The notes under the pieces are model-generated. The model did no database searches. It was not told the DNA's origin and saw only the letters and a program-made list of their open reading frames with translations. A DNA stretch of 64,000 nucleotides, from positions 1 through 64,000 of the IMG/VR virus record IMGVR_UViG_3300009537_002640; one strand, 5' to 3'. Shown piece after piece: positions 1 through 64,000 of the stretch. The DNA comes from a virus. Both the position numbers and the translations under genes were made by a program. Position 1 is the stretch's first letter; the number at the start of each line of letters is the position of its first letter.

Positions 1-1460
1 TCGTGAACCTTCCATGCAATATTGCCGGTTTCTGGAAACTCTTGGGTGTACCAAAACCCCCTATCATAAAGATTAGGGAAAGTTTCCCATAATGCGTCTG
101 CTGGACTAGTCACTCTATTTGGCATCATAAGAACTCGTCCAGAACGTAGGAATTTTATCTGCGGTTGTCCCAATATTGAGGCTGTGCTATTACCCGTATC
201 GCCCTGAGATACCCATTGTGGGCTCCCCGGATGCGGCACTCCATTATCATCTAATTCCATGTACCATATATTTCTACCACTATCATCCCATACATATAGC
301 CTATTGTATTGAAATCCTGATATTTGTTTATCATAAAATGCTATGTTTTCGTGAGACACTCCCTCATATGGTAGCTCGGGAAAGCTAGGGTCTAAAGGAT
401 CCTGAGTAATCCTCCACGAATCTTCTTGAATAAAATAAACACCCCAATCAGGTGTATTTAGGCTGGAGCTTACTGCACTAAACCCGCCTCTAGTTAAGTA
501 AATATGGTTCCCCCCATCCCAGCAAATAGCATTGGATTGATTAAGCCCATCATCTTCGCTACTTGTAAACATTTCGCTAACAATACGTATGGGCCACGTT
601 GGAATGTTAGCTATATCTTCCCAAGATTCAGTTAATAGATTTAAACGAGCAGTTTCAGTTCTGCTACCACCTATTGCAAGAAGGTAAGGAACTCTAGTTA
701 CTCGGTCTTCATAATAACACAAATACATTACCGGAGTAAATGGAGAGGTGGAATATGTTTTAGTCCTACTAATTGTACTAAGGCTATACTCTCCGCCGCC
801 TCTTCGCATATCATAACGCTCAACGGTATTAGCTGCTATTGATGAAACATAAACATTAGCCTTCCCGTCTGTATCATGGGGAAAAAATGTGGTAACAAAG
901 ATGCTGGAATTTGTGGGTCCACTATTCTGACGAGTAAAATGATTATTCTCCTCAGTGATAGTATGCAGAGTGTCAGATGTGGGTGAGCTTTCAGAAGTCC
1001 CATTAATCTCTAATTGGCCGCCGCCAGCCATATGATTTATTTGTAATATTTCATGATGCCACACTCGGTAATCATCACCACCAGACATATGCATAAATCT
1101 TGGTCCAAATTTCCCTATTTCTGAGTAACCAGCATAGGCATCACCATCCTTAGGAAAATATACATATGATTGTATTATAACATAGCCAGTATCGCCACGG
1201 TTATGGTCATCATAATCATAATAATCAGCCCCTCGCACGAATGGTTCAGGCGGAGCAACTCTTACGCGCGCAAATATCTCATTTCTCCCGGAACTGCCGA
1301 GAGAACGATAAACCATATCGTACCCGTCATAATCGCTGCCAGTTCCATAGCCGTCTATATTGCTCCATAATTGCCAGCCAGGAACATTATCGGCTATGAA
1401 ATTGTGCAATTCACGGGTAAGCTCAAATGTATTTGATACTGTTCCACGCTTGAACGCCAT
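1..1460 (-). CDS. Kelch-like virion surface protein, partial (C-terminus off the left edge)
   Basis: Translating the minus strand from the ATG at 1460 gives about 486 codons with no stop before the window edge, so the gene is cut at its 3' end. It opens with MAFKRGTVSNTF. The middle contains repeated short beta segments rich in Gly and Trp, including a kelch-like stretch with GGSRTETARLNL followed by TESWEDIANIP, and AICWDGGNHIYLTRGG, suggesting a beta-propeller. The DGY tripeptide of the neighbouring giant protein also occurs here (SDYDGYDMVYRS). It starts 30 bases after the stop of the giant adhesin gene and is probably co-transcribed with it. Its role as a tail or adhesion component is inferred from context; no specific family was recognised. 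Confidence 0.8.
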   Translation of the reverse strand, partial: MAFKRGTVSNTFELTRELHNFIADNVPGWQLWSNIDGYGTGSDYDGYDMVYRSLGSSGRNEIFARVRVAPPEPFVRGADYYDYDDHNRGDTGYVIIQSYVYFPKDGDAYAGYSEIGKFGPRFMHMSGGDDYRVWHHEILQINHMAGGGQLEINGTSESSPTSDTLHTITEENNHFTRQNSGPTNSSIFVTTFFPHDTDGKANVYVSSIAANTVERYDMRRGGGEYSLSTISRTKTYSTSPFTPVMYLCYYEDRVTRVPYLLAIGGSRTETARLNLLTESWEDIANIPTWPIRIVSEMFTSSEDDGLNQSNAICWDGGNHIYLTRGGFSAVSSSLNTPDWGVYFIQEDSWRITQDPLDPSFPELPYEGVSHENIAFYDKQISGFQYNRLYVWDDSGRNIWYMELDDNGVPHPGSPQWVSQGDTGNSTASILGQPQIKFLRSGRVLMMPNRVTSPADALWETFPNLYDRGFWYTQEFPETGNIAWKVH

Positions 1461-1489
1461 GTGTATAAACCTCAGTATACGCTAATTTA

Positions 1490-4400
1490 TTATAAGTTTT
1501 TGACTATCACGTCTCTTACATCGTTGCTTATCAGAGTGCCAGCTTCTTGTGAAGCAAACTGGAACCTAGTATTGCTTGGTAGATTGATGATAGTAACTCC
1601 GCCACCTAAGGAAGAGTCCTTAGTTGCCACAAATGCCTGCTGCTGTTGTAGGTTTACATCTACAGCAACAACCCTGTCCACTTGTCCGCCGAGTATTTCA
1701 AAAGTAGTACCGGATCCTTCTGTTCCATATGTGAGACTAATACCACCAGTTTCACTAGAGCCAGGAATTGATTCATCTGTATGTATGACAGTGAGGCCAT
1801 AATCTGTTGCTACATATATGGTATTAGAATAGTCATCTATAATTGAAGTGTTATTTGTAATCTTTATTTGATTAATGATACTATTGGATATTTCTGGCGT
1901 CGTAGTTACACTGTAATACGCATCCGGAACTGTGCTATCAACAGCGTCCAAATGTACATTATAGTACACTTCAACCCTACCTAAGGTATTGTTAGCCAGA
2001 TAAAGCACACTACCGCCGTCGTCCATATGAATTGAGCTTATATCACTCCCCAAGCTATAGTTTACTCCCGAAGCATTGTCTTTTATCAATGTAGCACCAG
2101 CCACTGTTGCCACTGCCAGAAATCCATTACTTGCGTTCGTTGCAGTAAACAAATCATTAACCTCATTGGAAGGTATAGATGGCGATGTTCCTTCGTTAAA
2201 TGCATCTTGTACTCTCTCAGAACTATCCCTGTGCAAATCGTTGAATGATAACCTGCGGACACCATAGGCATCTTCCACGTAACCATCGCTACGGCCAAAG
2301 TATATATCTTCTGTATCAGCAGTGATAGCGTTAAAACCATAACCGTCCAGCACGAACCCTACATTCTCAAGTTCAATTTTAGACACCACGTCTATACCAC
2401 CACTGGTAGCCAGGTACCAATTTGTATGGTCCTCATACATTCTGCGCACTGCGTTTCTACTCTTTACTCGTCCAGTGATTCCGGAAAGTGCAGCAGTAGT
2501 TGGCTTCATTGTAACTACTCCATGATTGTAATAAAGGTCAAACTTGTTACCGAAATAATCTCTTATCTCATCACTAGCCACAAATACATCAAAGGTTGAA
2601 CGACCATAAAGCCTATCTACAGTTAACACAACCCTGTCTAATTCTTTAGGATCTGCAGTGACGGCTTTTACTATCGCACCATCACTTATATGATAGTTAT
2701 TAGGATTAGTAAGATTTGAATCCTGGGTCATAGCCTCATTGAACACAACTGTTACATTGACATTGAATGGTTCATTTACGGCAGCCAGAACTCTTGGACC
2801 CACAATATCAGGGTATCCAGAAAAATCAACGGACTCGTATCCGTCGTCTATAGTAAAACCAAACTCATTAACAATACCCACTGAATCCACAGTTACAGTG
2901 TAAATGACCAGTGCTTGCATTGGAACGTTAAAAGTTAATTCAAATGTATCGTCATCCTGTTGCGCTACAGCAATTACATTGATAGGATAATCTCCACCAC
3001 TAATAGTATAAGCGCCGGGACTAAGTTCTGTTCCACCTATCACTGGAGGATCGCTGAATGTTAGATCCACTGTTTTGATAGAGGTTGCTTCAGCAAATTG
3101 TGGACGGAAGATGCGACGTTCAGCCATAAAGGAACCGCGATAGATGCTAACATCCACTGTGCCACCAGCTGCAATTTGTCGGTCAAATACAATTTCATCT
3201 GTAGTATAACCATCCACCACTGCGGCACCGGTTCCAGCTATAATGGCTAAATCCCCAGAGGTAAGCTGATTAGAATCGATAAAGAATTCACCTACATCAA
3301 TTGTATTAAATCCTGTCACTGCTCCAGATGCGGCATCTATAAAGCCTCCTTCCTTACCAATCTTATTTACTGCCACATTGCCTCTGTTATCTGCTGCAGT
3401 AATCCTGAAAGTAAACACCGCAAAACTTTCAGCCTGTTCATCCTTGTACATATCTATTACATAACCATCACCATCAGGCTGATTGCTTATAACTCCGCTC
3501 CAACCATTTTGAAACTCATCTACCGGCTCATATGATACCAGGAATGGTTCATCGGCATTATTGGATACCTCTATAAGCAGAGTGCTAAGGTTTACTTCCC
3601 CATCTCCTCTATCACGAATACCAAAACTTACATGCAAAGGCTCGCCCTCTGCATCTACAGAATTAGGCTCTGGATGAAAATCAAATACTAAGGGGCCTTC
3701 ATCATCAATTATTGAGAATGTATACTCGAAATGGGTCTGGTTGCTGGCATAATCGTAACCATCAACAACAACTCGTACTAAATAAGAAGGATCAAATATT
3801 ACTGAAGAATCTATTGTTATATCGTAACCATCCAAACGCTGGATAACTTGGCTATATGGTCCATCAAACCCTGAACCAACCACAAACTCACCCTCTTCCA
3901 TGACCAGAATATTATCAATAGTCAGATTAAATCTATCGAAATCAACCCCAGTCTCATCATCTACAATACGTATCTCTATGGTTGGACTACGAGCAACCCC
4001 TCCCTGGGTATCCACTGGGTCGATAGGAATAATGGTAGGCCCATTTACATCAACTTTGGTCAAGAAATCGTACACGAAATGTACATGATTATCAGCATAA
4101 TCATAACCATCTATTATTACGGTTTGCAGCTCATTGTAATCGAAGTTGACAAACTGATCCAACACAACCCTATACCCATCAACAATAGGCGTTATGCCTG
4201 ACTCAGGGTCAGACCATGGTGCCTTTATCTCACCATCTGTAACCGCTGGCACATCATTGACATAAACATCTAACCTGGTCATATCTACACCAGAAACAGA
4301 GTCGGTGATATCAAATGCTATGTCAGTATCTACCGGAACTTCCACTTCGCCTGGGAATGGATCTAGGTTGGTAATAGATGGTGCGTCTACATCTGCAATA

Positions 4401-7400
4401 GTTGCAAACCAATAAACATCATTAGTATGGTTGTCAGCAAAATCATACCCATCTACAGTTACTACAATAATCTGATTAAAATCAAACTCCTGCGTTCCCA
4501 CGGGATCTACAACAATGTGATAACCATCAAATATAGGCTCTATGCCTGCGGAAGAACCATCATATCCTGGTTGAAATACTCCATTAATTACAGCTGGAAT
4601 GCTATCGATGTGAACATCTAACCTGTCTAAATCGACACCAGCAACAGCGTCAGTTATGTCGAAGGAGACATCTGAATCGAGGGACACTTCTACTTCGAAA
4701 CTATCAGGGTTGCGATTACTTACTACAGGACCAGCAGTATCCGCTATCGTGTAAAAATAATACTCAAAATGCACATGATTGTCAGAAAAATCGTATCCAT
4801 CCACAACCACCGTAACTTGTTGATTGTAGAAAAAATCAAATTCTGGATCAATTTCTACATGATACCCATCCACTATTTGTTCAATGCCGCTAGAAGTATC
4901 ATTGTAGCCAGGTTGTAATAGGCCATCGATTATTGCCGGATTGTTATCGATATGAACATCAAGTCTGCTTATATCTACATCGTATCCATCAATAATGTCA
5001 AAGACGACGCTGCTGTTAAGAGCTATTTCAATGTCATTAGGCGCAGGAACTAGATTAACAATCTCTGGTTCTTCCTCATCAATAAATGTATGGAAGGCAA
5101 AATCAGTCAGCATGTAGTTGCCATATGCATCGTATCCATCTATCAGCACTCTGATGTCACTATCTAAAGCATATCTGCTGTCAGAAGATATATGAAAATT
5201 GTATCCATCATATCCGTCTACCCATGTTTGCTCTATTATTGCATCCCAGCCCCCTTGTGTCTCTCCTAACACAATAGCATTTCGGTCATCTATCTGAACA
5301 TTAACGGTACTTAGTTGTAATCCTGAGCCACCAGTATCGTGTATGTCGAACACTATGTCAGTAAATGGATTTACTTGTATAGACCCATCTACAGGTAGTT
5401 CATTGTCAAGAACCGGCGAAGTAAAGTCATCGGTAGAGAACTGATATGTATATATAGTCTGGTTGGGGTCTATATCGTAACCATCCAATATAACCACAAT
5501 ATTCCTGAATTCGGGGAGCGGATAATCTAAGTCAACAACAATATTGTAGCCATCCACTATAGGGGTAACATATATATCCGACTCTACACCTAACCCATCT
5601 TCAACTACCAAATTGCCATCTATCGTGATATTCAGTGTGTCTATATCTGGGCCAGAATGTACATCAATAAAATCAAATACTATGTCGGTGCTTGTATCTA
5701 CTCTAATCTCTCCAGAAGCAGGAATAAAGTTAGAGAATACAGGCGGAGTTTCGTCCAGTGTGTTGAAAAAGTAACTTATGTACCCATCGTTTCCAGCATT
5801 ATCTGTAGCAAACAGGTCAACATAAACCGATGTAAATTCGGCAAACGAAGGGGACTGCCCTCTATTATACGAGTTAGCTATCGATGATATAGTCCTTGGC
5901 CCATCACTGATACGCAAATCGTCTATCTTTCCATTAAACACATCTATTATGGTACCGGCGAAAGGACTTACACGTGCACCTATCAGCACACGAGCAGTAG
6001 CGGGAGATCCTGAGGCCCCATTAGAATATACTATCGAAGATATAGGAAATGTGCTTGTGGCTACCACTGCACCGTCTACCAATAACTTAACAAAATCATG
6101 GGTGCGGCTTACCACAGCTGCAATATGTGTATATGAACCAGTGGGGACTAATCCTGGTGCAGAGGTTACTGAACTGAATGATGCATTTCCATCACCCAAA
6201 TCTATAGCTAAAGCGCCAGTTGATGTTATTTTGAATACCACGCCTCTAGATTCTGCAACAGTTTGACGAGGATTGTAAGTGTATATTACATGATTTCCGG
6301 TTAAAGTCGTAGGATTAATCCATGCCTCTATGGCAAAGTCTTGCATTCTAAGTTCTGAATCTGCAGAGACATCAACTCTGTCATTTATACCATCAAAACT
6401 TAATGCATTGTCGAACATTCCTGGTACTAATGTAGCGCCTACTATTATTCCGTCTAAAGCAGAATTACCTGTAGCCTCTAGCACAGTTCCAGAAGTATCC
6501 ATTCTCCACAAAGCAACAGTATCACTATCTATATCATGTGGCAATGGACCAACACTTTCTATTACTACCCTATAGCCGTCATCTATTTCTATAAATTCAG
6601 TAACAAAGCCGGTGGGTTTGATCACACCAGAATCTACATAGCTGGTTCCATCTATTGTTATACCTATGCTGTCAAAATCTACACCTGAGTGCGGGTCTAG
6701 AATGTCTGCATAAATTGGGCCGGTACCAGTTATTTTGGCATCGGGGAATCTAGGCACCAATCTGTCGAATACAGGTCCAGTCTCATCTGCTGTTATCCAT
6801 GAGTACTCAAAAAATGCAAAGTTTCCATCGTTATCGCTACCGCTAAGAACAATATCAATTGCCTCATACTCAGGAAATCGTTCAGGCATAAACAACTGTA
6901 CATCATAACCATCCTTGGCGTTAGGTGTAATCTCTACTACATACCCATCAAGAGCATTGCCATCTATAACTACAAAAGAGCCAAGTATTCTGATATCCAG
7001 AGTATCCTTATTTGTTCCGGAACCACCAGTGTCATTAAATTCAAAGCGAATAGCAGTGTCAGTTGGCACATCTATGGCATCTGGAGCAGGATAAATATGC
7101 TCAAACACAGGGCCCTGGACATCTTCAGTTAAGAATGAAAAATCAAATTGCGCTGAGTTCCCAACACAGTCTTCACCATATAAGGAGACAGTTATAGTGG
7201 CATGATTAGGCCATCCATCATTTGGATATACTGTTACATGATAACCGTCACCATAAGCATCTCTGAAATACTCTGTGAAACCGCTGTAACCATCTTGGAA
7301 TTCACCGCCTATTATGGCTTGAGTAATTCCAAGAGTTACGTCCAAGGTGCTTAGGAACGCTCCAGAGCCTATATCTATAAAGTCAAAGGTTAGAGGTCTA

Positions 7401-10400
7401 TCTAGCTCTACGTCCTCTTCATCAGGAAATGGATCAACGTTAGCAAATATAGGTGGGCCCGTATCATCTACGATAGAGAAAGCATAAGTTCTATCTCCCT
7501 CATTGCCCTCTAAATCTGCCGCATGAACTTGGACAGTTACAACACTGCTTAACTTAAAATCAGTTCTTCTATCAAATGTAAATCTGTAGCCGACATTTTG
7601 AATGGATATATATCCATCATATCCATCATCAAAATAACCATCCAGCTGATAACCGTCTGGTACAAAGTATCCATCTATGTATCCGTCTACATCCACATAT
7701 CCATCTATGTATCCGTCGAAATCATCGTCAGTATCTATGTATACTACTTCATGGAATGGCACAGGCGGATAAAAGGTGCCTACTGGAATATAAACTGGAA
7801 CTAAATCGGGGAAATGCCTAAATTCATCATCAGTTATTTCCTCTATGTCACTGTTAATATCATCGAACGGGAATAAGAAAGACCCATCTCTGAAAGCTGG
7901 TATACCATCAATGTCTACAGTGAGCCCATTAAGGTCCACACCGTTAATGTCTCTTACCTCAAATACCACATCTGTGTCTGTTGGTACATCTAGCTCACCT
8001 TCGAGAGGATCAATAGGAATAACTTGAGGCGGACCATGTTTCCCAACATCATAATAGTACTCGAACAACCCAGGATTACCATCAAATGTAATCGCTTCGA
8101 TGCTGACAAACACCATACTATATGGTTCGAAAGGAGGATGCTCTATTATTATGTTGTAGCCATCTTCGTTAGGGCTTATCTCAACGCTGTATCCATCTTG
8201 AGCTATACCGGCCAATATTACCGGTTGGAAATTCAGGTAGACATAAATAGAGTCAAAGAATATTCCATTATCAGCAGGATCATCTATTGTAAATGATATA
8301 TTCTCTTCTTCACTCTGATCTACTGAAAAGGGTGGAGGTGTAACGAATAGAAAATCAGGCGGGAACGCACTGACAGTTTTAAAAGTATAGTCAAATGTTC
8401 CCTCTATCCCATTATTATCCCTGCCGAATAATTCCACCACTACATTGTAAAACTCAGACAATGGCTCTTCTAGTTCAAGTGTAACCCTGTAACCATCAGT
8501 AATTGGTGCATAAGTGACTACATATCCATCTAGTGGCTGACCGCTTATTACAGCTGGCGCGCCGTTGATTAAAATTTCTAGGTCGTCAAGATTAACTCCA
8601 TAGGCGTCAGTGAAGTCAAACTCTATATCAGTATCTACAGGGACACTAATCTCAAATGGCACTGGACTGAAATTACTAAAAAGAGGAGGAATATATGCAC
8701 CAGTTAGGAGATATGATATAGATGTATAGTTTCCAGAGTTGTCATAGCCATCTAATACAATTTCTATTTCTTCGCCCTCAACGAATACTAATTCCTTTAC
8801 CTCTACAAAATAACCGCTGTCAATTACAGAAGTCTCTAACTGAATTCCTGGCTCGGGACTACCATTGGTGACCAAAGGAACACCATTAGCGGTGACACCA
8901 AGAGTATTTAAATCTGCGCCCGATGTGTAATCTATGAAATCAAAAGATAGATTGATGTGATTTGGAACATTGATATCAAAAGGCTCTGGCAGTATGGAAT
9001 CAAAGTCAGGACCAGTTACATCTGCCACATCAAATGAATAAGCAAAGGACCTAAGATTCCCCTCGATGTCTTGTAATTCTACACCTACAAGTGCAGTTTT
9101 ACCCTCAGCAAAATTAGAGCCGACTAATTCTATCTGGTATCCATCTACAACTGGCGTTATGTTGGCATCATAGCCATCTTGTAATTCTCCATTGATAATC
9201 GCTGGTTCATTATCAACAGTAACATTTACTGTATCCAAATCTACGCCCGAATAACCATCGAGTAAAATAAAGATAACATCTGTTAGCGGAGAAATTCCTG
9301 TATCTCCAGGATTTGGATATACGGTCTCTATTAGCGGAGGTGTCACATCAGCTGTGCGGAAAGAATACTGAAAGGACGTAAAATTGTCAGAAGAATCGTA
9401 GCCATCCAACTCCACTATAACTTCATAAAACTCTGGAAGAGAACTTGGCAGAAATACTTCAATATCGTAGCCATCAGAACCATTTTCACTAAATACTATG
9501 TTATAGCCATTTACGCCAAAACCATTTTCCACCGCCTGATTTCCATCTATGGTTATGTTCAGAGTAAATAAATTTGAATTTCCTATATAACCATCTGCGT
9601 CATTAAAAGAAAACGTTACAGCTGTATCAAATGGAACGCCGGTTTCTCCAGGTTCGGGAGAGAAATCATCGAAAATGGCAGGAGTGGTGTCTATAGTTGT
9701 GAAGAAGCTATAAGCTAGCTGAGAGAAATTCCCTACAGCATCGTAACCATCTATAATAACAAAGTGCTCTGAGCCTGGTACAAAGTAATCATCCCACCTT
9801 ACAAACACATTGTATCCATCAAATCCATTGACACTGGTTGGGTCTATTAAGCCTGCAAAGTGAGGTGCTATTTCGCCATCGATGATAGCAGGAACGCCAT
9901 CTACTGTCATCTGTAATCTTATTGGGTCTACACCTGTGCCACCAGAATCATGTATGCCAAATCTTATATATGGCCGAAGCGAGGATGTTTCGCCATCATC
10001 GGGGTCAAGATTAGTTATTACGGGTGCAACTTCATCCGCCACCTCAAATGTGTATGCTGCTGTAGATTCATTACCATAACCGTCCTTGGTGCTAACAAAG
10101 ACATCTACAAATGTTCCGAGGGTGAAGTCATCATCTGGATCTATGGTTATACTGTAACCATCAAAACCCTCTACGATAGATAGGTTAATAGACCCAGTAA
10201 ATCCCGCTTGAAATGTGCCATCAATAATGGCAGGCGTTCCATCAATAGTGACATTAAGCAAATCGGGTATGACGCCCACGCCCCCGGAATCATGAACTTG
10301 AAAAGTGACATCGGCCGCAGCAAATGCCTTTTCATTGTCATCTGGAACTCGATTGGTTATTACGGGACCACTTATGTCATCTACCGATACATAATAGAAT

Positions 10401-12394
10401 AGAGAATTGAAATTACCTTGATTGTCGGCGCCGCTTATTTCTATTCCCAATACTGCAAATTCGGTCCAGCCACCATCTTTAATTAACCTTATGCGGTAGC
10501 CCTCATCTAGATGGTCAAAGTTTACTTCATAACCAGGTAGTGCGTAACCATCATTGACCACGAGCCAATCGTTTATACTGATATCTATCGAATATGCATC
10601 TGGTCTTGAATATCCATCTAGTGCATCTATTACTATTTGAGAAAACGGGTCTATTCTTTGAGAATCAGGTTCAGGGATAAATGGTTCAAAGACAGGCGGA
10701 GTTTGGTCAACAGTCTGGAATGAAAAAGTTCTCTGCCTTACTTCATTAACCCTGTTTGTAATTACAACCTCTACATCTACCTCGGTATATTCTGGGAGAG
10801 TAGGTTGCTGTATAACTACCCTATACCCATCCTCCAATTCAGTATACACAAGCGAATGGCCGTTAATAGCTACGCCATTAACAATTGCTGGGATGCCCTC
10901 AATAACAACCTGAAGTTCTTCTTTATCTACACCAAAAATAGCGTCAGCAAACTCAAAGCTTACATCGGTGGTTCTAGAGACTTCTATATATCCGTCCCCA
11001 GGATATTCATTTTGTACAACTGGGCCGCCGCCCATCTTTATGTAGAAGCTTTCAATAGTGGACGTACCATTATTATCTTCGCCATATAGATTAACATGGA
11101 AATTGCGTCCTTCTCTCCATCCACCGGTTTTATTTAATGTAACGTTGAATCCATCGAATCCGTTTGCAGTTATGGTTCCAAAGAATCCGGGCTGAATTAC
11201 CCCATCAACCACTACGTCGTCACCATCTATGTGTACTTGCAAGGTAGAAAGATTCGCTCCCGATATAAGATCGGGGCCCGTATCATAACCGTCATTGAAT
11301 TGGAAAAATATAGGATCATTGGCGCCGTGGCCAGCAGAAAAAGGCTGCGGGTCAAAGTTTACAAACTTAGGCGGAGGATCTACAGAGGAAGCTGTAGCAA
11401 AACTGTAAGTTAGGTATGCGAAAGAGCCATAAGCATCGGCAGCATCTAGCTCCATATTTATGACGGAACGCTCTGGCAATCCATTGAGAAATTCTATTGT
11501 TACCTGGTATCCATCATAACCATCCGAAAGACCCTCAGAAAATTCTTCATAAGTAACAAAATATCCATCTGTAGTGACTAACCCATTTTCAATTATAGGG
11601 AAGTCGTTCATACTAACATTTAAAGTACTCAGGTCTGGATTTTCATCCGAGTATATGAATACTACTGGGGTGCCTACTAGTACTTTAGTTTCCCCATCCA
11701 CAGGACTAACTGGGAAAAATACAGGCGGGAAAGCGTCATAGGGAGTATCGTAGATAAGCTCTTTTACTTCTTCTGGAAGTAAGGCGTAATTGTATATTCT
11801 AACGTCATCAATGTATCCATCAAATGAACTATCCCATGCACTTGATTCAGAATAGTTACCAATAATTAGAGGTGCGGTACTTATAAATACATCAGATATC
11901 CCGCTAACCGTATTGTCTATAGGGGCGCCATCAATGTACAAATTGTAATCTTGCCCACTACGAGTAACAGTTATAAGATGCCACTGACCATCATTTACAG
12001 CAGTTGAGCTAGATACTTGTGATACATTAGTTGAGCCATCTGAGCTGGCCGAGAAATCTATTAACCCACTGGAATCTAAAATTAGAGAAAAGCTATTGTT
12101 ATTGGTAGTATCATCTCTTTTGGTTATGATACCCTTGCTAGATGATAGTACAGTGGTTGTACTAACCCAGGCCGAAAGAGTAAACTCATTATTAGTGAAT
12201 TCAAATAAGTCCAAATCTCCTATTTCAACTCTATCTTCAGACCCTGGAAAAAATACACGAGCATTACCAAGAACCCCAGGCTCTATAGCAGTGCCGGTGA
12301 CGTTACCATTGTTCTCATTGGAGGTGCTGTCATTCGCAATGGAGCCTGATGTTTCGTCAAATTTCCAGTGTCCTATAATTCGTTGATCTGTCAT
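1490..12394 (-). CDS. Giant multidomain adhesin / tail-fibre-like protein, LamG plus about 22 Ig-like repeats
   Basis: This 3634-residue protein is probably a virion surface fibre or host-binding protein. Residues 1-210 form a LamG/concanavalin-like domain, starting GHWKFDETSG and ending with the hallmark FDGYIDDVRIYN. From about 215 to 3000 there are roughly 22 Ig-like repeats of about 105 residues, joined by linkers such as ADVTPP. Each repeat carries a D-x-G-V-D-L-x-x-L strand, an xDGYxVxI strand and a V-x-L-x-G-x-D-x-x-G-N strand. A second LamG domain (about 1950-2190) sits inside one repeat, and an acidic tandem DGY tract lies at about 1550-1600. The C-terminus has an Ig-like segment (about 3200-3300) matching the upstream 166-residue protein, then a probable beta-propeller. 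I counted about 57 DGY tripeptides. No signal peptide is visible, as expected for a phage structural protein. The TAA of the upstream gene lies two bases before this ATG. Confidence 0.9.
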   Translation of the reverse strand: MTDQRIIGHWKFDETSGSIANDSTSNENNGNVTGTAIEPGVLGNARVFFPGSEDRVEIGDLDLFEFTNNEFTLSAWVSTTTVLSSSKGIITKRDDTTNNNSFSLILDSSGLIDFSASSDGSTNVSQVSSSTAVNDGQWHLITVTRSGQDYNLYIDGAPIDNTVSGISDVFISTAPLIIGNYSESSAWDSSFDGYIDDVRIYNYALLPEEVKELIYDTPYDAFPPVFFPVSPVDGETKVLVGTPVVFIYSDENPDLSTLNVSMNDFPIIENGLVTTDGYFVTYEEFSEGLSDGYDGYQVTIEFLNGLPERSVINMELDAADAYGSFAYLTYSFATASSVDPPPKFVNFDPQPFSAGHGANDPIFFQFNDGYDTGPDLISGANLSTLQVHIDGDDVVVDGVIQPGFFGTITANGFDGFNVTLNKTGGWREGRNFHVNLYGEDNNGTSTIESFYIKMGGGPVVQNEYPGDGYIEVSRTTDVSFEFADAIFGVDKEELQVVIEGIPAIVNGVAINGHSLVYTELEDGYRVVIQQPTLPEYTEVDVEVVITNRVNEVRQRTFSFQTVDQTPPVFEPFIPEPDSQRIDPFSQIVIDALDGYSRPDAYSIDISINDWLVVNDGYALPGYEVNFDHLDEGYRIRLIKDGGWTEFAVLGIEISGADNQGNFNSLFYYVSVDDISGPVITNRVPDDNEKAFAAADVTFQVHDSGGVGVIPDLLNVTIDGTPAIIDGTFQAGFTGSINLSIVEGFDGYSITIDPDDDFTLGTFVDVFVSTKDGYGNESTAAYTFEVADEVAPVITNLDPDDGETSSLRPYIRFGIHDSGGTGVDPIRLQMTVDGVPAIIDGEIAPHFAGLIDPTSVNGFDGYNVFVRWDDYFVPGSEHFVIIDGYDAVGNFSQLAYSFFTTIDTTPAIFDDFSPEPGETGVPFDTAVTFSFNDADGYIGNSNLFTLNITIDGNQAVENGFGVNGYNIVFSENGSDGYDIEVFLPSSLPEFYEVIVELDGYDSSDNFTSFQYSFRTADVTPPLIETVYPNPGDTGISPLTDVIFILLDGYSGVDLDTVNVTVDNEPAIINGELQDGYDANITPVVDGYQIELVGSNFAEGKTALVGVELQDIEGNLRSFAYSFDVADVTGPDFDSILPEPFDINVPNHINLSFDFIDYTSGADLNTLGVTANGVPLVTNGSPEPGIQLETSVIDSGYFVEVKELVFVEGEEIEIVLDGYDNSGNYTSISYLLTGAYIPPLFSNFSPVPFEISVPVDTDIEFDFTDAYGVNLDDLEILINGAPAVISGQPLDGYVVTYAPITDGYRVTLELEEPLSEFYNVVVELFGRDNNGIEGTFDYTFKTVSAFPPDFLFVTPPPFSVDQSEEENISFTIDDPADNGIFFDSIYVYLNFQPVILAGIAQDGYSVEISPNEDGYNIIIEHPPFEPYSMVFVSIEAITFDGNPGLFEYYYDVGKHGPPQVIPIDPLEGELDVPTDTDVVFEVRDINGVDLNGLTVDIDGIPAFRDGSFLFPFDDINSDIEEITDDEFRHFPDLVPVYIPVGTFYPPVPFHEVVYIDTDDDFDGYIDGYVDVDGYIDGYFVPDGYQLDGYFDDGYDGYISIQNVGYRFTFDRRTDFKLSSVVTVQVHAADLEGNEGDRTYAFSIVDDTGPPIFANVDPFPDEEDVELDRPLTFDFIDIGSGAFLSTLDVTLGITQAIIGGEFQDGYSGFTEYFRDAYGDGYHVTVYPNDGWPNHATITVSLYGEDCVGNSAQFDFSFLTEDVQGPVFEHIYPAPDAIDVPTDTAIRFEFNDTGGSGTNKDTLDIRILGSFVVIDGNALDGYVVEITPNAKDGYDVQLFMPERFPEYEAIDIVLSGSDNDGNFAFFEYSWITADETGPVFDRLVPRFPDAKITGTGPIYADILDPHSGVDFDSIGITIDGTSYVDSGVIKPTGFVTEFIEIDDGYRVVIESVGPLPHDIDSDTVALWRMDTSGTVLEATGNSALDGIIVGATLVPGMFDNALSFDGINDRVDVSADSELRMQDFAIEAWINPTTLTGNHVIYTYNPRQTVAESRGVVFKITSTGALAIDLGDGNASFSSVTSAPGLVPTGSYTHIAAVVSRTHDFVKLLVDGAVVATSTFPISSIVYSNGASGSPATARVLIGARVSPFAGTIIDVFNGKIDDLRISDGPRTISSIANSYNRGQSPSFAEFTSVYVDLFATDNAGNDGYISYFFNTLDETPPVFSNFIPASGEIRVDTSTDIVFDFIDVHSGPDIDTLNITIDGNLVVEDGLGVESDIYVTPIVDGYNIVVDLDYPLPEFRNIVVILDGYDIDPNQTIYTYQFSTDDFTSPVLDNELPVDGSIQVNPFTDIVFDIHDTGGSGLQLSTVNVQIDDRNAIVLGETQGGWDAIIEQTWVDGYDGYNFHISSDSRYALDSDIRVLIDGYDAYGNYMLTDFAFHTFIDEEEPEIVNLVPAPNDIEIALNSSVVFDIIDGYDVDISRLDVHIDNNPAIIDGLLQPGYNDTSSGIEQIVDGYHVEIDPEFDFFYNQQVTVVVDGYDFSDNHVHFEYYFYTIADTAGPVVSNRNPDSFEVEVSLDSDVSFDITDAVAGVDLDRLDVHIDSIPAVINGVFQPGYDGSSAGIEPIFDGYHIVVDPVGTQEFDFNQIIVVTVDGYDFADNHTNDVYWFATIADVDAPSITNLDPFPGEVEVPVDTDIAFDITDSVSGVDMTRLDVYVNDVPAVTDGEIKAPWSDPESGITPIVDGYRVVLDQFVNFDYNELQTVIIDGYDYADNHVHFVYDFLTKVDVNGPTIIPIDPVDTQGGVARSPTIEIRIVDDETGVDFDRFNLTIDNILVMEEGEFVVGSGFDGPYSQVIQRLDGYDITIDSSVIFDPSYLVRVVVDGYDYASNQTHFEYTFSIIDDEGPLVFDFHPEPNSVDAEGEPLHVSFGIRDRGDGEVNLSTLLIEVSNNADEPFLVSYEPVDEFQNGWSGVISNQPDGDGYVIDMYKDEQAESFAVFTFRITAADNRGNVAVNKIGKEGGFIDAASGAVTGFNTIDVGEFFIDSNQLTSGDLAIIAGTGAAVVDGYTTDEIVFDRQIAAGGTVDVSIYRGSFMAERRIFRPQFAEATSIKTVDLTFSDPPVIGGTELSPGAYTISGGDYPINVIAVAQQDDDTFELTFNVPMQALVIYTVTVDSVGIVNEFGFTIDDGYESVDFSGYPDIVGPRVLAAVNEPFNVNVTVVFNEAMTQDSNLTNPNNYHISDGAIVKAVTADPKELDRVVLTVDRLYGRSTFDVFVASDEIRDYFGNKFDLYYNHGVVTMKPTTAALSGITGRVKSRNAVRRMYEDHTNWYLATSGGIDVVSKIELENVGFVLDGYGFNAITADTEDIYFGRSDGYVEDAYGVRRLSFNDLHRDSSERVQDAFNEGTSPSIPSNEVNDLFTATNASNGFLAVATVAGATLIKDNASGVNYSLGSDISSIHMDDGGSVLYLANNTLGRVEVYYNVHLDAVDSTVPDAYYSVTTTPEISNSIINQIKITNNTSIIDDYSNTIYVATDYGLTVIHTDESIPGSSETGGISLTYGTEGSGTTFEILGGQVDRVVAVDVNLQQQQAFVATKDSSLGGGVTIINLPSNTRFQFASQEAGTLISNDVRDVIVKNL
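7593..7737 (-). repeat. Tandem acidic DGY-repeat tract inside the giant adhesin
   Basis: The encoded peptide (about residues 1550-1600) contains eight DGY tripeptides spaced 3-7 residues apart, with Asp-rich flanks (DTDDDFDGYIDGY and onwards). It lies in an expanded loop of about 90 residues where other Ig-like repeats have about 17. Codons for the motif vary (GAT/GAC, GGA/GGT/GGG, TAT/TAC), so it is a protein-level repeat with partly degenerate DNA. The Asp spacing resembles calcium-binding Asp-rich loops. Calcium binding is inference. Confidence 0.75.
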
Positions 12395-12396
12395 AG

Positions 12397-12897
12397 TTAA
12401 CCTACGTGGATAACATTATATCCGTATGCATCCAATATGAATCCCTCATTCATTAGTGATACTTTATTTACCACATCAACCCCTGATTCGGTTTTTATGT
12501 ACCATCTATCTTCATCTTCTTCTATCTCGATAACTGATGTGCCTGATTTTAGTCTACCATTTCCAACTGCTATAGATTGTACAGTATCAGATACATTAGG
12601 GCGGTAAGCTAGTGAAAAGGCATACGAGTTGTTGTTTGGATCTACCTCTTCTCCATTAAATGCTCTAACATTAGAGTCTACGGTAACAACAAAAGAATCA
12701 AATTCAAACAAATTTTCTACCGTTAATCTTACCTGTTTTTCATCTATTTGCGTCACTGATGTGGTAAAAGCACCATGAGTAAATGTGTAATTATCCGGGT
12801 CTATCAATTGATCATCAGATAGCATAACAGTATCAAAATGAACCTCTACGGTTACTGGCCATGGGCGATTGATAGCATTAATAACTTTTGGTCCCAT
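12397..12897 (-). CDS. Short Ig-like protein, paralogue of the giant adhesin's C-terminal region
   Basis: This 166-residue protein resembles residues about 3198-3354 of the giant adhesin. Both share a G-P-[KR]-V-x-x-A-x-N opening, a D-N/P-N-Y segment, a long beta-rich stretch, then GVDVV.K followed by GF[IV]LD[AG]YG. The first 90 residues fit an SbsA/Big_5-type Ig-like fold and the end looks like the first blade of a propeller that then stops. Its ATG overlaps the stop of the 1680-residue gene as TAATG, so translation is probably coupled. It could be a genuine short fibre subunit or the remnant of a longer gene split by insertion of the giant gene's 5' region. Function unknown beyond the structural context. 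Confidence 0.8.
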   Translation of the reverse strand: MGPKVINAINRPWPVTVEVHFDTVMLSDDQLIDPDNYTFTHGAFTTSVTQIDEKQVRLTVENLFEFDSFVVTVDSNVRAFNGEEVDPNNNSYAFSLAYRPNVSDTVQSIAVGNGRLKSGTSVIEIEEDEDRWYIKTESGVDVVNKVSLMNEGFILDAYGYNVIHVG

Positions 12898-15800
12898 TAT
12901 CGTTTCAACCTTGCCCCTTTGTATCTTTCGAATATCTCAGTAGAAGTACGAACAGAATTAGATACTCTTACGGCCCCTATAGAGCCATCAAAATATTCAT
13001 CCGTTGACGGCCAATATATCCCCATATACACATCAGCTGTACTAACATGGTTGCCCGTCATAAGCGAATTTTCTGTTTGTCCCAATTGTCGACCGTCAAG
13101 ATACAACGCTAATCTTTTGTCGGCAAAACTATACGTAAACGCTACATAGTGCCAAGCCCCAGCAGTAATTGTACCTAAAGTCAATTGAACGCTTTCTCCT
13201 ACATTATCCATAACTTCTGCAGCAAGATAGCCGTCTGAGCCAACACCTAGAGAAAAGCCTGCACCACCTACTTCTATGCGATTTAGCAATCTTCCATTAT
13301 GCAATGTATCAGCTTGAAACCAACATTCTACAGATAGGTCTTCGTGATCCCATTCAGAGTTAGCAGGTATAACTACGTAATCAGCTGTACCATCAAAAAT
13401 ACGGGCTTTCTCGCCGCTGGAAGAAACACTCAACAGTGGTTCACTTCTTGGAGAGCCGCCATGAATTTCGTTAAACAAATAGCCGTCGCGCTCATCATTG
13501 TTAAAACCCCTCACCTGCATATTATTCCATTCATAATCAAATGTTCCAGTGGTTGCATATTCGGCACGAAGGACATTTCCTATCTGAATCCAACAATCAT
13601 CTTCGGGTCCGGTTGCCTGCCCTAATAATGTTGTTGGTTCAGCCCCATTTATCCCGTAATATGTTCTCCACTTATTACCTTCTCTAGTAAAACGTGTGCT
13701 TATTGAACTAGGAACTACAGCTCCAAATTCAGTAGTGCTAATCGTACTGTACAGATAAGAATATATCCTATTTCTGTTGTTTGATCCATCAAACCATTCA
13801 TCATATACAATGTAAACTGCTACGCCCGATGCTGTTCGCATTCTAACTTCGGACCTATCGGTGCTGCTAGTTGCCCACGGTTGAGGTCTGCTTGGCAAGC
13901 TAGGCATATCTATTCTGAAATCAAAATTCCCAGTGACTCTTAATCCTCCCCGAGAATCTATGAAGACCTGAGAATAGTCTCCGCCTATGTGGTCATTTCT
14001 CAGAACTATATTGCCCCCGGATACAAAAACATCGTTGGAGCCATTTCCTAATAAAGAATCGCCTACTGCTGGGAAAAAACGACGAAAATCATCTGTATCG
14101 GCATAACTAGCCAAAGCGTTGTACGCTAATGGAATAGAGCGATTACTGGTCATTATTTGTCGTCCAGGATCTTCACTAAAATCCCAAATAACCATTGTGT
14201 GTTCGTCTTCTACAAACCCAATCTTGGGGTCATCTGCTGCATGATAAGTATTGTATATTTCCCATGGGGCCCGCACTACATTAGAGAAACGAATGTCGGC
14301 TATATCACCATCGAAATAAAATGTTGCAGATGAGCCTCGACGACCTACAGCGAATGAATTTGTAGTATTGGCGGTTATGCCTGCCGAAATAGTATCTACC
14401 AATTCGCCATCTAAATACCCAGAGAGGTTAGAACCATCGTGAGTCATAGCAAAATGATACCACCTATTGGTCAAAATCTGAGGGCCAGTGAGTGTAAAGC
14501 CAGAACCGTTAGCAGAATTGTACCTTATGTTCATATTTGCGTCGAGGTCGACCCCCCATCCATTAGAATTGTATGCCTCTTTGGAAACTATGTACTGATA
14601 ATCACCAGTAACGCTATGAGCCCTAAACCACCCCTCAATAGTAAATGGAGAACCAATATCAAATGCCGCATCGTCACTATACATATATCCCTGACTACCA
14701 TCAAATCTTGCGCAATGAGTAAAGGGCACTTCGTTATCATCTGCTAGTGCAAGATTACACCCAAGACGAGCCCGTAGGTCTAATGCAGAATTGCCCTTAA
14801 CATTAGTTCCTATTCGTTCTATGAATGGATTTGCTTCCATCAGTCTGAACGTATCAAACTCTGCAGATATAAAAGATGCACCAGTAAATGCGTTGCCAAG
14901 ATATAACGCAGTGCCACTAGTTGTTGTTGCCCAAGTCTGTTCCGTCAACTGATCATTTATGTATAGCTCAATATAATGACTACTAGTATTGCCAGGATCT
15001 AACTCATAACCCCTAACCTCTATTTCGGTCCAATCTTTGGTAAAATCAATTCCGTTCGGGAGTCCAAAGCTTATGGAGCCCTGATCATTAATAATAGTAA
15101 AAGTGTCAACTCCACCATAAACACGCCATCTAGTTCCATCTATAACACTATAGAGAATAGTGTGATTGCTTGCTGTAGGAGTGAAGGGGTTTACGTCTTC
15201 GTCCCTATGTCTAAATTTAATAGTAAAGCCATTAGAAAATTGAGGTACGTAACTAGAGTCATTGGAGCGCCACATGCGGCTATAACTCGATGTAACATTG
15301 AAATTATAGTAGGTCATAGTACCCTTAAATTCCGGTCTCAATGTTTCGCTACTTGAATCTCCAGTGAAATTACTAGGTGGATCATGAACATCACCACCAA
15401 TTGTACTGAAATCAAAATTAAGCTTTGGTGCAGAGCCAGTTGTTTGAGATTCTGCCCGAATTGTTTTATTCATAGGCCACAATGCTACAGTGTTCGCATC
15501 TACTTGCAATCTGCGACCAGAACGAGTAACTACAGGCTGGAGTGCTTGGGCAGCCTGAACGAGTGTAACAGTCACCTCGGGAGAATCAGGACTAGCCTGA
15601 GAAACAGATACGGCTCTAATTTTTGTCCCGGGCTCTTGATTAGAAAAAGGTATACTCATTGAGAATTGTCCATTCTCAGCCGCTATGGTGTACCCATCGG
15701 CAATCAGCCCCTCATCCGTATGTAATTCTGTATGAACGCCATTTAGTGGGGGTACTCTACCCTTGATGCTTACAACGCTAAAAACCTTATCACCGCTGTT

Positions 15801-17939
15801 AGGGTATTCATAATGTACTGGTATAGTAGTAAAATGCCACACATTGCCTGTCGTTCGTCCGCCATAACCAACAGTATCAATTCTCCAGTAATAAGTAGTC
15901 CCCGGATCAAGAGTAGGTAAAACAAAACTCAGCTCGGTTTGTGCACTTTGATAAGTACCCATAAGAATATCACTGGTTACCCCATCCTCATCTTTTCCAA
16001 AATACACCTCATAAGTATTGGCATCTACAGCCGCTCCCCAAGTTATAGACTTGCCTTCAAGCTCTACAAAAGTTGCGCCATTTTCTGGGGTAGGGCTATT
16101 AGGTTGCCCTGGAGGCGGAAGGAACACAACCGTGGTAAAGCTCCACACATCTCCAGTAGTAGTCCCACCTTCGCTAACCTCGTCGATTCTCCAATAATAA
16201 GTAGTGTTGAGTTCAAGAATACCTGGTTCATATGTTGTAGTAGCCTGATTACCTTTAAATGTACCGCCAGTACCATTAGTTACGTCGGTTTGATTGGTTC
16301 CAAAGTACACGTCACTGGTTAATGTGCCCTCACCAGTTACATCCCAACTCAAATCATCGGTAAGAAATATATCAGTGGCGCCATTAGACGGACTTGGGTT
16401 AGATGCCTGATCTGGAGGCGGCACAAATTCCTGGGTACTCATCACCAACAACATCATTTGCCTTAGATCATTTCCAGAAGTAGAAGGAGAGGTAGAATAT
16501 AGCTCCCAGGATTGTTCTACATTTGGAGTTTCACCAGTGAGCAATTCAAATATCCATGGACCAACTACGGAGCCGTCAGTGCCAGTGTAGTTAGAGTTGT
16601 CACCATGCCATTGAACAGCATATGATTGAGAATCCCATATCTTGGTTCCATCTCTGGTAACATCACCAGCAATACCTCTGCTAGTTGTGCTAAAACTTCC
16701 GTCACCTTCAGATTGCACAGAGCCAAATACTATAACTTCGCCTGTGGAGTCTGGAGTAAAACTAAGAGTAGAGCCGCGTTGGGTCCTATTAGTGTTAGCG
16801 GGTGGTGTAGAACCCTCATCAATATCGAAATATGTGAAATTAGCAAATGAATTTAGGCGTATAACAATAATTCTAGCTTCGTCTTTTTCGGCTGCTGAAA
16901 ATGAACGATATTCCGTAACAAGGGTAATTGGAGATGCTGGGGGAGCTGTCTTAATTCCCCATCCGGTATAGCAGTGTTCTTCGTTTCCTAAGTTACCGGT
17001 ACCGATACCTGATTGAAACACTGTGGTTGAGTTAGTAACGTCGCGAAGACGCATAATCATATTACCAGGTATGTTGTCAAAAGCCGCCACGCCTATACAC
17101 AAATAATCAGATGTACCGTCTGGAGTAAAGGTTAGTACTGCAGGATTCCAATCAGCAAATACCCAGGAAGAATTAGCTACTGTGTCAGATAGGTTTATTT
17201 TTTGGGACGCCCCGCTATTTGGTCTCACTAATGTATAGCTGGTACTTCCTTGTGTGCTAGCAAAAACGTTAAGTGGAGATGCTCCATTGATAGCATTAAT
17301 AATAGCCGTTCGTACAGTGCTAGAAGAATCCCCTGGATTCAGAGTAACAGCAATATTGCCAGGAGTTACCCCATCGCCACTAATATCGAATTCGAATGTC
17401 TGGACATTGCCTTCTGTGTCATCGATAGTAAATGTTTCACCATCAACTAGTGTAGACGCCGCCTGATTTTCAATTACAGCAGATGGTTGACTAAATGAAT
17501 GATGAACATGCTGTGAACGAGATGAATCGACAACGTGAAACCAGTCTTCATTCTCGACAAGTCCTGCAGAGTCTAGGTCTATAGCCATTAGTGAGCAGTT
17601 ACGAGCAACACCATTGTTTGAATTGCTGCGCTGAACTGTTAGAGTAATATCTTGCCCAGCTACAGCAGTCCACAATGTACAGCCTTTGTACTGGTGCACA
17701 TTGCTTCCGCCACCAGGAGAAGAATAATCACCACGGATATTATTGTCAGGAGATCCGCCGAAATTCAACCTACAGAATGCACCATGAGAGCCACCTAAGG
17801 TGTGAATAGTGCCAAAAACAAGATACCGGTGCCCTGCAACCAGTTCGGTGTTGCTGATAGTGCATACGGTTAATTCTGTAGAGCTTACAGAAAGCTGGGT
17901 GGTGTGATACGCCTTATCAAATAATACTGTAACAGCCAT
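12897..17939 (-). CDS. Large tail/adhesin protein with FN3-like and LamG domains
   Basis: The product has 1680 residues. About 1-500 is beta-rich with no recognised family and contains at least three similar jelly-roll-like stretches (for example AVLTFTPDGTSDYLCIG and STLSFTPDSTGEVIVFG). About 505-720 has two FN3-like modules with the YYWRID motif. These are followed by a carboxypeptidase-regulatory-like beta domain. LamG/concanavalin-like domains lie at about 1070-1230 (FTIEGWFRA, RWYHFAMTHDG, YFDGDIADIRFSN) and 1500-1680 (LSVECWFQA, GAWHYVAFTYS, YFDGSIGAVRVSN). These lectin-like folds suggest carbohydrate binding on the host surface. The start is supported by an AGGAA sequence about ten bases upstream. 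It is the first gene after the terminator at 18046-18096. Confidence 0.9.
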   Translation of the reverse strand: MAVTVLFDKAYHTTQLSVSSTELTVCTISNTELVAGHRYLVFGTIHTLGGSHGAFCRLNFGGSPDNNIRGDYSSPGGGSNVHQYKGCTLWTAVAGQDITLTVQRSNSNNGVARNCSLMAIDLDSAGLVENEDWFHVVDSSRSQHVHHSFSQPSAVIENQAASTLVDGETFTIDDTEGNVQTFEFDISGDGVTPGNIAVTLNPGDSSSTVRTAIINAINGASPLNVFASTQGSTSYTLVRPNSGASQKINLSDTVANSSWVFADWNPAVLTFTPDGTSDYLCIGVAAFDNIPGNMIMRLRDVTNSTTVFQSGIGTGNLGNEEHCYTGWGIKTAPPASPITLVTEYRSFSAAEKDEARIIVIRLNSFANFTYFDIDEGSTPPANTNRTQRGSTLSFTPDSTGEVIVFGSVQSEGDGSFSTTSRGIAGDVTRDGTKIWDSQSYAVQWHGDNSNYTGTDGSVVGPWIFELLTGETPNVEQSWELYSTSPSTSGNDLRQMMLLVMSTQEFVPPPDQASNPSPSNGATDIFLTDDLSWDVTGEGTLTSDVYFGTNQTDVTNGTGGTFKGNQATTTYEPGILELNTTYYWRIDEVSEGGTTTGDVWSFTTVVFLPPPGQPNSPTPENGATFVELEGKSITWGAAVDANTYEVYFGKDEDGVTSDILMGTYQSAQTELSFVLPTLDPGTTYYWRIDTVGYGGRTTGNVWHFTTIPVHYEYPNSGDKVFSVVSIKGRVPPLNGVHTELHTDEGLIADGYTIAAENGQFSMSIPFSNQEPGTKIRAVSVSQASPDSPEVTVTLVQAAQALQPVVTRSGRRLQVDANTVALWPMNKTIRAESQTTGSAPKLNFDFSTIGGDVHDPPSNFTGDSSSETLRPEFKGTMTYYNFNVTSSYSRMWRSNDSSYVPQFSNGFTIKFRHRDEDVNPFTPTASNHTILYSVIDGTRWRVYGGVDTFTIINDQGSISFGLPNGIDFTKDWTEIEVRGYELDPGNTSSHYIELYINDQLTEQTWATTTSGTALYLGNAFTGASFISAEFDTFRLMEANPFIERIGTNVKGNSALDLRARLGCNLALADDNEVPFTHCARFDGSQGYMYSDDAAFDIGSPFTIEGWFRAHSVTGDYQYIVSKEAYNSNGWGVDLDANMNIRYNSANGSGFTLTGPQILTNRWYHFAMTHDGSNLSGYLDGELVDTISAGITANTTNSFAVGRRGSSATFYFDGDIADIRFSNVVRAPWEIYNTYHAADDPKIGFVEDEHTMVIWDFSEDPGRQIMTSNRSIPLAYNALASYADTDDFRRFFPAVGDSLLGNGSNDVFVSGGNIVLRNDHIGGDYSQVFIDSRGGLRVTGNFDFRIDMPSLPSRPQPWATSSTDRSEVRMRTASGVAVYIVYDEWFDGSNNRNRIYSYLYSTISTTEFGAVVPSSISTRFTREGNKWRTYYGINGAEPTTLLGQATGPEDDCWIQIGNVLRAEYATTGTFDYEWNNMQVRGFNNDERDGYLFNEIHGGSPRSEPLLSVSSSGEKARIFDGTADYVVIPANSEWDHEDLSVECWFQADTLHNGRLLNRIEVGGAGFSLGVGSDGYLAAEVMDNVGESVQLTLGTITAGAWHYVAFTYSFADKRLALYLDGRQLGQTENSLMTGNHVSTADVYMGIYWPSTDEYFDGSIGAVRVSNSVRTSTEIFERYKGARLKR

Positions 17940-18040
17940 ATATGGTTATTCCTGAAAGTGAATAGTAAAAGGCGGGACTGCTATTAAAAGCAGCATAAAA
18001 AGAAGGTTTTTAAAGCAGCACGCCTGAGAAAACTACAAAT

Positions 18041-18096
18041 AAAAATAGGCACTTAAAGACATAGTGATCCTCTTGCACCACGTCTTTAAGTGCCTA
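18041..18096 (-). terminator. Rho-independent terminator after phoH
   Basis: A perfect 15-base inverted repeat lies at 18046-18060 and 18082-18096 (arm TAGGCACTTAAAGAC). Inner bases may extend the pairing (GTGGTG with CACTAT only partly). On the minus strand the hairpin is followed directly by TTTTTATTTG. It sits between the stop of phoH and the start of the large tail gene, so it should end the leftward transcript. Confidence 0.85.
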
Positions 18097-18130
18097 CAAC
18101 ACGTACAAATAAGCAAAAATATTAATAGTT

Positions 18131-19429
18131 TCAGAGTAATTCGGCGGCCTTCGTAGCCAACTCAGAGCGTTCTCCCTTCTTCAAACCTACATGAGCCGCG
18201 ATTGGCTCATCTTTGAACTTTTCAATAACATATGAGAGCCCATTATCTACCGCGTCGATAAAAGGATTATCTATCTGGTAGATGTCGCCTGTCAGGACGA
18301 CCTTAGAATCCTCTCCTACACGAGTGATAATAGTCTTTATTTCATGCCTTGTTAAATTCTGGCATTCATCTACTATGATAAAAGTCTTTGGAATAGAGCG
18401 CCCTCTGATATAGGTTAGCGCCTCGACCTGCAATCTACCGCCACGAGACTGTTCTAAGTCTAGATAGTCTGCGCCCTTTTCTGAAAATAGTAGGTCTAAG
18501 TTATCCTGCAAAGGCGCCATCCAGGGCTGCATTTTCTCTTCCTTTGTACCTGGCAGAAATCCCAAGTCTCTGCCCAAAGGCATAATTGGACGGGACATGA
18601 TTATCTTACGATAGGTATGGCTATCGTAGACCTGGCTAACACCAGCAGCTGCAGCCAGAAGTGTCTTACCACAACCAGCTTTACCTGTCAGAGTAACCAA
18701 TCTAATGTCAGGATTAAAGAGAGCATCGAATGCAAACGCCTGCTCTTTGTTACGAGGGTTTATTCCCCACACATTTGCTTTAGGCTCTATCTTGTGCAGC
18801 TGTCCACAAGAAAATCTAGCTAAGCCTGAGTGCTTAGGATTAACTTCTGAGCTTAATAGAACATACTGATTCTCATGGAATTGATGGACGAATCCACCAT
18901 CCATAAAGCCTAAATTATGAAACGTATCAATGTGAGATTCTGGAACCTGAACCTGAACACAACCGCTGTATATAGCTTCAGCTGTTTCTGCCACAGAGTC
19001 AGTATTGTAATCCTCAGCATCTACATTTAGGGCGTCACACTTCACCCGCATATTGATATCTTTGGTGATTAGTGCAACCACGCAGTCAGGGTGCGCTGAT
19101 TGCAATCCTAATGTAACGCTTATGATACGATTATCTGCCCGAGATGGGTCAAGGTGGGAAGGAACATTGTCCTTATGATTGATTTCAACACGAACCGTTC
19201 CACCTGCTGGTGTAGGCACACCTTCATGCAAATTACCCTGCTCACGCATTTCATCGAGTGAACGGATAACCATTCTTGCATGGCGTGCTACCTCATCTGG
19301 TCCGCTTTTCTTCTTGTCTAATTCATCTAAAACTACTAGGGGTATTACTACTTCATTATCATCAAATGCAAATAATGCTCTTGGGTCATGCAATAGGACA
19401 TTCGTGTCCAATACAAATATTTTGCTCAT
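18131..19429 (-). CDS. phoH: PhoH-family ATPase with N-terminal PIN domain
   Basis: The 432-residue protein has the PIN-PhoH (PhoH2) architecture. The PIN nuclease-like domain occupies residues 1-150, with an early acidic motif FVLDTNVLLHD and DNRIISV. The PhoH P-loop ATPase follows, with Walker A GKAGCGKT at about 251 and Walker B IIVDECQN at about 354. PIN-PhoH proteins in bacteria couple RNA unwinding with RNA cleavage, and PhoH homologues are common in large phages, where their role is unsettled. The ATG is preceded by a purine-rich AAGGAGACC. This is the last gene of the transcription unit that begins near 30.75 kb or 20.35 kb, just before the terminator. Confidence 0.93.
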   Translation of the reverse strand: MSKIFVLDTNVLLHDPRALFAFDDNEVVIPLVVLDELDKKKSGPDEVARHARMVIRSLDEMREQGNLHEGVPTPAGGTVRVEINHKDNVPSHLDPSRADNRIISVTLGLQSAHPDCVVALITKDINMRVKCDALNVDAEDYNTDSVAETAEAIYSGCVQVQVPESHIDTFHNLGFMDGGFVHQFHENQYVLLSSEVNPKHSGLARFSCGQLHKIEPKANVWGINPRNKEQAFAFDALFNPDIRLVTLTGKAGCGKTLLAAAAGVSQVYDSHTYRKIIMSRPIMPLGRDLGFLPGTKEEKMQPWMAPLQDNLDLLFSEKGADYLDLEQSRGGRLQVEALTYIRGRSIPKTFIIVDECQNLTRHEIKTIITRVGEDSKVVLTGDIYQIDNPFIDAVDNGLSYVIEKFKDEPIAAHVGLKKGERSELATKAAELL

Positions 19430-19467
19430 TAAAGGCGGTCTCCTTATTTGTGGGATTACTATTCATT

Positions 19468-19932
19468 TTAGCCTCTTGCTCTACCTCTGCGTTCACGTCT
19501 AATTTGTGTACGCTTCAGTATATCCCTAACCTTTTTATATTCCTTTAAAGTGAGCGGTGATGGTAACACTACAGTTTTGAATTTCTTGCTTAATCTCTTG
19601 TAAGTCTTTTTCAAGATATCACTTAGCGAGGTTATATCCTCGCCGCTCGTAATCTGTAGGCAGAGGGCTTTCTCTTCAAGCTCCTCTTTATTCACCGCAT
19701 CAACATCAATCTGATAAGGGGTAACTATGACACTGACATCCTCTAACTCATTCAGGACATCAGCTCGTCTAAAGCTTTCCCACGTCTCATCAACATCACT
19801 AATGGATGCTGGATGCTCATCGGTGCCTACTCTTACGACAGCTAACTTGCCATTAAGGTCTTTAGTAAAGTACGAACTCAAACTCACTGGTAAAAATTCG
19901 CCACTTTTAGTTTTTATGTAAAATTCACTCAT
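19468..19932 (-). CDS. Hypothetical protein, 154 residues
   Basis: No family was recognised. Three consecutive possible starts exist (TTG 19938, ATG 19935, ATG 19932). The last is best spaced from the GAGG upstream. The N-terminus is beta-rich (FYIKTKSGEFLPVSL). The middle is acidic and the C-terminus strongly basic (KKTYKRLSKKFK and RTQIRRERRGRARG), so nucleic-acid binding by the tail is possible. It overlaps the end of the preceding gene by a few bases and lies between that gene and phoH. Confidence 0.75.
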   Translation of the reverse strand: MSEFYIKTKSGEFLPVSLSSYFTKDLNGKLAVVRVGTDEHPASISDVDETWESFRRADVLNELEDVSVIVTPYQIDVDAVNKEELEEKALCLQITSGEDITSLSDILKKTYKRLSKKFKTVVLPSPLTLKEYKKVRDILKRTQIRRERRGRARG

Positions 19933-20314
19933 CATCAAGCCTCATGTTAAAACTAGACCATTTATTTAGATGTACTTCATAATATACATCTTTTCCCTCT
20001 ACCTTTCTAACAAAGGTGGGAGGCTTCCAGTGGGCAATAATATTCTCTTTAGATGGATTCAGCCAGTCAACCTCTTCTCCATCTGGCCCACGATGCATTG
20101 TTTTCTTGTATATCAGTACTTCGCCGGTAGTCTTGTATTCTACCTCTATACCGAGCTGATTCATGAGGTACAGATATTCATCTATATCTTCCGCTGATGC
20201 TACAGTATCTTCAGACACACCAAGGCTCAAAAGAACCTCCTGAACCCAGAAGTTCTTTTCCTCTTCAACCACCTTGTTTGCATCGGAAATATTGCATAGA
20301 ATCACATCAGCCAT
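19925..20314 (-). CDS. Hypothetical protein, probably from a leaderless transcript
   Basis: A frame opens at GTG 20329, but that codon lies within the promoter -10 region. ATG 20314 (MADVILCNISDAN) is the likely start, giving 129 residues. The predicted transcription start of the promoter at 20321-20349 falls on this ATG, so the mRNA would be leaderless. The product has an acidic helical first half (VVEEEKNFWVQEVLLSLGV, SAEDIDEYLYLMNQLG) and a beta-rich second half. No family was recognised. Confidence 0.75.
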   Translation of the reverse strand: MADVILCNISDANKVVEEEKNFWVQEVLLSLGVSEDTVASAEDIDEYLYLMNQLGIEVEYKTTGEVLIYKKTMHRGPDGEEVDWLNPSKENIIAHWKPPTFVRKVEGKDVYYEVHLNKWSSFNMRLDDE

Positions 20315-20320
20315 ATGTAT

Positions 20321-20349
20321 ATTATACACTCTTTAGAAGAAACTTTCAA
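20321..20349 (-). promoter_or_regulatory. Sigma70-like promoter, copy 1
   Basis: On the minus strand TTGAAA (20349-20344), a 17-base spacer and TATAAT (20326-20321) match the sigma70 consensus. The 17-base string GTGTATAATATACATAT (20329-20313) is repeated exactly at the 30.75 kb promoter. It lies in the short junction after the zinc-ribbon gene. Confidence 0.75.
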
Positions 20350-20587
20350 TGGAGGCAAGCTTGGTTGGCTCAATTTTAAATGAGCCGGTTAAAGCCTTGT
20401 AACAATCATCACACAGGTGAAACTCCTCCCTGTCACCATCTTTAACAGAGCCGTAACCAAAATCAGATTCCAGACGTGTGCCTTCGTAAAATCCATGGGA
20501 ATCTATAATTGTAGACTTCTCACACTTGTTACAGAGTATATCCTTAACACACTCTTTTTCTACCATTTTGGTTTCTCTAATGAACAT
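20333..20587 (-). CDS. Small zinc-ribbon-like protein
   Basis: The 84-residue product has two Cys pairs, LCNKC near residue 20 and HLCDDCY near residue 60, spaced as in a treble-clef or zinc-ribbon fold. Zinc binding is inferred. The ATG overlaps the dUTPase stop as TAATG, suggesting re-initiation by the same ribosomes. No specific function was recognised. Similar small zinc proteins are common in phage early regions. Confidence 0.8.
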   Translation of the reverse strand: MFIRETKMVEKECVKDILCNKCEKSTIIDSHGFYEGTRLESDFGYGSVKDGDREEFHLCDDCYKALTGSFKIEPTKLASIESFF

Positions 20588-21066
20588 TAAACACCTGTGC
20601 TTCCAAACCCAGCTGCTCCTCTTTCTGATGGCACTGAAAGTTCATCAACCTCAACTACCTCGATTTCGGGCAACTTGTTTACTACTAATTGGGCAATGCG
20701 ACCGCCTACACTTAGTTCAAAGGTCACGTGTCCCATATTGATTAGGATTACTCCTACTTCGTTTCTATAGCCTGCGTCGATTGTTCCAGGGCTATTCACA
20801 ACACTAATTCCATTCTTTAGCGCCAATCCACTCCTGGGTCTAACTTGAGCCTCATAACCAGGAGGTATAGCCATTCCAAAGCCTGCTTTCACCAATACTC
20901 TATTGCCTGGCTCCAATCTAAAGTTGGTGACATCTAGAGGTCTCAAAACGCCCCTGATGACTTCATGGAACGAATGGGCATACAAATCAAACCCAGCGTC
21001 CGTTTCATGTGCCTTTGTAGGCAGTATGGAATCTTCGTATAACTTCTTAAATTCTACTCTTGCCAT
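20587..21066 (-). CDS. dut: dUTPase (deoxyuridine triphosphatase)
   Basis: This trimeric-type dUTPase hydrolyses dUTP to dUMP and pyrophosphate, limiting uracil in DNA and feeding thymidylate synthesis. All five motifs are present in its 159 residues: I DAGFDLYA, II PRSGLA, III GTIDAGYRNEVGV, IV GRIAQLV and the C-terminal Gly-rich arm V RGAAGFGSTG. Length is typical. AAAGGG precedes the ATG. It lies in the nucleotide-metabolism run just downstream of the class II ribonucleotide reductase. Confidence 0.97.
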   Translation of the reverse strand: MARVEFKKLYEDSILPTKAHETDAGFDLYAHSFHEVIRGVLRPLDVTNFRLEPGNRVLVKAGFGMAIPPGYEAQVRPRSGLALKNGISVVNSPGTIDAGYRNEVGVILINMGHVTFELSVGGRIAQLVVNKLPEIEVVEVDELSVPSERGAAGFGSTGV

Positions 21067-21068
21067 TT

Positions 21069-21254
21069 TTAGGACCCTTTCTTAAAATGCTCTAGAAGCT
21101 TTTCAGCCAATTTATCAGGCTCGTCTTCATTATCTTTCAGAATCTCTACCATCTCATACATATGGTCTTTTACTTTCTTCTGAAACTCTGGCCCCTTATC
21201 GGCAGAAGCCTCAACTAATCTATCAATTGCCTCTTCAAGCTCTTTAGTATCCAT
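21069..21254 (-). CDS. Hypothetical small acidic helical protein
   Basis: The 61-residue protein is almost entirely charged helix (LEEAIDRLVEAS, PDKLAEKLLEHFKKG). A strong AGGAG lies seven to eight bases before the ATG. It sits between RNR and dUTPase. No family was recognised. Confidence 0.75.
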   Translation of the reverse strand: MDTKELEEAIDRLVEASADKGPEFQKKVKDHMYEMVEILKDNEDEPDKLAEKLLEHFKKGS

Positions 21255-21263
21255 TTATATCTC

Positions 21264-23681
21264 CTAACTGCACTTAGACCATCCACAGTCTTGACAAGTT
21301 ACGCAGCCTTCTTGATATATCATCGCCTCTGATTCACAAGAAGGGCATGTTTTATCGGATGTAACTCTTGTCCCATCCTCTATGTATTTCTTTAGAACTC
21401 GCGCCAATACTTTTGAGAAGCTGGTTAAATCACTATCAGGGTCTTTCTGCAGTTGCTCAACCAAGAATGATGGCTTTGCCCCATGTCTCAATGCAAGTGA
21501 TACCATCCTAGTATGTGTTTGGTATAGCACGTTGTCAAATACCTTTGTCACATTACGTATAGCTCCGTCTTCTCCAAAAGATAAATCGTATTTACTTTGT
21601 TTCTTAGTACTGGATGCTTTGGTAAGAACACCATCAGAAAACTTACGCGGTATCTCAACCATTTCAGATAGCCCGCCGAATACCTCATATGGTCTTCCGT
21701 TCATAAGTCCAACCAGAATAGTCCACTTCTCGCCCTTAACAGTTGCTTGGTGAATATGGCAAGGTAAGTCTTTGGGACGCTTTACTGCATCTCTGTAATC
21801 AAACTTATCTTTGCTACTCTCAGTAACCAGCACCCCACTACGAGAACCGTCTACGTAAACAGTAACGCCCTTCAGCCCCTCTTTCCAGCCTGCCATGTAA
21901 AGCTCACCAACAACTTCTGGCGGTGTACCACTGGGAAGATTAATGGTGCTTGAGATAGCGTGGTCTATGTGCCTTTGAATAGTGCCTTGAATCTGTACTC
22001 GACGCAACCAATCTATTTGGTCACTCTCCACAAAGAACTCAGGCAACTCAGCATCAGGCTTCAGCCCCTTAATATCAAGCCACTGTTTTACGTTATGATG
22101 GAAAACCTTAAACTCTTCCCACCTATCGCCCATATCATCCACAAAGTCATCAGGGGAGCCAGCATCGTTATGTGAACGCTTCTTGCGTCGAATATGCGCA
22201 TTCCTAAATACAGGCTCTAATCCAGAGCTAGTTTGAGATACTAGTGATACACTTCCTGTTGGGGCGTTGGTAAGATTAGCTATATTGCGCCTGCCGTTTT
22301 CTTTAACCAACTTAAGTACATCTACTGGTAAGTTCTTAATAAACTCATTATCCTTTTCTTTGTTCCAGTCCCATACAGGAAACGTGCCTCGTTCTCCTGC
22401 TAACCTGGCACTTTCAGAATATGATACCACCTTGAGAGTTTCGTAAATCCTATCTACTACCTCAAGAGCTGCATCCGAATCATACCTTAGTTGCAAACAT
22501 GCTAAAACATCAGCCAGACCATGAGTACCCAATCCGGTTCTACGGCCATCTTGTGCAGCCTTTAGAAGCTTAGTCCACATTGCTTTTTCATCAGGGGTGT
22601 CAGATATATTTAGGATATTCTCTAGCTTCTCAATCTCTAACTCAACCAGGTCATCTGATAATCTTTGTGCCATTGATACTGTATTCTCGAATTCTTCAAA
22701 ATCAAAGAACGCCTCATCTGTGAATTCGCCATGTACAAAGTTCTTTAGGTTGATAGAAATCAACCTACATGAGTCGTAAGCTGATAGAGGAATCTCAGAG
22801 CATGGGTTGGTAGAGATAGTCTTAAAGCCCACATCAGCATAAGCTTCGGCTGGCATATACTTCAAAATGTTATCCCACATTAACAAACCTGGCTCTGCAT
22901 AATTAGTTGCAGACTCCACTATTGTCTTCCAAAGTTCCTTGGCGTGAACCTTACGAGTTATCACTGGGTCATCGGAATCAATAGGGAAGCGCAGAGTGAA
23001 CATCTCGTCCTTTTCTACCGCTTCCATAAACTCATCCACCAGCCTGACTGAAACATTAGCTCCAGTGACTTTGGTAAGGTCGTTCTTCATTGTAACAAAT
23101 TTGAAAATATCGGGGTGCCGTACATCCATACTAATCATAAGAGCACCACGACGACCGTGTTGCCCAATCATACGACATGTATAGGAATACAAATCAGCAA
23201 AAGACCAAGCTCCAGTTGTGGTGCCAGCAGAATTATTCACTAGCGAGCCTTCGGGACGCAAAGTGGATATATCTAACCCGACACCACAACGGCGCTTGAA
23301 TAGATTAGCCAGCTCTTTACTGGCATCAACAATAGAAGATATTGTATCTTTTGGAGATTCCACTACGACACAATTTGACAAGGATACATTGACATAGTTG
23401 TTGCCAATACCCATCATAGGAGAGCCCTGAGGAACAATGTGTTTAAAATGTGCAAGCTGTGCGTAAATCTGTTCTTCAGACAACGCACGGTTTCCCCCAA
23501 ATTTCTTCTCCATCCTGGCAAACTCTTTAGCTAAACGCCGATGCATATCATCTGGCGTCTTCTCCATAAGATTGCCCTCTTTATCTTTAAGAGCATACTT
23601 GCTCATCCAAACATTAGCGGCTAATTGGTCGCCGCCGAAATATTCAAGTGTACTTTCTAATACCTCATTCTTGTCGTGCAT
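21264..23681 (-). CDS. nrdJ: Class II (adenosylcobalamin-dependent) ribonucleoside-diphosphate reductase
   Basis: It converts ribonucleotides to deoxyribonucleotides with a cobalamin-generated thiyl radical. At 805 residues the length suits monomeric NrdJ. Visible motifs are the substrate-side VSLSNCVVV, the active-site finger NPCSEIPLSAYDSC at about residue 294 (Cys, Glu) and the loop APTGSVSLV at about 473. The C-terminal zinc/thiol module has CPSCESEA and CVTCQDCGWSKCS, the type that recycles the active-site disulfide. AGGAG and AAGGA lie before the ATG. The gene ends in TAG. As no NrdB partner is expected for class II, one gene suffices, provided the host supplies B12. Confidence 0.95.
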   Translation of the reverse strand: MHDKNEVLESTLEYFGGDQLAANVWMSKYALKDKEGNLMEKTPDDMHRRLAKEFARMEKKFGGNRALSEEQIYAQLAHFKHIVPQGSPMMGIGNNYVNVSLSNCVVVESPKDTISSIVDASKELANLFKRRCGVGLDISTLRPEGSLVNNSAGTTTGAWSFADLYSYTCRMIGQHGRRGALMISMDVRHPDIFKFVTMKNDLTKVTGANVSVRLVDEFMEAVEKDEMFTLRFPIDSDDPVITRKVHAKELWKTIVESATNYAEPGLLMWDNILKYMPAEAYADVGFKTISTNPCSEIPLSAYDSCRLISINLKNFVHGEFTDEAFFDFEEFENTVSMAQRLSDDLVELEIEKLENILNISDTPDEKAMWTKLLKAAQDGRRTGLGTHGLADVLACLQLRYDSDAALEVVDRIYETLKVVSYSESARLAGERGTFPVWDWNKEKDNEFIKNLPVDVLKLVKENGRRNIANLTNAPTGSVSLVSQTSSGLEPVFRNAHIRRKKRSHNDAGSPDDFVDDMGDRWEEFKVFHHNVKQWLDIKGLKPDAELPEFFVESDQIDWLRRVQIQGTIQRHIDHAISSTINLPSGTPPEVVGELYMAGWKEGLKGVTVYVDGSRSGVLVTESSKDKFDYRDAVKRPKDLPCHIHQATVKGEKWTILVGLMNGRPYEVFGGLSEMVEIPRKFSDGVLTKASSTKKQSKYDLSFGEDGAIRNVTKVFDNVLYQTHTRMVSLALRHGAKPSFLVEQLQKDPDSDLTSFSKVLARVLKKYIEDGTRVTSDKTCPSCESEAMIYQEGCVTCQDCGWSKCS

Positions 23682-23719
23682 TGTCCTTATTTCTCCTGGT
23701 AGTATATTTTAGATACACT

Positions 23720-23760
23720 AATCCCTACAAGGGGGATACAACCTTAAACTTGTAGGGATT
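23720..23760 (-). promoter_or_regulatory. Hairpin between sigma-factor gene and RNR
   Basis: Perfect 12-base arms (AATCCCTACAAG and its complement) flank a 17-base loop at 23720-23731 and 23749-23760. No run of T follows on the minus strand, so a classic terminator is unlikely. An RNA-level regulatory or processing element between the sigma factor and nrdJ is more plausible. Downstream, TATCTAAAATATACT could hold a -10 element. Function is inference. Confidence 0.55.
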
Positions 23761-23765
23761 GAGAA

Positions 23766-24416
23766 TTATCCGCTAAGTTCGCCAAGTAGTTGACTCTTGC
23801 GCAACTTAGAGATTGCCTTATTCTTGATTTGTCGGATACGCTCGTGGGTAAGATTGAACATAGGCCCTATCTCACGCAAAGTTTGTGGCTGACGGCCATC
23901 CAAACCGAAGATAAGCCTTACAATCTCACGGTCACGTTCTGGAAGCTCGCCAAGCACTTCTGCTATACGCTCATCACGTTCCTTGACAAAGAATTGCTCT
24001 TCGGGAGTTTCCTCCACCTGCTCTTCTTCCTTGCCAATTTCAGAAGGCTCTGCGTACACAACGCGAGTCTTGTCGGGATTGTACACGACATCGAAACGAC
24101 TTGCTGCACGCTTTACACTATGGCGAATCCATTGCTCCGAAAAGACGAAGAAGTTTGGGAAACGGTTATGGTCAAAGCGACGTACTGCCTTCACAAGACC
24201 AATAAACCCTTCCTGGACCAAATCTTCATAATTAGGGAAACTTCTATATGGTTTAGTTACACTATATACCAAAAAAGAAAGTTCGGTAACTATTCTGTTC
24301 TGGACCTTTTCTACCTGCTTCTCCAATTGATCACTTGACAGAGTGCCATCGGCCTTCAAATCATCAATACTACGAAACAGGTTCATTGCCTCTTCGTTGC
24401 TCATGTAACGACTCAT
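23766..24416 (-). CDS. Sigma-70 family RNA polymerase sigma factor
   Basis: The 216-residue protein has region 2 at about residues 59-102 (YEDLVQEGFIGLVKAVRRFD, then FSEQWIRHSVKRA) and region 4 at about 157-209 (LPERDREIVRLIFGLDG, LREIGPMFNLTHERIRQIK). Region 1.1 is absent and the linker between regions 2 and 4 is acidic. It would redirect host RNA polymerase to phage promoters. GGAG lies upstream of the ATG, inside the end of the diadenylate-cyclase gene three bases away. Region 2.3/2.4 reads FFVFSEQWIRH instead of the usual TYAxWWIRQ, so its promoter preference may differ from host sigma. Confidence 0.93.
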   Translation of the reverse strand: MSRYMSNEEAMNLFRSIDDLKADGTLSSDQLEKQVEKVQNRIVTELSFLVYSVTKPYRSFPNYEDLVQEGFIGLVKAVRRFDHNRFPNFFVFSEQWIRHSVKRAASRFDVVYNPDKTRVVYAEPSEIGKEEEQVEETPEEQFFVKERDERIAEVLGELPERDREIVRLIFGLDGRQPQTLREIGPMFNLTHERIRQIKNKAISKLRKSQLLGELSG

Positions 24417-24419
24417 AAC

Positions 24420-24977
24420 TTACTCCTCTTCGCTTACATCTTCAACTCTAAATACTTCTTTTAATTTTCCATCTTTCCAAACACGCACTGTGTTGGTCTC
24501 CTCACTAAGAGTTAATACACCAATTACATCGTCGCGTAAAGAAAAACTTGCTGCGGCTTTATGACGTGTGCCACAATCTTCAGGTGTATCTAACATTGGG
24601 TTTGCAACAACTAGATACACCCCCGCCCCTACAATCTGCCCAGACCTATCGACAACAACAGCGCCGTCATGGGGTGGGCGTGAGTACTCTATGACACACT
24701 GCTTTCCTGCCTCTGTGTCTATCATTCTAAGAGCCTCAATCGGATTCTGCTTAGGCTTCATTTGAACCATGCCATCTACTCTAGGTTCTTTTTCAAAATC
24801 TCCTAAGACAACAAGAGCACCCAGCGGATCTTCTATACCAGATGCAACAGCTTTGGCTAAGTCTTTCAGAATTTCAAAGATAGTTCGTTCAAACTTCTCA
24901 TTATTCTTGGCAAAGCTAAATTGCATACTAAAGTCCACATAAGGTGCCTCACTTTGCTTACTCTTTTCTTCTGTCAT
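24420..24977 (-). CDS. DisA_N-type diadenylate cyclase (c-di-AMP synthase) domain protein
   Basis: This family joins two ATP into cyclic di-AMP. In 185 residues it shows the DAC fold landmarks: GALVVLGDF near 55, the catalytic DGA motif as PPHDGAVVVDRSG near 100, a hydrophobic GAGVYLVV strand, then CGTRHKAAASFS near 138 (RHK in place of the usual RHR) and LTLSEETNTVRVW. Spacing between DGA and RHx matches the family. There is no membrane segment or DisA-type HhH domain, so it is a soluble stand-alone cyclase, preceded by a short helical N-terminus as in CdaS. It sits one base after the SLOG-like gene and three before the sigma factor. The Arg-to-Lys change could reduce or alter activity. Confidence 0.85.
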   Translation of the reverse strand: MTEEKSKQSEAPYVDFSMQFSFAKNNEKFERTIFEILKDLAKAVASGIEDPLGALVVLGDFEKEPRVDGMVQMKPKQNPIEALRMIDTEAGKQCVIEYSRPPHDGAVVVDRSGQIVGAGVYLVVANPMLDTPEDCGTRHKAAASFSLRDDVIGVLTLSEETNTVRVWKDGKLKEVFRVEDVSEEE

Positions 24978-24978
24978 T

Positions 24979-25482
24979 TCATTTTCTTTCTGTATCCTCT
25001 TTGGTAACTATTTTCATAGTAAAACCATCTATTACCATACGGTTGTTATCAAAGGAATACTCAATCGTGTCGTATGTGTGTCCTTGTTTTCTTCCATCCC
25101 AAAATACCATGGTGAAATTAGAGTTTTCAACAATGTGCTCATTTACGGTATTATCAAAGAATCCTCTTCCGTCGTCTGTTGTGGGCTTAATAATGCTTAG
25201 TGCATCAGCATATTGGTAAACCCTATTTAAGTCCTCTTTCTGTTCTTCGTACCAGTGCTGTCCCAAAACCTCTGGCAGATAGGGGAGAAATAAATGATAT
25301 TGTTTCTTGGTCTTCAGGCAATGCTTAGCCGCCCAGAGACCGACCCCGATGTTCACAGATATGTTATACACCAACTCATCGCCATATTGAAAGCTCAAAG
25401 TGTCAAGAGTTTCCTGGACACGCTTATCCTCCGCCTGACTAAATACATCAGGCGTATGTCCAACTACACCAACCTTGTACAT
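24979..25482 (-). CDS. SLOG/DUF1273 (YpsA-like) Rossmann-fold protein, putative nucleotide sensor
   Basis: The 167-residue protein matches the YpsA/DUF1273 branch of the SLOG superfamily. It has a VGVVGHTPDVF opening strand, ISVNIGVGLWAAKHC near 46 (the phosphate-binding Gly loop), LFLPYLP, QYADALSIIKP, then VENSNFTMVFWDGRKQG near 126. SLOG proteins bind nucleotides or nucleotide-derived ligands. It lies directly upstream of the diadenylate cyclase gene, separated by one base, so sensing or processing a nucleotide signal made by its neighbour is an attractive inference. YpsA-like proteins also affect cell division in some bacteria. GAGGG precedes the ATG. Confidence 0.75.
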   Translation of the reverse strand: MYKVGVVGHTPDVFSQAEDKRVQETLDTLSFQYGDELVYNISVNIGVGLWAAKHCLKTKKQYHLFLPYLPEVLGQHWYEEQKEDLNRVYQYADALSIIKPTTDDGRGFFDNTVNEHIVENSNFTMVFWDGRKQGHTYDTIEYSFDNNRMVIDGFTMKIVTKEDTERK

Positions 25483-25491
25483 ATATACCCT

Positions 25492-25668
25492 CTACTTGTT
25501 ATTTTCTTCTAGTTCTTCGAGCATCGATTGTAACGCCAGCTGTATAATCTCCACATTCTGCGTACTCATTATAGATTGTAATCGCAGTTGGAGTGTCTTG
25601 GCGTCTATTTCGACTCTCTGTTTACCATTAGAGGTTTTGGTCGTTTTCCAAAGACCCATCCTATTCAT
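25492..25668 (-). CDS. Hypothetical small helical protein
   Basis: The frame can start at GTG 25680, but ATG 25668 (MNRMGLWKTTK) is well spaced from GAGG and is preferred, giving 58 residues. The second half is a Gln/Leu-rich helix (LQLRLQSIMSTQNVEII, ALQSMLEELEENNK) with coiled-coil character. It lies between SpoVR and the SLOG protein. No family recognised. Confidence 0.7.
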   Translation of the reverse strand: MNRMGLWKTTKTSNGKQRVEIDAKTLQLRLQSIMSTQNVEIIQLALQSMLEELEENNK

Positions 25669-25680
25669 TGTTATCCTCAC

Positions 25681-27099
25681 CTATAAGATGTCAAATCCCG
25701 CTTCATCAAATACAAATGCTACCGGGTCTGCATCATCACCATAAGTTTTAAGTTCGACTGGTCCTCCCCATAGTTCATATATATATCCCATGGTTTTCTC
25801 AGTATACTTCTCATCTAAAGGGCCAAAGTCGTCTGAATGTTGGAGCATTAATATATCTCCATCTACCTGATTTACTGTCACAAGAGGTGCTCCATAATTA
25901 ATGGTGGGGCGAATTATATTTTCGATAATCTTATCTAACTCTCTATCTTTCAATTCAATAATACCGTACTCTTCGGGCAAATCATCTTCGTCCATACCTG
26001 GTTCTCGTTCATGTCTATATCCATAGTTGAACAAGCCCAGACTTGTAGCTAACTCAGGTGTTAGATAGTTACGTAAGAACGATGCGTCATCTTCTTCAGC
26101 CGCGACCTCTATTACCTTTTGTATGCCAGTGATATCTGATTCACCATCTTTGTACTTCTTATCCCACCTCTCTCGAATATCAGTAAACACTTTGAACCCT
26201 AAATAGTAAGGATTGATTCGGAAAGGGTGTCCTGGACTTACCACTGAAGCGTGGCACTTACAAAACTCTAAATGTTCCTCCTCACTTGTTTCATGATACT
26301 TAAACATTAGCTCCGCATGCCAAAAGGAAGCAAAGCCTTCATTCATAATCTTGGTCATAACAATGGGATAGAAGTAGTACGACTCTTCTCGTATAATACC
26401 AAGTATATCCTTCTCCCATTCTTCTAACGGAGCATAATTAGTAAGAAACCAAAGCAGGTCTCGCTCAGGATGCGGAGGTAGCTTTTCACCTTCCACCCGA
26501 TATCTTATGCTTCTCTTATTATTGTTGATATTTAGTAGATCGTCGAACTCATCCCTATGTACTTTTTCTTCTATTATGTGCTTATCAGGATAGCGTTTTC
26601 TATATACGCCTTTATGCCAATCTATGTGATTATCTAAAGCAAAACCTATATCCATTAGGTGTTCTACTTTCTCTAACCCATATTGCTCTACATAATCATC
26701 AACTCTAGCTGCTCTTTCTGCAGCTCTATAAATCATATTTCGGTCTGAACCCTTAAACATATGATTGTGCTTAAAAAAATGCACATGCCCAAAGACATGT
26801 GCTGCGACCATGATGTTAATTACATCCAAATTTGTATTCAAAAGGAAAGCATAAGATGGGTCATTATTGAATACAATCTCATACACTTTTGATAGCCCCA
26901 TCTCACCATATATCTTTTGGTGGTCATAGGAGCGACCGTATGACCAGTGGCGCGCTCTAACTGGTAAGCCATATGAACAAGCCTCCAGCATGATGTCTCT
27001 ATTAACATATTCAAAGATAGTAGGGAAGAAATCTAATCCCTCTTTACGGGCTAGCTCTTCCATGTCTTTGATTGCTTTAAATACGTATTCTTGGCCCAT
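25681..27099 (-). CDS. spoVR: SpoVR-family protein
   Basis: SpoVR/YcgB proteins are soluble. In bacteria their genes often lie with prkA and yeaH and are linked to starvation, stress and spore-cortex phenotypes; their biochemistry is unresolved. The 472-residue protein shows SpoVR landmarks: HWSYGRSYDHQK, SYAFLLNTN, VAAHVFGHVHFFKHN, HIDWHKGVYRKRYP, NEGFASFWHAELM and SPGHPFRINPYYLGF. The frame opens at 27150, but ATG 27099 has AAGGA upstream and avoids overlap with the previous gene. The many His and acidic residues suggest a metal site. It is the third member of the PrkA-YeaH-SpoVR set here. Confidence 0.92.
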   Translation of the reverse strand: MGQEYVFKAIKDMEELARKEGLDFFPTIFEYVNRDIMLEACSYGLPVRARHWSYGRSYDHQKIYGEMGLSKVYEIVFNNDPSYAFLLNTNLDVINIMVAAHVFGHVHFFKHNHMFKGSDRNMIYRAAERAARVDDYVEQYGLEKVEHLMDIGFALDNHIDWHKGVYRKRYPDKHIIEEKVHRDEFDDLLNINNNKRSIRYRVEGEKLPPHPERDLLWFLTNYAPLEEWEKDILGIIREESYYFYPIVMTKIMNEGFASFWHAELMFKYHETSEEEHLEFCKCHASVVSPGHPFRINPYYLGFKVFTDIRERWDKKYKDGESDITGIQKVIEVAAEEDDASFLRNYLTPELATSLGLFNYGYRHEREPGMDEDDLPEEYGIIELKDRELDKIIENIIRPTINYGAPLVTVNQVDGDILMLQHSDDFGPLDEKYTEKTMGYIYELWGGPVELKTYGDDADPVAFVFDEAGFDIL

Positions 27100-27110
27100 A
27101 ATAAATATCC

Positions 27111-27545
27111 TTACACAAGCATTGTGCCTGCCATAGTTACTGTTTTCCAATCGTGATTTAACAACTCTCGTATAGCTGGTTTATCCACTCTCTGATACTC
27201 ATCAATTAGCAGGTGTATATCTCTTGTTCTAATCCCATCAAAGCATCTATCATACATAGAGGTTGCTGCTGTCACACGCATTCTATCCACCCCTGTTCTA
27301 TTAACAAAAGCTTTGACATATTTTTGGGTGGGAACTACCACCATAAAATACTCATTGCGTGAATCAAATATATAAGCAAGTTTGCCCAGCATATTAGTTT
27401 TGCCTGACTGCCGAGGTACAGTACTAACAAAAGCACCATATTCTTGCCACCAAATATCTATCGCGGATGTATACTTTTTGATAGAGGGTAGATAAATATC
27501 ATGATGATATTTCCATCTATACAGCTCTAAATCCATATAGTTCAT
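27111..27545 (-). CDS. Small P-loop ATPase, terminase-ATPase-like
   Basis: The 144-residue protein has Walker A within STVPRQSGKTNML near residue 45, a VVVPTQKYVKAF strand and Walker B HLLIDEYQRV near 113, followed by VTMAGTML. This order (PRQSGKT, strand, LLIDE) resembles the N-terminal ATPase half of large terminase subunits, but no nuclease domain follows. It begins with an ATGA-type overlap with the yeaH stop and lies between yeaH and spoVR, where bacterial operons have nothing. It could be a truncated terminase-like gene or a dedicated small ATPase. Function unknown. Confidence 0.7.
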   Translation of the reverse strand: MNYMDLELYRWKYHHDIYLPSIKKYTSAIDIWWQEYGAFVSTVPRQSGKTNMLGKLAYIFDSRNEYFMVVVPTQKYVKAFVNRTGVDRMRVTAATSMYDRCFDGIRTRDIHLLIDEYQRVDKPAIRELLNHDWKTVTMAGTMLV

Positions 27546-28717
27546 TCTTCCTTACCCTCGATTCCTAAGAACTGTTTCAAACAAGTATAAATGTCTTCTT
27601 TCTGCTCAATAGCTGCTGTAAGAAAACGCGGATGGTCTATACTCTTCTCAAACTCTTGATGAAGGGTAGACCATCTAAACCCACTGCCCCCATAGTTGTA
27701 AAAGCTATCAGTATTAATTTCTCCGTACCCCACCGCACTGCACAGTTCTAGCAACTCTTTTACCAGCTCAACGCACTTCTCATTATCAGATGGCCAGTTG
27801 TCCCCATCACTAAAAGAGAATACGTAATTGTTCCATTGAGCAGGGGGATGATTAGCCTCTATATGCTCTAAGGCCAGCTTGAATGCTGAGCTACACATCG
27901 TTCCACCAGAGTTAGATATCTTGAAGAAGTTCTCTTCAGGAACCACAGCAGCTCTGGTATCGTGAGCAATAAAGATTAACTCTACGAAGTTATACTTGGT
28001 CTTACAAAAGTGCGCCAACCAAAAGAAGAATGATTTAGCTATGTACTTCTTATCGTCATCCATACTGCCTGAGCGGTCCATTAGGAAATACACAGCGGCA
28101 TTGGAGTGATATTCTTTCTCTAAGTCCCATATCTTGTAACGTAAATCTTCTGGGCGGATGTTCTTAATTTCCGCCTTGCCCTTTTTAGCATTACGCTTCA
28201 TGTTCTCGAAGATGGTGCGCTTCTTGTCTACGTTAGACAATGGGCCAACTTCTGCCAAGTCAGTGAACTTAATGTTCTCTGTCTCAATCTCTACTGCACT
28301 ATCCTTAGCCTCAAGCCAGGGCAAGTCAAGGTCTTCTAGCATCATCTGTATGATTTCAGCTAGCTCTACTTCTTCCTCGTAGATTTCATCACCAGCCTGA
28401 TCATCTGCCTGATTGCCAGTGCCTTTACCCTTACGCCCTGTGCCATCATGAGCAATCATATCTCCGGGCTTAGCATCGCCTTCGCCTTGGCCTACACCCT
28501 CTTTATTCTTATCATCAGCGTGCTTAAACCTATACGTATCTAGAAACTTGATAGGAATCTTAACCTTCCTCTTTCCATCAGAGGAGATAATGCTGGCATC
28601 ACTAACCAAATCCTTCAGATTCTCTCGTATGGCCTTTTTAACACGCTGGGAGTGTCGTGCAGAGTCACGCTTGCCGCGTTTACGCATTCCCCAGATATCT
28701 AGTAAGCTATCGCTCAT
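27542..28717 (-). CDS. yeaH: YeaH/UPF0229 (DUF444) von Willebrand A-domain protein
   Basis: The 391-residue product has a charged N-terminus (about 1-130), including a Gly/Asp-rich low-complexity stretch typical of the family (GKGTGNQADDQAGDE). A VWA-like domain follows with the MIDAS motif DRSGSMDDDKK near 214, a conserved Thr in SGGTMCSSAFK and the Asp in FSFSDGDNW. In enterobacteria YeaH is the partner of the kinase YeaG/PrkA. Here it follows prkA by seven bases, supporting the same partnership. Confidence 0.92.
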   Translation of the reverse strand: MSDSLLDIWGMRKRGKRDSARHSQRVKKAIRENLKDLVSDASIISSDGKRKVKIPIKFLDTYRFKHADDKNKEGVGQGEGDAKPGDMIAHDGTGRKGKGTGNQADDQAGDEIYEEEVELAEIIQMMLEDLDLPWLEAKDSAVEIETENIKFTDLAEVGPLSNVDKKRTIFENMKRNAKKGKAEIKNIRPEDLRYKIWDLEKEYHSNAAVYFLMDRSGSMDDDKKYIAKSFFFWLAHFCKTKYNFVELIFIAHDTRAAVVPEENFFKISNSGGTMCSSAFKLALEHIEANHPPAQWNNYVFSFSDGDNWPSDNEKCVELVKELLELCSAVGYGEINTDSFYNYGGSGFRWSTLHQEFEKSIDHPRFLTAAIEQKEDIYTCLKQFLGIEGKEE

Positions 28718-28724
28718 TTTAACC

Positions 28725-30719
28725 TCATGTGGTTTTAGACATTAGTGAGTTCACATATCGTAGCAATTGATTTGCTGAATCGACATTATACCCATACTTA
28801 TCAACCAACGTCTCGATAACCTGATTGATTTTCTTCAACGCCTCAGGGTCAGGATTACGTGAGCTAACGGTCAGACGAATGATATCTGCACGCTCGTCGA
28901 ACAGCTGCTTCTCAAGAGCCTCTTTCAATTTAGCATGACTCTGATAGTCAAACTCAACACCATCGCTTCTACGCTGAAGTACCTTACGAAGTGCTTCCTG
29001 CCTAAAACTATCCTTAGTAGCATCACTGATTCCTACCTTCTCTTCGATACTTCTCATTAGCCCATGGTCTGGTTCGTGGTGCTCACCAAACTCATCAACC
29101 AAATCTGTATCATCTAGATAGGCAGCTACGTTATCTACGTAGTTGTTCAACAGGTTGTTGATTTCCTTATCGAAGTTGACAAAGAATGCCTTCTGAACTT
29201 CGGTCTTAGCCATCTTGGTATATTCCTCAATGACAGTCATGATAATCTCATCAAAGCGTTCGAGGTCTTCCTTACCAAACTTGGCACTGCTCTCAAAGTT
29301 TTCCTTAATAGACCTCAGTACATCAATAGGAGTTATGCAACGCAAGTTGTGCTTACTGAAGCAATCTGCAATACAGTTAAAGATGTAACGTGGACTCACT
29401 CCATCCATACCCTCTCTATCTGCCTCTTCCTTAATGTCCTTCAAGTCTTCCTTAGTGAAGCCATCGACATCGCTACTGTTATATAGATGTAGTTTCTTTA
29501 GTAGAGTAAGATTCTGGTCCTTACCTGGCTCTAGACGACTCATAACTGCAAACATAGATGCTACCTTAAGAGTAAGTGGAGCAACATGTACATCACCGAA
29601 ATCGGCTTCAGCAACCAGCTTCTTGTAAATCTTCTCTTCTTCATCTAAGATTAAGTTATACGGAGCCTTCACAACAATGATACGGTCATGCAACGCTTCC
29701 ATCTTAGTGTCCGCCAAGAAACGAGTATATTCGGTTTCATTGGTGTGCGCAAGAATAAACTCATCAGCGTAAATAAGTGGGAAACGCTCAGTTTTAATGG
29801 TCTTTTCTTGTGCTAAGGTTAGTAGTACATGAAGAAACTTAGGGTCAACCTTTAGCATTTCTATCATTTCCATAATGCCACGGTTTGCTACGTTTAATTC
29901 GCCATCAAACTTGTAAGCACGGGGGTCTGATTCAACACCAAACTCGCCTAACTTACTAAAGTCTACAGAGCCTACAAGCTCGGTAATAGATTGGTTCTTA
30001 GTATCGCCTGGTAAGAATGTACCTATGCCGATACGATTGGTTTCTGAAATGAACAGGCGTTTCACTGGCAACTTTAGCCATTCGCCATTATATTTATGGT
30101 CTAGTAGGTGTTGCACTGGCGGGGATAGTCTTGCTAACGGGTCAATCTTAATGCCGTACTTTTCTCGAAACATTGGTCGTAGGTCGACCGGAACAGCATT
30201 AAGTGGATTCTCGTGCATTGGAGAATCTGTAAGGGCATAAATCGCACCTTCTTTAGTGCGAGACCACGCTTCAAGCCCGTGCTTTAGAAGTGTAGCCATT
30301 TGACTCTTACCAGAGCTTGTTGGCCCGTACAGTAGCAAAATACGACGGCCAACTTGAGAGCCACTGGCTGCAGCCTTTAGGTACTTCACTACCTTATGAA
30401 TCATGTTATCAACGCCAAACAACTCCTGGTTAAAAAACTTGTACCTGGGAATCGTTTGTGTTTTGTCTTCCTCATCGTAGTCCACACCTGCACTGAGTAT
30501 CATATCTAATACTCGGGAATGGGCTAACTGAGCAAGTTTAGGGTTTTCTTGAACCAAAGGAATGAATTCTTCCAGGGTACCTTCCCACTCATGAGTATCC
30601 TGTTTCCTGCTAAACTCGGCGATATCTTTAAAGATATCTTGTTTAGTTCCTTGTCCCTCTAATGTCTTTTCATCGGACATAGTATTACCTCCACTGTTAA
30701 GAACCTTGCTTCTTGACAT
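28725..30719 (-). CDS. prkA: PrkA-family serine protein kinase / AAA+ protein (YeaG-like)
   Basis: PrkA proteins combine an AAA+ ATPase core with a C-terminal kinase-like domain. In bacteria they act in sporulation and nutrient stress. The 664-residue protein has an N-terminal EWEGTLEEFIPLV, Walker A YGPTSSGKSQM near 133 and the PrkA landmarks SPMHENPLNAVP, NRGIMEMIEMLK and DEFILAHTNETEY. Two starts are credible, each with its own Shine-Dalgarno: ATG 30719 with GGAGGATCAAT, and ATG 30680 with GGAGGTAATACT giving a protein 13 residues shorter. A sigma70-like promoter lies immediately upstream. It is the first gene of the unit that continues through yeaH, spoVR, the SLOG protein and the c-di-AMP synthase. 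Confidence 0.93.
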   Translation of the reverse strand: MSRSKVLNSGGNTMSDEKTLEGQGTKQDIFKDIAEFSRKQDTHEWEGTLEEFIPLVQENPKLAQLAHSRVLDMILSAGVDYDEEDKTQTIPRYKFFNQELFGVDNMIHKVVKYLKAAASGSQVGRRILLLYGPTSSGKSQMATLLKHGLEAWSRTKEGAIYALTDSPMHENPLNAVPVDLRPMFREKYGIKIDPLARLSPPVQHLLDHKYNGEWLKLPVKRLFISETNRIGIGTFLPGDTKNQSITELVGSVDFSKLGEFGVESDPRAYKFDGELNVANRGIMEMIEMLKVDPKFLHVLLTLAQEKTIKTERFPLIYADEFILAHTNETEYTRFLADTKMEALHDRIIVVKAPYNLILDEEEKIYKKLVAEADFGDVHVAPLTLKVASMFAVMSRLEPGKDQNLTLLKKLHLYNSSDVDGFTKEDLKDIKEEADREGMDGVSPRYIFNCIADCFSKHNLRCITPIDVLRSIKENFESSAKFGKEDLERFDEIIMTVIEEYTKMAKTEVQKAFFVNFDKEINNLLNNYVDNVAAYLDDTDLVDEFGEHHEPDHGLMRSIEEKVGISDATKDSFRQEALRKVLQRRSDGVEFDYQSHAKLKEALEKQLFDERADIIRLTVSSRNPDPEALKKINQVIETLVDKYGYNVDSANQLLRYVNSLMSKTT

Positions 30720-30751
30720 ATTGATCCTCCGTCTAAATTGGGTATATGTAT

Positions 30752-30780
30752 ATTATACACCAACTTTTTGGCACTCTTAA
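30752..30780 (-). promoter_or_regulatory. Sigma70-like promoter, copy 2, upstream of prkA
   Basis: On the minus strand TTAAGA (30780-30775), a 17-base spacer and TATAAT (30757-30752). The string GTGTATAATATACATAT (30760-30744) is identical to that at 20329-20313. The transcript would start about 25 bases before the first prkA ATG and would include its GGAGG. Confidence 0.72.
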
Positions 30781-31041
30781 CTATTTTTCGCCATATAAAT
30801 CTAAGAAATGCTTATCTTTTCCCTGGCCCATTTCTTTCCTAATGCGGTCAGCATCAGGTGCTATTTTCTGATTGTACAAATCTTTAGCACTTAGCCATGT
30901 TCTATTATTCCACGCAGATAAAAGCTTTTTAAACTCTGTGCATTCGCATTCTGGACATGTAATTTCCGGAGGATCCTTACCACGCTGGAACTTCTCTAAC
31001 ACGAGTTCACATTTTTGACACTGGAAATTAAATAACGGCAT
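30781..31041 (-). CDS. FmdB-type zinc-ribbon protein
   Basis: The 86-residue protein starts MPLFNFQCQKCELVLEKF and continues to ITCPECECTEFKKLL, the CxxC...CxxC pattern of the FmdB/CxxC_CxxC_SSSS regulatory ribbon family. The C-terminus is a charged helix. A strong GGAG precedes the ATG, two bases after the HAD phosphatase gene. Its TAG stop abuts the prkA promoter. It may bind nucleic acid or RNA polymerase, but that is inference. Confidence 0.8.
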   Translation of the reverse strand: MPLFNFQCQKCELVLEKFQRGKDPPEITCPECECTEFKKLLSAWNNRTWLSAKDLYNQKIAPDADRIRKEMGQGKDKHFLDLYGEK

Positions 31042-31042
31042 A

Positions 31043-31915
31043 TTACTCCTCTCCTAATAATCCCTTGATGACTTTCTCGGTGTCTGCTGGGCACGATACC
31101 TCTACGCATTCAATGCCCAGCTGCTTCACCGAATAATCATTCCCGCCAGGAAATAGAGCATCAGCCACAAAAAGAACCTGCTCGGGTAGTGTCTTGAGCT
31201 TTACATGCCTCCACTCATCCCAATCAAGAAACTTCTGCATCCCGTAAGCCTTATCTCTTCCCTTAAGGGTCACATCAATGGAGCTTGACCCGCCGACAGT
31301 AATTTCGTACTTGTCTTCTTGGCCAGCCTCTTTTAACAATCTCTTCATTTCTTTTGCCACCTCTAATCGTTTCTTTTGGTCAGGGTCCCAAGGCTTTTTG
31401 ATTTCCAAGGGCGCCTGTTGACCAAAAAAGGAAAAGGTAACCTGGCTATCTCTATCCTCGGCTACCTCTCCATATGAGCCAATAAGTGGCAATATGTTAA
31501 CGTTCTCACAGGCTTCATAAAATGTATTGTATATCTCGGTTTTCTCTCGTAAAACCAGAGCTTCTTTATACGCACACTTCCATCCTCCAGAACGGTCATA
31601 AAAGTAAAGCTGGGAGCCCGAGGCAGGCATCAAGAATGTTCGAGCCAAAATAGATTCTGCCCATACTTCTCTACCCCAAGCATCATTGTTTTCAACATGT
31701 TCCCAGAATGGCTCCAGAAACTGTTTTTCAAATTGTTCATAGGCACAACCAGAGATAATACCCAGTGAATAGTTCCACTCAGTAATATCCCCATTTTCAT
31801 CTAACTTACCATCACATAGCATAGCATGAAGCAGACGAGTCATCTCCTCGCTGATGTTAGTTTTACTTTCGCTTAGAGTGTCGTCCAAGTCAAACACTAT
31901 CATGTTTTTTTGCAT
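31043..31915 (-). CDS. HAD-superfamily IIB phosphatase, eukaryotic-type phosphomannomutase-like
   Basis: The HAD motif I is IVFDLDDTLSES (residues 6-17). The cap region carries GGSSSIDVTLKGRDKAYGM, like the PMM signature GG..S.DV...G.DK. Motif IV reads ADALFPGGNDYSV near 255, matching the eukaryotic PMM FGDKTxPGGNDxEI. The 290-residue length is a little above PMM (about 250). In a phage full of sugar-nucleotide genes, mannose-6-P/mannose-1-P interconversion is plausible. The D-to-A change in motif IV (ADALFPGGND versus GDKTxPGGND) leaves the metal-binding Asp at the end. Substrate unproven. Confidence 0.78.
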   Translation of the reverse strand: MQKNMIVFDLDDTLSESKTNISEEMTRLLHAMLCDGKLDENGDITEWNYSLGIISGCAYEQFEKQFLEPFWEHVENNDAWGREVWAESILARTFLMPASGSQLYFYDRSGGWKCAYKEALVLREKTEIYNTFYEACENVNILPLIGSYGEVAEDRDSQVTFSFFGQQAPLEIKKPWDPDQKKRLEVAKEMKRLLKEAGQEDKYEITVGGSSSIDVTLKGRDKAYGMQKFLDWDEWRHVKLKTLPEQVLFVADALFPGGNDYSVKQLGIECVEVSCPADTEKVIKGLLGEE

Positions 31916-32084
31916 TTTCCCTCACCGTTTCCATTAATCTACTATGCATTGTGTGTACACCATTCCACTCTTCCTCTGTCCAATCCAGAGTGCAGGGCTT
32001 AGTATAGTTAGGCTCAAACCACTGCAAGACATTACCATTGTCACCCAATAGATTTGCATATATCCATAATACATCCTTACTCAT
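31890..32084 (-). CDS. Hypothetical small protein
   Basis: The 64-residue protein has aromatic-rich composition (VLWIYANLLGDNG, QWFEPNYTKPCTLDWTEEEW). It overlaps the HAD gene start by 26 bases and the preceding small gene by 8, typical of phage packing. No family recognised. Confidence 0.7.
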   Translation of the reverse strand: MSKDVLWIYANLLGDNGNVLQWFEPNYTKPCTLDWTEEEWNGVHTMHSRLMETVRENAKKHDSV

Positions 32085-32286
32085 CTTTATTACTCTTGGA
32101 TGCTACTACCATCACATCTCTACCACTAATCGATATAATATCCTGAAAGCTCCTAGATGATAAGACATGGCGCTTAAACTTAGGGTCAGTAATCTCCATC
32201 ACCAAGCGTACCACACCAGTTTCTTCATCTTGCTCTACTCGGATTACTTTTCCGACCGGCTTAGATTCCAAGGTCATCGTCATCAT
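32077..32286 (-). CDS. Hypothetical small beta-rich protein
   Basis: The 69-residue protein is predicted beta-rich (VGKVIRVEQDEETGVVRLVME), ending in a lysine-rich tail. ATG 32286 lies inside the end of the DnaB-like helicase gene. Several in-frame ATG codons follow, so the exact start is uncertain. No family recognised. Confidence 0.7.
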   Translation of the reverse strand: MMTMTLESKPVGKVIRVEQDEETGVVRLVMEITDPKFKRHVLSSRSFQDIISISGRDVMVVASKSNKDE

Positions 32287-33655
32287 CCCCTGCGAATGTC
32301 TCGTCTACCATATCAATAAGCTTCATTCGCGGGAAGTCCTTACTCAATACAAATGAACCCTTTTCGCCATCTCGCATCTTAATAATGTAGATGGGCATGT
32401 CGGCTCTTGCGTACTCATCATCACGACAGCCTATTTGAATAATGATATTTGCATTGTTGGTAACCATGTCCGAACGTGCAAGGCGGTCAGTAGAGTAGTG
32501 TTGTTTATTCGGGTCTTTTGGTCTGTTAACCTGAGAGCCTGTGATTACTGGTATGTTGTATACACGAGCAAACTCGTGCAAGTCTGCGGCAATCTTACCG
32601 AGTGCCAACCAGTCTGAATCCCCTGGCTCGTTAGGTGCCATAATACCAATGTAGTCTATGATAACCAAGTCTGGTTTAAACTTGGTCTCGCACAGTTCAA
32701 CAAACTTAAGCTCAATCTCTCTGGTAGTTGCGCCCTTTGGCATATCTACAATGTGAAAATTGTAAGGATATTCCATCTGGAACTTTAGTACTTCAAAATA
32801 CTTATCCTTCTCTTCCTCGGACAACTTACCATCCCTTATATAGTTGTAGATAAGACCACCCATACAGGAGTCAATACGTCGCTCCATAGAAGACTTAGGC
32901 ATCTCTAGAGAGAAGTACAGAACATTGTGTCCTTTGTTTAAAGCTGCCGCTACACCTTGGAATGGGTCATTTCTATTGAGATATGCATTGACACCTATGT
33001 TGTGCATAACAACAGATTTACCTGTTCCTGTCGCGCCTGCTACAATCATAAGCTCACCAGGATGGAGCCCGTTTGTAATCCTATCAAACTCAGTGAACCC
33101 TGTTAAGATGCCTCTGGCCATATCGGGGTTAGCTTCTAGTTCTCGATAGTAATCCTCTCTTGTCTGGGCACTTTCGCTGAGTGAACCCTCTTCATAAGTT
33201 TCTCTCTTATAAATAGAGTCTATGTCTACTACAGCTTCTCGCACAAGGCGATTCACCTTATCCAATGCATCCTCTTGTCCGCTCTTGATTATGTCCCTGG
33301 AATCTTTGATGAGCGACTTGTGCAGAATCTTGTTATATCTGACACGAAACTTGTCCAAAATCCAAGTGAACTCCCGGTTATCTATCTCCGTCGCTGCTAT
33401 CTGATCGTACAAACCCACCACATCATCGTCCAAGTCAGTATCTAGTTTAGATGCGTACTCAGCTATGATGTCTCGTGTTGGAATGGATTTGTACTTGGGA
33501 TTCTCAAAATGCTCCATAATGGTTTTATAGAGCCATCGGTACTGAGGCGCGAAATACTCTTCGGTAATGGAACTTGTGCTCAACTCCATTGCGATTGTTT
33601 TGTCTTTTAAAGCATAAGCAATGATTTTTTGATCAAGCGTTATTTCCTGAGTCAT
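32261..33655 (-). CDS. dnaB: DnaB-like replicative helicase
   Basis: The hexameric 5'-3' helicase unwinds DNA at the fork. The 464-residue protein has a DnaB N-terminal helical domain (DQKIIAYALKDKTIAM, YFAPQYRWLYKTIM), a linker, then a RecA-like core. Walker A is GATGTGKS near 208, followed by VLYFSLEMPKSSMERRID, Walker B LVIIDYIGIMAP near 331, and VITGSQVNRP (sensor, Gln) and IIIQIGCR. The C-terminus is very acidic (DETFAGDDDDDLGI). It overlaps the loader gene by 23 bases, a coupling seen in phage helicase/loader pairs. Confidence 0.95.
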   Translation of the reverse strand: MTQEITLDQKIIAYALKDKTIAMELSTSSITEEYFAPQYRWLYKTIMEHFENPKYKSIPTRDIIAEYASKLDTDLDDDVVGLYDQIAATEIDNREFTWILDKFRVRYNKILHKSLIKDSRDIIKSGQEDALDKVNRLVREAVVDIDSIYKRETYEEGSLSESAQTREDYYRELEANPDMARGILTGFTEFDRITNGLHPGELMIVAGATGTGKSVVMHNIGVNAYLNRNDPFQGVAAALNKGHNVLYFSLEMPKSSMERRIDSCMGGLIYNYIRDGKLSEEEKDKYFEVLKFQMEYPYNFHIVDMPKGATTREIELKFVELCETKFKPDLVIIDYIGIMAPNEPGDSDWLALGKIAADLHEFARVYNIPVITGSQVNRPKDPNKQHYSTDRLARSDMVTNNANIIIQIGCRDDEYARADMPIYIIKMRDGEKGSFVLSKDFPRMKLIDMVDETFAGDDDDDLGI

Positions 33656-34310
33656 CAGCTAACCTCTTTCTAAAGTCTTTCCCTACTACAGGATAGACCT
33701 TCAAATATTGATTGTTTAACGAATCTATACTCTGCACTCCTGGCCCATAAAACACCCTTAGAATGTCTTGTGTTTCATTTGTACAAAGTATAGTTGGTAA
33801 TTGATTGTGTGCTCTGTGCCTAAAGATAAGTTCATATTTACCACTAAAGAACTCTCTCATGCTATCACTGGTAAAGAATCTAGAATCCAACTCATCTATC
33901 ACCAAGAAGTCTACGTTCTTAAGATGTGAACGAATGCTGCTGGTTTCTTTATCAGATAAATCACTAAGCATATCAGCTGCAGTTGTATAATAGGCAGAGA
34001 AGTCTTTCTTCAGAGCTTCTTTAAGAATACATATGGACGACATAGTTTTGCCTGTGCCTTGATTACCGGCTAAACAAATAGAGCGTCCTTCCATATAGTA
34101 GTTTTGAAGATTGGCAACATAATCGTCAACTATCTCTTTAAGCTTAGGAGACCCTTCGAACTTATCCATAGTCAAGAACCAATAACCTGCCGGTATGTTA
34201 GCATCCGACATCTTGTCTATCATTCTATGTATCTTGGTGGTCTTGATTCCTTGCCCATGTTCAGCGAGAACTCTTGCCTTTATTAATTCTTTCTTTCTTC
34301 CAATAGTCAT
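33633..34310 (-). CDS. DnaC/DnaI-like AAA+ helicase loader
   Basis: The 225-residue AAA+ protein has Walker A AGNQGTGKTMSS near 83, Walker B FLVIDELDSRFF near 135 and an RHRAHNQLPTILCTNE stretch (sensor 1 Asn). This is the arrangement of DnaC/DnaI/IstB-type ATPases. Immediate overlap with the dnaB-like gene supports a helicase-loading role. The N-terminus is a basic helix (RKKELIKARVLAEHG). IstB-type transposition function is unlikely because no transposase is nearby. Confidence 0.9.
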   Translation of the reverse strand: MTIGRKKELIKARVLAEHGQGIKTTKIHRMIDKMSDANIPAGYWFLTMDKFEGSPKLKEIVDDYVANLQNYYMEGRSICLAGNQGTGKTMSSICILKEALKKDFSAYYTTAADMLSDLSDKETSSIRSHLKNVDFLVIDELDSRFFTSDSMREFFSGKYELIFRHRAHNQLPTILCTNETQDILRVFYGPGVQSIDSLNNQYLKVYPVVGKDFRKRLADDSGNNA

Positions 34311-34461
34311 TTCTGGCTCTTTCTTTCTGTAAAAGTGAGAAGCACTTATCGTGGTAGTAATCCACTTTATTGAGTGCCTTGTTGCCTAATTTGCGCCTGT
34401 ATGTGTCTATCTTAGCATTTTTATACACTACTTTGCCACAATGTGCACATATCATGTCCAT
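34261..34461 (-). CDS. Small zinc-finger-like protein
   Basis: The 66-residue protein has CAHCGK near residue 5 and YYHDKCFSLL near residue 37, giving a C-x2-C...H-x2-C candidate zinc site, and a very basic remainder (YRRKLGNK, KERARNDYWKKERINKGK). The ATG overlaps the Sm-like gene's TAA as TAATG and the 3' end overlaps the loader by 50 bases. Nucleic-acid binding is likely but inferred. Confidence 0.75.
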   Translation of the reverse strand: MDMICAHCGKVVYKNAKIDTYRRKLGNKALNKVDYYHDKCFSLLQKERARNDYWKKERINKGKSSR

Positions 34462-35069
34462 TATTTATCCACTCCCTGTTTTCTGACGGCACTGTTTAAC
34501 ATATCGACCATCTGTTGGCCTGACATAAACTGCTTACCTAAATTACCGCCCATGCTAAATGTGTTTTGGCTTCCTGGATTAGACGGAGGAGTAATCTCCT
34601 CGCCTTCTTCCTCTTCGGTCACTGTAGTAATATACAACTTTCCTGGATGATACTCTACTTGTTTCTGTCTTCGTCCCGCCAAAATAGACTGTACATCTGG
34701 ATTGCCCAGCGCCACTCTCATAATATCATCACTAAAGACATCAGTCCTAAATGTTGATGGCGTAGGAATATCTATGATGTGGTCACCGTTGATGAATACA
34801 GTTAAGAAGCCCGGCTGCTGAACCTGTTGCTGTTGTGGTTGCGGTTGCTCCTGCTGTTCAGACTCATAAGTGGGTAGCACCCTTGACGTAGCAGAAAAAT
34901 TGTTGGTTACATAATATTTAACATTGTGCTTTGGAACTATGTATAGGTTTGTGCTGTTTTCCATTTGAATATATACATAGTATTCCTCTACATGTATAAG
35001 GATACCGCACAAAGTCTCCTCATCATTCTTTAGACTTACCCATACTTTATTACCTATCAAGTGTTCCAT
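34461..35069 (-). CDS. Sm/Hfq-like N-terminal domain protein with Gln-rich linker
   Basis: Residues 1-55 read like an Sm-fold barrel: IGNKVWVSLKNDEETLCGIL, then VEEYYVYIQM and LYIVPKHNVKYY (Sm1-like G-x-L...D/E-x-Y-x-x-I and a closing I/V-P strand). A Gln-rich linker follows (PQPQQQQVQQPG near 75), then a second beta-rich segment (FLTVFINGDHIIDIP) and an acidic/flexible tail. The product is 202 residues long. It sits in the replication block, next to the loader and SF2 helicase. RNA binding is an inference from the fold guess; a phage-specific replication protein is the alternative. Confidence 0.7.
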   Translation of the reverse strand: MEHLIGNKVWVSLKNDEETLCGILIHVEEYYVYIQMENSTNLYIVPKHNVKYYVTNNFSATSRVLPTYESEQQEQPQPQQQQVQQPGFLTVFINGDHIIDIPTPSTFRTDVFSDDIMRVALGNPDVQSILAGRRQKQVEYHPGKLYITTVTEEEEGEEITPPSNPGSQNTFSMGGNLGKQFMSGQQMVDMLNSAVRKQGVDK

Positions 35070-35070
35070 A

Positions 35071-35805
35071 TTAGCTCCTTATGTTAAGCATGTCATCTTT
35101 AATAAGATTCATTTTGGTTGCCTGCGCTATAACCCTAAACTCAGATGACTCGGGATTAATATCAGAGCTATAAGTCTTGACATACCCTAATAGCGCACCA
35201 AGGTCATTCATTGTATTAAGTTCGTAGTTAGTGAAAATCTCTGGTACATTATCGCCACACCAAGTAATGAAGTCTTTGGGCAACTTAGATGCCCTCGTAA
35301 AAGTCTTCTTCTTTTCTAAGTAGAGATTGTACTTACGCACAATGTTGGGTGTATTTAGATACGCAAAGCTGGTTATATCTGTATTTCTACCTATAGTTTT
35401 TGTGAAGAACCAATATATATATCTTCTTACCTCGTGTGCATCCCCTTGAAACGCACTTAAAAGAGACCAGGCATCTCGTACTTCTTTCGCACCATATGGA
35501 TTAGGATTTTGTGGAACAAACACATAATCTATATCGTAGTGCTTCTTGTACATACTACAAAAGAAGCCCACTATACAACTAACCTGGTGCTTCTTATTAT
35601 CCCAATTGTCCTTTATCTTGTACAGCTGGAGATAATCATTGTAGAACTTTTGCCATGTAAGCTCTTGCGCCCCGCATTTCTCACAGGTAAAAATAGGAGC
35701 ATTGTTTTCATGCGTAAGAAGATATTTACCAGGACACTTTACCCCTGCGATTACGTTTTTGCACTGGCTTACTCTTCTTCGCTTTCGCTTTTTGGTCTGT
35801 GTCAT
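35071..35805 (-). CDS. Hypothetical zinc-ribbon protein of the replication block
   Basis: The 244-residue protein begins with a basic patch (TKKRKRRR), then C-x8-C and C-x2-C (CKNVIAGVKC...FTCEKCG), a zinc ribbon resembling that of replication or transcription factors. The rest is helical and aromatic with no recognised family. The first 80 bases overlap the end of the SF2 helicase gene in another frame. It lies between the SF2 helicase and the Sm-like protein, so a role in DNA replication or transcription is likely but unproven. Confidence 0.75.
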   Translation of the reverse strand: MTQTKKRKRRRVSQCKNVIAGVKCPGKYLLTHENNAPIFTCEKCGAQELTWQKFYNDYLQLYKIKDNWDNKKHQVSCIVGFFCSMYKKHYDIDYVFVPQNPNPYGAKEVRDAWSLLSAFQGDAHEVRRYIYWFFTKTIGRNTDITSFAYLNTPNIVRKYNLYLEKKKTFTRASKLPKDFITWCGDNVPEIFTNYELNTMNDLGALLGYVKTYSSDINPESSEFRVIAQATKMNLIKDDMLNIRS

Positions 35806-37288
35806 TAGTTAACCCTTTCTTGCTTGGTAGCTTGATTTTAAACCCTGCTTCGCTTCTATATATTTCTACTCTCTTTGCAGTATGGTTTAGCAGATATTTA
35901 GCATCGTCTATAAAATCTACTACTATTGCATCGGTCTTTCCTTTAGCAGGGCGAATAACCCTGCCAATACGCTGTAATGCCCTGGTTGAAGATTTGCCAG
36001 AGCCAGCTAATATTAGTGCATCCAGATTCGGAAGATTGATTCCCTGGTCATACACGACACTGGCAATGATTACATCTATCTTGCCACTAAGGAAATCCTG
36101 TCGAATCCTGTTGCGTTCTTCTGAGTCTACGTCGCCCCTTACAAAGTATATTACAAGATCTTCATCGAATTTGGAAAGTAAAATCTCCCCATGCTTGATA
36201 TTTTTTACTAAGATTAGGACTTTTCTGCCTTTTTCCAATAGCTTATTGGCGCACTTAACAATCTTGTCATTGCGCACATCATTCTCTACAACAAACGTCT
36301 TATATATAGAGGGGTATTTTTCAGGCAGAATCCCTTCATAGGCGGGAACATTAAGCAAATGAATAGTGGGCTGAACCAACCAACCATCTTTTATCAGCTC
36401 TGTGGCAGTAACCTCAACTATCTGTTTACCACAAACAGCCTCTAACAACAGATCAGCACCATCATCTCTAAATGGTGTGCCGCTAAACCCGTATTTGAAA
36501 TAGGCAGATTCGCTGGCGTTATTTATGGTTTGCATAGTTTGTGTTGCTAAGAATTGACATTCATCAAAGATAATCATCTCGGAAGCTTTAATCGCCTTTG
36601 CTATCTTTTCCTTGTTTTTGTCGTCGAACTTTTCTTTCTTAACAACATCTTCATCATCAAACGATTTATATTCTTCGCCCAGGGCACTTGCCGCTGTCCA
36701 TACGCTACATACATTTATCTTCTTAATGATAGCTTGTCCGTCACCGATGATGCCTACTTCTGTGCCAAGCATCTCCTCAAACGTTTCCTTCATTTGATAT
36801 AGCAGGTCTACGCCTATAACGTACACCATTGTCTTAACATTGGTTTCTGCTATGAGACGAGTAATCATTACAGACTTGCCACTACCTGTGGCTGCCTTAA
36901 CTATGCCTCCCTTGTGTTGTAGGCATGCTTGGTGCACTCGGTCTTGGTATGGCCTGCTTTCAATCTTTTTGGTTTTGATTTTGCGCTTGAGCTTAACTTC
37001 CTTGCGCTGGTCATCGATGGTGAACTTTACATTGTAGTTTTGAAGAATGTTGGTTACTTTGTGTAAAAGGCCAGTGTGAAAGCGCAACTTACCGTCCAGT
37101 AGGTGATTCCTACCATCCCATTTTTCCCACTTCTTGTTTTTGCTATTCCACCAGCCCGTCTTAAAAGCTTTGGTAAATTGATAGCCCTGAACATAGTAGC
37201 TTAATGCTTTATCTAACTTGTATTTAACATCACTACTTTCCAGTCCGTCAATCTTGGAATAGACGTTGTTTACAATTATAGTAACCAT
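35726..37288 (-). CDS. SF2 DNA helicase, XPB/UvsW-like
   Basis: The 520-residue protein has an N-terminal DNA-binding region (about 1-110), then RPYQDRVHQA (Q-like motif), Walker A KAATGSGKSVM near 136, motif II MIIFDECQF near 239, motif III FSGTPFRDD and motif VI QRIGRVIRPAKGK near 440. The C-terminal tail is basic (KAKKSKPVQKRNRRGK). This layout matches UvsW- and XPB-type helicases used in phage recombination and fork restart. It follows the tubulin-like gene by six bases. Confidence 0.92.
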   Translation of the reverse strand: MVTIIVNNVYSKIDGLESSDVKYKLDKALSYYVQGYQFTKAFKTGWWNSKNKKWEKWDGRNHLLDGKLRFHTGLLHKVTNILQNYNVKFTIDDQRKEVKLKRKIKTKKIESRPYQDRVHQACLQHKGGIVKAATGSGKSVMITRLIAETNVKTMVYVIGVDLLYQMKETFEEMLGTEVGIIGDGQAIIKKINVCSVWTAASALGEEYKSFDDEDVVKKEKFDDKNKEKIAKAIKASEMIIFDECQFLATQTMQTINNASESAYFKYGFSGTPFRDDGADLLLEAVCGKQIVEVTATELIKDGWLVQPTIHLLNVPAYEGILPEKYPSIYKTFVVENDVRNDKIVKCANKLLEKGRKVLILVKNIKHGEILLSKFDEDLVIYFVRGDVDSEERNRIRQDFLSGKIDVIIASVVYDQGINLPNLDALILAGSGKSSTRALQRIGRVIRPAKGKTDAIVVDFIDDAKYLLNHTAKRVEIYRSEAGFKIKLPSKKGLTNDTDQKAKAKKSKPVQKRNRRGKVSW

Positions 37289-37294
37289 TACTCA

Positions 37295-38728
37295 TTAGCG
37301 TCTACGCCTATCTACCACCCTCTTAGAGTTCTTTGTTAGCTTGCCCATCGCAGAGTTCTTTGCGGTAATCTTCTTGTGCAATGCATCTGCTGCGCTAACA
37401 GTCTGAGTCTTTCCAAGGTCGATGTTCATAGTCTCCGCACGAGTACTTTCTTTACCCTCTAGTGCCTTCATATGACGCTCAGCCTCAGCCTTAAGTTCTT
37501 TCACTCGTTCCTCTGGTAGTCCCAATCCACTGAAGAAAGTATAAATCTTCAAACTGTCTTCGTGGCCCGGAACTTCATAAACACCACGGAACACACGAGT
37601 TCCCTCGTTGCATATCTTGCTTACCATAGCAAATCCGTATTCTAGGTTTGCTGCTGGAACTTCCTCAAGCGCCTTCTTGCTACCAGTAACAATAACACCA
37701 GCCGAACGAGTTTGACCTAGATTGAAGTCAGCAGACAACAGCCCGCTTTCTAAACTGGTTAGCATAGCCTCAGCTACTGCCTCGTCCTCTAGGTAATCTT
37801 CAACTTCAATCATACCGTATAGAGCACAGTCACCAGTTCCCACAAAGACTCTCGAAAAGTCCATTGGGTCTAGAGAAGTGTGTTCGGATGGATTAGCTGA
37901 AAGCTTGTTGAACAAGTGAATAGGCTCAACAATAGCAGTGTTTGCTGTCTTCCAGAATTGTGCCATGGACATACCAGGATACATAAGCTCAATCTTAGCA
38001 TTATCCACAACGAACAGTGAGTTGATTACATCACTGCTTGCCATCTTAGCCAACTTAGCTAAAGTTTGAATGGAGTTGTGCTTAGATAAGCTATCCTCAC
38101 TGGACATGGGTAGCACATATAGCACAGACAATGGCTTGCCTAATTGTGACATAAGGCTCACCATAGTTTCGGCAGAACCTGAACCAGTACCACCACCACC
38201 AGAGACGCATAACAAGAGAATCTCAGTATCCTCTAGATGCTCCTCTAGGTGTTTTAGAATTTCATCAGAATATGTCTCTGCTGCAGCTTTACCAGTATCT
38301 AGGTCCTTACCTGCACCGCCGAGAGCATAGTCCAAAAATAACTTTTGAGCCTCTGGAATATGAACATGCTTCAAATCCTGAGTAGCTGTGTTGATAGCAA
38401 CAGTGCTGTAGCCTCGACCATAAAACTCCTCGGCCAACTTAGACCCACACTGTCCAACACCAACAACTCCAAGATTAACGCTCCTATCCTGTTGCTCTAC
38501 TAACATAACGGTCATATCCTCTTCCTCCGTTGGTTGCTCTTGCTCTTTACGCATCTCTTGTTTTTCTTTTAGAACGTCATCAAGCGAAGCCATATTTGGC
38601 CTTCTAGCCTTTAGCTCTGCTTCAAGACGAGCATTTTCTTCTACAATCTCGCCATCTGTTTTGATTCTTTTTGGCTGCCCATCCGAATCAACTACGACAA
38701 CTCGATTTCCTTTTTCCTCTTCCGACAT
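37295..38728 (-). CDS. Tubulin/FtsZ-superfamily GTPase
   Basis: The 477-residue protein has a charged N-terminal extension (1-80). The GTPase fold follows: the first nucleotide-binding loop GVVGVGQCGSKLAEEF near 88, VAINTATQDL and the tubulin signature SGGGGTGSGSAE near 177, then PMSSEDSLSKHNS and LFNKLSANPS. The C-terminus ends VVDRRRR. Phage tubulins (PhuZ) centre the phage nucleus and carry capsids, and TubZ segregates plasmid-like genomes; this sequence is not obviously either. The conserved TGSG and the Asn/Asp positions suggest active GTP binding. AGGAG precedes the ATG. It starts a replication block and follows rmlD by one base. Confidence 0.88.
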   Translation of the reverse strand: MSEEEKGNRVVVVDSDGQPKRIKTDGEIVEENARLEAELKARRPNMASLDDVLKEKQEMRKEQEQPTEEEDMTVMLVEQQDRSVNLGVVGVGQCGSKLAEEFYGRGYSTVAINTATQDLKHVHIPEAQKLFLDYALGGAGKDLDTGKAAAETYSDEILKHLEEHLEDTEILLLCVSGGGGTGSGSAETMVSLMSQLGKPLSVLYVLPMSSEDSLSKHNSIQTLAKLAKMASSDVINSLFVVDNAKIELMYPGMSMAQFWKTANTAIVEPIHLFNKLSANPSEHTSLDPMDFSRVFVGTGDCALYGMIEVEDYLEDEAVAEAMLTSLESGLLSADFNLGQTRSAGVIVTGSKKALEEVPAANLEYGFAMVSKICNEGTRVFRGVYEVPGHEDSLKIYTFFSGLGLPEERVKELKAEAERHMKALEGKESTRAETMNIDLGKTQTVSAADALHKKITAKNSAMGKLTKNSKRVVDRRRR

Positions 38729-38729
38729 T

Positions 38730-39473
38730 TTAATCTCCTGTCACTAAGTCATAGAACTTATCATACTTAGTTGTGTCTAATGATACATCGTTTGGTAAGT
38801 CTACGTCCTTAATATCTGCTCTTGACATAGGCTTAACGTTAACGTTTCGTCTTCTTGCTAGTTCATAAATCGATTTTCTATCTGTACCCACATTGATAAT
38901 ACCAGTTAGCTCTGTGTCTGGAAAACAATGCAGCAAAAAGCTTATCTTGTCAGCTATAACATCAACATAGTCTGCTGAAGAGTACAAATCATCAAATGCC
39001 TTTGGGTATGGCCATGGTGTATTTGGCTTAAAGCTGGTTCTTATTATCAAGTCGTTAGCATCATACCATGCTTCTCCCATAAGCTTTGTGCAGGCATAGT
39101 AGTTTATGGGCCGCGTTCTATCTGTCTCTTTATATATTCCCTTGTCTCCAGGATAAACATAATCAGTGGAGATATATATCACAGGAAGCCCATATGTTCT
39201 GGCCCAACGCTTTACATTCATAGCGCCCTCTACATTTATCCTTACCGCCTGGAGCCTTCCCTCTTCAGTTTCTGCCCCAGGTACATTTGTATAGGCGGCA
39301 CAATGCACTATACCCCTGATTCGATGATAATTGCTTACCAAACTCTCAGGCGCATGTCTCAATAATACATCAGCATCATCGCTGCTGGGAGCTAAATAAC
39401 TGATGCCGTGTTCTGGAGCAATCTTTTGTAATTCGGTTCCTAGCACTCCGGAACCACCAGTCATAAAGTACAT
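38730..39473 (-). CDS. rmlD: RmlD-like dTDP-4-dehydrorhamnose reductase (extended SDR)
   Basis: The 247-residue NAD(P)-dependent reductase has a TGGSGVLGTEL nucleotide motif, HCAAYTNVPGAE (the RmlD pattern around the second strand), ISTDYVYPG and the catalytic YYACTKLMGE. It is somewhat shorter than typical RmlD (about 290). With rmlA- and rmlB-like genes just upstream it would complete a dTDP-deoxysugar route except for a clear rmlC epimerase; a cupin in the cluster is a poor RmlC match. Its start overlaps a small gene. Confidence 0.88.
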   Translation of the reverse strand: MYFMTGGSGVLGTELQKIAPEHGISYLAPSSDDADVLLRHAPESLVSNYHRIRGIVHCAAYTNVPGAETEEGRLQAVRINVEGAMNVKRWARTYGLPVIYISTDYVYPGDKGIYKETDRTRPINYYACTKLMGEAWYDANDLIIRTSFKPNTPWPYPKAFDDLYSSADYVDVIADKISFLLHCFPDTELTGIINVGTDRKSIYELARRRNVNVKPMSRADIKDVDLPNDVSLDTTKYDKFYDLVTGD

Positions 39474-39643
39474 CTTCCATACTTCCTGAAGAAATCAAAA
39501 ATCTTCCTTGCTTGCTCATTAAACACAACAGCGGTATCAAGATAATCGCGCACAGCAATAGTGGCAGACTCGATAGATTGCTTTTGAGCTAATAGAGCCA
39601 CGTAAGTAAACCTAATCTCATTTTGAACGCCAGAACCACCCAT
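39461..39643 (-). CDS. Hypothetical small helical protein between rmlB and rmlD
   Basis: A 60-codon frame fills the gap and overlaps both neighbours (rmlB by 26 bases, rmlD by 13). The product is helical (YVALLAQKQSIESATIAV, VFNEQARKIFDFFRKYG). The frame could also start at GTG 39601. Phage-style overlaps support it, but there is no homology evidence. Confidence 0.55.
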   Translation of the reverse strand: MGGSGVQNEIRFTYVALLAQKQSIESATIAVRDYLDTAVVFNEQARKIFDFFRKYGRCTL

Positions 39644-40580
39644 TTGCTTTGTACCATCCTATTGTGTGTGCTAGAGCCTCTTCAAAAGAATATAGGGGCT
39701 TCCAGCCAGTGTGTTCAGTAATCTTAGAGCAATCTACAGAATACCTTCTATCATGTCCGGGCCTGTCTTTAACATAGGTAAGCAGCTCTTTGCCACCCAT
39801 TATGTCAAAAATAGCCTCTAAAACTTCTACATTTTGTTTTTCGCATCCAGAACTAATATTGTATGTCTCGCCCACTACACCTTTTTTAACCAGGGCTACT
39901 AATGCACCAAAGTTATCCTTCACATATATCCACTCTCGACAGTTCTTTCCATCCCCATATAGCGGGATGCTTTTTCCGGTCAAGATATTTGTGATGGTTT
40001 TTGGAATGAACTTTTCTACATGTTGGCGAGGCCCATAGTTATTAGAGCAGCGAGTGGTAATTACGGGCAAGTTGTGGGTTATGTAATACGAATAGCCCAA
40101 TAGGTCGGCTGATGCTTTGGTGCTAGAGTATGGGCTTCTGGGTTGTAGGGGGTCAGTTTCTAATGAACTACCTTCCTCAACAGACCCATATACCTCATCG
40201 GTGCTTATGTTGATAAACTTCTGAGGGGTGTGCACGTGCAATGCTGCTTCTAACATACTATGAGTGCCTAAGACGTTGGTTTTAACGAACTCATCTGCAC
40301 TATTTATGGAATTATCCACATGAGATTCAGCAGCACCGTGTATCACTATATCGGGCTTTTCCATCTCGAAAACTTTATTGACAAAATGCTTATCACATAC
40401 ATCGCCCAGATAAAACTTGTGACGCTTGTTGAAGATATCACTATTGTGAGATATGTTGTATCGAGAGCCAGCATAAGTCAGCTTATCTATACTAACCAAA
40501 TCCCACTTAGTTTCTTGTAAAGCATATATGATAAAGTTGGAGAATATGAACCCGCAACTTCCTGTAACTAAAACTTTCAT
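39618..40580 (-). CDS. rmlB: RmlB-like dTDP-glucose 4,6-dehydratase
   Basis: The 320-residue extended SDR starts at ATG 40580, which has GAGGA upstream and an ATGA overlap with the previous gene; longer readings are less likely. Motifs are VTGSCGFIFSNF (the usual third Gly of GxxGxxG replaced by Phe), HGAAESHVDNSI, ISTDEVYG with the catalytic Thr-Asp-Glu, SPYSSTKASADLL with Tyr-Lys, and RCSNNYGP. The reaction converts dTDP-glucose to dTDP-4-keto-6-deoxyglucose. The Phe replacement near the NAD pyrophosphate is odd and may tune cofactor binding. Confidence 0.92.
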   Translation of the reverse strand: MKVLVTGSCGFIFSNFIIYALQETKWDLVSIDKLTYAGSRYNISHNSDIFNKRHKFYLGDVCDKHFVNKVFEMEKPDIVIHGAAESHVDNSINSADEFVKTNVLGTHSMLEAALHVHTPQKFINISTDEVYGSVEEGSSLETDPLQPRSPYSSTKASADLLGYSYYITHNLPVITTRCSNNYGPRQHVEKFIPKTITNILTGKSIPLYGDGKNCREWIYVKDNFGALVALVKKGVVGETYNISSGCEKQNVEVLEAIFDIMGGKELLTYVKDRPGHDRRYSVDCSKITEHTGWKPLYSFEEALAHTIGWYKANGWFWRSK

Positions 40581-40822
40581 TCTTCTTCCTCGCATAAAAA
40601 CTTCTCTATCCATGTAACATACTGTGGCTTTTTCACAGGCGGCAATGACATTTTTAGAGTAGCTGGAGCAACATTGCTATTTAGCACCTTACTACGAAAC
40701 TCATCGTATTCTTTATAGAAACCTACAAGCTCTGAAACCTGTACTCTAATTCTATCTGGCTTCAGTAGAGCTTTGTATATCCACTTAAGTTCTCTTTTTA
40801 CTGGTATTCTTTTACTTGTCAT
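40577..40822 (-). CDS. Hypothetical basic protein
   Basis: The 81-residue protein starts at ATG 40822 (TTG 40825 is also possible). It is Lys/Arg-rich at the N-terminus (MTSKRIPVKRELKWIYKALL) and acidic at the very end (FLCEEEE). It lies between rmlA and rmlB with short overlaps. No family recognised. Confidence 0.65.
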   Translation of the reverse strand: MTSKRIPVKRELKWIYKALLKPDRIRVQVSELVGFYKEYDEFRSKVLNSNVAPATLKMSLPPVKKPQYVTWIEKFLCEEEE

Positions 40823-41801
40823 CAAAAACTATAGACCTAAAAGTATCGATTTCTTGAGCAGACACTTTTGCTTCCTTAGCACCATGCATATTACACTCTG
40901 CATAACGCTGAATGGAACCACCAGCATCTCCCCAGTATCCATTAACCATCTTATACGCCAGCTTGCCTTGCTTAGCGTAATAATCATTAACACTACTGAT
41001 TTCTAACTCGCCTCTTTCACTTGGGCTTGTTGTGTCGATAGTATTAAAAACATCATAGTCGAACATGTAAAGACCCACAACAGCTAAGTCACTCGCAGGA
41101 TTCTCTGGCTTCTCTACAATCTCCACTACCTTTTCATTCTCCACTTGAGCTACGCCATACGCCCTTGGGTTGTCTACATGCTTCAGCCACACACAAGCTT
41201 TGGTGTTTTCGTCTAGCTTAACCTGGTTGTCTATAGCACCAATATCGAATATATTGTCGCCCAAAATACACACTATCTCATCACCAGGTCTAGCAAAATC
41301 CTTAGCAAGATATAATGCTTCGGATACACCGCCCGCCCCTTCTTGAATCTTGTATGAAAAATCCATACCAAACTCTTTACCACTACCAAGCATTTTCATA
41401 GTAGCATTTGTGCCTTCACGGTCAGTAACCACTAAGGCTCGTTTAATACCAAAGTGCTGAAGGGTCTTTACTGGATAGAATATCATCGGAACTAGACCAA
41501 CAGGCAGGGTGTGTTTGTTCTGATACATAGTTAGCGGATACAGGCGTGTACCCTTTCCACCACAAAGTATAACACCAACCCTATCGTCTCTTCCAAAACT
41601 CTGCACCTTGGTTGCTATCTTAAAGCAATTACGACATCTTGTAACTAGGTTGGACAGGTGCCATGTTAATCTTCCCGCTCGTGGAACTAAAGGCTCTACT
41701 ATAAGGTCGTTTACCTCGTCTCCTGTAGTACCACAATGTCTGCATCGATGAGCATCTCTTTCTAAACATAATGCTTTCGCGTCATTTATACTATAACTCA
41801 T
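40812..41801 (-). CDS. rmlA: RmlA-like sugar-1-phosphate nucleotidyltransferase with N-terminal degenerate HNH domain
   Basis: Residues about 75-329 form an RmlA-like nucleotidyltransferase: VILCGGKGTRLYPLT, the Lys-containing NKHTLPVGLVPMIFYPV, CILGDNIF and GYWGDAGGSIQRY. It should make dTDP- (or UDP-) glucose from glucose-1-phosphate. Residues 1-65 look like an HNH fold: LCLERDAHRCRHCG, LIVEPLVP at the place of the usual DHI.P, then LSNLVTRCRNCF with the second CxxC. The catalytic His is replaced by Glu-Pro, so nuclease activity is unlikely while zinc binding is kept. Total length is 329 residues; RmlA alone is about 290. I do not know this fusion from ordinary RmlA. Confidence 0.88.
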   Translation of the reverse strand: MSYSINDAKALCLERDAHRCRHCGTTGDEVNDLIVEPLVPRAGRLTWHLSNLVTRCRNCFKIATKVQSFGRDDRVGVILCGGKGTRLYPLTMYQNKHTLPVGLVPMIFYPVKTLQHFGIKRALVVTDREGTNATMKMLGSGKEFGMDFSYKIQEGAGGVSEALYLAKDFARPGDEIVCILGDNIFDIGAIDNQVKLDENTKACVWLKHVDNPRAYGVAQVENEKVVEIVEKPENPASDLAVVGLYMFDYDVFNTIDTTSPSERGELEISSVNDYYAKQGKLAYKMVNGYWGDAGGSIQRYAECNMHGAKEAKVSAQEIDTFRSIVFDDK

Positions 41802-41802
41802 T

Positions 41803-42699
41803 CTACACCGCCTTATTACTTAATCCCAAGTCTATGGCATCTACTCTGCGTATATCCATCATTTGGGTATTCCTAATGCCTATCTTACCCAGTTTATTAA
41901 AGGCATTATCCAATACGTATATGTGCCCTGTGCGACGATTTCTGTTTTTTCTGATAGGGCTGATTCCTGAACTTCCTACCAAAATAAAATCCGATGATAC
42001 TGCCAATCCTCTTGTAAAGGATTTTTCATCGCACTCAAATACCACCTTTCCATTACACAATAACGTTCCTTCTTCCGAATTACAAATCAGCTCTTTTTCG
42101 TCGTCCTTATAGAAGTTATGAGCGCTAGAGCAATCAGTAAGTATCGATTCGCCTAGATTATGAAAAGTCTTGTCGTATACAAATACTTCGCTTTTCTTTC
42201 CAGTTTTGAAAGTCTCATTATGTGCCAAAACATAAGCCTTATCATCCGTGGCAAAAATAGAGTTCATATGACAATATTCTCGTCTAGGGGTCAGCCAACT
42301 AGCAAAATTGCTGAAACCCAAGACTTTATCGCTTAAATACGGCTCTCTAAAGGTCAATATACGATTCTCAAGCGTATCAGCAACTACCAGTTCATTACCA
42401 ATGAAGTCTATTTGATGTATGGCTTTACTCAAACCATCTATCCGCACTCTTAAATTATACCCCTTTTGATCTCTAATGTTAAACGATACCACGAAGCCTT
42501 TTTCATTATCTTGTGCGAATACCCACCACTCATCCTTATACTTAGTAATACCATAAGCCAGCGGAACACTTAGTATTTTCTTAAACTCTGTGCCATCGAA
42601 GTATAATATCCCATTACTCGTGGTTGAAACTAAAAAGTTAATAGGAGGGATATAACCATCTACATCAAACTTGGTAAAGCTCGAATTATCTAGCTCCAT
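41803..42699 (-). CDS. Beta-propeller-like protein of the glycan cluster
   Basis: The 298-residue protein has repeated short beta hairpins typical of a propeller (LVSTTSNGILYFDG, WWVFAQDNEKGFVVSF, ELVVADTLENRILTF, ILVGSSGISPIRKN, GHIYVLDNAFNKLGKIG) and conserved-looking His residues (YCHMNSI, SSAHNFY). The exact family was not recognised. Its start overlaps the cupin stop as TAATG. In context it may be a glycosidase-like or carbohydrate-binding protein of surface-sugar synthesis. It ends in TAG. Confidence 0.75.
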   Translation of the reverse strand: MELDNSSFTKFDVDGYIPPINFLVSTTSNGILYFDGTEFKKILSVPLAYGITKYKDEWWVFAQDNEKGFVVSFNIRDQKGYNLRVRIDGLSKAIHQIDFIGNELVVADTLENRILTFREPYLSDKVLGFSNFASWLTPRREYCHMNSIFATDDKAYVLAHNETFKTGKKSEVFVYDKTFHNLGESILTDCSSAHNFYKDDEKELICNSEEGTLLCNGKVVFECDEKSFTRGLAVSSDFILVGSSGISPIRKNRNRRTGHIYVLDNAFNKLGKIGIRNTQMMDIRRVDAIDLGLSNKAV

Positions 42700-43016
42700 T
42701 AGCTTGCCTCTATAACCACCTCGTCTTCAACAAGCTTAGTTCCTGTCTCTAAAATTGTAGCATCGCCTCTAACAGCTACAAATCCATGCATAACCTTAGG
42801 CGGTATGTGTATCTCTGTACCCTCATTGAGCAGCTTGCTTTGCCCCTCTATCTTAGCCTGAACTATTCCTTGCAAAACAAATATGGTCTTCTCTCGCACT
42901 TTATGGTACAAGTAAGGAGTCTTCTCTCCCTCTTTGATAACAAACACGCGACTTGAGTAGTTATCTCTGTCGGCACATACTATCTCGTGTCCCCATAAAT
43001 GCTTCTTGGTTTCCAT
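42699..43016 (-). CDS. Single-domain cupin protein
   Basis: The 105-residue cupin barrel shows the two motifs in degenerate form: PYLYHKVREKTIFVLQG (motif 1 without the second His) and the strand IHIPPKVMHGFVA (motif 2 with PxxxHG). Cupins of this size occur as sugar isomerases or epimerases or C-terminal halves of mannose-phosphate isomerase. TAATG overlaps on both sides bind it to the dehydrogenase and propeller genes. Substrate unknown. Confidence 0.82.
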   Translation of the reverse strand: METKKHLWGHEIVCADRDNYSSRVFVIKEGEKTPYLYHKVREKTIFVLQGIVQAKIEGQSKLLNEGTEIHIPPKVMHGFVAVRGDATILETGTKLVEDEVVIEAS

Positions 43017-43888
43017 TATTCATCCTCGTCTTCTCTACTAACGGCGCTTGGAATCTCTTCCCAGTCTTTACTTGGTCTATCTTCCAAGTTCTGTTCCCAT
43101 GATGCCTCAAGTAACATAGGGTCTACACCACGGTTTCTAGCAAAAGCTATAAGTGCGTTTACATCTTTAGGGAAACATGCACCGGAATATCCTCTTTGCC
43201 CATCCCAGCCTGGCACGTTAGCATGTGAACGACCTATACGACCATCCGATAGTATCATATCTCGTACTTCATCAAAGTCTAGCCCTAATCCTTGGCATAG
43301 CTCATATATAAAGTTGAAGTAGGATATCTTGACAGCAAAGAAACAATTTGCTCCGTATTTGGTCAACTCTGCTGCCTCCCAACCGCAACGATAAATGGGA
43401 GTAGAGTTTCCAAACCTATAGCGATAGATTTCTTCCATTTTATCGCCTACCCATTGTTCCTCTGCACCTATGATAATTCTGGATGCGCAAATGAAATCTA
43501 GCCTGTTGTTTCTGGCAGTCAAAAATTCTGGATTCATAACAAAGTTCAGATTATCGTACTTGTTGGCAAACTGTCGTGTCGAGCCCGGGACAACCGTAGA
43601 CTTAATTACAACTATCTTCTTGTCTTCAGGTTTAGCCAACTCATTAATATTGGCAAGATTCTCATCTATTATGCTCAGGTCTATAGCCCCAGTATTCATA
43701 TTCATGGGCGTGGGTAGACCAATCCATATCACATCAGCATGGTCTACCACATCCTCGATACTGTCATAATCCATAAACTTGTCATGAATCTTAATATCGG
43801 CATGTAGTCCAAAGCCATGAGCAATGGCAGTTCCTAAAAACCCATACCCCACTAAACCAAAATTGTATTTCTTTACATCAACTGTCAT
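43016..43888 (-). CDS. UDP-glucose/GDP-mannose dehydrogenase family protein, short form
   Basis: The 290-residue protein has the NAD-binding N-domain (FGLVGYGFLGTAIAHGF), IGLPTPMNMNTGAIDL, KSTVVPGSTRQFA, the central-domain AELTKYGANCFFAVKISYFN and the catalytic Cys in GYSGACFPKDVNAL. Enzymes of this family oxidise UDP-glucose (or related sugars) to uronates. Typical members have 390-450 residues with a C-terminal UDP-binding domain; here that domain is absent and an acidic tail follows. It may be a dimeric minimal enzyme with another nucleotide-binding partner, or specialised. Confidence 0.9.
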   Translation of the reverse strand: MTVDVKKYNFGLVGYGFLGTAIAHGFGLHADIKIHDKFMDYDSIEDVVDHADVIWIGLPTPMNMNTGAIDLSIIDENLANINELAKPEDKKIVVIKSTVVPGSTRQFANKYDNLNFVMNPEFLTARNNRLDFICASRIIIGAEEQWVGDKMEEIYRYRFGNSTPIYRCGWEAAELTKYGANCFFAVKISYFNFIYELCQGLGLDFDEVRDMILSDGRIGRSHANVPGWDGQRGYSGACFPKDVNALIAFARNRGVDPMLLEASWEQNLEDRPSKDWEEIPSAVSREDEDE

Positions 43889-43891
43889 TAC

Positions 43892-44125
43892 TTACCCCGT
43901 ATATCCGTATATCATAATGCATCCGCACTGTCCTTCAGGACATCCGCCGCAAGCTGATTCTGCATCTCGTCGAGAATATTCATCGAGTTGCCCAGCCAAT
44001 TGCAAATGCTTCAGAACTGTTAATACAGATGGTATTTCAGCATATGGCACTTTGATAACAAAATCACTGCTAGGATTATTTGAATCAGCATCTTTAAGTA
44101 ATGCCTCTACTTGGTGTCTACGCAT
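43892..44125 (-). CDS. Hypothetical small protein with C-terminal Cys cluster
   Basis: The 77-residue protein has a basic/helical N-terminus and ends with CGGCPEGQCGCIMIYGYTG, four Cys in a compact CxxC...CxC, perhaps for metal binding. It is separated by a few bases from genes on both sides. No family recognised. Confidence 0.65.
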   Translation of the reverse strand: MRRHQVEALLKDADSNNPSSDFVIKVPYAEIPSVLTVLKHLQLAGQLDEYSRRDAESACGGCPEGQCGCIMIYGYTG

Positions 44126-44126
44126 T

Positions 44127-44405
44127 TTATGCCTCCCTAAGAGTTTTATTTCGTTTTTCTACCTCTTCTTTAGCATCTTCCAATGTTCCAAAAACATTTT
44201 CTTCATAGCACCAATCTATAATGTCCTCATTACTATCTACAAGCGAGTAATGATAACCTTGGTCGTCTTGACTCACCCTATTGATCATAAGGATGTCTGG
44301 ATGAACTGCATATCTAGTATCTGTCTTGTGTTTTCCTGTTACTGGCACAGCATAAATCAAATAGGCCGATGCGCCTATCTTATGCTTACTATCATTTCTT
44401 TGCAT
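44127..44405 (-). CDS. Hypothetical protein
   Basis: The best start is ATG 44405 (MQRNDSKHKIG), with GAGGTG upstream; a longer frame to 44447 overlaps the epimerase and lacks such a site. The 92-residue product has a beta-rich centre (AYLIYAVPVTGK, GYHYSLVDSNEDI) and a charged helical end. No family recognised. Confidence 0.68.
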   Translation of the reverse strand: MQRNDSKHKIGASAYLIYAVPVTGKHKTDTRYAVHPDILMINRVSQDDQGYHYSLVDSNEDIIDWCYEENVFGTLEDAKEEVEKRNKTLREA

Positions 44406-44416
44406 GTTTACGCACC

Positions 44417-45376
44417 TCATTTCACTGGGCACCCCGATAGCCACCACTCGGAGGTTAGCTTCATTCCTTCATCAAACTTTATGGTGGGATTATAGCCTAA
44501 AACTTTAACCGCCTTACTGATATCTGCGTGAGATTTTCTCGGGTCTCCTAATCTTGGCGGCGCGTTTTTGCGTTTCAGTGGAGTTTTAAGCAAACTCTGA
44601 ATTGCATCAAAAACATCATTTACGCTGTTATGCTCGCCGCAAGCAATATTAAACCTATCGCCGACAAAACGCTGAGTGCTAGTCGCAGCCAAAATGTTTG
44701 CTTGTACCACATTGTCCACATAACAAAAATCCCTCGACTGTCCCCCATCACCATCTACACGGCACTCTGTTCCAGTCATTCCCGCCTCGAAGAAAGCAGG
44801 TATCACTGTGGCGTATGCAGAATTAGCACGCTGATACTTTCCAAACACATTGAAGTATAGCAAGCTCACCGTATCCAACCCATGAAGTTCGCTGTAAAGC
44901 CTACAGTACTCTGCTCCAGTTTGTTTATGTAGAGCGTAAGGAGACTTTGGTGATGGTGGTGCTGTCTCCGGAGTAGGAAACTGAGCTACCCCGCCATATA
45001 CAGAACTAGAGCAGCTAAATACAACTCGCTTCACACCAGCCTGTCTAGCCGCCTCCAACACACTAAGGGTGCCATGAGTATTAGCAAAGTCTGCCGCGAG
45101 TGGTTCATCTATAGAGAACGATACTCTTGGAAGAGCTGCCAAATGAAACACAACATCGCACCCATGAAAAGCTTGTACTAATGCCTCGGTGTCAGTGATA
45201 TCCAACTTAGTAAACATGTAATGACCTGGCAATTCCATAACACGAATAGGGTCTGCCATTTCATCAAAACCAGTGGATAGATTATCAACACCTACCACAC
45301 ACCAGCCTTTCTTCAGGCAACCCTCTACTAAGTTAGAGCCTATAAATCCAGCACTACCAGTTATTGCTACTTTCAT
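44417..45376 (-). CDS. NAD-dependent nucleotide-sugar epimerase (UDP-GlcNAc/UDP-Glc 4-epimerase-like)
   Basis: The 319-residue extended SDR has ITGSAGFIGSNLV, HLAALPRVSFSI, SCSSSVYGG, the catalytic Tyr-Lys in KSPYALHKQTGAEY, YFNVFGKYQ and FCYVDNVVQANI. The latter pattern (VFGxxQ, DFxYVDNVV) is typical of WbpP/Gne-like UDP-GlcNAc C4-epimerases and UDP-glucose 4-epimerases. Full-length. Substrate unproven. Confidence 0.9.
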   Translation of the reverse strand: MKVAITGSAGFIGSNLVEGCLKKGWCVVGVDNLSTGFDEMADPIRVMELPGHYMFTKLDITDTEALVQAFHGCDVVFHLAALPRVSFSIDEPLAADFANTHGTLSVLEAARQAGVKRVVFSCSSSVYGGVAQFPTPETAPPSPKSPYALHKQTGAEYCRLYSELHGLDTVSLLYFNVFGKYQRANSAYATVIPAFFEAGMTGTECRVDGDGGQSRDFCYVDNVVQANILAATSTQRFVGDRFNIACGEHNSVNDVFDAIQSLLKTPLKRKNAPPRLGDPRKSHADISKAVKVLGYNPTIKFDEGMKLTSEWWLSGCPVK

Positions 45377-45383
45377 CTAAACC

Positions 45384-45647
45384 TCACACCAAATCGCTAA
45401 GTCTACTTCGCAACTGTTCCTCTGTCACCAATCCAACTATAGTGTCTACCACAGTGTCTCCATCAGAAAGCACGATGGTTGGTACAGCTGAAACACGTGC
45501 ATCTGCTGCTCTCTTAGAATCCTGGTCAATATCTACAACCTCAAACTCTATCTTACCCTGAAACTCTTGTGCCAACTTTGCCCAAATAGGCTGAAGCATT
45601 CTGCATGGGGCACACCACTCTGCTTCAAACTTTACTGCCTTAATCAT
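45384..45647 (-). CDS. Thioredoxin
   Basis: The 87-residue single-domain thioredoxin starts at ATG 45647 with GGAG nearby, and its start overlaps the TGA of the microprotein as ATGA. The active site WCAPCRMLQP carries Ala in place of the usual Gly (CAPC instead of CGPC), with the cis-Pro motif in AVPTIVLSDG. It may reduce the phage class II RNR, whose recycling needs dithiol electrons. Confidence 0.93.
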   Translation of the reverse strand: MIKAVKFEAEWCAPCRMLQPIWAKLAQEFQGKIEFEVVDIDQDSKRAADARVSAVPTIVLSDGDTVVDTIVGLVTEEQLRSRLSDLV

Positions 45648-45724
45648 TTTATTCTCTCCAAGTACATTAGCCATCCTTTGCAAACTACCAGTATGACGGC
45701 TATCAATATAAGCTTTGTTATCAT
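45644..45724 (-). CDS. Single-span membrane microprotein (26 residues)
   Basis: Translating the minus strand of the gap between the methyltransferase and thioredoxin genes gives ATG 45724 to TGA 45644. The ATG overlaps the methyltransferase TGA (ATGA), and its own TGA overlaps the thioredoxin ATG (ATGA). The product begins MITKLILIAVILVV, one membrane span, followed by a short basic end (LERIK). This exact fit with both neighbours supports it as real. The job is unknown; a small membrane peptide such as a lysis or host-takeover factor is possible. Confidence 0.65.
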   Translation of the reverse strand: MITKLILIAVILVVCKGWLMYLERIK

Positions 45725-46305
45725 TTTACGCATTTCACCATGTAAGTATAAGGGTCATAAATATTCGGCCCGCTTTCCTCAATAGTTACTTTACTAAAGT
45801 CTTCCGTAAGCAACTCCCAGCCATCTCTAGATATGCGCCAGTAGTCATACACCCTGTGCTTCTTGGGTGCCTTACCTGGAAAAGAACCTTCCCCAAACCA
45901 TCGATAGTTAAACGGTGAGTCTATGAAAAGAACTCCGCCTGGTTTAAGAACCCTGTGCAACTCCGACATAGCTTTGAATGGGTTCTTGAAACATTCCATA
46001 GCCTGGTTGCATATCACACAATCCCACTTATTAGTCCACTCTTTTGGCATACTATGAACATCACCGAAGTTATCAACCGGATTTTTGCTATCCCCGTAAA
46101 ACTTCTGGTCATAGGTTGCATAGGACTTTACACCAGGATTAGTTAATAGCTGCTTAGGCACTGGCCATCCGCCTGCAGCAACATTAAGGACATCACCTGT
46201 TACATTAGGCAGCTCTCGCTCAAGCCACTTAATAACAGCATAACGAGTCTCGCTATACATCTGTCCTCGCCACTTTTTATTCTTCGGTATCGGGTGTCCG
46301 TCCAT
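45721..46305 (-). CDS. Class I SAM-dependent methyltransferase
   Basis: ATG 46305 is preferred over TTG 46329, giving 194 residues. Motif I is present (VLNVAAGGWPVP), with an acidic end of strand 2 (SYATYDQKF), motif with CVICNQAMECF, then LHRVLKPGGVLFIDSPF (the post-motif III LKPGG), a typical Methyltransf_11/23 layout. Its substrate is probably a sugar of the surface glycan. It overlaps the upstream acidic protein gene by 29 bases. Confidence 0.85.
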   Translation of the reverse strand: MDGHPIPKNKKWRGQMYSETRYAVIKWLERELPNVTGDVLNVAAGGWPVPKQLLTNPGVKSYATYDQKFYGDSKNPVDNFGDVHSMPKEWTNKWDCVICNQAMECFKNPFKAMSELHRVLKPGGVLFIDSPFNYRWFGEGSFPGKAPKKHRVYDYWRISRDGWELLTEDFSKVTIEESGPNIYDPYTYMVKCVK

Positions 46306-46897
46306 CTTGTTTCTCTCTAAACTCTTCAATATCGTTTTGCACTATCTTAATTTGCTCTTCTGTAAGTAGACCCTTGCTTTGTAATTCTACTAGAGCATTT
46401 TCTGCGTCCTCAAGAGTAGTAAGCTTTTGCATCTCTTGTTCAAGCACCTTATTCTTCTCATCCTGCTTGCCCAATTGCTTTGCTGCTTCTACCAATTTCT
46501 CATAGTCCTTTTCTGGGTCAAGCTCATTTGCTGCGGCCTCTATTTCGTCTCTCATCAGCTCAAGCTCATCCTCATAATCATTCTCGGAGGGACGAGAAAA
46601 CATCGGACCCTCCATTTCTTCTTCTGGCTCTTCACCAGGCTTACCATCGAATATTTGACTAAGTTTCTCGGTCATATTATTGACTTTAGCTCCAGTTAAC
46701 TTGTTAGATAAATCTGCGGCATACTCTGCTAACTTTGTGTTAGATAGCCCCGCCTCCGATTCTTTTACCGCCAAGTTCACCAAACCCTCTAGAGTTCCTG
46801 CCAGTATATGGTTCTGCAATAGACGATACAACAATATCCCTACAGCATCATCCACCAATAAAGCTGGTTTTTCTTCTTCTAACATATTGTCCCTCAC
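46277..46897 (-). CDS. Hypothetical acidic coiled-coil protein
   Basis: The 206-residue protein is strongly acidic, with an N-terminal hydrophobic helical part (VGILLYRLLQNHILAGTLEG) and long Glu/Lys/Gln-rich coiled-coil segments (LMRDEIEAAANELDPEKDY, KNKVLEQEMQKLTTLEDAE). It starts at GTG 46897 or ATG 46885. It overlaps the end of the dehydrogenase gene by four bases. No family recognised. Confidence 0.72.
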   Translation of the reverse strand: MRDNMLEEEKPALLVDDAVGILLYRLLQNHILAGTLEGLVNLAVKESEAGLSNTKLAEYAADLSNKLTGAKVNNMTEKLSQIFDGKPGEEPEEEMEGPMFSRPSENDYEDELELMRDEIEAAANELDPEKDYEKLVEAAKQLGKQDEKNKVLEQEMQKLTTLEDAENALVELQSKGLLTEEQIKIVQNDIEEFREKQDGRTPDTEE

Positions 46898-47937
46898 ATG
46901 AATGGGTATTTTGTACTAAAGCTTACGCCATGTTCAGACATCTTATCTAGCACAAACTTATAGGCACTATCGTGTCTCGCTATTCGCTCGGCAGGCAGCA
47001 CTCCTGTATGCGGAAAAACTCCACTCGCTATCAGTGCTGCGAAAGAAGAACAGGCATGAGCGGTTCCTTGAGACATAGCAGAATCTAAACCACCATCTAT
47101 CTTAAGCATGACTTCTTCGTCATCAACCTTAATAATCATAATCAGCATGTCCTGTACTTCACCAGATGACTTGAACGTGCTGGTTATCCCCTTAACAAAG
47201 TTTCCGCTTCTAAGAAGAGGGCTCACTACTTTCTCAATGTGTCCTGGCCATCTGATAGTTTTCTCGGCCATGAAATCTACTTGACCTTGGTAGCTCAACA
47301 AACTACGAAGCCCATCGGTATAATAAGAGTTAAACCTTCCTATGTTCGGAAAGATTAGATTCTCTTCTCCAGAAAGTGCCGGGACAGTTGTGACTAATCC
47401 ATTTTGAATAATTCGAGCTGGCCTCGTGTACTCTGCTTCTAAATCTTCTGGTGACCAACTAATAACATAGTCGTCTGCTTTATTGTGGGCTACACCACCA
47501 ACATGTACTTCGACTCGCTTAGGCTTCTTTAGCATGGCCCGACCAACAATAAGATTAGACAGTCCTGGGGCTATACCTGCGTCTGGAATAATGGTAATTT
47601 TCTTGTGTAGGGCAGAACTATCAAAATCCATGTAATCCTGCTCTAGAAACGAAAGATCAACATAATGAACACCTGCGTCAACTACAGCAAACATAGCTGT
47701 ATGCCCAAGCTTAGCTGGTAGACAGCCTATTACCAAATCATGTTGTTCGCATATCTTTCTTATTGCCTTGTAGTCACTTAGGTCGGCCTCTACATAATGG
47801 TAGGGGGTAAGATTGTTGTCTTTTTCATTACTCAAGTCTAAGTCTACAACACTGAGACTGGTCACACCTTTGGTTCGTGCCATGTCGTGAGCTACTATCT
47901 TGCCCTGTCTGCCGAATCCTAAAACTGCAACTTTCAT
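46894..47937 (-). CDS. Saccharopine-dehydrogenase-like / lysine 6-dehydrogenase-like oxidoreductase
   Basis: The 347-residue protein begins MKVAVLGFGRQGKIVAHDM (Rossmann Gly motif) and continues with VIGCLPAKLGHTAM, YVDLSFLEQDYMDF and IPDAGIAPGLSNLIVG, the saccharopine/carboxynorspermidine dehydrogenase pattern. Such enzymes act on amino- and carboxy-linked carbon-nitrogen bonds of amino acids or polyamines. Its ATG overlaps the deacetylase-like gene stop (ATGA). In a glycan cassette it might make or modify an amino-acid substituent of a sugar; that is inference. Confidence 0.85.
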   Translation of the reverse strand: MKVAVLGFGRQGKIVAHDMARTKGVTSLSVVDLDLSNEKDNNLTPYHYVEADLSDYKAIRKICEQHDLVIGCLPAKLGHTAMFAVVDAGVHYVDLSFLEQDYMDFDSSALHKKITIIPDAGIAPGLSNLIVGRAMLKKPKRVEVHVGGVAHNKADDYVISWSPEDLEAEYTRPARIIQNGLVTTVPALSGEENLIFPNIGRFNSYYTDGLRSLLSYQGQVDFMAEKTIRWPGHIEKVVSPLLRSGNFVKGITSTFKSSGEVQDMLIMIIKVDDEEVMLKIDGGLDSAMSQGTAHACSSFAALIASGVFPHTGVLPAERIARHDSAYKFVLDKMSEHGVSFSTKYPFM

Positions 47938-48614
47938 ACTAAATCCCCTATAAACCTAAAGTCTATCTTATCTGTTCCTTTCAAGCATTCAACTACCATG
48001 TTGAATCTTGTTTCGTCCATATAGTTATTAGTCCAATCAGACGTATGCCCGTAAGCAACTATGCAGTCTGATTTGGGCTTTGGGCCAACCAAGTCCCAGT
48101 TATATTGTACCCATTTTAACCCAGAAACTTTACCAGAAATACGATTAAAATAGTTGCCATCTCCTGCTATTACAAAGCCAGCATTAGTCAAAACCTTAGC
48201 GCTAGATACACTTATTTTCCAACCAGGCGGACGAAATGTTTTATGGCACCTTATACCAGCCTCTTCAAACTCATTTATCATATGAGATGCAAAAAGAGCA
48301 GCTTGTTGCTCATTTAAAAACTGCCATTCGTCATTGTTTGAATTGCCATGTTTAGTGCTAAGACGACGATGGTAATATCCATGAAAACATACTCTATAGT
48401 TAGCCGGGAGAGCATTTACCCTCTCTACCCATTCTTTATTCTTAGAAAGATGACAAGGATCCTCGCCAAGCCTACAGTAGGCTGCTGGGACAAACAAATC
48501 TATCTTAATATCAGGATACAGCTCTATCAGTTTATCACACCATTCTATCGATTCGAAATTCAATCCTGCCCTTGGATGAGGAGAAAAATCGTCGAGTGAA
48601 AGATTAAACTGCAT
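47934..48614 (-). CDS. Polysaccharide deacetylase-like protein
   Basis: The start is set at ATG 48614 (MQFNLSLDDFSPHP) with GGGAG upstream; the frame to 48650 has no such site. Motifs fit a NodB/DUF2334-like (beta/alpha) deacetylase: early Asp pair LSLDDF, VCFHGYYHRR (H...H), KTFRPPGWKIS (R-P-P) and VAYGHTSDW. It would remove acetyl groups from sugars of a surface glycan. The product has 226 residues. It follows the glycosyltransferase gene with an 11-base overlap. Confidence 0.78.
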   Translation of the reverse strand: MQFNLSLDDFSPHPRAGLNFESIEWCDKLIELYPDIKIDLFVPAAYCRLGEDPCHLSKNKEWVERVNALPANYRVCFHGYYHRRLSTKHGNSNNDEWQFLNEQQAALFASHMINEFEEAGIRCHKTFRPPGWKISVSSAKVLTNAGFVIAGDGNYFNRISGKVSGLKWVQYNWDLVGPKPKSDCIVAYGHTSDWTNNYMDETRFNMVVECLKGTDKIDFRFIGDLV

Positions 48615-49446
48615 GTAGGCTCTCCCAAACTTTGTCGTGTTCTTCAGCAAAGCATTTCCATGTAAACTGCCCTACCTGTTCTCTTAATCTTTTGCCTACA
48701 TTATAATTATACCAAGTCTTATACGTTTTATTTCGCCACATATGTTTTAGCTTATCGACAAAAGCATCAGCATTGTTATATGGGATTCTAATCACACCAT
48801 CGTGAAACTCGTTCGCTACACCAACACCCTCAAAGCAAATCACTGGCACACCTACAGCTAAAGCCTCAGTAACTGCCATTGGGCCACCTTCAATTGTTGC
48901 TGGTGATACTACAAAATCCAAATCAGAATAGAAACTGGGAATTAGGTCTTGAGACATATTCCCGCCTGTGGTTCTAAACTCAACAAAGTCTAACTCGGCT
49001 ATTCGTTTTAATAATGTAGGATTCTTTCTGGCGGAAGATGTATATTGTCTACCTACATATCCAACCACCAGCTTGTCTCTATCAGGAGCATCCCAATAAC
49101 GCAACTTGAATTTATCTAAGTCTACACCAGGCATAATTTGTTTCGCTCCATATTGCTTAAGCAAATCAGCATACTTTTTACTATGACTCAATGGAACATC
49201 AACCAACTTAGCTACTGCATCAAACTTCGCTGCTAGGTCTTTACGAGCTTCCCTGTGCGACATCCAGGCTGTGCAAGGATTATCGGATGCAATTTTTTTA
49301 TCGTAAGTATAGTACGGCAAAAAATGCACAACATCAAAATCGCTCTTGAAATTACGAACTATTTCGTGCTTAGAGTGATTCTTGAACTCCAATATGAATT
49401 TATCATATATCCAGCCATGATCATCACACACAATATTTATTCGCAT
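48604..49446 (-). CDS. GT4-like glycosyltransferase
   Basis: The 280-residue GT-B fold protein has a short N-terminal half, PGVDLDKFKL, VVGYVGRQYTSSARKNPTLL and the GT4 sugar-nucleotide site FVVSPATIEGGPMAVTEALAVGVPVICF (the E-x7-E-like element). It lies just after the homing-endonuclease gene, whose stop overlaps its ATG. Somewhat short for GT4 (often 350+), so the N-domain is trimmed. Confidence 0.85.
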   Translation of the reverse strand: MRINIVCDDHGWIYDKFILEFKNHSKHEIVRNFKSDFDVVHFLPYYTYDKKIASDNPCTAWMSHREARKDLAAKFDAVAKLVDVPLSHSKKYADLLKQYGAKQIMPGVDLDKFKLRYWDAPDRDKLVVGYVGRQYTSSARKNPTLLKRIAELDFVEFRTTGGNMSQDLIPSFYSDLDFVVSPATIEGGPMAVTEALAVGVPVICFEGVGVANEFHDGVIRIPYNNADAFVDKLKHMWRNKTYKTWYNYNVGKRLREQVGQFTWKCFAEEHDKVWESLHAV

Positions 49447-50231
49447 GGCCCTTTTCCTTTCATTATATTATCCGCTAATGTCTGTTTTCGCTCTAAATAT
49501 CTAGTAGATCCAGAATATAACAAAGATACTATTTTCCTGACATCTTCTTGTTTTCTATAGGATACAGTGTAAATATTACACCTTGGCATGATTTTACAAC
49601 GATTTATTGGTATTTCTTTATTAAGAAACTTCACAAATCCTTCAACCATATCCCTTGTGCCATTAAATGATACTGCCCAATATTTATTTCTATATGAGGT
49701 TATGCAACCATCTCCATCGAAACACCCTCTCCAAAAATGCCTCTTTATTTTTTCGTCTATATCTGGAGGACTTAATGAAAAAGACTTGTTGGGCGTGATG
49801 CCTAACTTTATCAAATCTTCTTTTAGCATTTTTGAACTAATAGATGCATACGCCTGATCGCTACCATTTCTATTAACAAAGTACACCTTAGATGTTGAGC
49901 CTATATCATCTATAAAATTTTGAATATGCTTTGTGTCTGATATCTGCAAGCTCAGTACTATTTCATTCCTACTCTTATCGCTCCTTATTGTCCCATCTGT
50001 TGCTATCATGCCCAGCCAATATGCTTGATATTCTGAGGCGATTTCTTTAAAGAATCTGTCATTTATCACATACCTGCTTCCCTGTTGCCTGATATAAACC
50101 TCATTCTCTCTAAGTATTCTGCTTATTGGCCTATTAGAACACCCTATAATCTTACTAATTTCTAGTATAGATTTGCCAGACTTGTACATAGAAACAATCT
50201 TGTCTGAATATTTATCATAGTTTACTTGCAT
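49437..50231 (-). CDS. LAGLIDADG homing endonuclease (free-standing)
   Basis: The start is set at ATG 50231 (MQVNYDKYSDK); GTG 50243 is possible. The 264-residue product has an N-terminal HTH (GKSILEISKIIGCSNRPISR) used for DNA recognition, then two LAGLIDADG-type helices: YWLGMIATDGTI and FWRGCFDGDGCI with the catalytic Asp residues kept. It overlaps the end of the preceding 98-residue gene and the GT4 start, so it is inserted between these two genes. Codon use looks more AT-rich than in its neighbours. It is a selfish element with no role in the pathway. Confidence 0.9.
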   Translation of the reverse strand: MQVNYDKYSDKIVSMYKSGKSILEISKIIGCSNRPISRILRENEVYIRQQGSRYVINDRFFKEIASEYQAYWLGMIATDGTIRSDKSRNEIVLSLQISDTKHIQNFIDDIGSTSKVYFVNRNGSDQAYASISSKMLKEDLIKLGITPNKSFSLSPPDIDEKIKRHFWRGCFDGDGCITSYRNKYWAVSFNGTRDMVEGFVKFLNKEIPINRCKIMPRCNIYTVSYRKQEDVRKIVSLLYSGSTRYLERKQTLADNIMKGKGPCE

Positions 50232-50518
50232 TTCAAAGCCCACTTGTATAGCATTGTAGTATGCCCAAGAAGAGCCTCCTCCTCTGTTGCATACCTATTA
50301 CCATCCATATCTTGAAAACTATCGAGAGGGAACACCATAGTTTCAAACGTCATTGGCATACCAGTTAGTTTTTGAAAGTTATCGAGACCTGTCCACACGG
50401 TAGAGATTACACAATCATTAAGCTTAGAGTATGCTACTCGTTTGTAGCTATCATCACTCATTAGCTTCATCCACTCTTCTATCTCTATAAGGTTTCCCTG
50501 CTTATCCCAACAGTCCAT
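50222..50518 (-). CDS. Hypothetical protein, 98 residues
   Basis: No named family was recognised. The sequence has DCWDKQGNLIEIEEWMKLM, ISTVWTGLDNF and MVFPLDSFQDMDGNRYATEEEALLGH, a pattern I associate with small conserved phage proteins. Its start is separated by one codon from the preceding stop and its 3' end overlaps the homing endonuclease start. Confidence 0.75.
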   Translation of the reverse strand: MDCWDKQGNLIEIEEWMKLMSDDSYKRVAYSKLNDCVISTVWTGLDNFQKLTGMPMTFETMVFPLDSFQDMDGNRYATEEEALLGHTTMLYKWALKCK

Positions 50519-50761
50519 TTACTTCTCCGCTTTCTCCCCAAGAAATTCTCCGAGCCTATCAATCATAGCCCTTTTGATGTCATCTCTATCCTTGACATGC
50601 TTTATATGTATCAAGTGCCACGTATCACCATCCACAAAACCTAAATGCAACGTCCGAGGGTTATTTTTGGGCTTAGGGTCGATGGCATTACCTAGAGCAT
50701 ATACAAAAGCTGTAGCAGCTGTTCCACCACCATAGCCCTTCTCTTTAAGCTTTTCACTCAT
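50519..50761 (-). CDS. Hypothetical protein, 80 residues
   Basis: The protein is basic/hydrophobic with GYGGGTAATAFVYALGNAI and HLIHIKHVKDRDDIKR. Its ATG overlaps the stop of the RHH-like gene as ATGA. No family recognised. Confidence 0.7.
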   Translation of the reverse strand: MSEKLKEKGYGGGTAATAFVYALGNAIDPKPKNNPRTLHLGFVDGDTWHLIHIKHVKDRDDIKRAMIDRLGEFLGEKAEK

Positions 50762-50999
50762 CGTTGCTCGTATCCTGACTATGATTTCCTAAGAGCAGTG
50801 TAAGAAACAATTCTCGTTCTTGCCCATCTGACTGCACTGCCTTTACAGCTACAGCCTTACTATCCACTAGAAACTTTGTCAGTGCCACGGCGTTGTTCAA
50901 AACCTCGACACGGCTCATTCCCAGGGCTTTAGACAGACTTCCCAGAGTTTCATACTGAGTCTTGGAAACCCTCATCTGCTTACTATCATTCTGCTTCAT
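50754..50999 (-). CDS. Ribbon-helix-helix-like small regulator
   Basis: In the 81-residue protein residues 8-45 (MRVSKTQYETLGSLSKALG, MSRVEVLNNAVALTKFLVD) resemble the ribbon-helix-helix fold of CopG/Arc repressors. It is the first gene of a short run after the 51.0 kb gap and could autoregulate it. GAGG precedes the ATG. Function inferred from fold only. Confidence 0.65.
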   Translation of the reverse strand: MKQNDSKQMRVSKTQYETLGSLSKALGMSRVEVLNNAVALTKFLVDSKAVAVKAVQSDGQERELFLTLLLGNHSQDTSNDE

Positions 51000-51092
51000 T
51001 GTATTTACCTCACTTGAAGGGTCTTACTATATGAGCCAAATATTAATAGGTTCCTGCCCCGCTGCTGACACAAAAATGATATACTTCTGATA
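51000..51092 (-). promoter_or_regulatory. Intergenic gap, possible promoter
   Basis: The 93-base gap between GT4 51093 and the RHH-like gene includes a TATAGT sequence on the minus strand (around 51027) without a good -35, and a Shine-Dalgarno GTGAGG before ATG 50999. A gap is rare here, so control sequences are likely, but no firm promoter was found. Confidence 0.35.
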
Positions 51093-51095
51093 TCA
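51072..51095 (-). terminator. Weak terminator-like hairpin after GT4 gene
   Basis: On the minus strand the arm TGATAT (51095-51090) pairs with ATATCA (51082-51077) around a 7-base loop, followed by TTTTT. The stem has only six AT-rich pairs, so termination would be partial. Confidence 0.4.
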
Positions 51096-52127
51096 GGCAA
51101 GTAGGCGCTCGTATAGCTCTTTATACCTAAGTGCTTGTTTTTTAACGTTAAATTCTCGCTCTACCAGGTCCCTTCCGGCCTGTCCAAACTGCTGGCACTT
51201 TTTAGGACTATCCTTCAGCTTAATAATAGCGCGAGCGATGCTATTACTATCATTTGGCTTAACGAGAATGCCACTAGTGTCTGCAAGAACAATTTCATTA
51301 GTTTGACCCACATCTGTTGCTACTACTGGCTTACCCAGAGCAGCTGCTTCTATAATAGAGTTTGATATACCATGATGAAATGCTGAACATACATAGAGAT
51401 TAGCTCCTGCCATTATAGGAGCGGGATTATCTAAGGCACCAGTAAATACACAATCATCGCCCATAGGTTTAGCCAGTTTACGCAGTTTAGGACGAATATC
51501 CTCTGCCGAATGCTCTGGCTTATCTCCTATCAGTACTAGCTTTATGTCATGGGTCTTTCTTGCCTTTAGCACAGCATTTAGTAGAACCTCAAATCCCTGT
51601 CCAATACCGCCCATCCTTGCACAATAGCAGACCACAAAATCATCAGGCTTAAAGTGGAGACGGTCGGGTTGAACAGACTTGTAGTAATCAACATCTAGCC
51701 CATTGCGTATTACTTCCAATGGACCCTGATAGTTCTTGCGTATAAGTGGTACTGTTCCCTCATTAGATGCTACTACATAATCCACGCTGCTTCGCCCAAT
51801 ATTGCAAGAACGAGGACCTGCTGTGCGCTCAATCACAATAGGAGGATTCGGAACATTCTTAGCAATCTTTCCGAGCCACTCTTTATTTCCAAACTGCACT
51901 ATATCGGGCTTTTGAGTAATGAGCCTATGGTTGATTGCTTCGAAGTTACTACCCAGATATTCAGCCCTACCTAGCTGATGAAATCTGGAGTTGATGTTCT
52001 TGTTGTCTACTGCTATAAAGCTAAACTCAAAATCACTACATAGTTCCATGCATAGATTTATAAGAAAGGTTGGCCATCCTCCCATATGCAAATCACCAAT
52101 GAGATAGGTTATCTTTGGTTTCACCAT
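51093..52127 (-). CDS. GT4-like glycosyltransferase
   Basis: ATG 52127 is preferred (GTG 52133 is also possible), giving 344 residues. GT-B/GT4 pattern: LIGDLHMGGWPTFLINLC, IERTAGPRS, VIRNGLDVDYYKS, VCYCARMGGIGQGFEVLLNA, then LYVCSAFHHGISNSIIEAAA and LGKPVVATDVGQTNEIV (donor-binding E and G/V-P/T-D-x-G). It probably adds a sugar to the surface glycan. The first bases overlap the next upstream gene. Confidence 0.92.
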   Translation of the reverse strand: MVKPKITYLIGDLHMGGWPTFLINLCMELCSDFEFSFIAVDNKNINSRFHQLGRAEYLGSNFEAINHRLITQKPDIVQFGNKEWLGKIAKNVPNPPIVIERTAGPRSCNIGRSSVDYVVASNEGTVPLIRKNYQGPLEVIRNGLDVDYYKSVQPDRLHFKPDDFVVCYCARMGGIGQGFEVLLNAVLKARKTHDIKLVLIGDKPEHSAEDIRPKLRKLAKPMGDDCVFTGALDNPAPIMAGANLYVCSAFHHGISNSIIEAAALGKPVVATDVGQTNEIVLADTSGILVKPNDSNSIARAIIKLKDSPKKCQQFGQAGRDLVEREFNVKKQALRYKELYERLLA

Positions 52128-52483
52128 GTCCACTCGCCTGCAGCAATTGGACTATCAATTGGCCCAAACTTAATATCGGCGCCCCACAACATATTCTTTC
52201 TAATATGCTTCACAATGCCGGGGTCTTGGGATTGAACCTTAGCCTTAAAATCCTCTAACCACGCTAACGGCAGAACAATGACTAACGCAACGTTACCATG
52301 TTTATCGTGCTGCACCTTGGCTTCGGAAACTTGTCTAACCCAATCATCAGGCATCTCTACCTGTTCTATCTCAAGCTTAGGTTCTGGCCATGGAGCAATA
52401 TTTTCTGGATCAAGCCCTATATCATCTAGTTTCTTCTTTAGCTTGTCTAGTATTACCCGTCTTTCTTCTTTAGTTTTGGTCAT
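52121..52483 (-). CDS. Hypothetical protein, 120 residues
   Basis: A basic N-terminal helix (KTKEERRVILDKLKKKLDD) precedes a beta-rich end (VALVIVLPLAWLEDFKAKV, WGADIKFGPIDSP). It overlaps neighbours on both sides by a few bases. No family recognised. Confidence 0.68.
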   Translation of the reverse strand: MTKTKEERRVILDKLKKKLDDIGLDPENIAPWPEPKLEIEQVEMPDDWVRQVSEAKVQHDKHGNVALVIVLPLAWLEDFKAKVQSQDPGIVKHIRKNMLWGADIKFGPIDSPIAAGEWTW

Positions 52484-52953
52484 CTTTTACCCTTCCAAAA
52501 ACAAATAGTAAATCTATCATCAAGTATCTCTTCTAGCACAGGACGAACATCAACCCATCTAAGGTTTCCGTTATTAACCCCCGGTGCTGGTATCAAAACC
52601 TTCTTCCAGGAATTTGCATCAGCTATCTCAACTATCTGTTGGGCTGATTTTCTTATCAACTCAATATCACTATCTTCCCACGGAGAATGCTTTGTAGGAA
52701 AAGCTAGAACGCTCAGAAATCGTTTCTCTATCTTAAACGTCTCAATCACCTGACAGCGGTTTCCGTTTTTCTTTACCTTCTGTCCAGCAGTAATATCCAT
52801 ACCAGGAAACCTATCACGAAATTGCTTGGCAACCCCTGCACCCATTATAAGGGCGCCATTCTTCTTAATAGAACCATTAGAGGTGAAGCATATAGCATCT
52901 GCTTTGCTTAACGCCTCGGCTGAAAGAACGTTTAGTTTCCTTGCAATTTTCAT
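52480..52953 (-). CDS. Macro-domain (ADP-ribose-binding) protein
   Basis: The 157-residue protein fits the macro fold: ADAICFTSNGSIKKNGALIMGAG at the N-terminus (substrate loop NG...GAGVAKQFRDRFPGM), FLSVLAFPTKHSPWEDSDIEL, then VLIPAPGVNNGNLRWVDVRPV (the second Gly-rich loop and W). These domains bind ADP-ribose or ADP-ribose-1''-phosphate and may remove it from proteins or RNA. A phage copy could counter host ADP-ribosylation or recycle NAD products. The ATG overlaps the preceding stop as ATGA. Confidence 0.78.
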   Translation of the reverse strand: MKIARKLNVLSAEALSKADAICFTSNGSIKKNGALIMGAGVAKQFRDRFPGMDITAGQKVKKNGNRCQVIETFKIEKRFLSVLAFPTKHSPWEDSDIELIRKSAQQIVEIADANSWKKVLIPAPGVNNGNLRWVDVRPVLEEILDDRFTICFWKGKR

Positions 52954-53159
52954 CTCTTAAATTCCCACCAGCCATCTATCATTTCAAAAATCTTGATGGC
53001 TATATCATCGGCTTCCTTAATGGTAGTGTTATCTGGCAAATACTTCCACAACAAATCATTAATCTCTCGCTTGCCATTCTCTCGCCAACACTCGAACGCC
53101 TCTTCGTTATCAGAAGACTCCAATGCCTTCTCAAACTCATAATCTAAACTACTATCCAT
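52950..53159 (-). CDS. Hypothetical small acidic protein
   Basis: The 69-residue helical, acidic protein (YEFEKALESSDNEEAFECW, IKIFEMIDGWWEFKR) has an unknown role. Its ATG overlaps the TAG stop of the previous gene, supporting TAG as a true stop. Confidence 0.7.
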   Translation of the reverse strand: MDSSLDYEFEKALESSDNEEAFECWRENGKREINDLLWKYLPDNTTIKEADDIAIKIFEMIDGWWEFKR

Positions 53160-53442
53160 TTTCTAACCTCAGTTTAATAATAGGTGCGGGGCTTATGTGT
53201 GGAAACCTTAGCACCCTGCCCCTCATTCGTATCTTTAGTTTCTCTAACCAAGAAGGCTCATACAGCTCTGTATACACTAAAGTAAAGGGCTCGCCATATC
53301 TGTCCATATTGTAATACATGGCGTTCAGATGGCTTTCTTTTACATAAACATCTCCCTGCTTATATATCTTAACCATGCCAATATTTACATCGTGTTTTAG
53401 TAAGCCTAAATATGTGCCTACTACGCTGGTTCTAGTAAACAT
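53152..53442 (-). CDS. Hypothetical protein, 96 residues
   Basis: ATG 53442 overlaps the previous stop as TGATG (TTG 53445 is less likely). The protein is beta-rich, with an aromatic stretch ESHLNAMYYNMDRYG, and ends in basic residues. It stops in TAG. No family recognised. Confidence 0.7.
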   Translation of the reverse strand: MFTRTSVVGTYLGLLKHDVNIGMVKIYKQGDVYVKESHLNAMYYNMDRYGEPFTLVYTELYEPSWLEKLKIRMRGRVLRFPHISPAPIIKLRLENG

Positions 53443-53990
53443 CAAACCTCAATCACTTTCTCGAAGTAGTTGAATATAAACTCTGCCCTCTCTTCATCAG
53501 TGGTGGGCACTTCAATCAACGGAACCTTGTGCTTATCCAGAAATGACCTAAGCAACTTGTGATTTTCCTTCGACCCCTCTTCTGATTCAAATCTACCCCG
53601 CGTATCATATGGCTTGTTTCTCCTCAGCCAAAAGTTGTGATGAATAACCCCATTCTCTTGGGCATAATCCATAAAGTTGTGGACTGCTGGAGAAATAATT
53701 TCTTTACCCACATATCTCTGTTCATAGAATGCTGATAGCCACAAAGGACTATCGGTGATTATGTAGTCTACCTTATCATACAGGATGGACTCTCTCCGTG
53801 CCTGCTTTCCGAAAATGTACGCTTGATCAAATTTGCCCGGAAGACGTTGTTCCCAAGCCATCGTTTTTACATATTCGGAAACCAACTCTGTGTGCCTTCC
53901 TGCCATTTTAAACTTAGCAAATGTTGCAGCAGCTGTGGTTGATTTCCCAACTCCACTCGCACCGAATAAATTAACTACTTTTGTTACCAT
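53442..53990 (-). CDS. AAA/P-loop kinase-like ATPase
   Basis: ATG 53990 ([17 protein letters not shown]) is preferred over GTG 53999. Walker A is [14 protein letters not shown] near residue 12, with an acidic strand [16 protein letters not shown] near 90 and a lid-like [15 protein letters not shown]. The small size (182 residues) and the DSPLW motif resemble nucleoside or nicotinamide-riboside kinases (NadR-type AAA_28). It likely phosphorylates a nucleoside or cofactor precursor; substrate unknown. Confidence 0.8.
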
Positions 53991-54144
53991 GTTTGGCACC
54001 TTTAGATAAATTGTCTTTAGCCCATAGGGGCTGAAGGTTTGTATAATGGCAAGCCTTTTTGACTTGCTCTATGTCAGTTAAGTCAAACTTGGACAATGGA
54101 TTTATGTGGTCAATGTGCCACAACCCATAGTTTTCCCACGACAT
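53971..54144 (-). pseudogene. HNH homing-endonuclease remnant or short HNH protein
   Basis: On the minus strand ATG 54144 to TAA 53971 encodes 57 residues starting [20 protein letters not shown] and containing [18 protein letters not shown]. These are the two conserved C-terminal blocks (HIDH, NLQPLW) of phage HNH endonucleases. Full enzymes have 120-200 residues; the upstream part is cut by the stop of the previous gene at 54176, leaving about eight more in-frame codons. GGAGAAGAA before ATG could still allow expression. It overlaps the kinase-like gene by about 20 bases. Best read as the 3' remnant of an HNH gene. Confidence 0.75.
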
Positions 54145-54175
54145 TTCTTCTCCGGTTTCAGGGAAACCTTATTCA

Positions 54176-55279
54176 TTATGCTTCGCCTTTTGCTACTTTT
54201 AATATTGCGTTAGCTGTTCTCTCATAAGCCTTTCCATCATCAGAAAAGCAATGCTTCTTTGCATAATCTTTGAATGCAGGAATATCATCGGGTTTGATTT
54301 CATAACTATATGAATTCAACACTGTGGCTAATTCCCCCATCTCTGCATCTATCATTGTTTTTGGGTCTGCTGGCCAGTTTGTTACATACTTGCGTCTATT
54401 GATATTCACAAGAGGCTTTGGAAACAAGCAGGTCTCCATAGCTATACTAGAACGAACATTTAGGACAACATCACATGCTCTAATGGCCCTGTATCCTTCT
54501 TCAGCTTTTACAACTGCTATTCCGGGTGCAAAATTCTGCCATGAATGTTTACCTTCATAATGTTGATTTTTGTGAACTATCCCTACCTGTGCTGGCATAC
54601 TAGCCGTGTAATCAAGAGGATGCGCCTTTACCATTATCTCATAGTCCGGGCATTGTTGTTTTACTATACTAACTATTTCGGAATATTCATTGTTTACACC
54701 ATGCTGATGTCCAAGCTCTCCAGGATTGGCAGGAGTGAGTATTGCAAGCTTCTTTTCTGGATTTAGCCCATAAGACTCCATGAATACCTTTCGATTTGCA
54801 GTAATCGTGGCCGCAGCGTCATAGTGTATTGTACCCGTTGTGAAGATATTTTTATAGGTTTTTGGAAACTTTTTCAGGGTGGCAAGCTTTAGTTCCTTGC
54901 TCTTTGCGGTGAGATAGTGAGCCGGGCATTGTCTTACACGAATATCAATTCCTGATGGGTCGTACATAAAAACTATTCTGCCAAACTTACGAGCCGATAG
55001 TGCGGCTTCACCTCCGGCACCCTTGTAAGCAAAACGAGAGACTATAATGTCACCTTTTTTAGTTAGCCTGTCGTCTGCTATATACATCGGTTTAGATATA
55101 GTTTTTATATTTAGCGCATTAAACCTTTCAGCGAATCTCGGTGTGGTTAACCTAATATCGCCCTCTTGTAACACATACGTCACATCAAGTCCGAGTTCTT
55201 CTAATTTGTGATAGAGCGGAAACTCTAAAAAAGGAAACGTGGGTAAAAACAAATCGCTGTATATAAACACTCTAGTCAT
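54176..55279 (-). CDS. GT-B glycosyltransferase, CDP-glycerol glycerophosphotransferase-like clan
   Basis: The 367-residue protein has a GT-B layout with YSDLFLPTFPF at the start, VFMYDPSGIDIR, IFTTGTIHYD, the C-domain LAILTPANPGELGHQHGV, PDYEIMVKAHPLDY and the nucleotide site RACDVVLNVRSSIAMETCLFPKPLVNI. The AHPLD and S/R-S-x-x-x-E motifs fit teichoic/capsular polymerases. It starts at the stop of the 34-residue membrane protein. Likely adds a sugar or glycerophosphate to the surface polymer. Confidence 0.82.
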   Translation of the reverse strand: MTRVFIYSDLFLPTFPFLEFPLYHKLEELGLDVTYVLQEGDIRLTTPRFAERFNALNIKTISKPMYIADDRLTKKGDIIVSRFAYKGAGGEAALSARKFGRIVFMYDPSGIDIRVRQCPAHYLTAKSKELKLATLKKFPKTYKNIFTTGTIHYDAAATITANRKVFMESYGLNPEKKLAILTPANPGELGHQHGVNNEYSEIVSIVKQQCPDYEIMVKAHPLDYTASMPAQVGIVHKNQHYEGKHSWQNFAPGIAVVKAEEGYRAIRACDVVLNVRSSIAMETCLFPKPLVNINRRKYVTNWPADPKTMIDAEMGELATVLNSYSYEIKPDDIPAFKDYAKKHCFSDDGKAYERTANAILKVAKGEA

Positions 55280-55376
55280 ATTTCTTTTCTCTTAACATTA
55301 TCTTGCCTATTATAATAACTGACGCTGGCACCACTACTGCTGCAATCATTATGACTGCTCCTATATAACCTATCAT
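55272..55376 (-). CDS. Single-span membrane microprotein (34 residues)
   Basis: ATG 55376 overlaps the TGA of the GT2 gene (ATGA) and the TAG stop overlaps the next gene's start region (TATGACTAG). The product is one hydrophobic helix from residue 3 to about 24 (IGAVIMIAAVVVPA, SVIIIG) and a basic-acidic tail (KIMLREKKYD). The fit with both neighbours supports translation. It resembles the 26-residue membrane microprotein at 45.7 kb in size, location and coupling. Function unknown. Confidence 0.68.
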   Translation of the reverse strand: MIGYIGAVIMIAAVVVPASVIIIGKIMLREKKYD

Positions 55377-55978
55377 CTCAATCCCTTAGCATTATGAGTT
55401 ATTGACTCATCATGCATTGTATAACGATAAAGAGGGATGGGTATGTTGTATATCCTATACTTCTTCAAAAATCTATTTCTGAAGTCTACATCCTCTCTCG
55501 GTAGCCTCTCATCATAAAGCCCAATATCTATCAATTGATCCACCCTATACATGACACCACAGGCTATTGGCCAAGTATCACCATTTCTACGACGCAAAAT
55601 ATTCTCTTTTAAATCCACTTCATAGTAATCTGAAGATGTGGCATCCATATCTTTATTTGATGCGAGAAACAGTTGGTGCACTTTTAGAAAATCTTGATTT
55701 ACATAATCATCTGCATCAACTCTAACTATCAATTTACCTAACGCTGCCTGAATAGCCTTATTACAGGTAGCCGCCAAGCCCAAATTTTCATCGTTGTATA
55801 TTGCTCGCACTTTGTCTTCATTCATAGAAATTATATCTCGACTATTGTCGGTGCTGCAATCATCAATAACAATAATTTCATACTCGTCACTATGATAGGA
55901 TTGGGTAAGGAGGGACCTTATACATCTTGGCAGAAATCTTCCATAATTATAATTAGTAACTATTACTGACACTTCCAT
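55373..55978 (-). CDS. GT2 (GT-A fold) glycosyltransferase
   Basis: The 201-residue inverting transferase has VSVIVTNYNYGRFLPRCI, IIVIDDCSTDNS, LGLAATCNKAI, RVDADDYVNQDFL (the DxD motif) and LPREDVDFRNRF (acidic catalytic region), then a C-terminal tail. It is shorter than typical GT2 (250-300) but complete in its core. It overlaps the Cys-rich gene by one base. Confidence 0.9.
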   Translation of the reverse strand: MEVSVIVTNYNYGRFLPRCIRSLLTQSYHSDEYEIIVIDDCSTDNSRDIISMNEDKVRAIYNDENLGLAATCNKAIQAALGKLIVRVDADDYVNQDFLKVHQLFLASNKDMDATSSDYYEVDLKENILRRRNGDTWPIACGVMYRVDQLIDIGLYDERLPREDVDFRNRFLKKYRIYNIPIPLYRYTMHDESITHNAKGLR

Positions 55979-56328
55979 TATTTATTCCTCGGCAACATAG
56001 TTTGATACAGTACACGGGGCATGAAATCGCGCATATTGTTATATACCTGGCTGAAAATTTGTCCCTTGCATGCTTCACACTTTCTACTGCACTTTTGTCC
56101 ATCATACGCAATGTGAGTAACTATACGAATTTTCCATCTGGTTTCGCAGCACTTAGGACAATTGTTGGAACGCTTACAGAACTTTCCATTTACATGATTA
56201 TGTTTTAACTCATCACTAAATGCTGCCTCTTTGATTGCCAGAGTGCAGGATGCGCAATCACACTTTCTACGACTATAAACTCGTCCATGATGATACTTAC
56301 AGTTCTCTACCATGTATCCGTGATTCAT
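55978..56328 (-). CDS. Cys-rich zinc-binding protein
   Basis: The 116-residue protein has 12 or 13 Cys arranged as CKYHH, KCDCASC, FCKRSNNCPKCC and KCSRKCEACKG, plus His residues. This pattern suggests several zinc sites, possibly two or three treble clefs. The remainder is basic. It lies between two glycosyltransferases. No family recognised. Confidence 0.72.
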   Translation of the reverse strand: MNHGYMVENCKYHHGRVYSRRKCDCASCTLAIKEAAFSDELKHNHVNGKFCKRSNNCPKCCETRWKIRIVTHIAYDGQKCSRKCEACKGQIFSQVYNNMRDFMPRVLYQTMLPRNK

Positions 56329-56330
56329 CT

Positions 56331-57494
56331 TTAAACCCTTATTAGTTCTTTTATAGCTTGTAGTGCTCTCTTGTGGTGTTGCCCATCAAACGTTAAGCCC
56401 AAATCAAACATATGCTTATTTTGATTTTGTAGCTGCACTGCGTTGTCTGAATTAACTGCTGTGAGAATAATCTCTTCAAACACATCTTGGCTATCTGCAT
56501 GATATGCACAATCGTTCTTAATGGTATCCAGATTGTCGTTTCCTCCAGCAAATACATTATCTGCCACCCTAACTATAACAAGTGGCTTATTTGCTAAACA
56601 CGCCTCAATTTCTACAGTGGACCTTCCTGCCAGAACTATAACATCGGTGGCAGCAATAATAGGATAAGGATCACCAAAGGGCGCGACGAACTTAACATAA
56701 GGACTTTCTTTCAAAGACATAAATTCGTCTATAATCTCTACTGCCCAAGCTTCGCCTGACTTGGCCTTGATATCAATAAAGCTAAATGTATTTTCTTTTT
56801 TAGGTTTTACCACTAACAACCAGTTGTTTTTTTCTGCCAGTTTGGCCAATTTAATAACAGACAAATAAAAATCTACAGAGTGCGCTATGAAATCGCTTCG
56901 GCCATACTTGTGTCCAAAGATAGTTACAATCTTATTAGCCTGAGAGTTTTCTAACAAAGCCCTTCTACACTCATTACTTCGTTGTACTCTGTCATATAGT
57001 ACATCAAATTGTGGTAGGGCATTTAACACAATCTTCTCTGAGGGTACATTGGCATTGTTCATAAGCAAAGTTCTAAAATTATGTATGCCTCCCAGTAATA
57101 AATCAAAATTAGCCCAAGTTTCAGAGAATGATCGCTTTACATTAGCTGGGCTTGCGTCCCAAACTCCGTGACCAACATATACAATTTTCATACCATATTT
57201 TTTCATCTTAGTATGCCAAGTCCCAGAATTATGACACTGAACCACCACATTTGGCTTTTGATTCTTAAGAGAAAATTTGAAATGATAATCTATGTCATAT
57301 TTATAATGAGGCAATTGCAACCCTTTAGAAGAAATAAAGTTGGGTGTACATGCAAATTGCTTGATACCCTTCTCAGGCTTAAATGACTCGAAGACCCTAA
57401 CATGCTCTCTTTTCATAAAGTGGTACATTATGCGTTTCTGTTTTTCCACCTTTTTCTGTTCTGTCAACGTTGTGGCTTTCAATTTTTTGCCCAT
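56331..57494 (-). CDS. GT-B glycosyltransferase, polysaccharide-polymerase-like
   Basis: The 387-residue GT-B protein has a basic N-terminal helix, IVYVGHGVWDASP, FGHKYGRSDFIAH, LVVKPKKENTFSFID and the C-domain TDVIVLAGRSTVEIEACLANKPLVIV (S-T-V-E donor site). It resembles the family of CDP-glycerol/hexose polymerases also seen at 54176 and 58126. TAA ends it two bases before the Cys-rich gene. Substrate unknown. Confidence 0.82.
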   Translation of the reverse strand: MGKKLKATTLTEQKKVEKQKRIMYHFMKREHVRVFESFKPEKGIKQFACTPNFISSKGLQLPHYKYDIDYHFKFSLKNQKPNVVVQCHNSGTWHTKMKKYGMKIVYVGHGVWDASPANVKRSFSETWANFDLLLGGIHNFRTLLMNNANVPSEKIVLNALPQFDVLYDRVQRSNECRRALLENSQANKIVTIFGHKYGRSDFIAHSVDFYLSVIKLAKLAEKNNWLLVVKPKKENTFSFIDIKAKSGEAWAVEIIDEFMSLKESPYVKFVAPFGDPYPIIAATDVIVLAGRSTVEIEACLANKPLVIVRVADNVFAGGNDNLDTIKNDCAYHADSQDVFEEIILTAVNSDNAVQLQNQNKHMFDLGLTFDGQHHKRALQAIKELIRV

Positions 57495-57509
57495 TGGGAA
57501 CTCCCGGGT

Positions 57510-58136
57510 TTACACTTTTACAACCACTAACTCTCTCGCCCCATTAGTTTGTACTTCCTCTGGCAATGGAATTACTTGTGGGTCGTAGCCCAAATCCTTA
57601 TATATCGATACTAAATCAGGATTCCATTGCACCTGGTCTGACACTTTGTAGGTTGGCTTCATGTGCTTTGGCCCAGCAGCAACCTCATTATTTCCTAGTT
57701 GTTCTAGATGCATTACATACTTAAATGCAGCAGGAACTATCTGAACCTCTATCACATTTCGCATTGTTTCGGGCGGAACATGTATTAGCACACCAGAAGT
57801 AAATATAATGTCCGCCTCCCAGTTCACAAAGTCTAAATCATGCAAGTCTTCACATAGCAACCTAACATCTGAACCTAGTTTTTCTTGGGCGAATTTAACT
57901 GCCTTAGGGTTCACTTCTACGCCACTCACCTGTTTGTCTGGAAAGGCTTCCCTAATGTATCGTAAGTTTCTGCCAGCAAAGAAACCTACCTCACCTATAG
58001 AATCAAATTCATAATTTCTAAGTTGTTCCACAAACCACTTAGAGCGCTTGGTTGCTGGAGGCGAGTCCCAATACGACTGAATAATCTTTAAGTCTTTTCC
58101 TGCCCAATGTTGAGCCTGTGTTTTCTTATCTACCAT
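57510..58136 (-). CDS. SAM-dependent methyltransferase (paralogue of 59208 gene)
   Basis: The start is set at ATG 58136 (MVDKKTQAQHW) with GGGAG upstream. Motifs include SIGEVGFFAGRNLRYI (motif I), SGVEVNPKAVKFAQ, DIIFTSGVLIHVPPETM and WNPDLVSIYKDLGYDP. The related gene at 59208 shows VLIHIPPDG and RPNLIDYYAKLGY at matching places. The pattern GVLIHVPP is typical of methyltransferases in pseudaminic/legionaminic acid-type glycan loci. Both paralogues lie by glycosyltransferases, as in a duplicated module. Confidence 0.88.
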   Translation of the reverse strand: MVDKKTQAQHWAGKDLKIIQSYWDSPPATKRSKWFVEQLRNYEFDSIGEVGFFAGRNLRYIREAFPDKQVSGVEVNPKAVKFAQEKLGSDVRLLCEDLHDLDFVNWEADIIFTSGVLIHVPPETMRNVIEVQIVPAAFKYVMHLEQLGNNEVAAGPKHMKPTYKVSDQVQWNPDLVSIYKDLGYDPQVIPLPEEVQTNGARELVVVKV

Positions 58137-59208
58137 TACACTCTCCCTTAATAGCTTCACATATTCTTTCGCACGCATGACCATCAATATCGCATAGGTA
58201 GTGATTAACTAAACCTACGGTATCACAATCTATAGGATTAGACAAAATATCCAGCAATCCTTTTTGATCGTAGGCTACTGGCAAATACTGGTGATAATCA
58301 GGTAAACCATCAAAATCCCTGGATTCGCCAAATAAAATATATACGATGGGCTTATTGAGTATTGCCGCCTCTAATAACATAGTACTGGCGAACCCCGCAA
58401 CAACATCTGAGTGCACCAACAATTCTCGTGCCACTTGAGTAGATGATTCCCATATATCTGGGATAATCTTAATATCAACGCTTGGGTTGTCGAGCCTGGC
58501 CTTCATTACATCAGATACATACATATCGTATTTGCTATAGCTTTTCCAGGTTTGAGGATGAACTTTAATCACTATCTGGTGATTGCCCGTGCTTTTAGCA
58601 AAATGCTCCAGAGCTAATATTGAGTCGTCCCTTACTTTATCTATGTTGACGTCTACAATTTTTCCATTTGACTCTTGAGAAAATAGAGGCGGATAGTCGG
58701 GAAAGAATATCCATTTTCTAGATAGTTCTAAACCATACTTGTTCGCTACCTCTTCTCTAGATTGGTAGGAGTTATCCATATACAACTCAAATCTTGGGTA
58801 GCCTGTTATATATGTGGTAGTTAGGTCTTCCCAAAAATTGGCGTAATTTTGTCCTGGAGCAAATACTGCATCTGGCGTAAAAAAGTACTCTCCGTCTAAC
58901 TTATATTTCGGATGTCTAAACATCGCGCTCTCATGTGCACCGAACTTAAATGGTTCTCGGGGCAAAAGAAATATTTTTAACCCCTGCCCTCTAAGATGTT
59001 GTAGCGTTCGCCTAATAGGTTTTTCCCACACACTGGTTGTAATAGCAAACTTATACTTGCTGTTCACTCGTATGTTCTGTTTAGCTATACGAGATGCTTT
59101 AGTGGGCGGAAAGTCCATCTTAACCTCGAACTTATCTGGGTTCCAAAAAATCGATGGGTCTATATCTATTCCCCAAACTCTAGGATCTAAATATAGCCCA
59201 TGTAACAT
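58126..59208 (-). CDS. GT-B glycosyltransferase, capsule-polymerase-like
   Basis: The 360-residue protein includes VWGIDIDPSIFW, FAITTSVWEKPIRRT, TYITGYPRFELYM, WIFFPDYPPLFSQ, HQIVIKVHPQTW and HSDVVAGFASTMLLEAAILNKPIVYIL (S-T-M-L-L-E donor site). It is of the same clan as 54176 and 56331. TAATG overlaps the upstream methyltransferase stop; the last bases overlap the next methyltransferase start. Confidence 0.8.
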   Translation of the reverse strand: MLHGLYLDPRVWGIDIDPSIFWNPDKFEVKMDFPPTKASRIAKQNIRVNSKYKFAITTSVWEKPIRRTLQHLRGQGLKIFLLPREPFKFGAHESAMFRHPKYKLDGEYFFTPDAVFAPGQNYANFWEDLTTTYITGYPRFELYMDNSYQSREEVANKYGLELSRKWIFFPDYPPLFSQESNGKIVDVNIDKVRDDSILALEHFAKSTGNHQIVIKVHPQTWKSYSKYDMYVSDVMKARLDNPSVDIKIIPDIWESSTQVARELLVHSDVVAGFASTMLLEAAILNKPIVYILFGESRDFDGLPDYHQYLPVAYDQKGLLDILSNPIDCDTVGLVNHYLCDIDGHACERICEAIKGECNGR

Positions 59209-59855
59209 TATACTGCCTTTTGCATCAACATCTTACCTCTATTTATGTCTACCTGGATAATGTGTGACACATCTCTACCCCTTATGGCTGCTGGTAAACG
59301 ATTATGGGTGGCATAATAACCCAATTTAGCATAATAATCTATAAGGTTTGGTCTCCATTGAAACTTATCTGCTACGCGCTTAGGGTTTAATTCCTCTGAG
59401 CCCTTTAGTATAAAATCATCACTATACGCTTCAATATGCATCACATATTTGTTCGCTTTGTCGAGACATTTCTTAAGCGCCCTCAAGATTCCATCTGGAG
59501 GTATATGTATCAGGACCCCCATAGTAAACACCATATCATATTTTTTGGTAATATCCATATCATACACACTCTCTCTAGCAAAATCTCCATCTGGCATATT
59601 CTCTCGCGCCCAATCTACACTGTCTTGTGATACATCTATGCCACCGAAACTTTCTAGGGACATCTTGTTTTTAATCACATCCAGGTTCCTGCCGCCCATA
59701 ATACCAACCTCAAATAAAGATTCTATATCATACACCCTGATGTGATTACCAAGCCAATTTGCACGACGGACATGATTTTCATTGTTCCAGTAGGCTTCCA
59801 CCGCATTAGTGGTTTTGCCTCCCCACAATTGAGCCTGGATGTCCCTATATTCCAT
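59208..59855 (-). CDS. SAM-dependent methyltransferase
   Basis: The 215-residue protein has LFEVGIMGGRNLDVI (motif I), FGGIDVSQDSVDWA, YDMVFTMGVLIHIPPDG, YVMHIEAYSDDF and WRPNLIDYYAKLGYY. It shares motifs and order with the paralogue at 57510-58136. It sits directly downstream of the smaller NeuB-like gene and probably methylates the resulting sugar or its precursor; that is inference. Confidence 0.88.
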   Translation of the reverse strand: MEYRDIQAQLWGGKTTNAVEAYWNNENHVRRANWLGNHIRVYDIESLFEVGIMGGRNLDVIKNKMSLESFGGIDVSQDSVDWARENMPDGDFARESVYDMDITKKYDMVFTMGVLIHIPPDGILRALKKCLDKANKYVMHIEAYSDDFILKGSEELNPKRVADKFQWRPNLIDYYAKLGYYATHNRLPAAIRGRDVSHIIQVDINRGKMLMQKAV

Positions 59856-59856
59856 A

Positions 59857-60564
59857 TCATACCACCTTCTGCATCAGCCTGGAATACTTAACCAAATCTG
59901 CTAGTTCATCTGGAGTTATACTACAGATGTGGTCAAAGCCAGGAGTTGCCTTAGAGAGAGTAAAATGTTTCTCTATAAGCTTTGCTCCTCTTGCTACAGC
60001 TACCAATGATGCCTCTATCCCAAGTGTATGGTCAGAGAACCCATAGTAAAAATCTCCAAATACTGGAGGAAAGTTTAGACTCTTATACTCGGTAGGATAT
60101 TCTGATACGCAATAGAGATACTTTACATTATCAGGAGACTTATCTAATGCCACTGAATTAAATCCCAGAGACATATAGCATTCTTTTCCGGTTGCTACCA
60201 TCTTCTCAGCTAATGGCCTATTAAGCTTAGACACACGACTTGCTATTTTGTGTCGCTTAACACCCAAGTCTTCCATCCATTGTAGCCGCTCTTCATCAAA
60301 AACGCTACACATGAACTCGATGCCTTCTTCATCGCACCAGTCTTTAAGCTGTGCGAATTGCTCTTTGTTAAATTCTAGAGGTTTTACACCAGCATGAATT
60401 TCTGGGTTTGGGTCTTCTCCGTCAGGCCCAAAGAGAGCATCCACCGAATAAGCCTGAAACTTAGCAGCATCAGCTCCAGCAATTGCAGCCTGACGGATTA
60501 ATTCATGCGCCAGGTGTATATTGCCATTATGGTTAATTCCAATCTCAGCAATTATAAACACCAT
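59857..60564 (-). CDS. NeuB-like N-acetylneuraminate (nonulosonate) synthase, short form
   Basis: The 235-residue (beta/alpha)8-barrel protein begins MVFIIAEIGINHNGNIHLA, with DAAKFQAYSVDALF, HKIASRVSKLNRPLA, LGFNSVALD, LYCVSEYPTEYKSLN, YGFSDHTLGIEASL and LIEKHFTLSKATPGFDH. It condenses a hexose-derived sugar with phosphoenolpyruvate to a nine-carbon acid. The usual SAF domain at the C-terminus is missing (typical length about 340). It is a paralogue of the 62604 gene, with slightly different substrate-loop sequence, so different specificity is likely. Confidence 0.88.
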   Translation of the reverse strand: MVFIIAEIGINHNGNIHLAHELIRQAAIAGADAAKFQAYSVDALFGPDGEDPNPEIHAGVKPLEFNKEQFAQLKDWCDEEGIEFMCSVFDEERLQWMEDLGVKRHKIASRVSKLNRPLAEKMVATGKECYMSLGFNSVALDKSPDNVKYLYCVSEYPTEYKSLNFPPVFGDFYYGFSDHTLGIEASLVAVARGAKLIEKHFTLSKATPGFDHICSITPDELADLVKYSRLMQKVV

Positions 60565-60574
60565 GTCTTTCTCC

Positions 60575-61300
60575 TCATCTTAATTTCAGTTCTGTTTTCA
60601 CATCACGGTAATCTATGTCGTCCTCATCGCAGGCTTTATCATAAGCCTCTTCGTCGAGTTCATATAGCTCATCCATATTCATACCGTCAGACTTTCTGAT
60701 TTCTTCTTCGTAGCCCACAATAGCCGTTGTGGCATCTTTCCAGCCAAACAACCTATCGTATCTACCATCAGCGCTAGCTAAATCTACAGGGTGCTTCATA
60801 GGCTCTGTAAAATCATAAAATCTAACTTCGTATGGACAAGCCCAATAACAACCTTCAACCGCGATGATGGTATTGTCGGGAGATAACTTAACATCTGCCC
60901 AACAGAAACCAAAACCTTTCTGCGCTGATTCTGGTAGGTAATCCAGACGCTTAGGGTCATCTAATCGAATTATTGTTTGTCCCTGATAGTTCTCACCACA
61001 CAGTAAGTAATCATGCCCATCAGGATGTCCTATCGCCCAGCACTTCCAAAAGCTATGATAGTTTCTATTAACTACCGCTATCACTTCTTTTGTCTTCTTA
61101 TTACGAACTGTGCCACGAGTATAGTTCCAGGTCCCCTTGCCAGTCTTGAAACTCTCGATGGCTAACTCGTATGTGCCACAAGGCGAATCTTCAAACTCTG
61201 TGCTTTCTAAGTTCTTCTTGCTATAGAACTTGCTCTTCTTAAATTCACTTGCATATTCTTTGATGCTTGTAATAAGCTTCTTTGCTAATACCTAAGTCAT
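60575..61300 (-). CDS. Unknown protein with in-frame TAG at codon 3 (amber)
   Basis: ATG 61300 has an ideal AAAGGAG eight bases upstream, but codon 3 (61292-61294) is TAG. After the TAG the frame is open without stop to TGA at 60575, about 238 codons. Residues such as ITSIKEYASEFKKS and KTGKGTWNYTRGTVRNKK look like authentic protein and continue into FWKCWAIGHPDGHDYLLCG and FCWADVKLSPDNTIIAVEG. A single C-to-T change (CAG to TAG) would explain it. Translation could otherwise begin at GTG 61084, giving 169 residues. No family recognised; the beta-rich C-terminal half with SPDNTIIAV resembles a propeller blade. Confidence 0.7.
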
Positions 61301-61302
61301 TG

Positions 61303-61518
61303 TTAAACTCCTTTGATTTCATCTTCATAGATTGGGGTTGTGATGGGCTCAAAGTCTTCTGCCTCAAGCTTACTATATTCCTCTATAGTTATCTCGCCCC
61401 TAAGTAATTTACCATACCATTTCATAGCTTGAAAATTGGTCTGATATCCTATAACTTTGCGTTCTTGGTTCCGCTTACGACGCTTGGTGAATCTCTTCCA
61501 CCATGTTTCTCGAACCAT
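61303..61518 (-). CDS. Hypothetical small basic protein
   Basis: The 71-residue protein is basic at the N-terminus (WWKRFTKRRKRNQERK) and acidic at the C-terminus. It overlaps the GNAT gene by 70 bases in another frame; its stop is two bases from the next ATG. Its C-terminal segment resembles short regulatory proteins seen in phages, but no family was identified. Confidence 0.65.
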   Translation of the reverse strand: MVRETWWKRFTKRRKRNQERKVIGYQTNFQAMKWYGKLLRGEITIEEYSKLEAEDFEPITTPIYEDEIKGV

Positions 61519-62093
61519 TCATCCTCCAATACACTAAGCATTGTAGAGTCTATATAGGTGCCATTGGTGAACTGGTTGTGTCGCAATTTGCCATCAACCT
61601 TCATACCAAGCGGCCCAGTGTAAACCCCTAATGCTACGTTGTTATCATATACTTCTGCCCATATCTTATGCAGGTTCATTTCTCTAAACCCAAAGTCAAA
61701 TAGCAGCGTAAGAGCCTCTTTACCTAATCCCTTGCCTCTTGCCTCGGGACTTAAAAAGATACCAAACTCTGCAGAACGTAAACGCCAGTCTACATAGTGT
61801 AAACCGCAGCAGCCAACTAAATCTGGTGCAGGGTTTTGCTTGCCAGTTCCGTAGTCTGTCCAACCCTGTAATGGTGGCGTTTGTACTGGCAGATTCTCAT
61901 GAATCTCAAAGTATACATGATTGTCCGCCATGTTGTTGCCACGGTTTTCGTACCACCACTGCTGTCGTGCCTTACTGATATCCTTCCATTCCCTAAAGTA
62001 TTTGCGCATCTCAGGATCATTCCTTTGCTCGCGCATCCACTCTACATTGGAAGGGTCTATCTCTTTCAGATATACTTTATCACCAACTATCAT
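61449..62093 (-). CDS. GNAT-family N-acetyltransferase
   Basis: The 214-residue protein has LVGCCGLHYVDWRLRSAEFGI, the acetyl-CoA loop LSPEARGKGLGKEALTLLFDF (R-G-x-G-x-G-x-A) and MNLHKIWAEVYDNN. RimJ- and PseH-type GNATs acetylate amino-sugars or proteins. Adjacent NeuB and cupin genes suggest an amino-sugar substrate. It starts with a TGATG overlap on the cupin gene and ends past the next start. Confidence 0.9.
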   Translation of the reverse strand: MIVGDKVYLKEIDPSNVEWMREQRNDPEMRKYFREWKDISKARQQWWYENRGNNMADNHVYFEIHENLPVQTPPLQGWTDYGTGKQNPAPDLVGCCGLHYVDWRLRSAEFGIFLSPEARGKGLGKEALTLLFDFGFREMNLHKIWAEVYDNNVALGVYTGPLGMKVDGKLRHNQFTNGTYIDSTMLSVLEDEWFEKHGGRDSPSVVSGTKNAKL

Positions 62094-62593
62094 CAGTTAG
62101 TCCTCTTGCTCGTTTTCTTTTTACGAGCGGGCTTCTTAGACGTCTTTTTCTTAGTAGTGGCCTGAGCTATCACCTTATCCTCTTCCGACATAACTATAGC
62201 TGGAGCTGTTTGCTCTTGCGGCAAATTCACCACTATAGGAGTTGTGCCCTTGCTTACAACATGAGTATCTTTATTGTCTTCATCTGAACCATATGCGGAA
62301 GATGGGTCATTAACAAACTCTATCACTATGCACTCAGTCTCGGCCTCTACTTGATGCATAAAACCTGGAGGAATTGATAGAGATGTTCCTGGTTCAAAAG
62401 GAATGCCCTTTATCTGCCCATTCTTAATTACTCTAATGGTAGCTTTTCCGCCCAGAAGATAAAGCACTTTCGTTAGCCTGGTATGAAACACCATGTCGGT
62501 TTTCTTACCTGCTTCTATCTTGTGTACGGCACCACCAACATTACGTGCCTTGTCCCAGACAACTGCCCTGGAACCATAACCTATCTCTGACAT
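62093..62593 (-). CDS. Cupin protein with Lys-rich tail
   Basis: In the 166-residue protein the cupin barrel spans 1-115 (KIEAGKKTDMVFHTRLTKVLYLLGG, LSIPPGFMHQVEAETEC). The C-terminal 50 residues are flexible and then Lys/Arg-rich (TTKKKTSKKPARKKKTSKR), like a DNA- or surface-binding tail. A cupin next to NeuB could be an epimerase or isomerase of the sugar path. GGAG precedes the ATG. Confidence 0.83.
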   Translation of the reverse strand: MSEIGYGSRAVVWDKARNVGGAVHKIEAGKKTDMVFHTRLTKVLYLLGGKATIRVIKNGQIKGIPFEPGTSLSIPPGFMHQVEAETECIVIEFVNDPSSAYGSDEDNKDTHVVSKGTTPIVVNLPQEQTAPAIVMSEEDKVIAQATTKKKTSKKPARKKKTSKRTN

Positions 62594-62603
62594 TGTTTTC
62601 TCC

Positions 62604-63434
62604 TTAATATTTTCTTAGCTTCTCTATGATGGGCTGTTCACTTACATACACAGTCTTAATCCCATCACCCAATATAGTCTCAACCTCACGAGCATCACGG
62701 CACAACTTACGTAAACCGGTTGGCTCCAATGATGCTGCCTGGTCACTACCATACATTGTACGGTCTAAAGTAATGTGTCGTTCAACTACGGCTGCACCTA
62801 GAGATACAGCGAGCAAAGTTGGTAATAGTCCCTTTTCATGCCCGCTGAAGCCGACGCCCTTTGAATCTGGGTATCTTTCGGTGAGAGTCTTAACAACACG
62901 AATATTAGACTCCCTGATGTCGGTTGGGTATGTAGAAGTGCAATGCATAACTGTAAAAGGACACTTGTGCTTCCTAAATATTTCTACTGCATGGTCAACC
63001 TGTTCTAGGGTACTCATACCCGTAGATATATAGGTGTGCTTTCCTTCTTGAGCTACAGTCTCTAATAGCTCATCGTATGTCAAGAGCGCTGAAGCAATCT
63101 TATTAAACTCTAGGTCATACTGCTGTAAGAACTTCTGGCTTTCTAAATCCCAGGCGGATGCGCTCCATGCTATACCTTTCTCTTTACAGTATCTATCTAT
63201 CTCGTCGTATTCTTCTTTGCCAAACTCTAAGCCTTCTTTCTGCTGCCTGTTGATTGTTCCCCAAGGCGATTCGCGAGACTTATCTAGCTCTTCCTTTGTA
63301 TACACTAAATCAATAGTGCGCTTTTGAAACTTAACAGCATCACATCCTGCATCTACTGCCAGGTCGATTAGCTTCTTGGCAATTCCCAAGTCACCATTGT
63401 GATTAATGCCTATCTCGGCTATAATATAAACCAT
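62604..63434 (-). CDS. neuB: NeuB-like N-acetylneuraminate (nonulosonate) synthase
   Basis: The 276-residue protein begins MVYIIAEIGINHNGDLGIA, with CDAVKFQKRTIDLVY, NKIASALLTYDELL, ISTGMSTLEQVDHAVE, VMHCTSTYPTDIRESN, VGFSGHEKGLLPTLL and VVERHITLDRTMYGSD, all hallmark NeuB motifs. The C-terminal SAF domain is absent. It is the first gene of the glycan block in this window. A clean GGGG lies before the ATG. Confidence 0.94.
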   Translation of the reverse strand: MVYIIAEIGINHNGDLGIAKKLIDLAVDAGCDAVKFQKRTIDLVYTKEELDKSRESPWGTINRQQKEGLEFGKEEYDEIDRYCKEKGIAWSASAWDLESQKFLQQYDLEFNKIASALLTYDELLETVAQEGKHTYISTGMSTLEQVDHAVEIFRKHKCPFTVMHCTSTYPTDIRESNIRVVKTLTERYPDSKGVGFSGHEKGLLPTLLAVSLGAAVVERHITLDRTMYGSDQAASLEPTGLRKLCRDAREVETILGDGIKTVYVSEQPIIEKLRKY

Positions 63435-63438
63435 AACT

Positions 63439-64000
63439 TTACCCCTTATTACAAACTAAAAAGATTGTATCGTGTTTTCTAATGGTTTTAAGAAATGCGG
63501 AATACGCCGCGTTCATAAAACTCAAGCTCTTAAATTTACCTGGCTTACCTCTTAGCAGCCAATACAAATGATTATCGAATGAATATCTCTGTAACCTTAT
63601 TTCTTTCTCTACTAAAAACCTCTCATTGTTTAGTAATTTGGTCAGCGATTTTGGTGTGAAGTATGAACAATGGGCGTTCTGAAAATAGAAGCTCTTGTAC
63701 TTCTCTAGCCCCACCAAGGCGTCATTGAGATTTGGAACCTCCACTATCAGACGACCATTATGACCTAACACATCATAAATATGATGCAAGAAAGGGGCTG
63801 GCTCAGGAATATGCTCTAATACATGAAAGAGGGTTACTGTATCTACCTCTTCCTTCCAATCAGAAATATTGCATAGCCTAACGTCCAGTCCTCTTTCTTG
63901 TGCGCTTCTAACTCGTGCCTCGCTAATATCTACGCCTATAGCTCCATCAATCAAACCAACAAAGTTAGAATAACCAGTGCCAACATCTAAAAGCTTGAGG
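63439..64000 (-). CDS. SAM-dependent methyltransferase, partial (5' end off right edge)
   Basis: In-frame codons continue past the ATG at 63954 to the window edge with LKLLDVGTGYSNFVGLIDG (motif I), so the true start lies to the right. Then IGVDISEARVRSAQERG, VTLFHVLEHIPEPAPF and GHNGRLIVEVPNL, a Methyltransf_23 pattern. It probably methylates a surface sugar or lipid intermediate. Stop TAA lies four bases upstream of the neuB ATG. Confidence 0.85.
   Translation of the reverse strand, partial: LKLLDVGTGYSNFVGLIDGAIGVDISEARVRSAQERGLDVRLCNISDWKEEVDTVTLFHVLEHIPEPAPFLHHIYDVLGHNGRLIVEVPNLNDALVGLEKYKSFYFQNAHCSYFTPKSLTKLLNNERFLVEKEIRLQRYSFDNHLYWLLRGKPGKFKSLSFMNAAYSAFLKTIRKHDTIFLVCNKG

Follow-up and report, generated by a model that had tools for sequence, protein, structure and literature searches.

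A predicted diadenylate cyclase encoded beside PrkA, YeaH and SpoVR in one lineage of phages

Known systems related to the locus

A role in stress, sporulation or starvation is known for the PrkA-YeaH-SpoVR trio only from its cellular homologues (PMC13001217). In Bacillus anthracis, deletion of prkA causes sensitivity to NaCl, and 1 M NaCl induces the gene about 13-fold (PMC13001217). Cellular prkA-yhbH/yeaH-spoVR sets occur in Bacillota, Chloroflexota and Acidobacteriota, mostly in the gene order seen at the phage locus described here, and its closest cellular relatives, from these same groups, have PrkA proteins with 45–55% identity. The same three families are also found together in the Thermus phages phiYS40, TMA, Lalka, phiLo and MN1, in huge phages and in hundreds of IMG/VR contigs. 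Unlike the locus, the Thermus phages have the order YeaH-SpoVR-PrkA, which most members of the 35%-identity viral group share, and the PrkA proteins of these viruses are only about 29–37% identical to the one studied here. SpoVR and PrkA have further been reported in the Ralstonia jumbo phage RsoM2USA, where the stated identity of SpoVR to a Vibrio protein is 56% and the portion of the article searched mentions no diadenylate cyclase (DAC) (PMC8504454). Enterobacter phage LAU1 was considered and rejected, as YeaG-YeaH lie at the end of its record with no SpoVR and may be host DNA.

The cellular DACs CdaA, CdaS, DisA and DacZ share a fold and the DGA, GTRH and SEE motifs, and their counterpart at the locus has both. 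Their product, c-di-AMP, governs the transport of K+ and compatible solutes (PMC12542702). Jumbo phages also encode SLOG proteins of the family found here, which are predicted to use NAD+ or to make ADP-ribose signals (PMC7824862). Unlike that set, the SLOG protein of the locus is linked to the trio and has a degenerate ligand motif.

The trio in phages was thus already known, and the new element is the DAC as a fourth gene beside PrkA-YeaH-SpoVR. The original interpretation, in which the phage acts on host stress physiology through this signalling module, is partly supported. No DAC was detected in nine tested phage records, or within about 6 kb of prkA at 80 sampled cellular loci; nor was the SLOG or sigma factor of the set found at the sampled cellular loci. 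Seven of nine sampled cellular genomes encode a DAC elsewhere. Judging from these loci, the DAC beside the trio is a phage-specific addition.

Organisation of the cassette

The window, a 64 kb stretch of a 206,495-bp IMG/VR virus record, carries nearly all of its non-overlapping genes on the minus strand. All eight genes of the predicted minus-strand run were recovered in place, with gaps of −4 to 11 nt when SpoVR is started at an in-frame ATG near 27099, which is likely its true start, and not at the TTG at 27150. Six of the proposed identities were upheld by profile searches, while the small P-loop protein gave a weak AAA match and the 62-aa open reading frame (ORF) none of credible strength.

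PrkA, YeaH and SpoVR are all present in this one run. PrkA (28725..30719, minus strand, 664 aa) combines an AAA+ domain (PF08298, 7.8e-112) with a C-terminal PrkA domain (PF06798, 7.2e-69) and is 53–60% identical to PrkA from related viral contigs. YeaH/YhbH (27542..28717, minus strand, 391 aa) is a DUF444 protein of the VWA type (PF04285, 9e-97) which also matches the YhbH model TIGR02877 (7.9e-132), at 439.9 bits against a cut-off of 468. It is separated from SpoVR (25681..27150, minus strand, 489 aa counted from the TTG; PF04293, 7.7e-106) by the 144-aa P-loop ATPase-like ORF (27111..27545, minus strand; AAA_30, 7e-4). Downstream of SpoVR follow the 62-aa helical ORF (25492..25680, minus strand), a YpsA-type SLOG protein (24979..25482, minus strand; PF06908, 1.2e-8), a soluble DAC of 185 aa (24420..24977, minus strand; PF02457, 3.2e-18) and a sigma-70 family factor of 216 aa (23766..24416, minus strand; PF04545 4.4e-15 for r4, PF04542 2.7e-9 for r2), which starts 3 nt past the DAC stop.

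A sigma70-like promoter at 30752–30780 had been proposed to head this run as an operon. It is one of 37 promoter-like sites in the window, against 34.9 expected from shuffled sequences, and is therefore no evidence of an operon boundary; terminators are likewise at chance level (9 against 9.8 in shuffles). The FmdB-type zinc ribbon gene immediately upstream (30781..31041, minus strand; PF09723, 1.4e-10) recurs upstream of prkA, and in relatives the gene at this side can overlap prkA (L033, L044). Further syntenic markers are a DnaB-type replicative helicase (32261..33655, minus strand), which matches phage DnaB proteins and has counterparts of 32–41% identity at the same place in relatives, and a ribonucleotide reductase (RNR; 21264..23681, minus strand) with 62% identity to the RNR of L051. 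The RNR at the equivalent position in L118 matches PF02867 at 6.5e-91. A profile search of the 206-kb genome found no Terminase_6N, and a tail-sheath candidate was dropped, its label being a guess from reading with no match in phage records, PHROGs or Pfam.

The diadenylate cyclase

The DAC scores 65.9 bits against PF02457, above the curated cut-off of 27, with a profile that detected 8/8 control DACs. Sequence searches match CdaA chains, and the AlphaFold model (pLDDT 79, pTM 0.76) has CdaA/DacA of several species as its top Foldseek matches in the PDB (TMt up to 0.69, E down to 1.9e-8). It does not belong to the CdaA subfamily as defined by TIGR00159 (41.9 bits, cut-off 188.8) and lacks the neighbours of a cdaA-ybbR-glmM operon. 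DacZ is its best NCBIfam model (1.8e-12), at a score below the cut-off, as for every subfamily. It differs from CdaA, CdaS, DisA and DacZ in forming a phage subfamily of its own, with internal identities of 35–81%.

The DGA/S, GTRH and SEE/SEQ motifs are present in 14/14 phage DACs, the window DAC having DGA, GTRH and SEE. In the RHR motif the window DAC has K as its third residue and relatives have I, and most of the relatives lack the His before DGA. These substitutions would fit a catalytically dead subunit that binds nucleotides or acts as a scaffold for the trio, but apart from them the motifs do not vary among the 14 divergent DACs, and an annotated DacZ (LDGA, RHH) lacks both the His and the third Arg, which is H. 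DacZ is an established cyclase, which counts against loss of activity, and a dead subunit appears quite improbable. Between phage DACs dN is 0.12–0.34; synonymous sites are saturated in six of seven pairs, and omega is 0.12 in the one measurable pair. On these sequence comparisons the phage DACs are under purifying selection. Synthesis of c-di-AMP by the window DAC is likely, as predicted from motifs and fold.

Distribution and linkage in viruses

Single-protein scans of IMG/VR with the DAC or PrkA found nothing, and alignments were needed. A DAC-first scan then gave 18 contigs of up to 395 kb from ~13 distinct phages, all of one lineage of uncultivated giant phages. SpoVR lies immediately upstream of the DAC in 17/17 other viral contigs with a readable upstream side, which are not 17 independent events because all the DAC phages belong to a single lineage. 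The whole block, helicase-DnaC-DnaB-PrkA-YeaH-SpoVR-DAC-(sigma)-RNR-PhoH, is syntenic. Thus co-occurrence was borne out and scattered homologues were not seen; the composition of the cassette is not a chance neighbourhood.

The same data bear on whether a host-derived stress set and a DAC were acquired once by an ancestor and persist with no joint function. The single lineage, the synteny at the level of the block, and the loss or lack of the DAC in L043 and the SLOG-carrying group are compatible with such hitch-hiking. Against it, the DAC motifs have been retained despite divergence of the subfamily, and the DAC is always next to SpoVR, in surroundings where inteins and homing-endonuclease-like genes are variably present. 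This makes passive inheritance highly unlikely. In L043 the trio persists although both DAC and SLOG are missing, showing that the DAC is dispensable for maintenance of the trio.

Diadenylate cyclases of viruses seem not to have been described so far. No DAC match was found in PHROGs, no DAC fold in BFVD at E≤0.001, and no description of a phage DAC in the non-subscription literature searched. A pattern search of 84,980 species genomes returned no relatives of the phage DAC. The cellular-DAC pattern Kx[LM]GTRH[RH]A hit one stretch in IMG/VR and no relative; the pattern is narrow, so this result does not extend to DisA-like viral DACs. Fifteen GenBank phage records have DAC matches, four of which were inspected by reading translations. 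Three of these (L029, L031, L032) precede YbbR-like and GlmM-like genes and resemble bacterial CdaA operons, L030 being less clear, and the 15 records were therefore treated as bacterial contamination.

The SLOG protein and the sigma factor

The SLOG protein had been proposed as a working sensor. Its YpsA-type ligand-site motifs are lost, with TGHRP and GGAxGADxW of L039, L046 and L223 replaced by VGHTP and VNIGVGLW, so that neither TGHRP nor GG/GM-x-x-G-x-D is found (VGHTP, SVNIGVG). The motifs are intact in those three relatives and in Streptomyces phage Sham. Most DAC relatives have no SLOG, and a working sensor in this phage is thus not supported. In the three relatives an intact SLOG and a sigma factor stand where others have the DAC. 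The position of a SLOG in place of the DAC in a sister group suggests that a nucleotide-signal component belongs to the trio module. The window holds both genes and falls with the SLOG clade in a PrkA+YeaH tree (support 82), which suggests an intermediate state between the two arrangements.

The sigma factor follows the DAC in 7/14 distinct DAC phages (the window and six others) and the SLOG in 3/3 SLOG phages. In about half of the DAC phages no sigma factor is detected at that place, which does not support the proposal that it is the output of c-di-AMP signalling.

The alternation of DAC and SLOG at one place after SpoVR raises the possibility that c-di-AMP (in relatives, the ligand of SLOG) directly regulates the PrkA/YeaH/SpoVR machine, so that the cassette would be self-contained, holding both signal and effector, and its signal gene could be exchanged. 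The intermediate state of the window, with its degenerate SLOG, is in keeping with this, as is the lack of a phage c-di-AMP receptor of the tested families elsewhere in the genome. Conversely, the trio occurs with no adjacent DAC in cells and in many phages, and PrkA, YeaH and SpoVR have no known c-di-AMP-binding domain. Direct regulation of this kind is considered unlikely.

Proposed role during infection

The favoured explanation, held with a probability of roughly 0.4, is that of a phage-lineage-specific cassette in which the soluble DAC is a fourth partner of PrkA-YeaH-SpoVR, and phage-made c-di-AMP acts on ionic, turgor and envelope stress of the host. It builds on the gene content, synteny, phylogenetic depth, motif conservation and fold described above. 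During infection the cassette, presumably co-transcribed, would be expressed together with replication and nucleotide-metabolism genes, and the DAC would convert ATP to c-di-AMP. Raised c-di-AMP would act on the host's receptors for uptake of K+ and osmolytes and for cell-wall homeostasis. Within this pathway of ionic-osmotic and envelope stress, the phage AAA+ (PrkA), VWA (YeaH) and SpoVR machine would in turn remodel host proteins. The infected cell may thereby stay intact, and perhaps cease to grow, for the duration of a long infection. As for the sigma factor, it would be a phage transcription factor carried in the cassette with the DAC, not necessarily a signal output.

Searches of the 206-kb genome returned no receptor of the TrkA_C or CdAMP_rec families, no ydaO riboswitch or other Rfam RNA, and no DHHA1 phosphodiesterase. 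Since receptors of the tested families and riboswitches are absent, targets of c-di-AMP would be host or undescribed proteins. A DHH-DHHA1 protein is encoded by four relatives of 316–395 kb and not by the 301-kb SLOG relative. A writer-eraser pair was rejected; the protein lies among purine genes (adenylosuccinate synthetase, IMP dehydrogenase) and is absent here, and was therefore left out as evidence.

Phage c-di-AMP could instead saturate or mis-set sensors of the CBASS or Panoptes type, with adjacency to the trio being incidental synteny. Cyclic-nucleotide defence is widespread, as are viral counter-measures to it (PMC11722364, PMC7824862). The DAC also belongs to a block of replication genes that is passed on as one unit. 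PADLOC, however, gives no match for the DAC or SLOG, with only partial matches of the sigma factor to MzaA and PrkA to DolB, and 3′3′-c-di-AMP is a housekeeping signal of many bacterial hosts. The known viral counter-measures degrade or sponge signals and are not known to make them, which also counts against an anti-defence function. Such a function is judged very improbable.

Returning to the DAC as partner of the trio, phages of this lineage may operate a second-messenger signal of their own in the host cell. A virus-run c-di-AMP circuit, in which a cyclase subfamily of its own is coupled to a captured PrkA-YeaH-SpoVR set and the signal gene is exchangeable for SLOG in sister phages, has somewhat less than an even chance of being correct. 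If the DAC is active, this phage is a writer of a host second messenger and not an eraser. The conserved linkage also offers a handle on the role of the widespread, poorly understood trio, and predicts that this stress module is tied to c-di-AMP or another nucleotide signal.

SpoVR and the small open reading frames

The 144-aa P-loop protein has no PDB match and no BLAST match in related loci, and is absent from the cassettes of relatives. The 62-aa ORF has a sub-threshold Pfam match only. SpoVR was modelled by AlphaFold with a pLDDT of 82.7 and its fold has no match in the PDB at E≤0.001. Its invariant residues include H118, H122, E271 and A274, and the intein insertion points in SpoVR probably mark the active site of this protein, which has no solved relative.

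DAC as the fourth gene of the trio

The PrkA-YeaH-SpoVR trio is already known in phages. PrkA was found by tblastn in 16 phage records, mainly Thermus phages and huge phage genomes. Annotated neighbourhoods and BLAST show that most of these also carry YeaH and SpoVR next to PrkA, although SpoVR is distant from it in LR756502. The RsoM2USA genome also has SpoVR and PrkA (PMC8504454). The novelty is a diadenylate cyclase (DAC) gene, at 24420-24977 on the minus strand of the window, as the fourth gene of the trio; none of nine trio- or PrkA-carrying phage records searched contains one. A profile-guided IMG/VR scan returned 571 viral PrkA-encoding loci, of which 80 were kept. Those with PrkA 53-60% identical to that of the window form one group with DAC after SpoVR (contigs L033-L038, L040-L042, L044, L045, L049-L051, and L054). 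Scanning for DAC first gave 18 contigs, none outside this group, with SpoVR directly upstream in all 17 with a readable upstream side; a contig end cuts this side in the other, L134. Removal of near-identical contigs left 13 distinct phage DACs plus that of the window, sharing 35-81% pairwise identity. The wider syntenic block comprises helicase, DnaC-like, DnaB, PrkA, YeaH, SpoVR, DAC, RNR, and PhoH genes, and a sigma factor follows DAC in the window and six contigs (L038, L041, L042, L049, L051, L118). This DAC, conserved across the phage group, is the true discovery.

A phage-DAC profile that detects 8/8 control DACs found none in 80 cellular prkA neighbourhoods (~6 kb either side), and DAC is encoded elsewhere in seven of nine sampled cellular genomes. 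A pattern search for the phage subfamily turned up no relative in cells, PHROGs gave no DAC match, and the BFVD viral fold library held no DAC at E≤0.001. Phage records that match DAC carry no annotation. In three of the four inspected, the DAC lies ahead of YbbR-like and GlmM-like genes, as is usual for CdaA in bacteria, and these records were treated as contamination.

Predicted activity of the phage DAC

Sequence and fold both agree with CdaA-type cyclases, and DGA or DGS, GTRH, and SEE or SEQ are kept in all 14 phage DACs. The third residue of the RHR motif is K or I and the His before DGA is missing in most relatives; an annotated DacZ deviates at the same two positions. Although synonymous sites have reached saturation in six of the seven pairs compared, dN stays at 0.12-0.34, and the sole measurable pair gives an omega of 0.12, which argues for purifying selection. 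Together, these features make enzyme activity likely.

Cassette composition and limits

The 206,495-bp IMG/VR virus record that supplied the window (bases 1-64000) matches baseplate wedge, head maturation protease, and virion structural proteins, and is therefore the genome of a tailed phage. The proteins tried had no close isolate among 50,697 phage records, and neither a tRNA nor an Rfam RNA was found in the genome. ORF calls and profile searches recovered all eight genes of the proposed minus-strand operon (23766-30719), with few-base gaps: PrkA and YeaH/YhbH, then a small P-loop protein, SpoVR, a helical ORF of 62 aa, a YpsA-type SLOG protein, the DAC-domain protein, and a sigma-70 factor. 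For SpoVR, the probable start is an in-frame ATG near 27099, not the listed TTG. The P-loop protein (27111-27545, minus strand; 144 aa) has terminase-like PRQSGKT and LLIDEYQ motifs and was not found in the relatives' cassettes.

The composition first described is confirmed. Its interpretation is partly supported: the gene association recurs in relatives, while the proposed promoter and a working SLOG sensor in this phage find no support. Promoter-like sites in 20000-35000 occur at chance (37 vs. 34.9, sd 5.3), so the proposed sigma70-like promoter does not stand out; terminator-like sites are also at chance (9 vs. 9.8, sd 3.1). The operon limits are unfixed, as almost all of the 64-kb window is a single minus-strand run and a zinc-ribbon gene upstream of prkA overlaps it in some relatives (L033, L044).

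SLOG in place of DAC

Three contigs of 134-318 kb (L039, L046, L223) encode PrkA-YeaH-SpoVR-SLOG-sigma-RNR without DAC, with intact TGHRP and GGAxGADxW motifs in SLOG. The window SLOG (24979-25482, minus strand) instead has VGHTP and VNIGVGLW, and judging by these changes its ligand site looks decayed, contrary to the predicted nucleotide binding. A PrkA+YeaH tree separates DAC/SLOG phages from sampled cellular sequences (support 100) and places the window with the SLOG clade (support 82). L043, with neither DAC nor SLOG, joins the DAC clade (support 100), its exact position within the tree being unsettled, and L048, also called viral, sits among cellular sequences. In the simplest history, DAC would be ancestral, with SLOG gained in the branch leading to the window and SLOG phages and DAC lost in the SLOG clade.

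Possible role of the cassette

In Bacillus anthracis, prkA is induced by NaCl and its deletion causes NaCl sensitivity (PMC13001217). The same paper finds negligible kinase and protease activity, so PrkA is better regarded as an AAA+ machine. c-di-AMP sets K+ and compatible-solute uptake (PMC12542702). The common theme may be homeostasis of ions and turgor together with the integrity of the envelope, all of which a large phage could need to control during a long infection. In the main rival model, the nucleotide would act on the trio itself, a reading favoured by the DAC/SLOG alternation. TrkA_C and CdAMP_rec receptor proteins were sought in the window's genome and ten relatives and none were found; DHHA1 proteins are confined to four large relatives. 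In L135-L138 (genomes G010, G003, G007, and G004, four large relatives), DHH-DHHA1 genes lie close to those for adenylosuccinate synthetase and an IMPDH/GMPR-like protein. Together they may form a module for purines or modified bases, which has no match in the window's genome.

SpoVR inserts

Six relatives carry SpoVR inserts of 367-420 aa with intein-like ends at two distinct points (window numbering). Among these loci, the insert follows A274 in L033 (14606-17221), L034 (14878-17487), L039 (13131-15836), and L041 (18953-21607), and lies at H122 in L044 (13925-16498) and L054 (12225-14711). As both points fall within invariant motifs (H118, H122; E271, A274), they point to a candidate active site. 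The SpoVR AlphaFold model (pLDDT 82.7) has no relative in the PDB at E≤0.001.

Other features

The product of 37295-38728 (minus strand) is a possible phage tubulin, TubZ/FtsZ-like (PF00091, 4.7e-17; TubZ-like C-terminal, 1.5e-4), with homologues in about half of related contigs. Reading of translations alone places a long stretch of sugar-nucleotide, glycosyltransferase, and methyltransferase-like genes at 38730-64000, including NeuB-like genes at 59857-60564 and 62604-63434. By eye, translations of L006 and L007 (bases 144001-184000 of viral genome G000) include putative structural proteins in which the tripeptide DGY is abundant.
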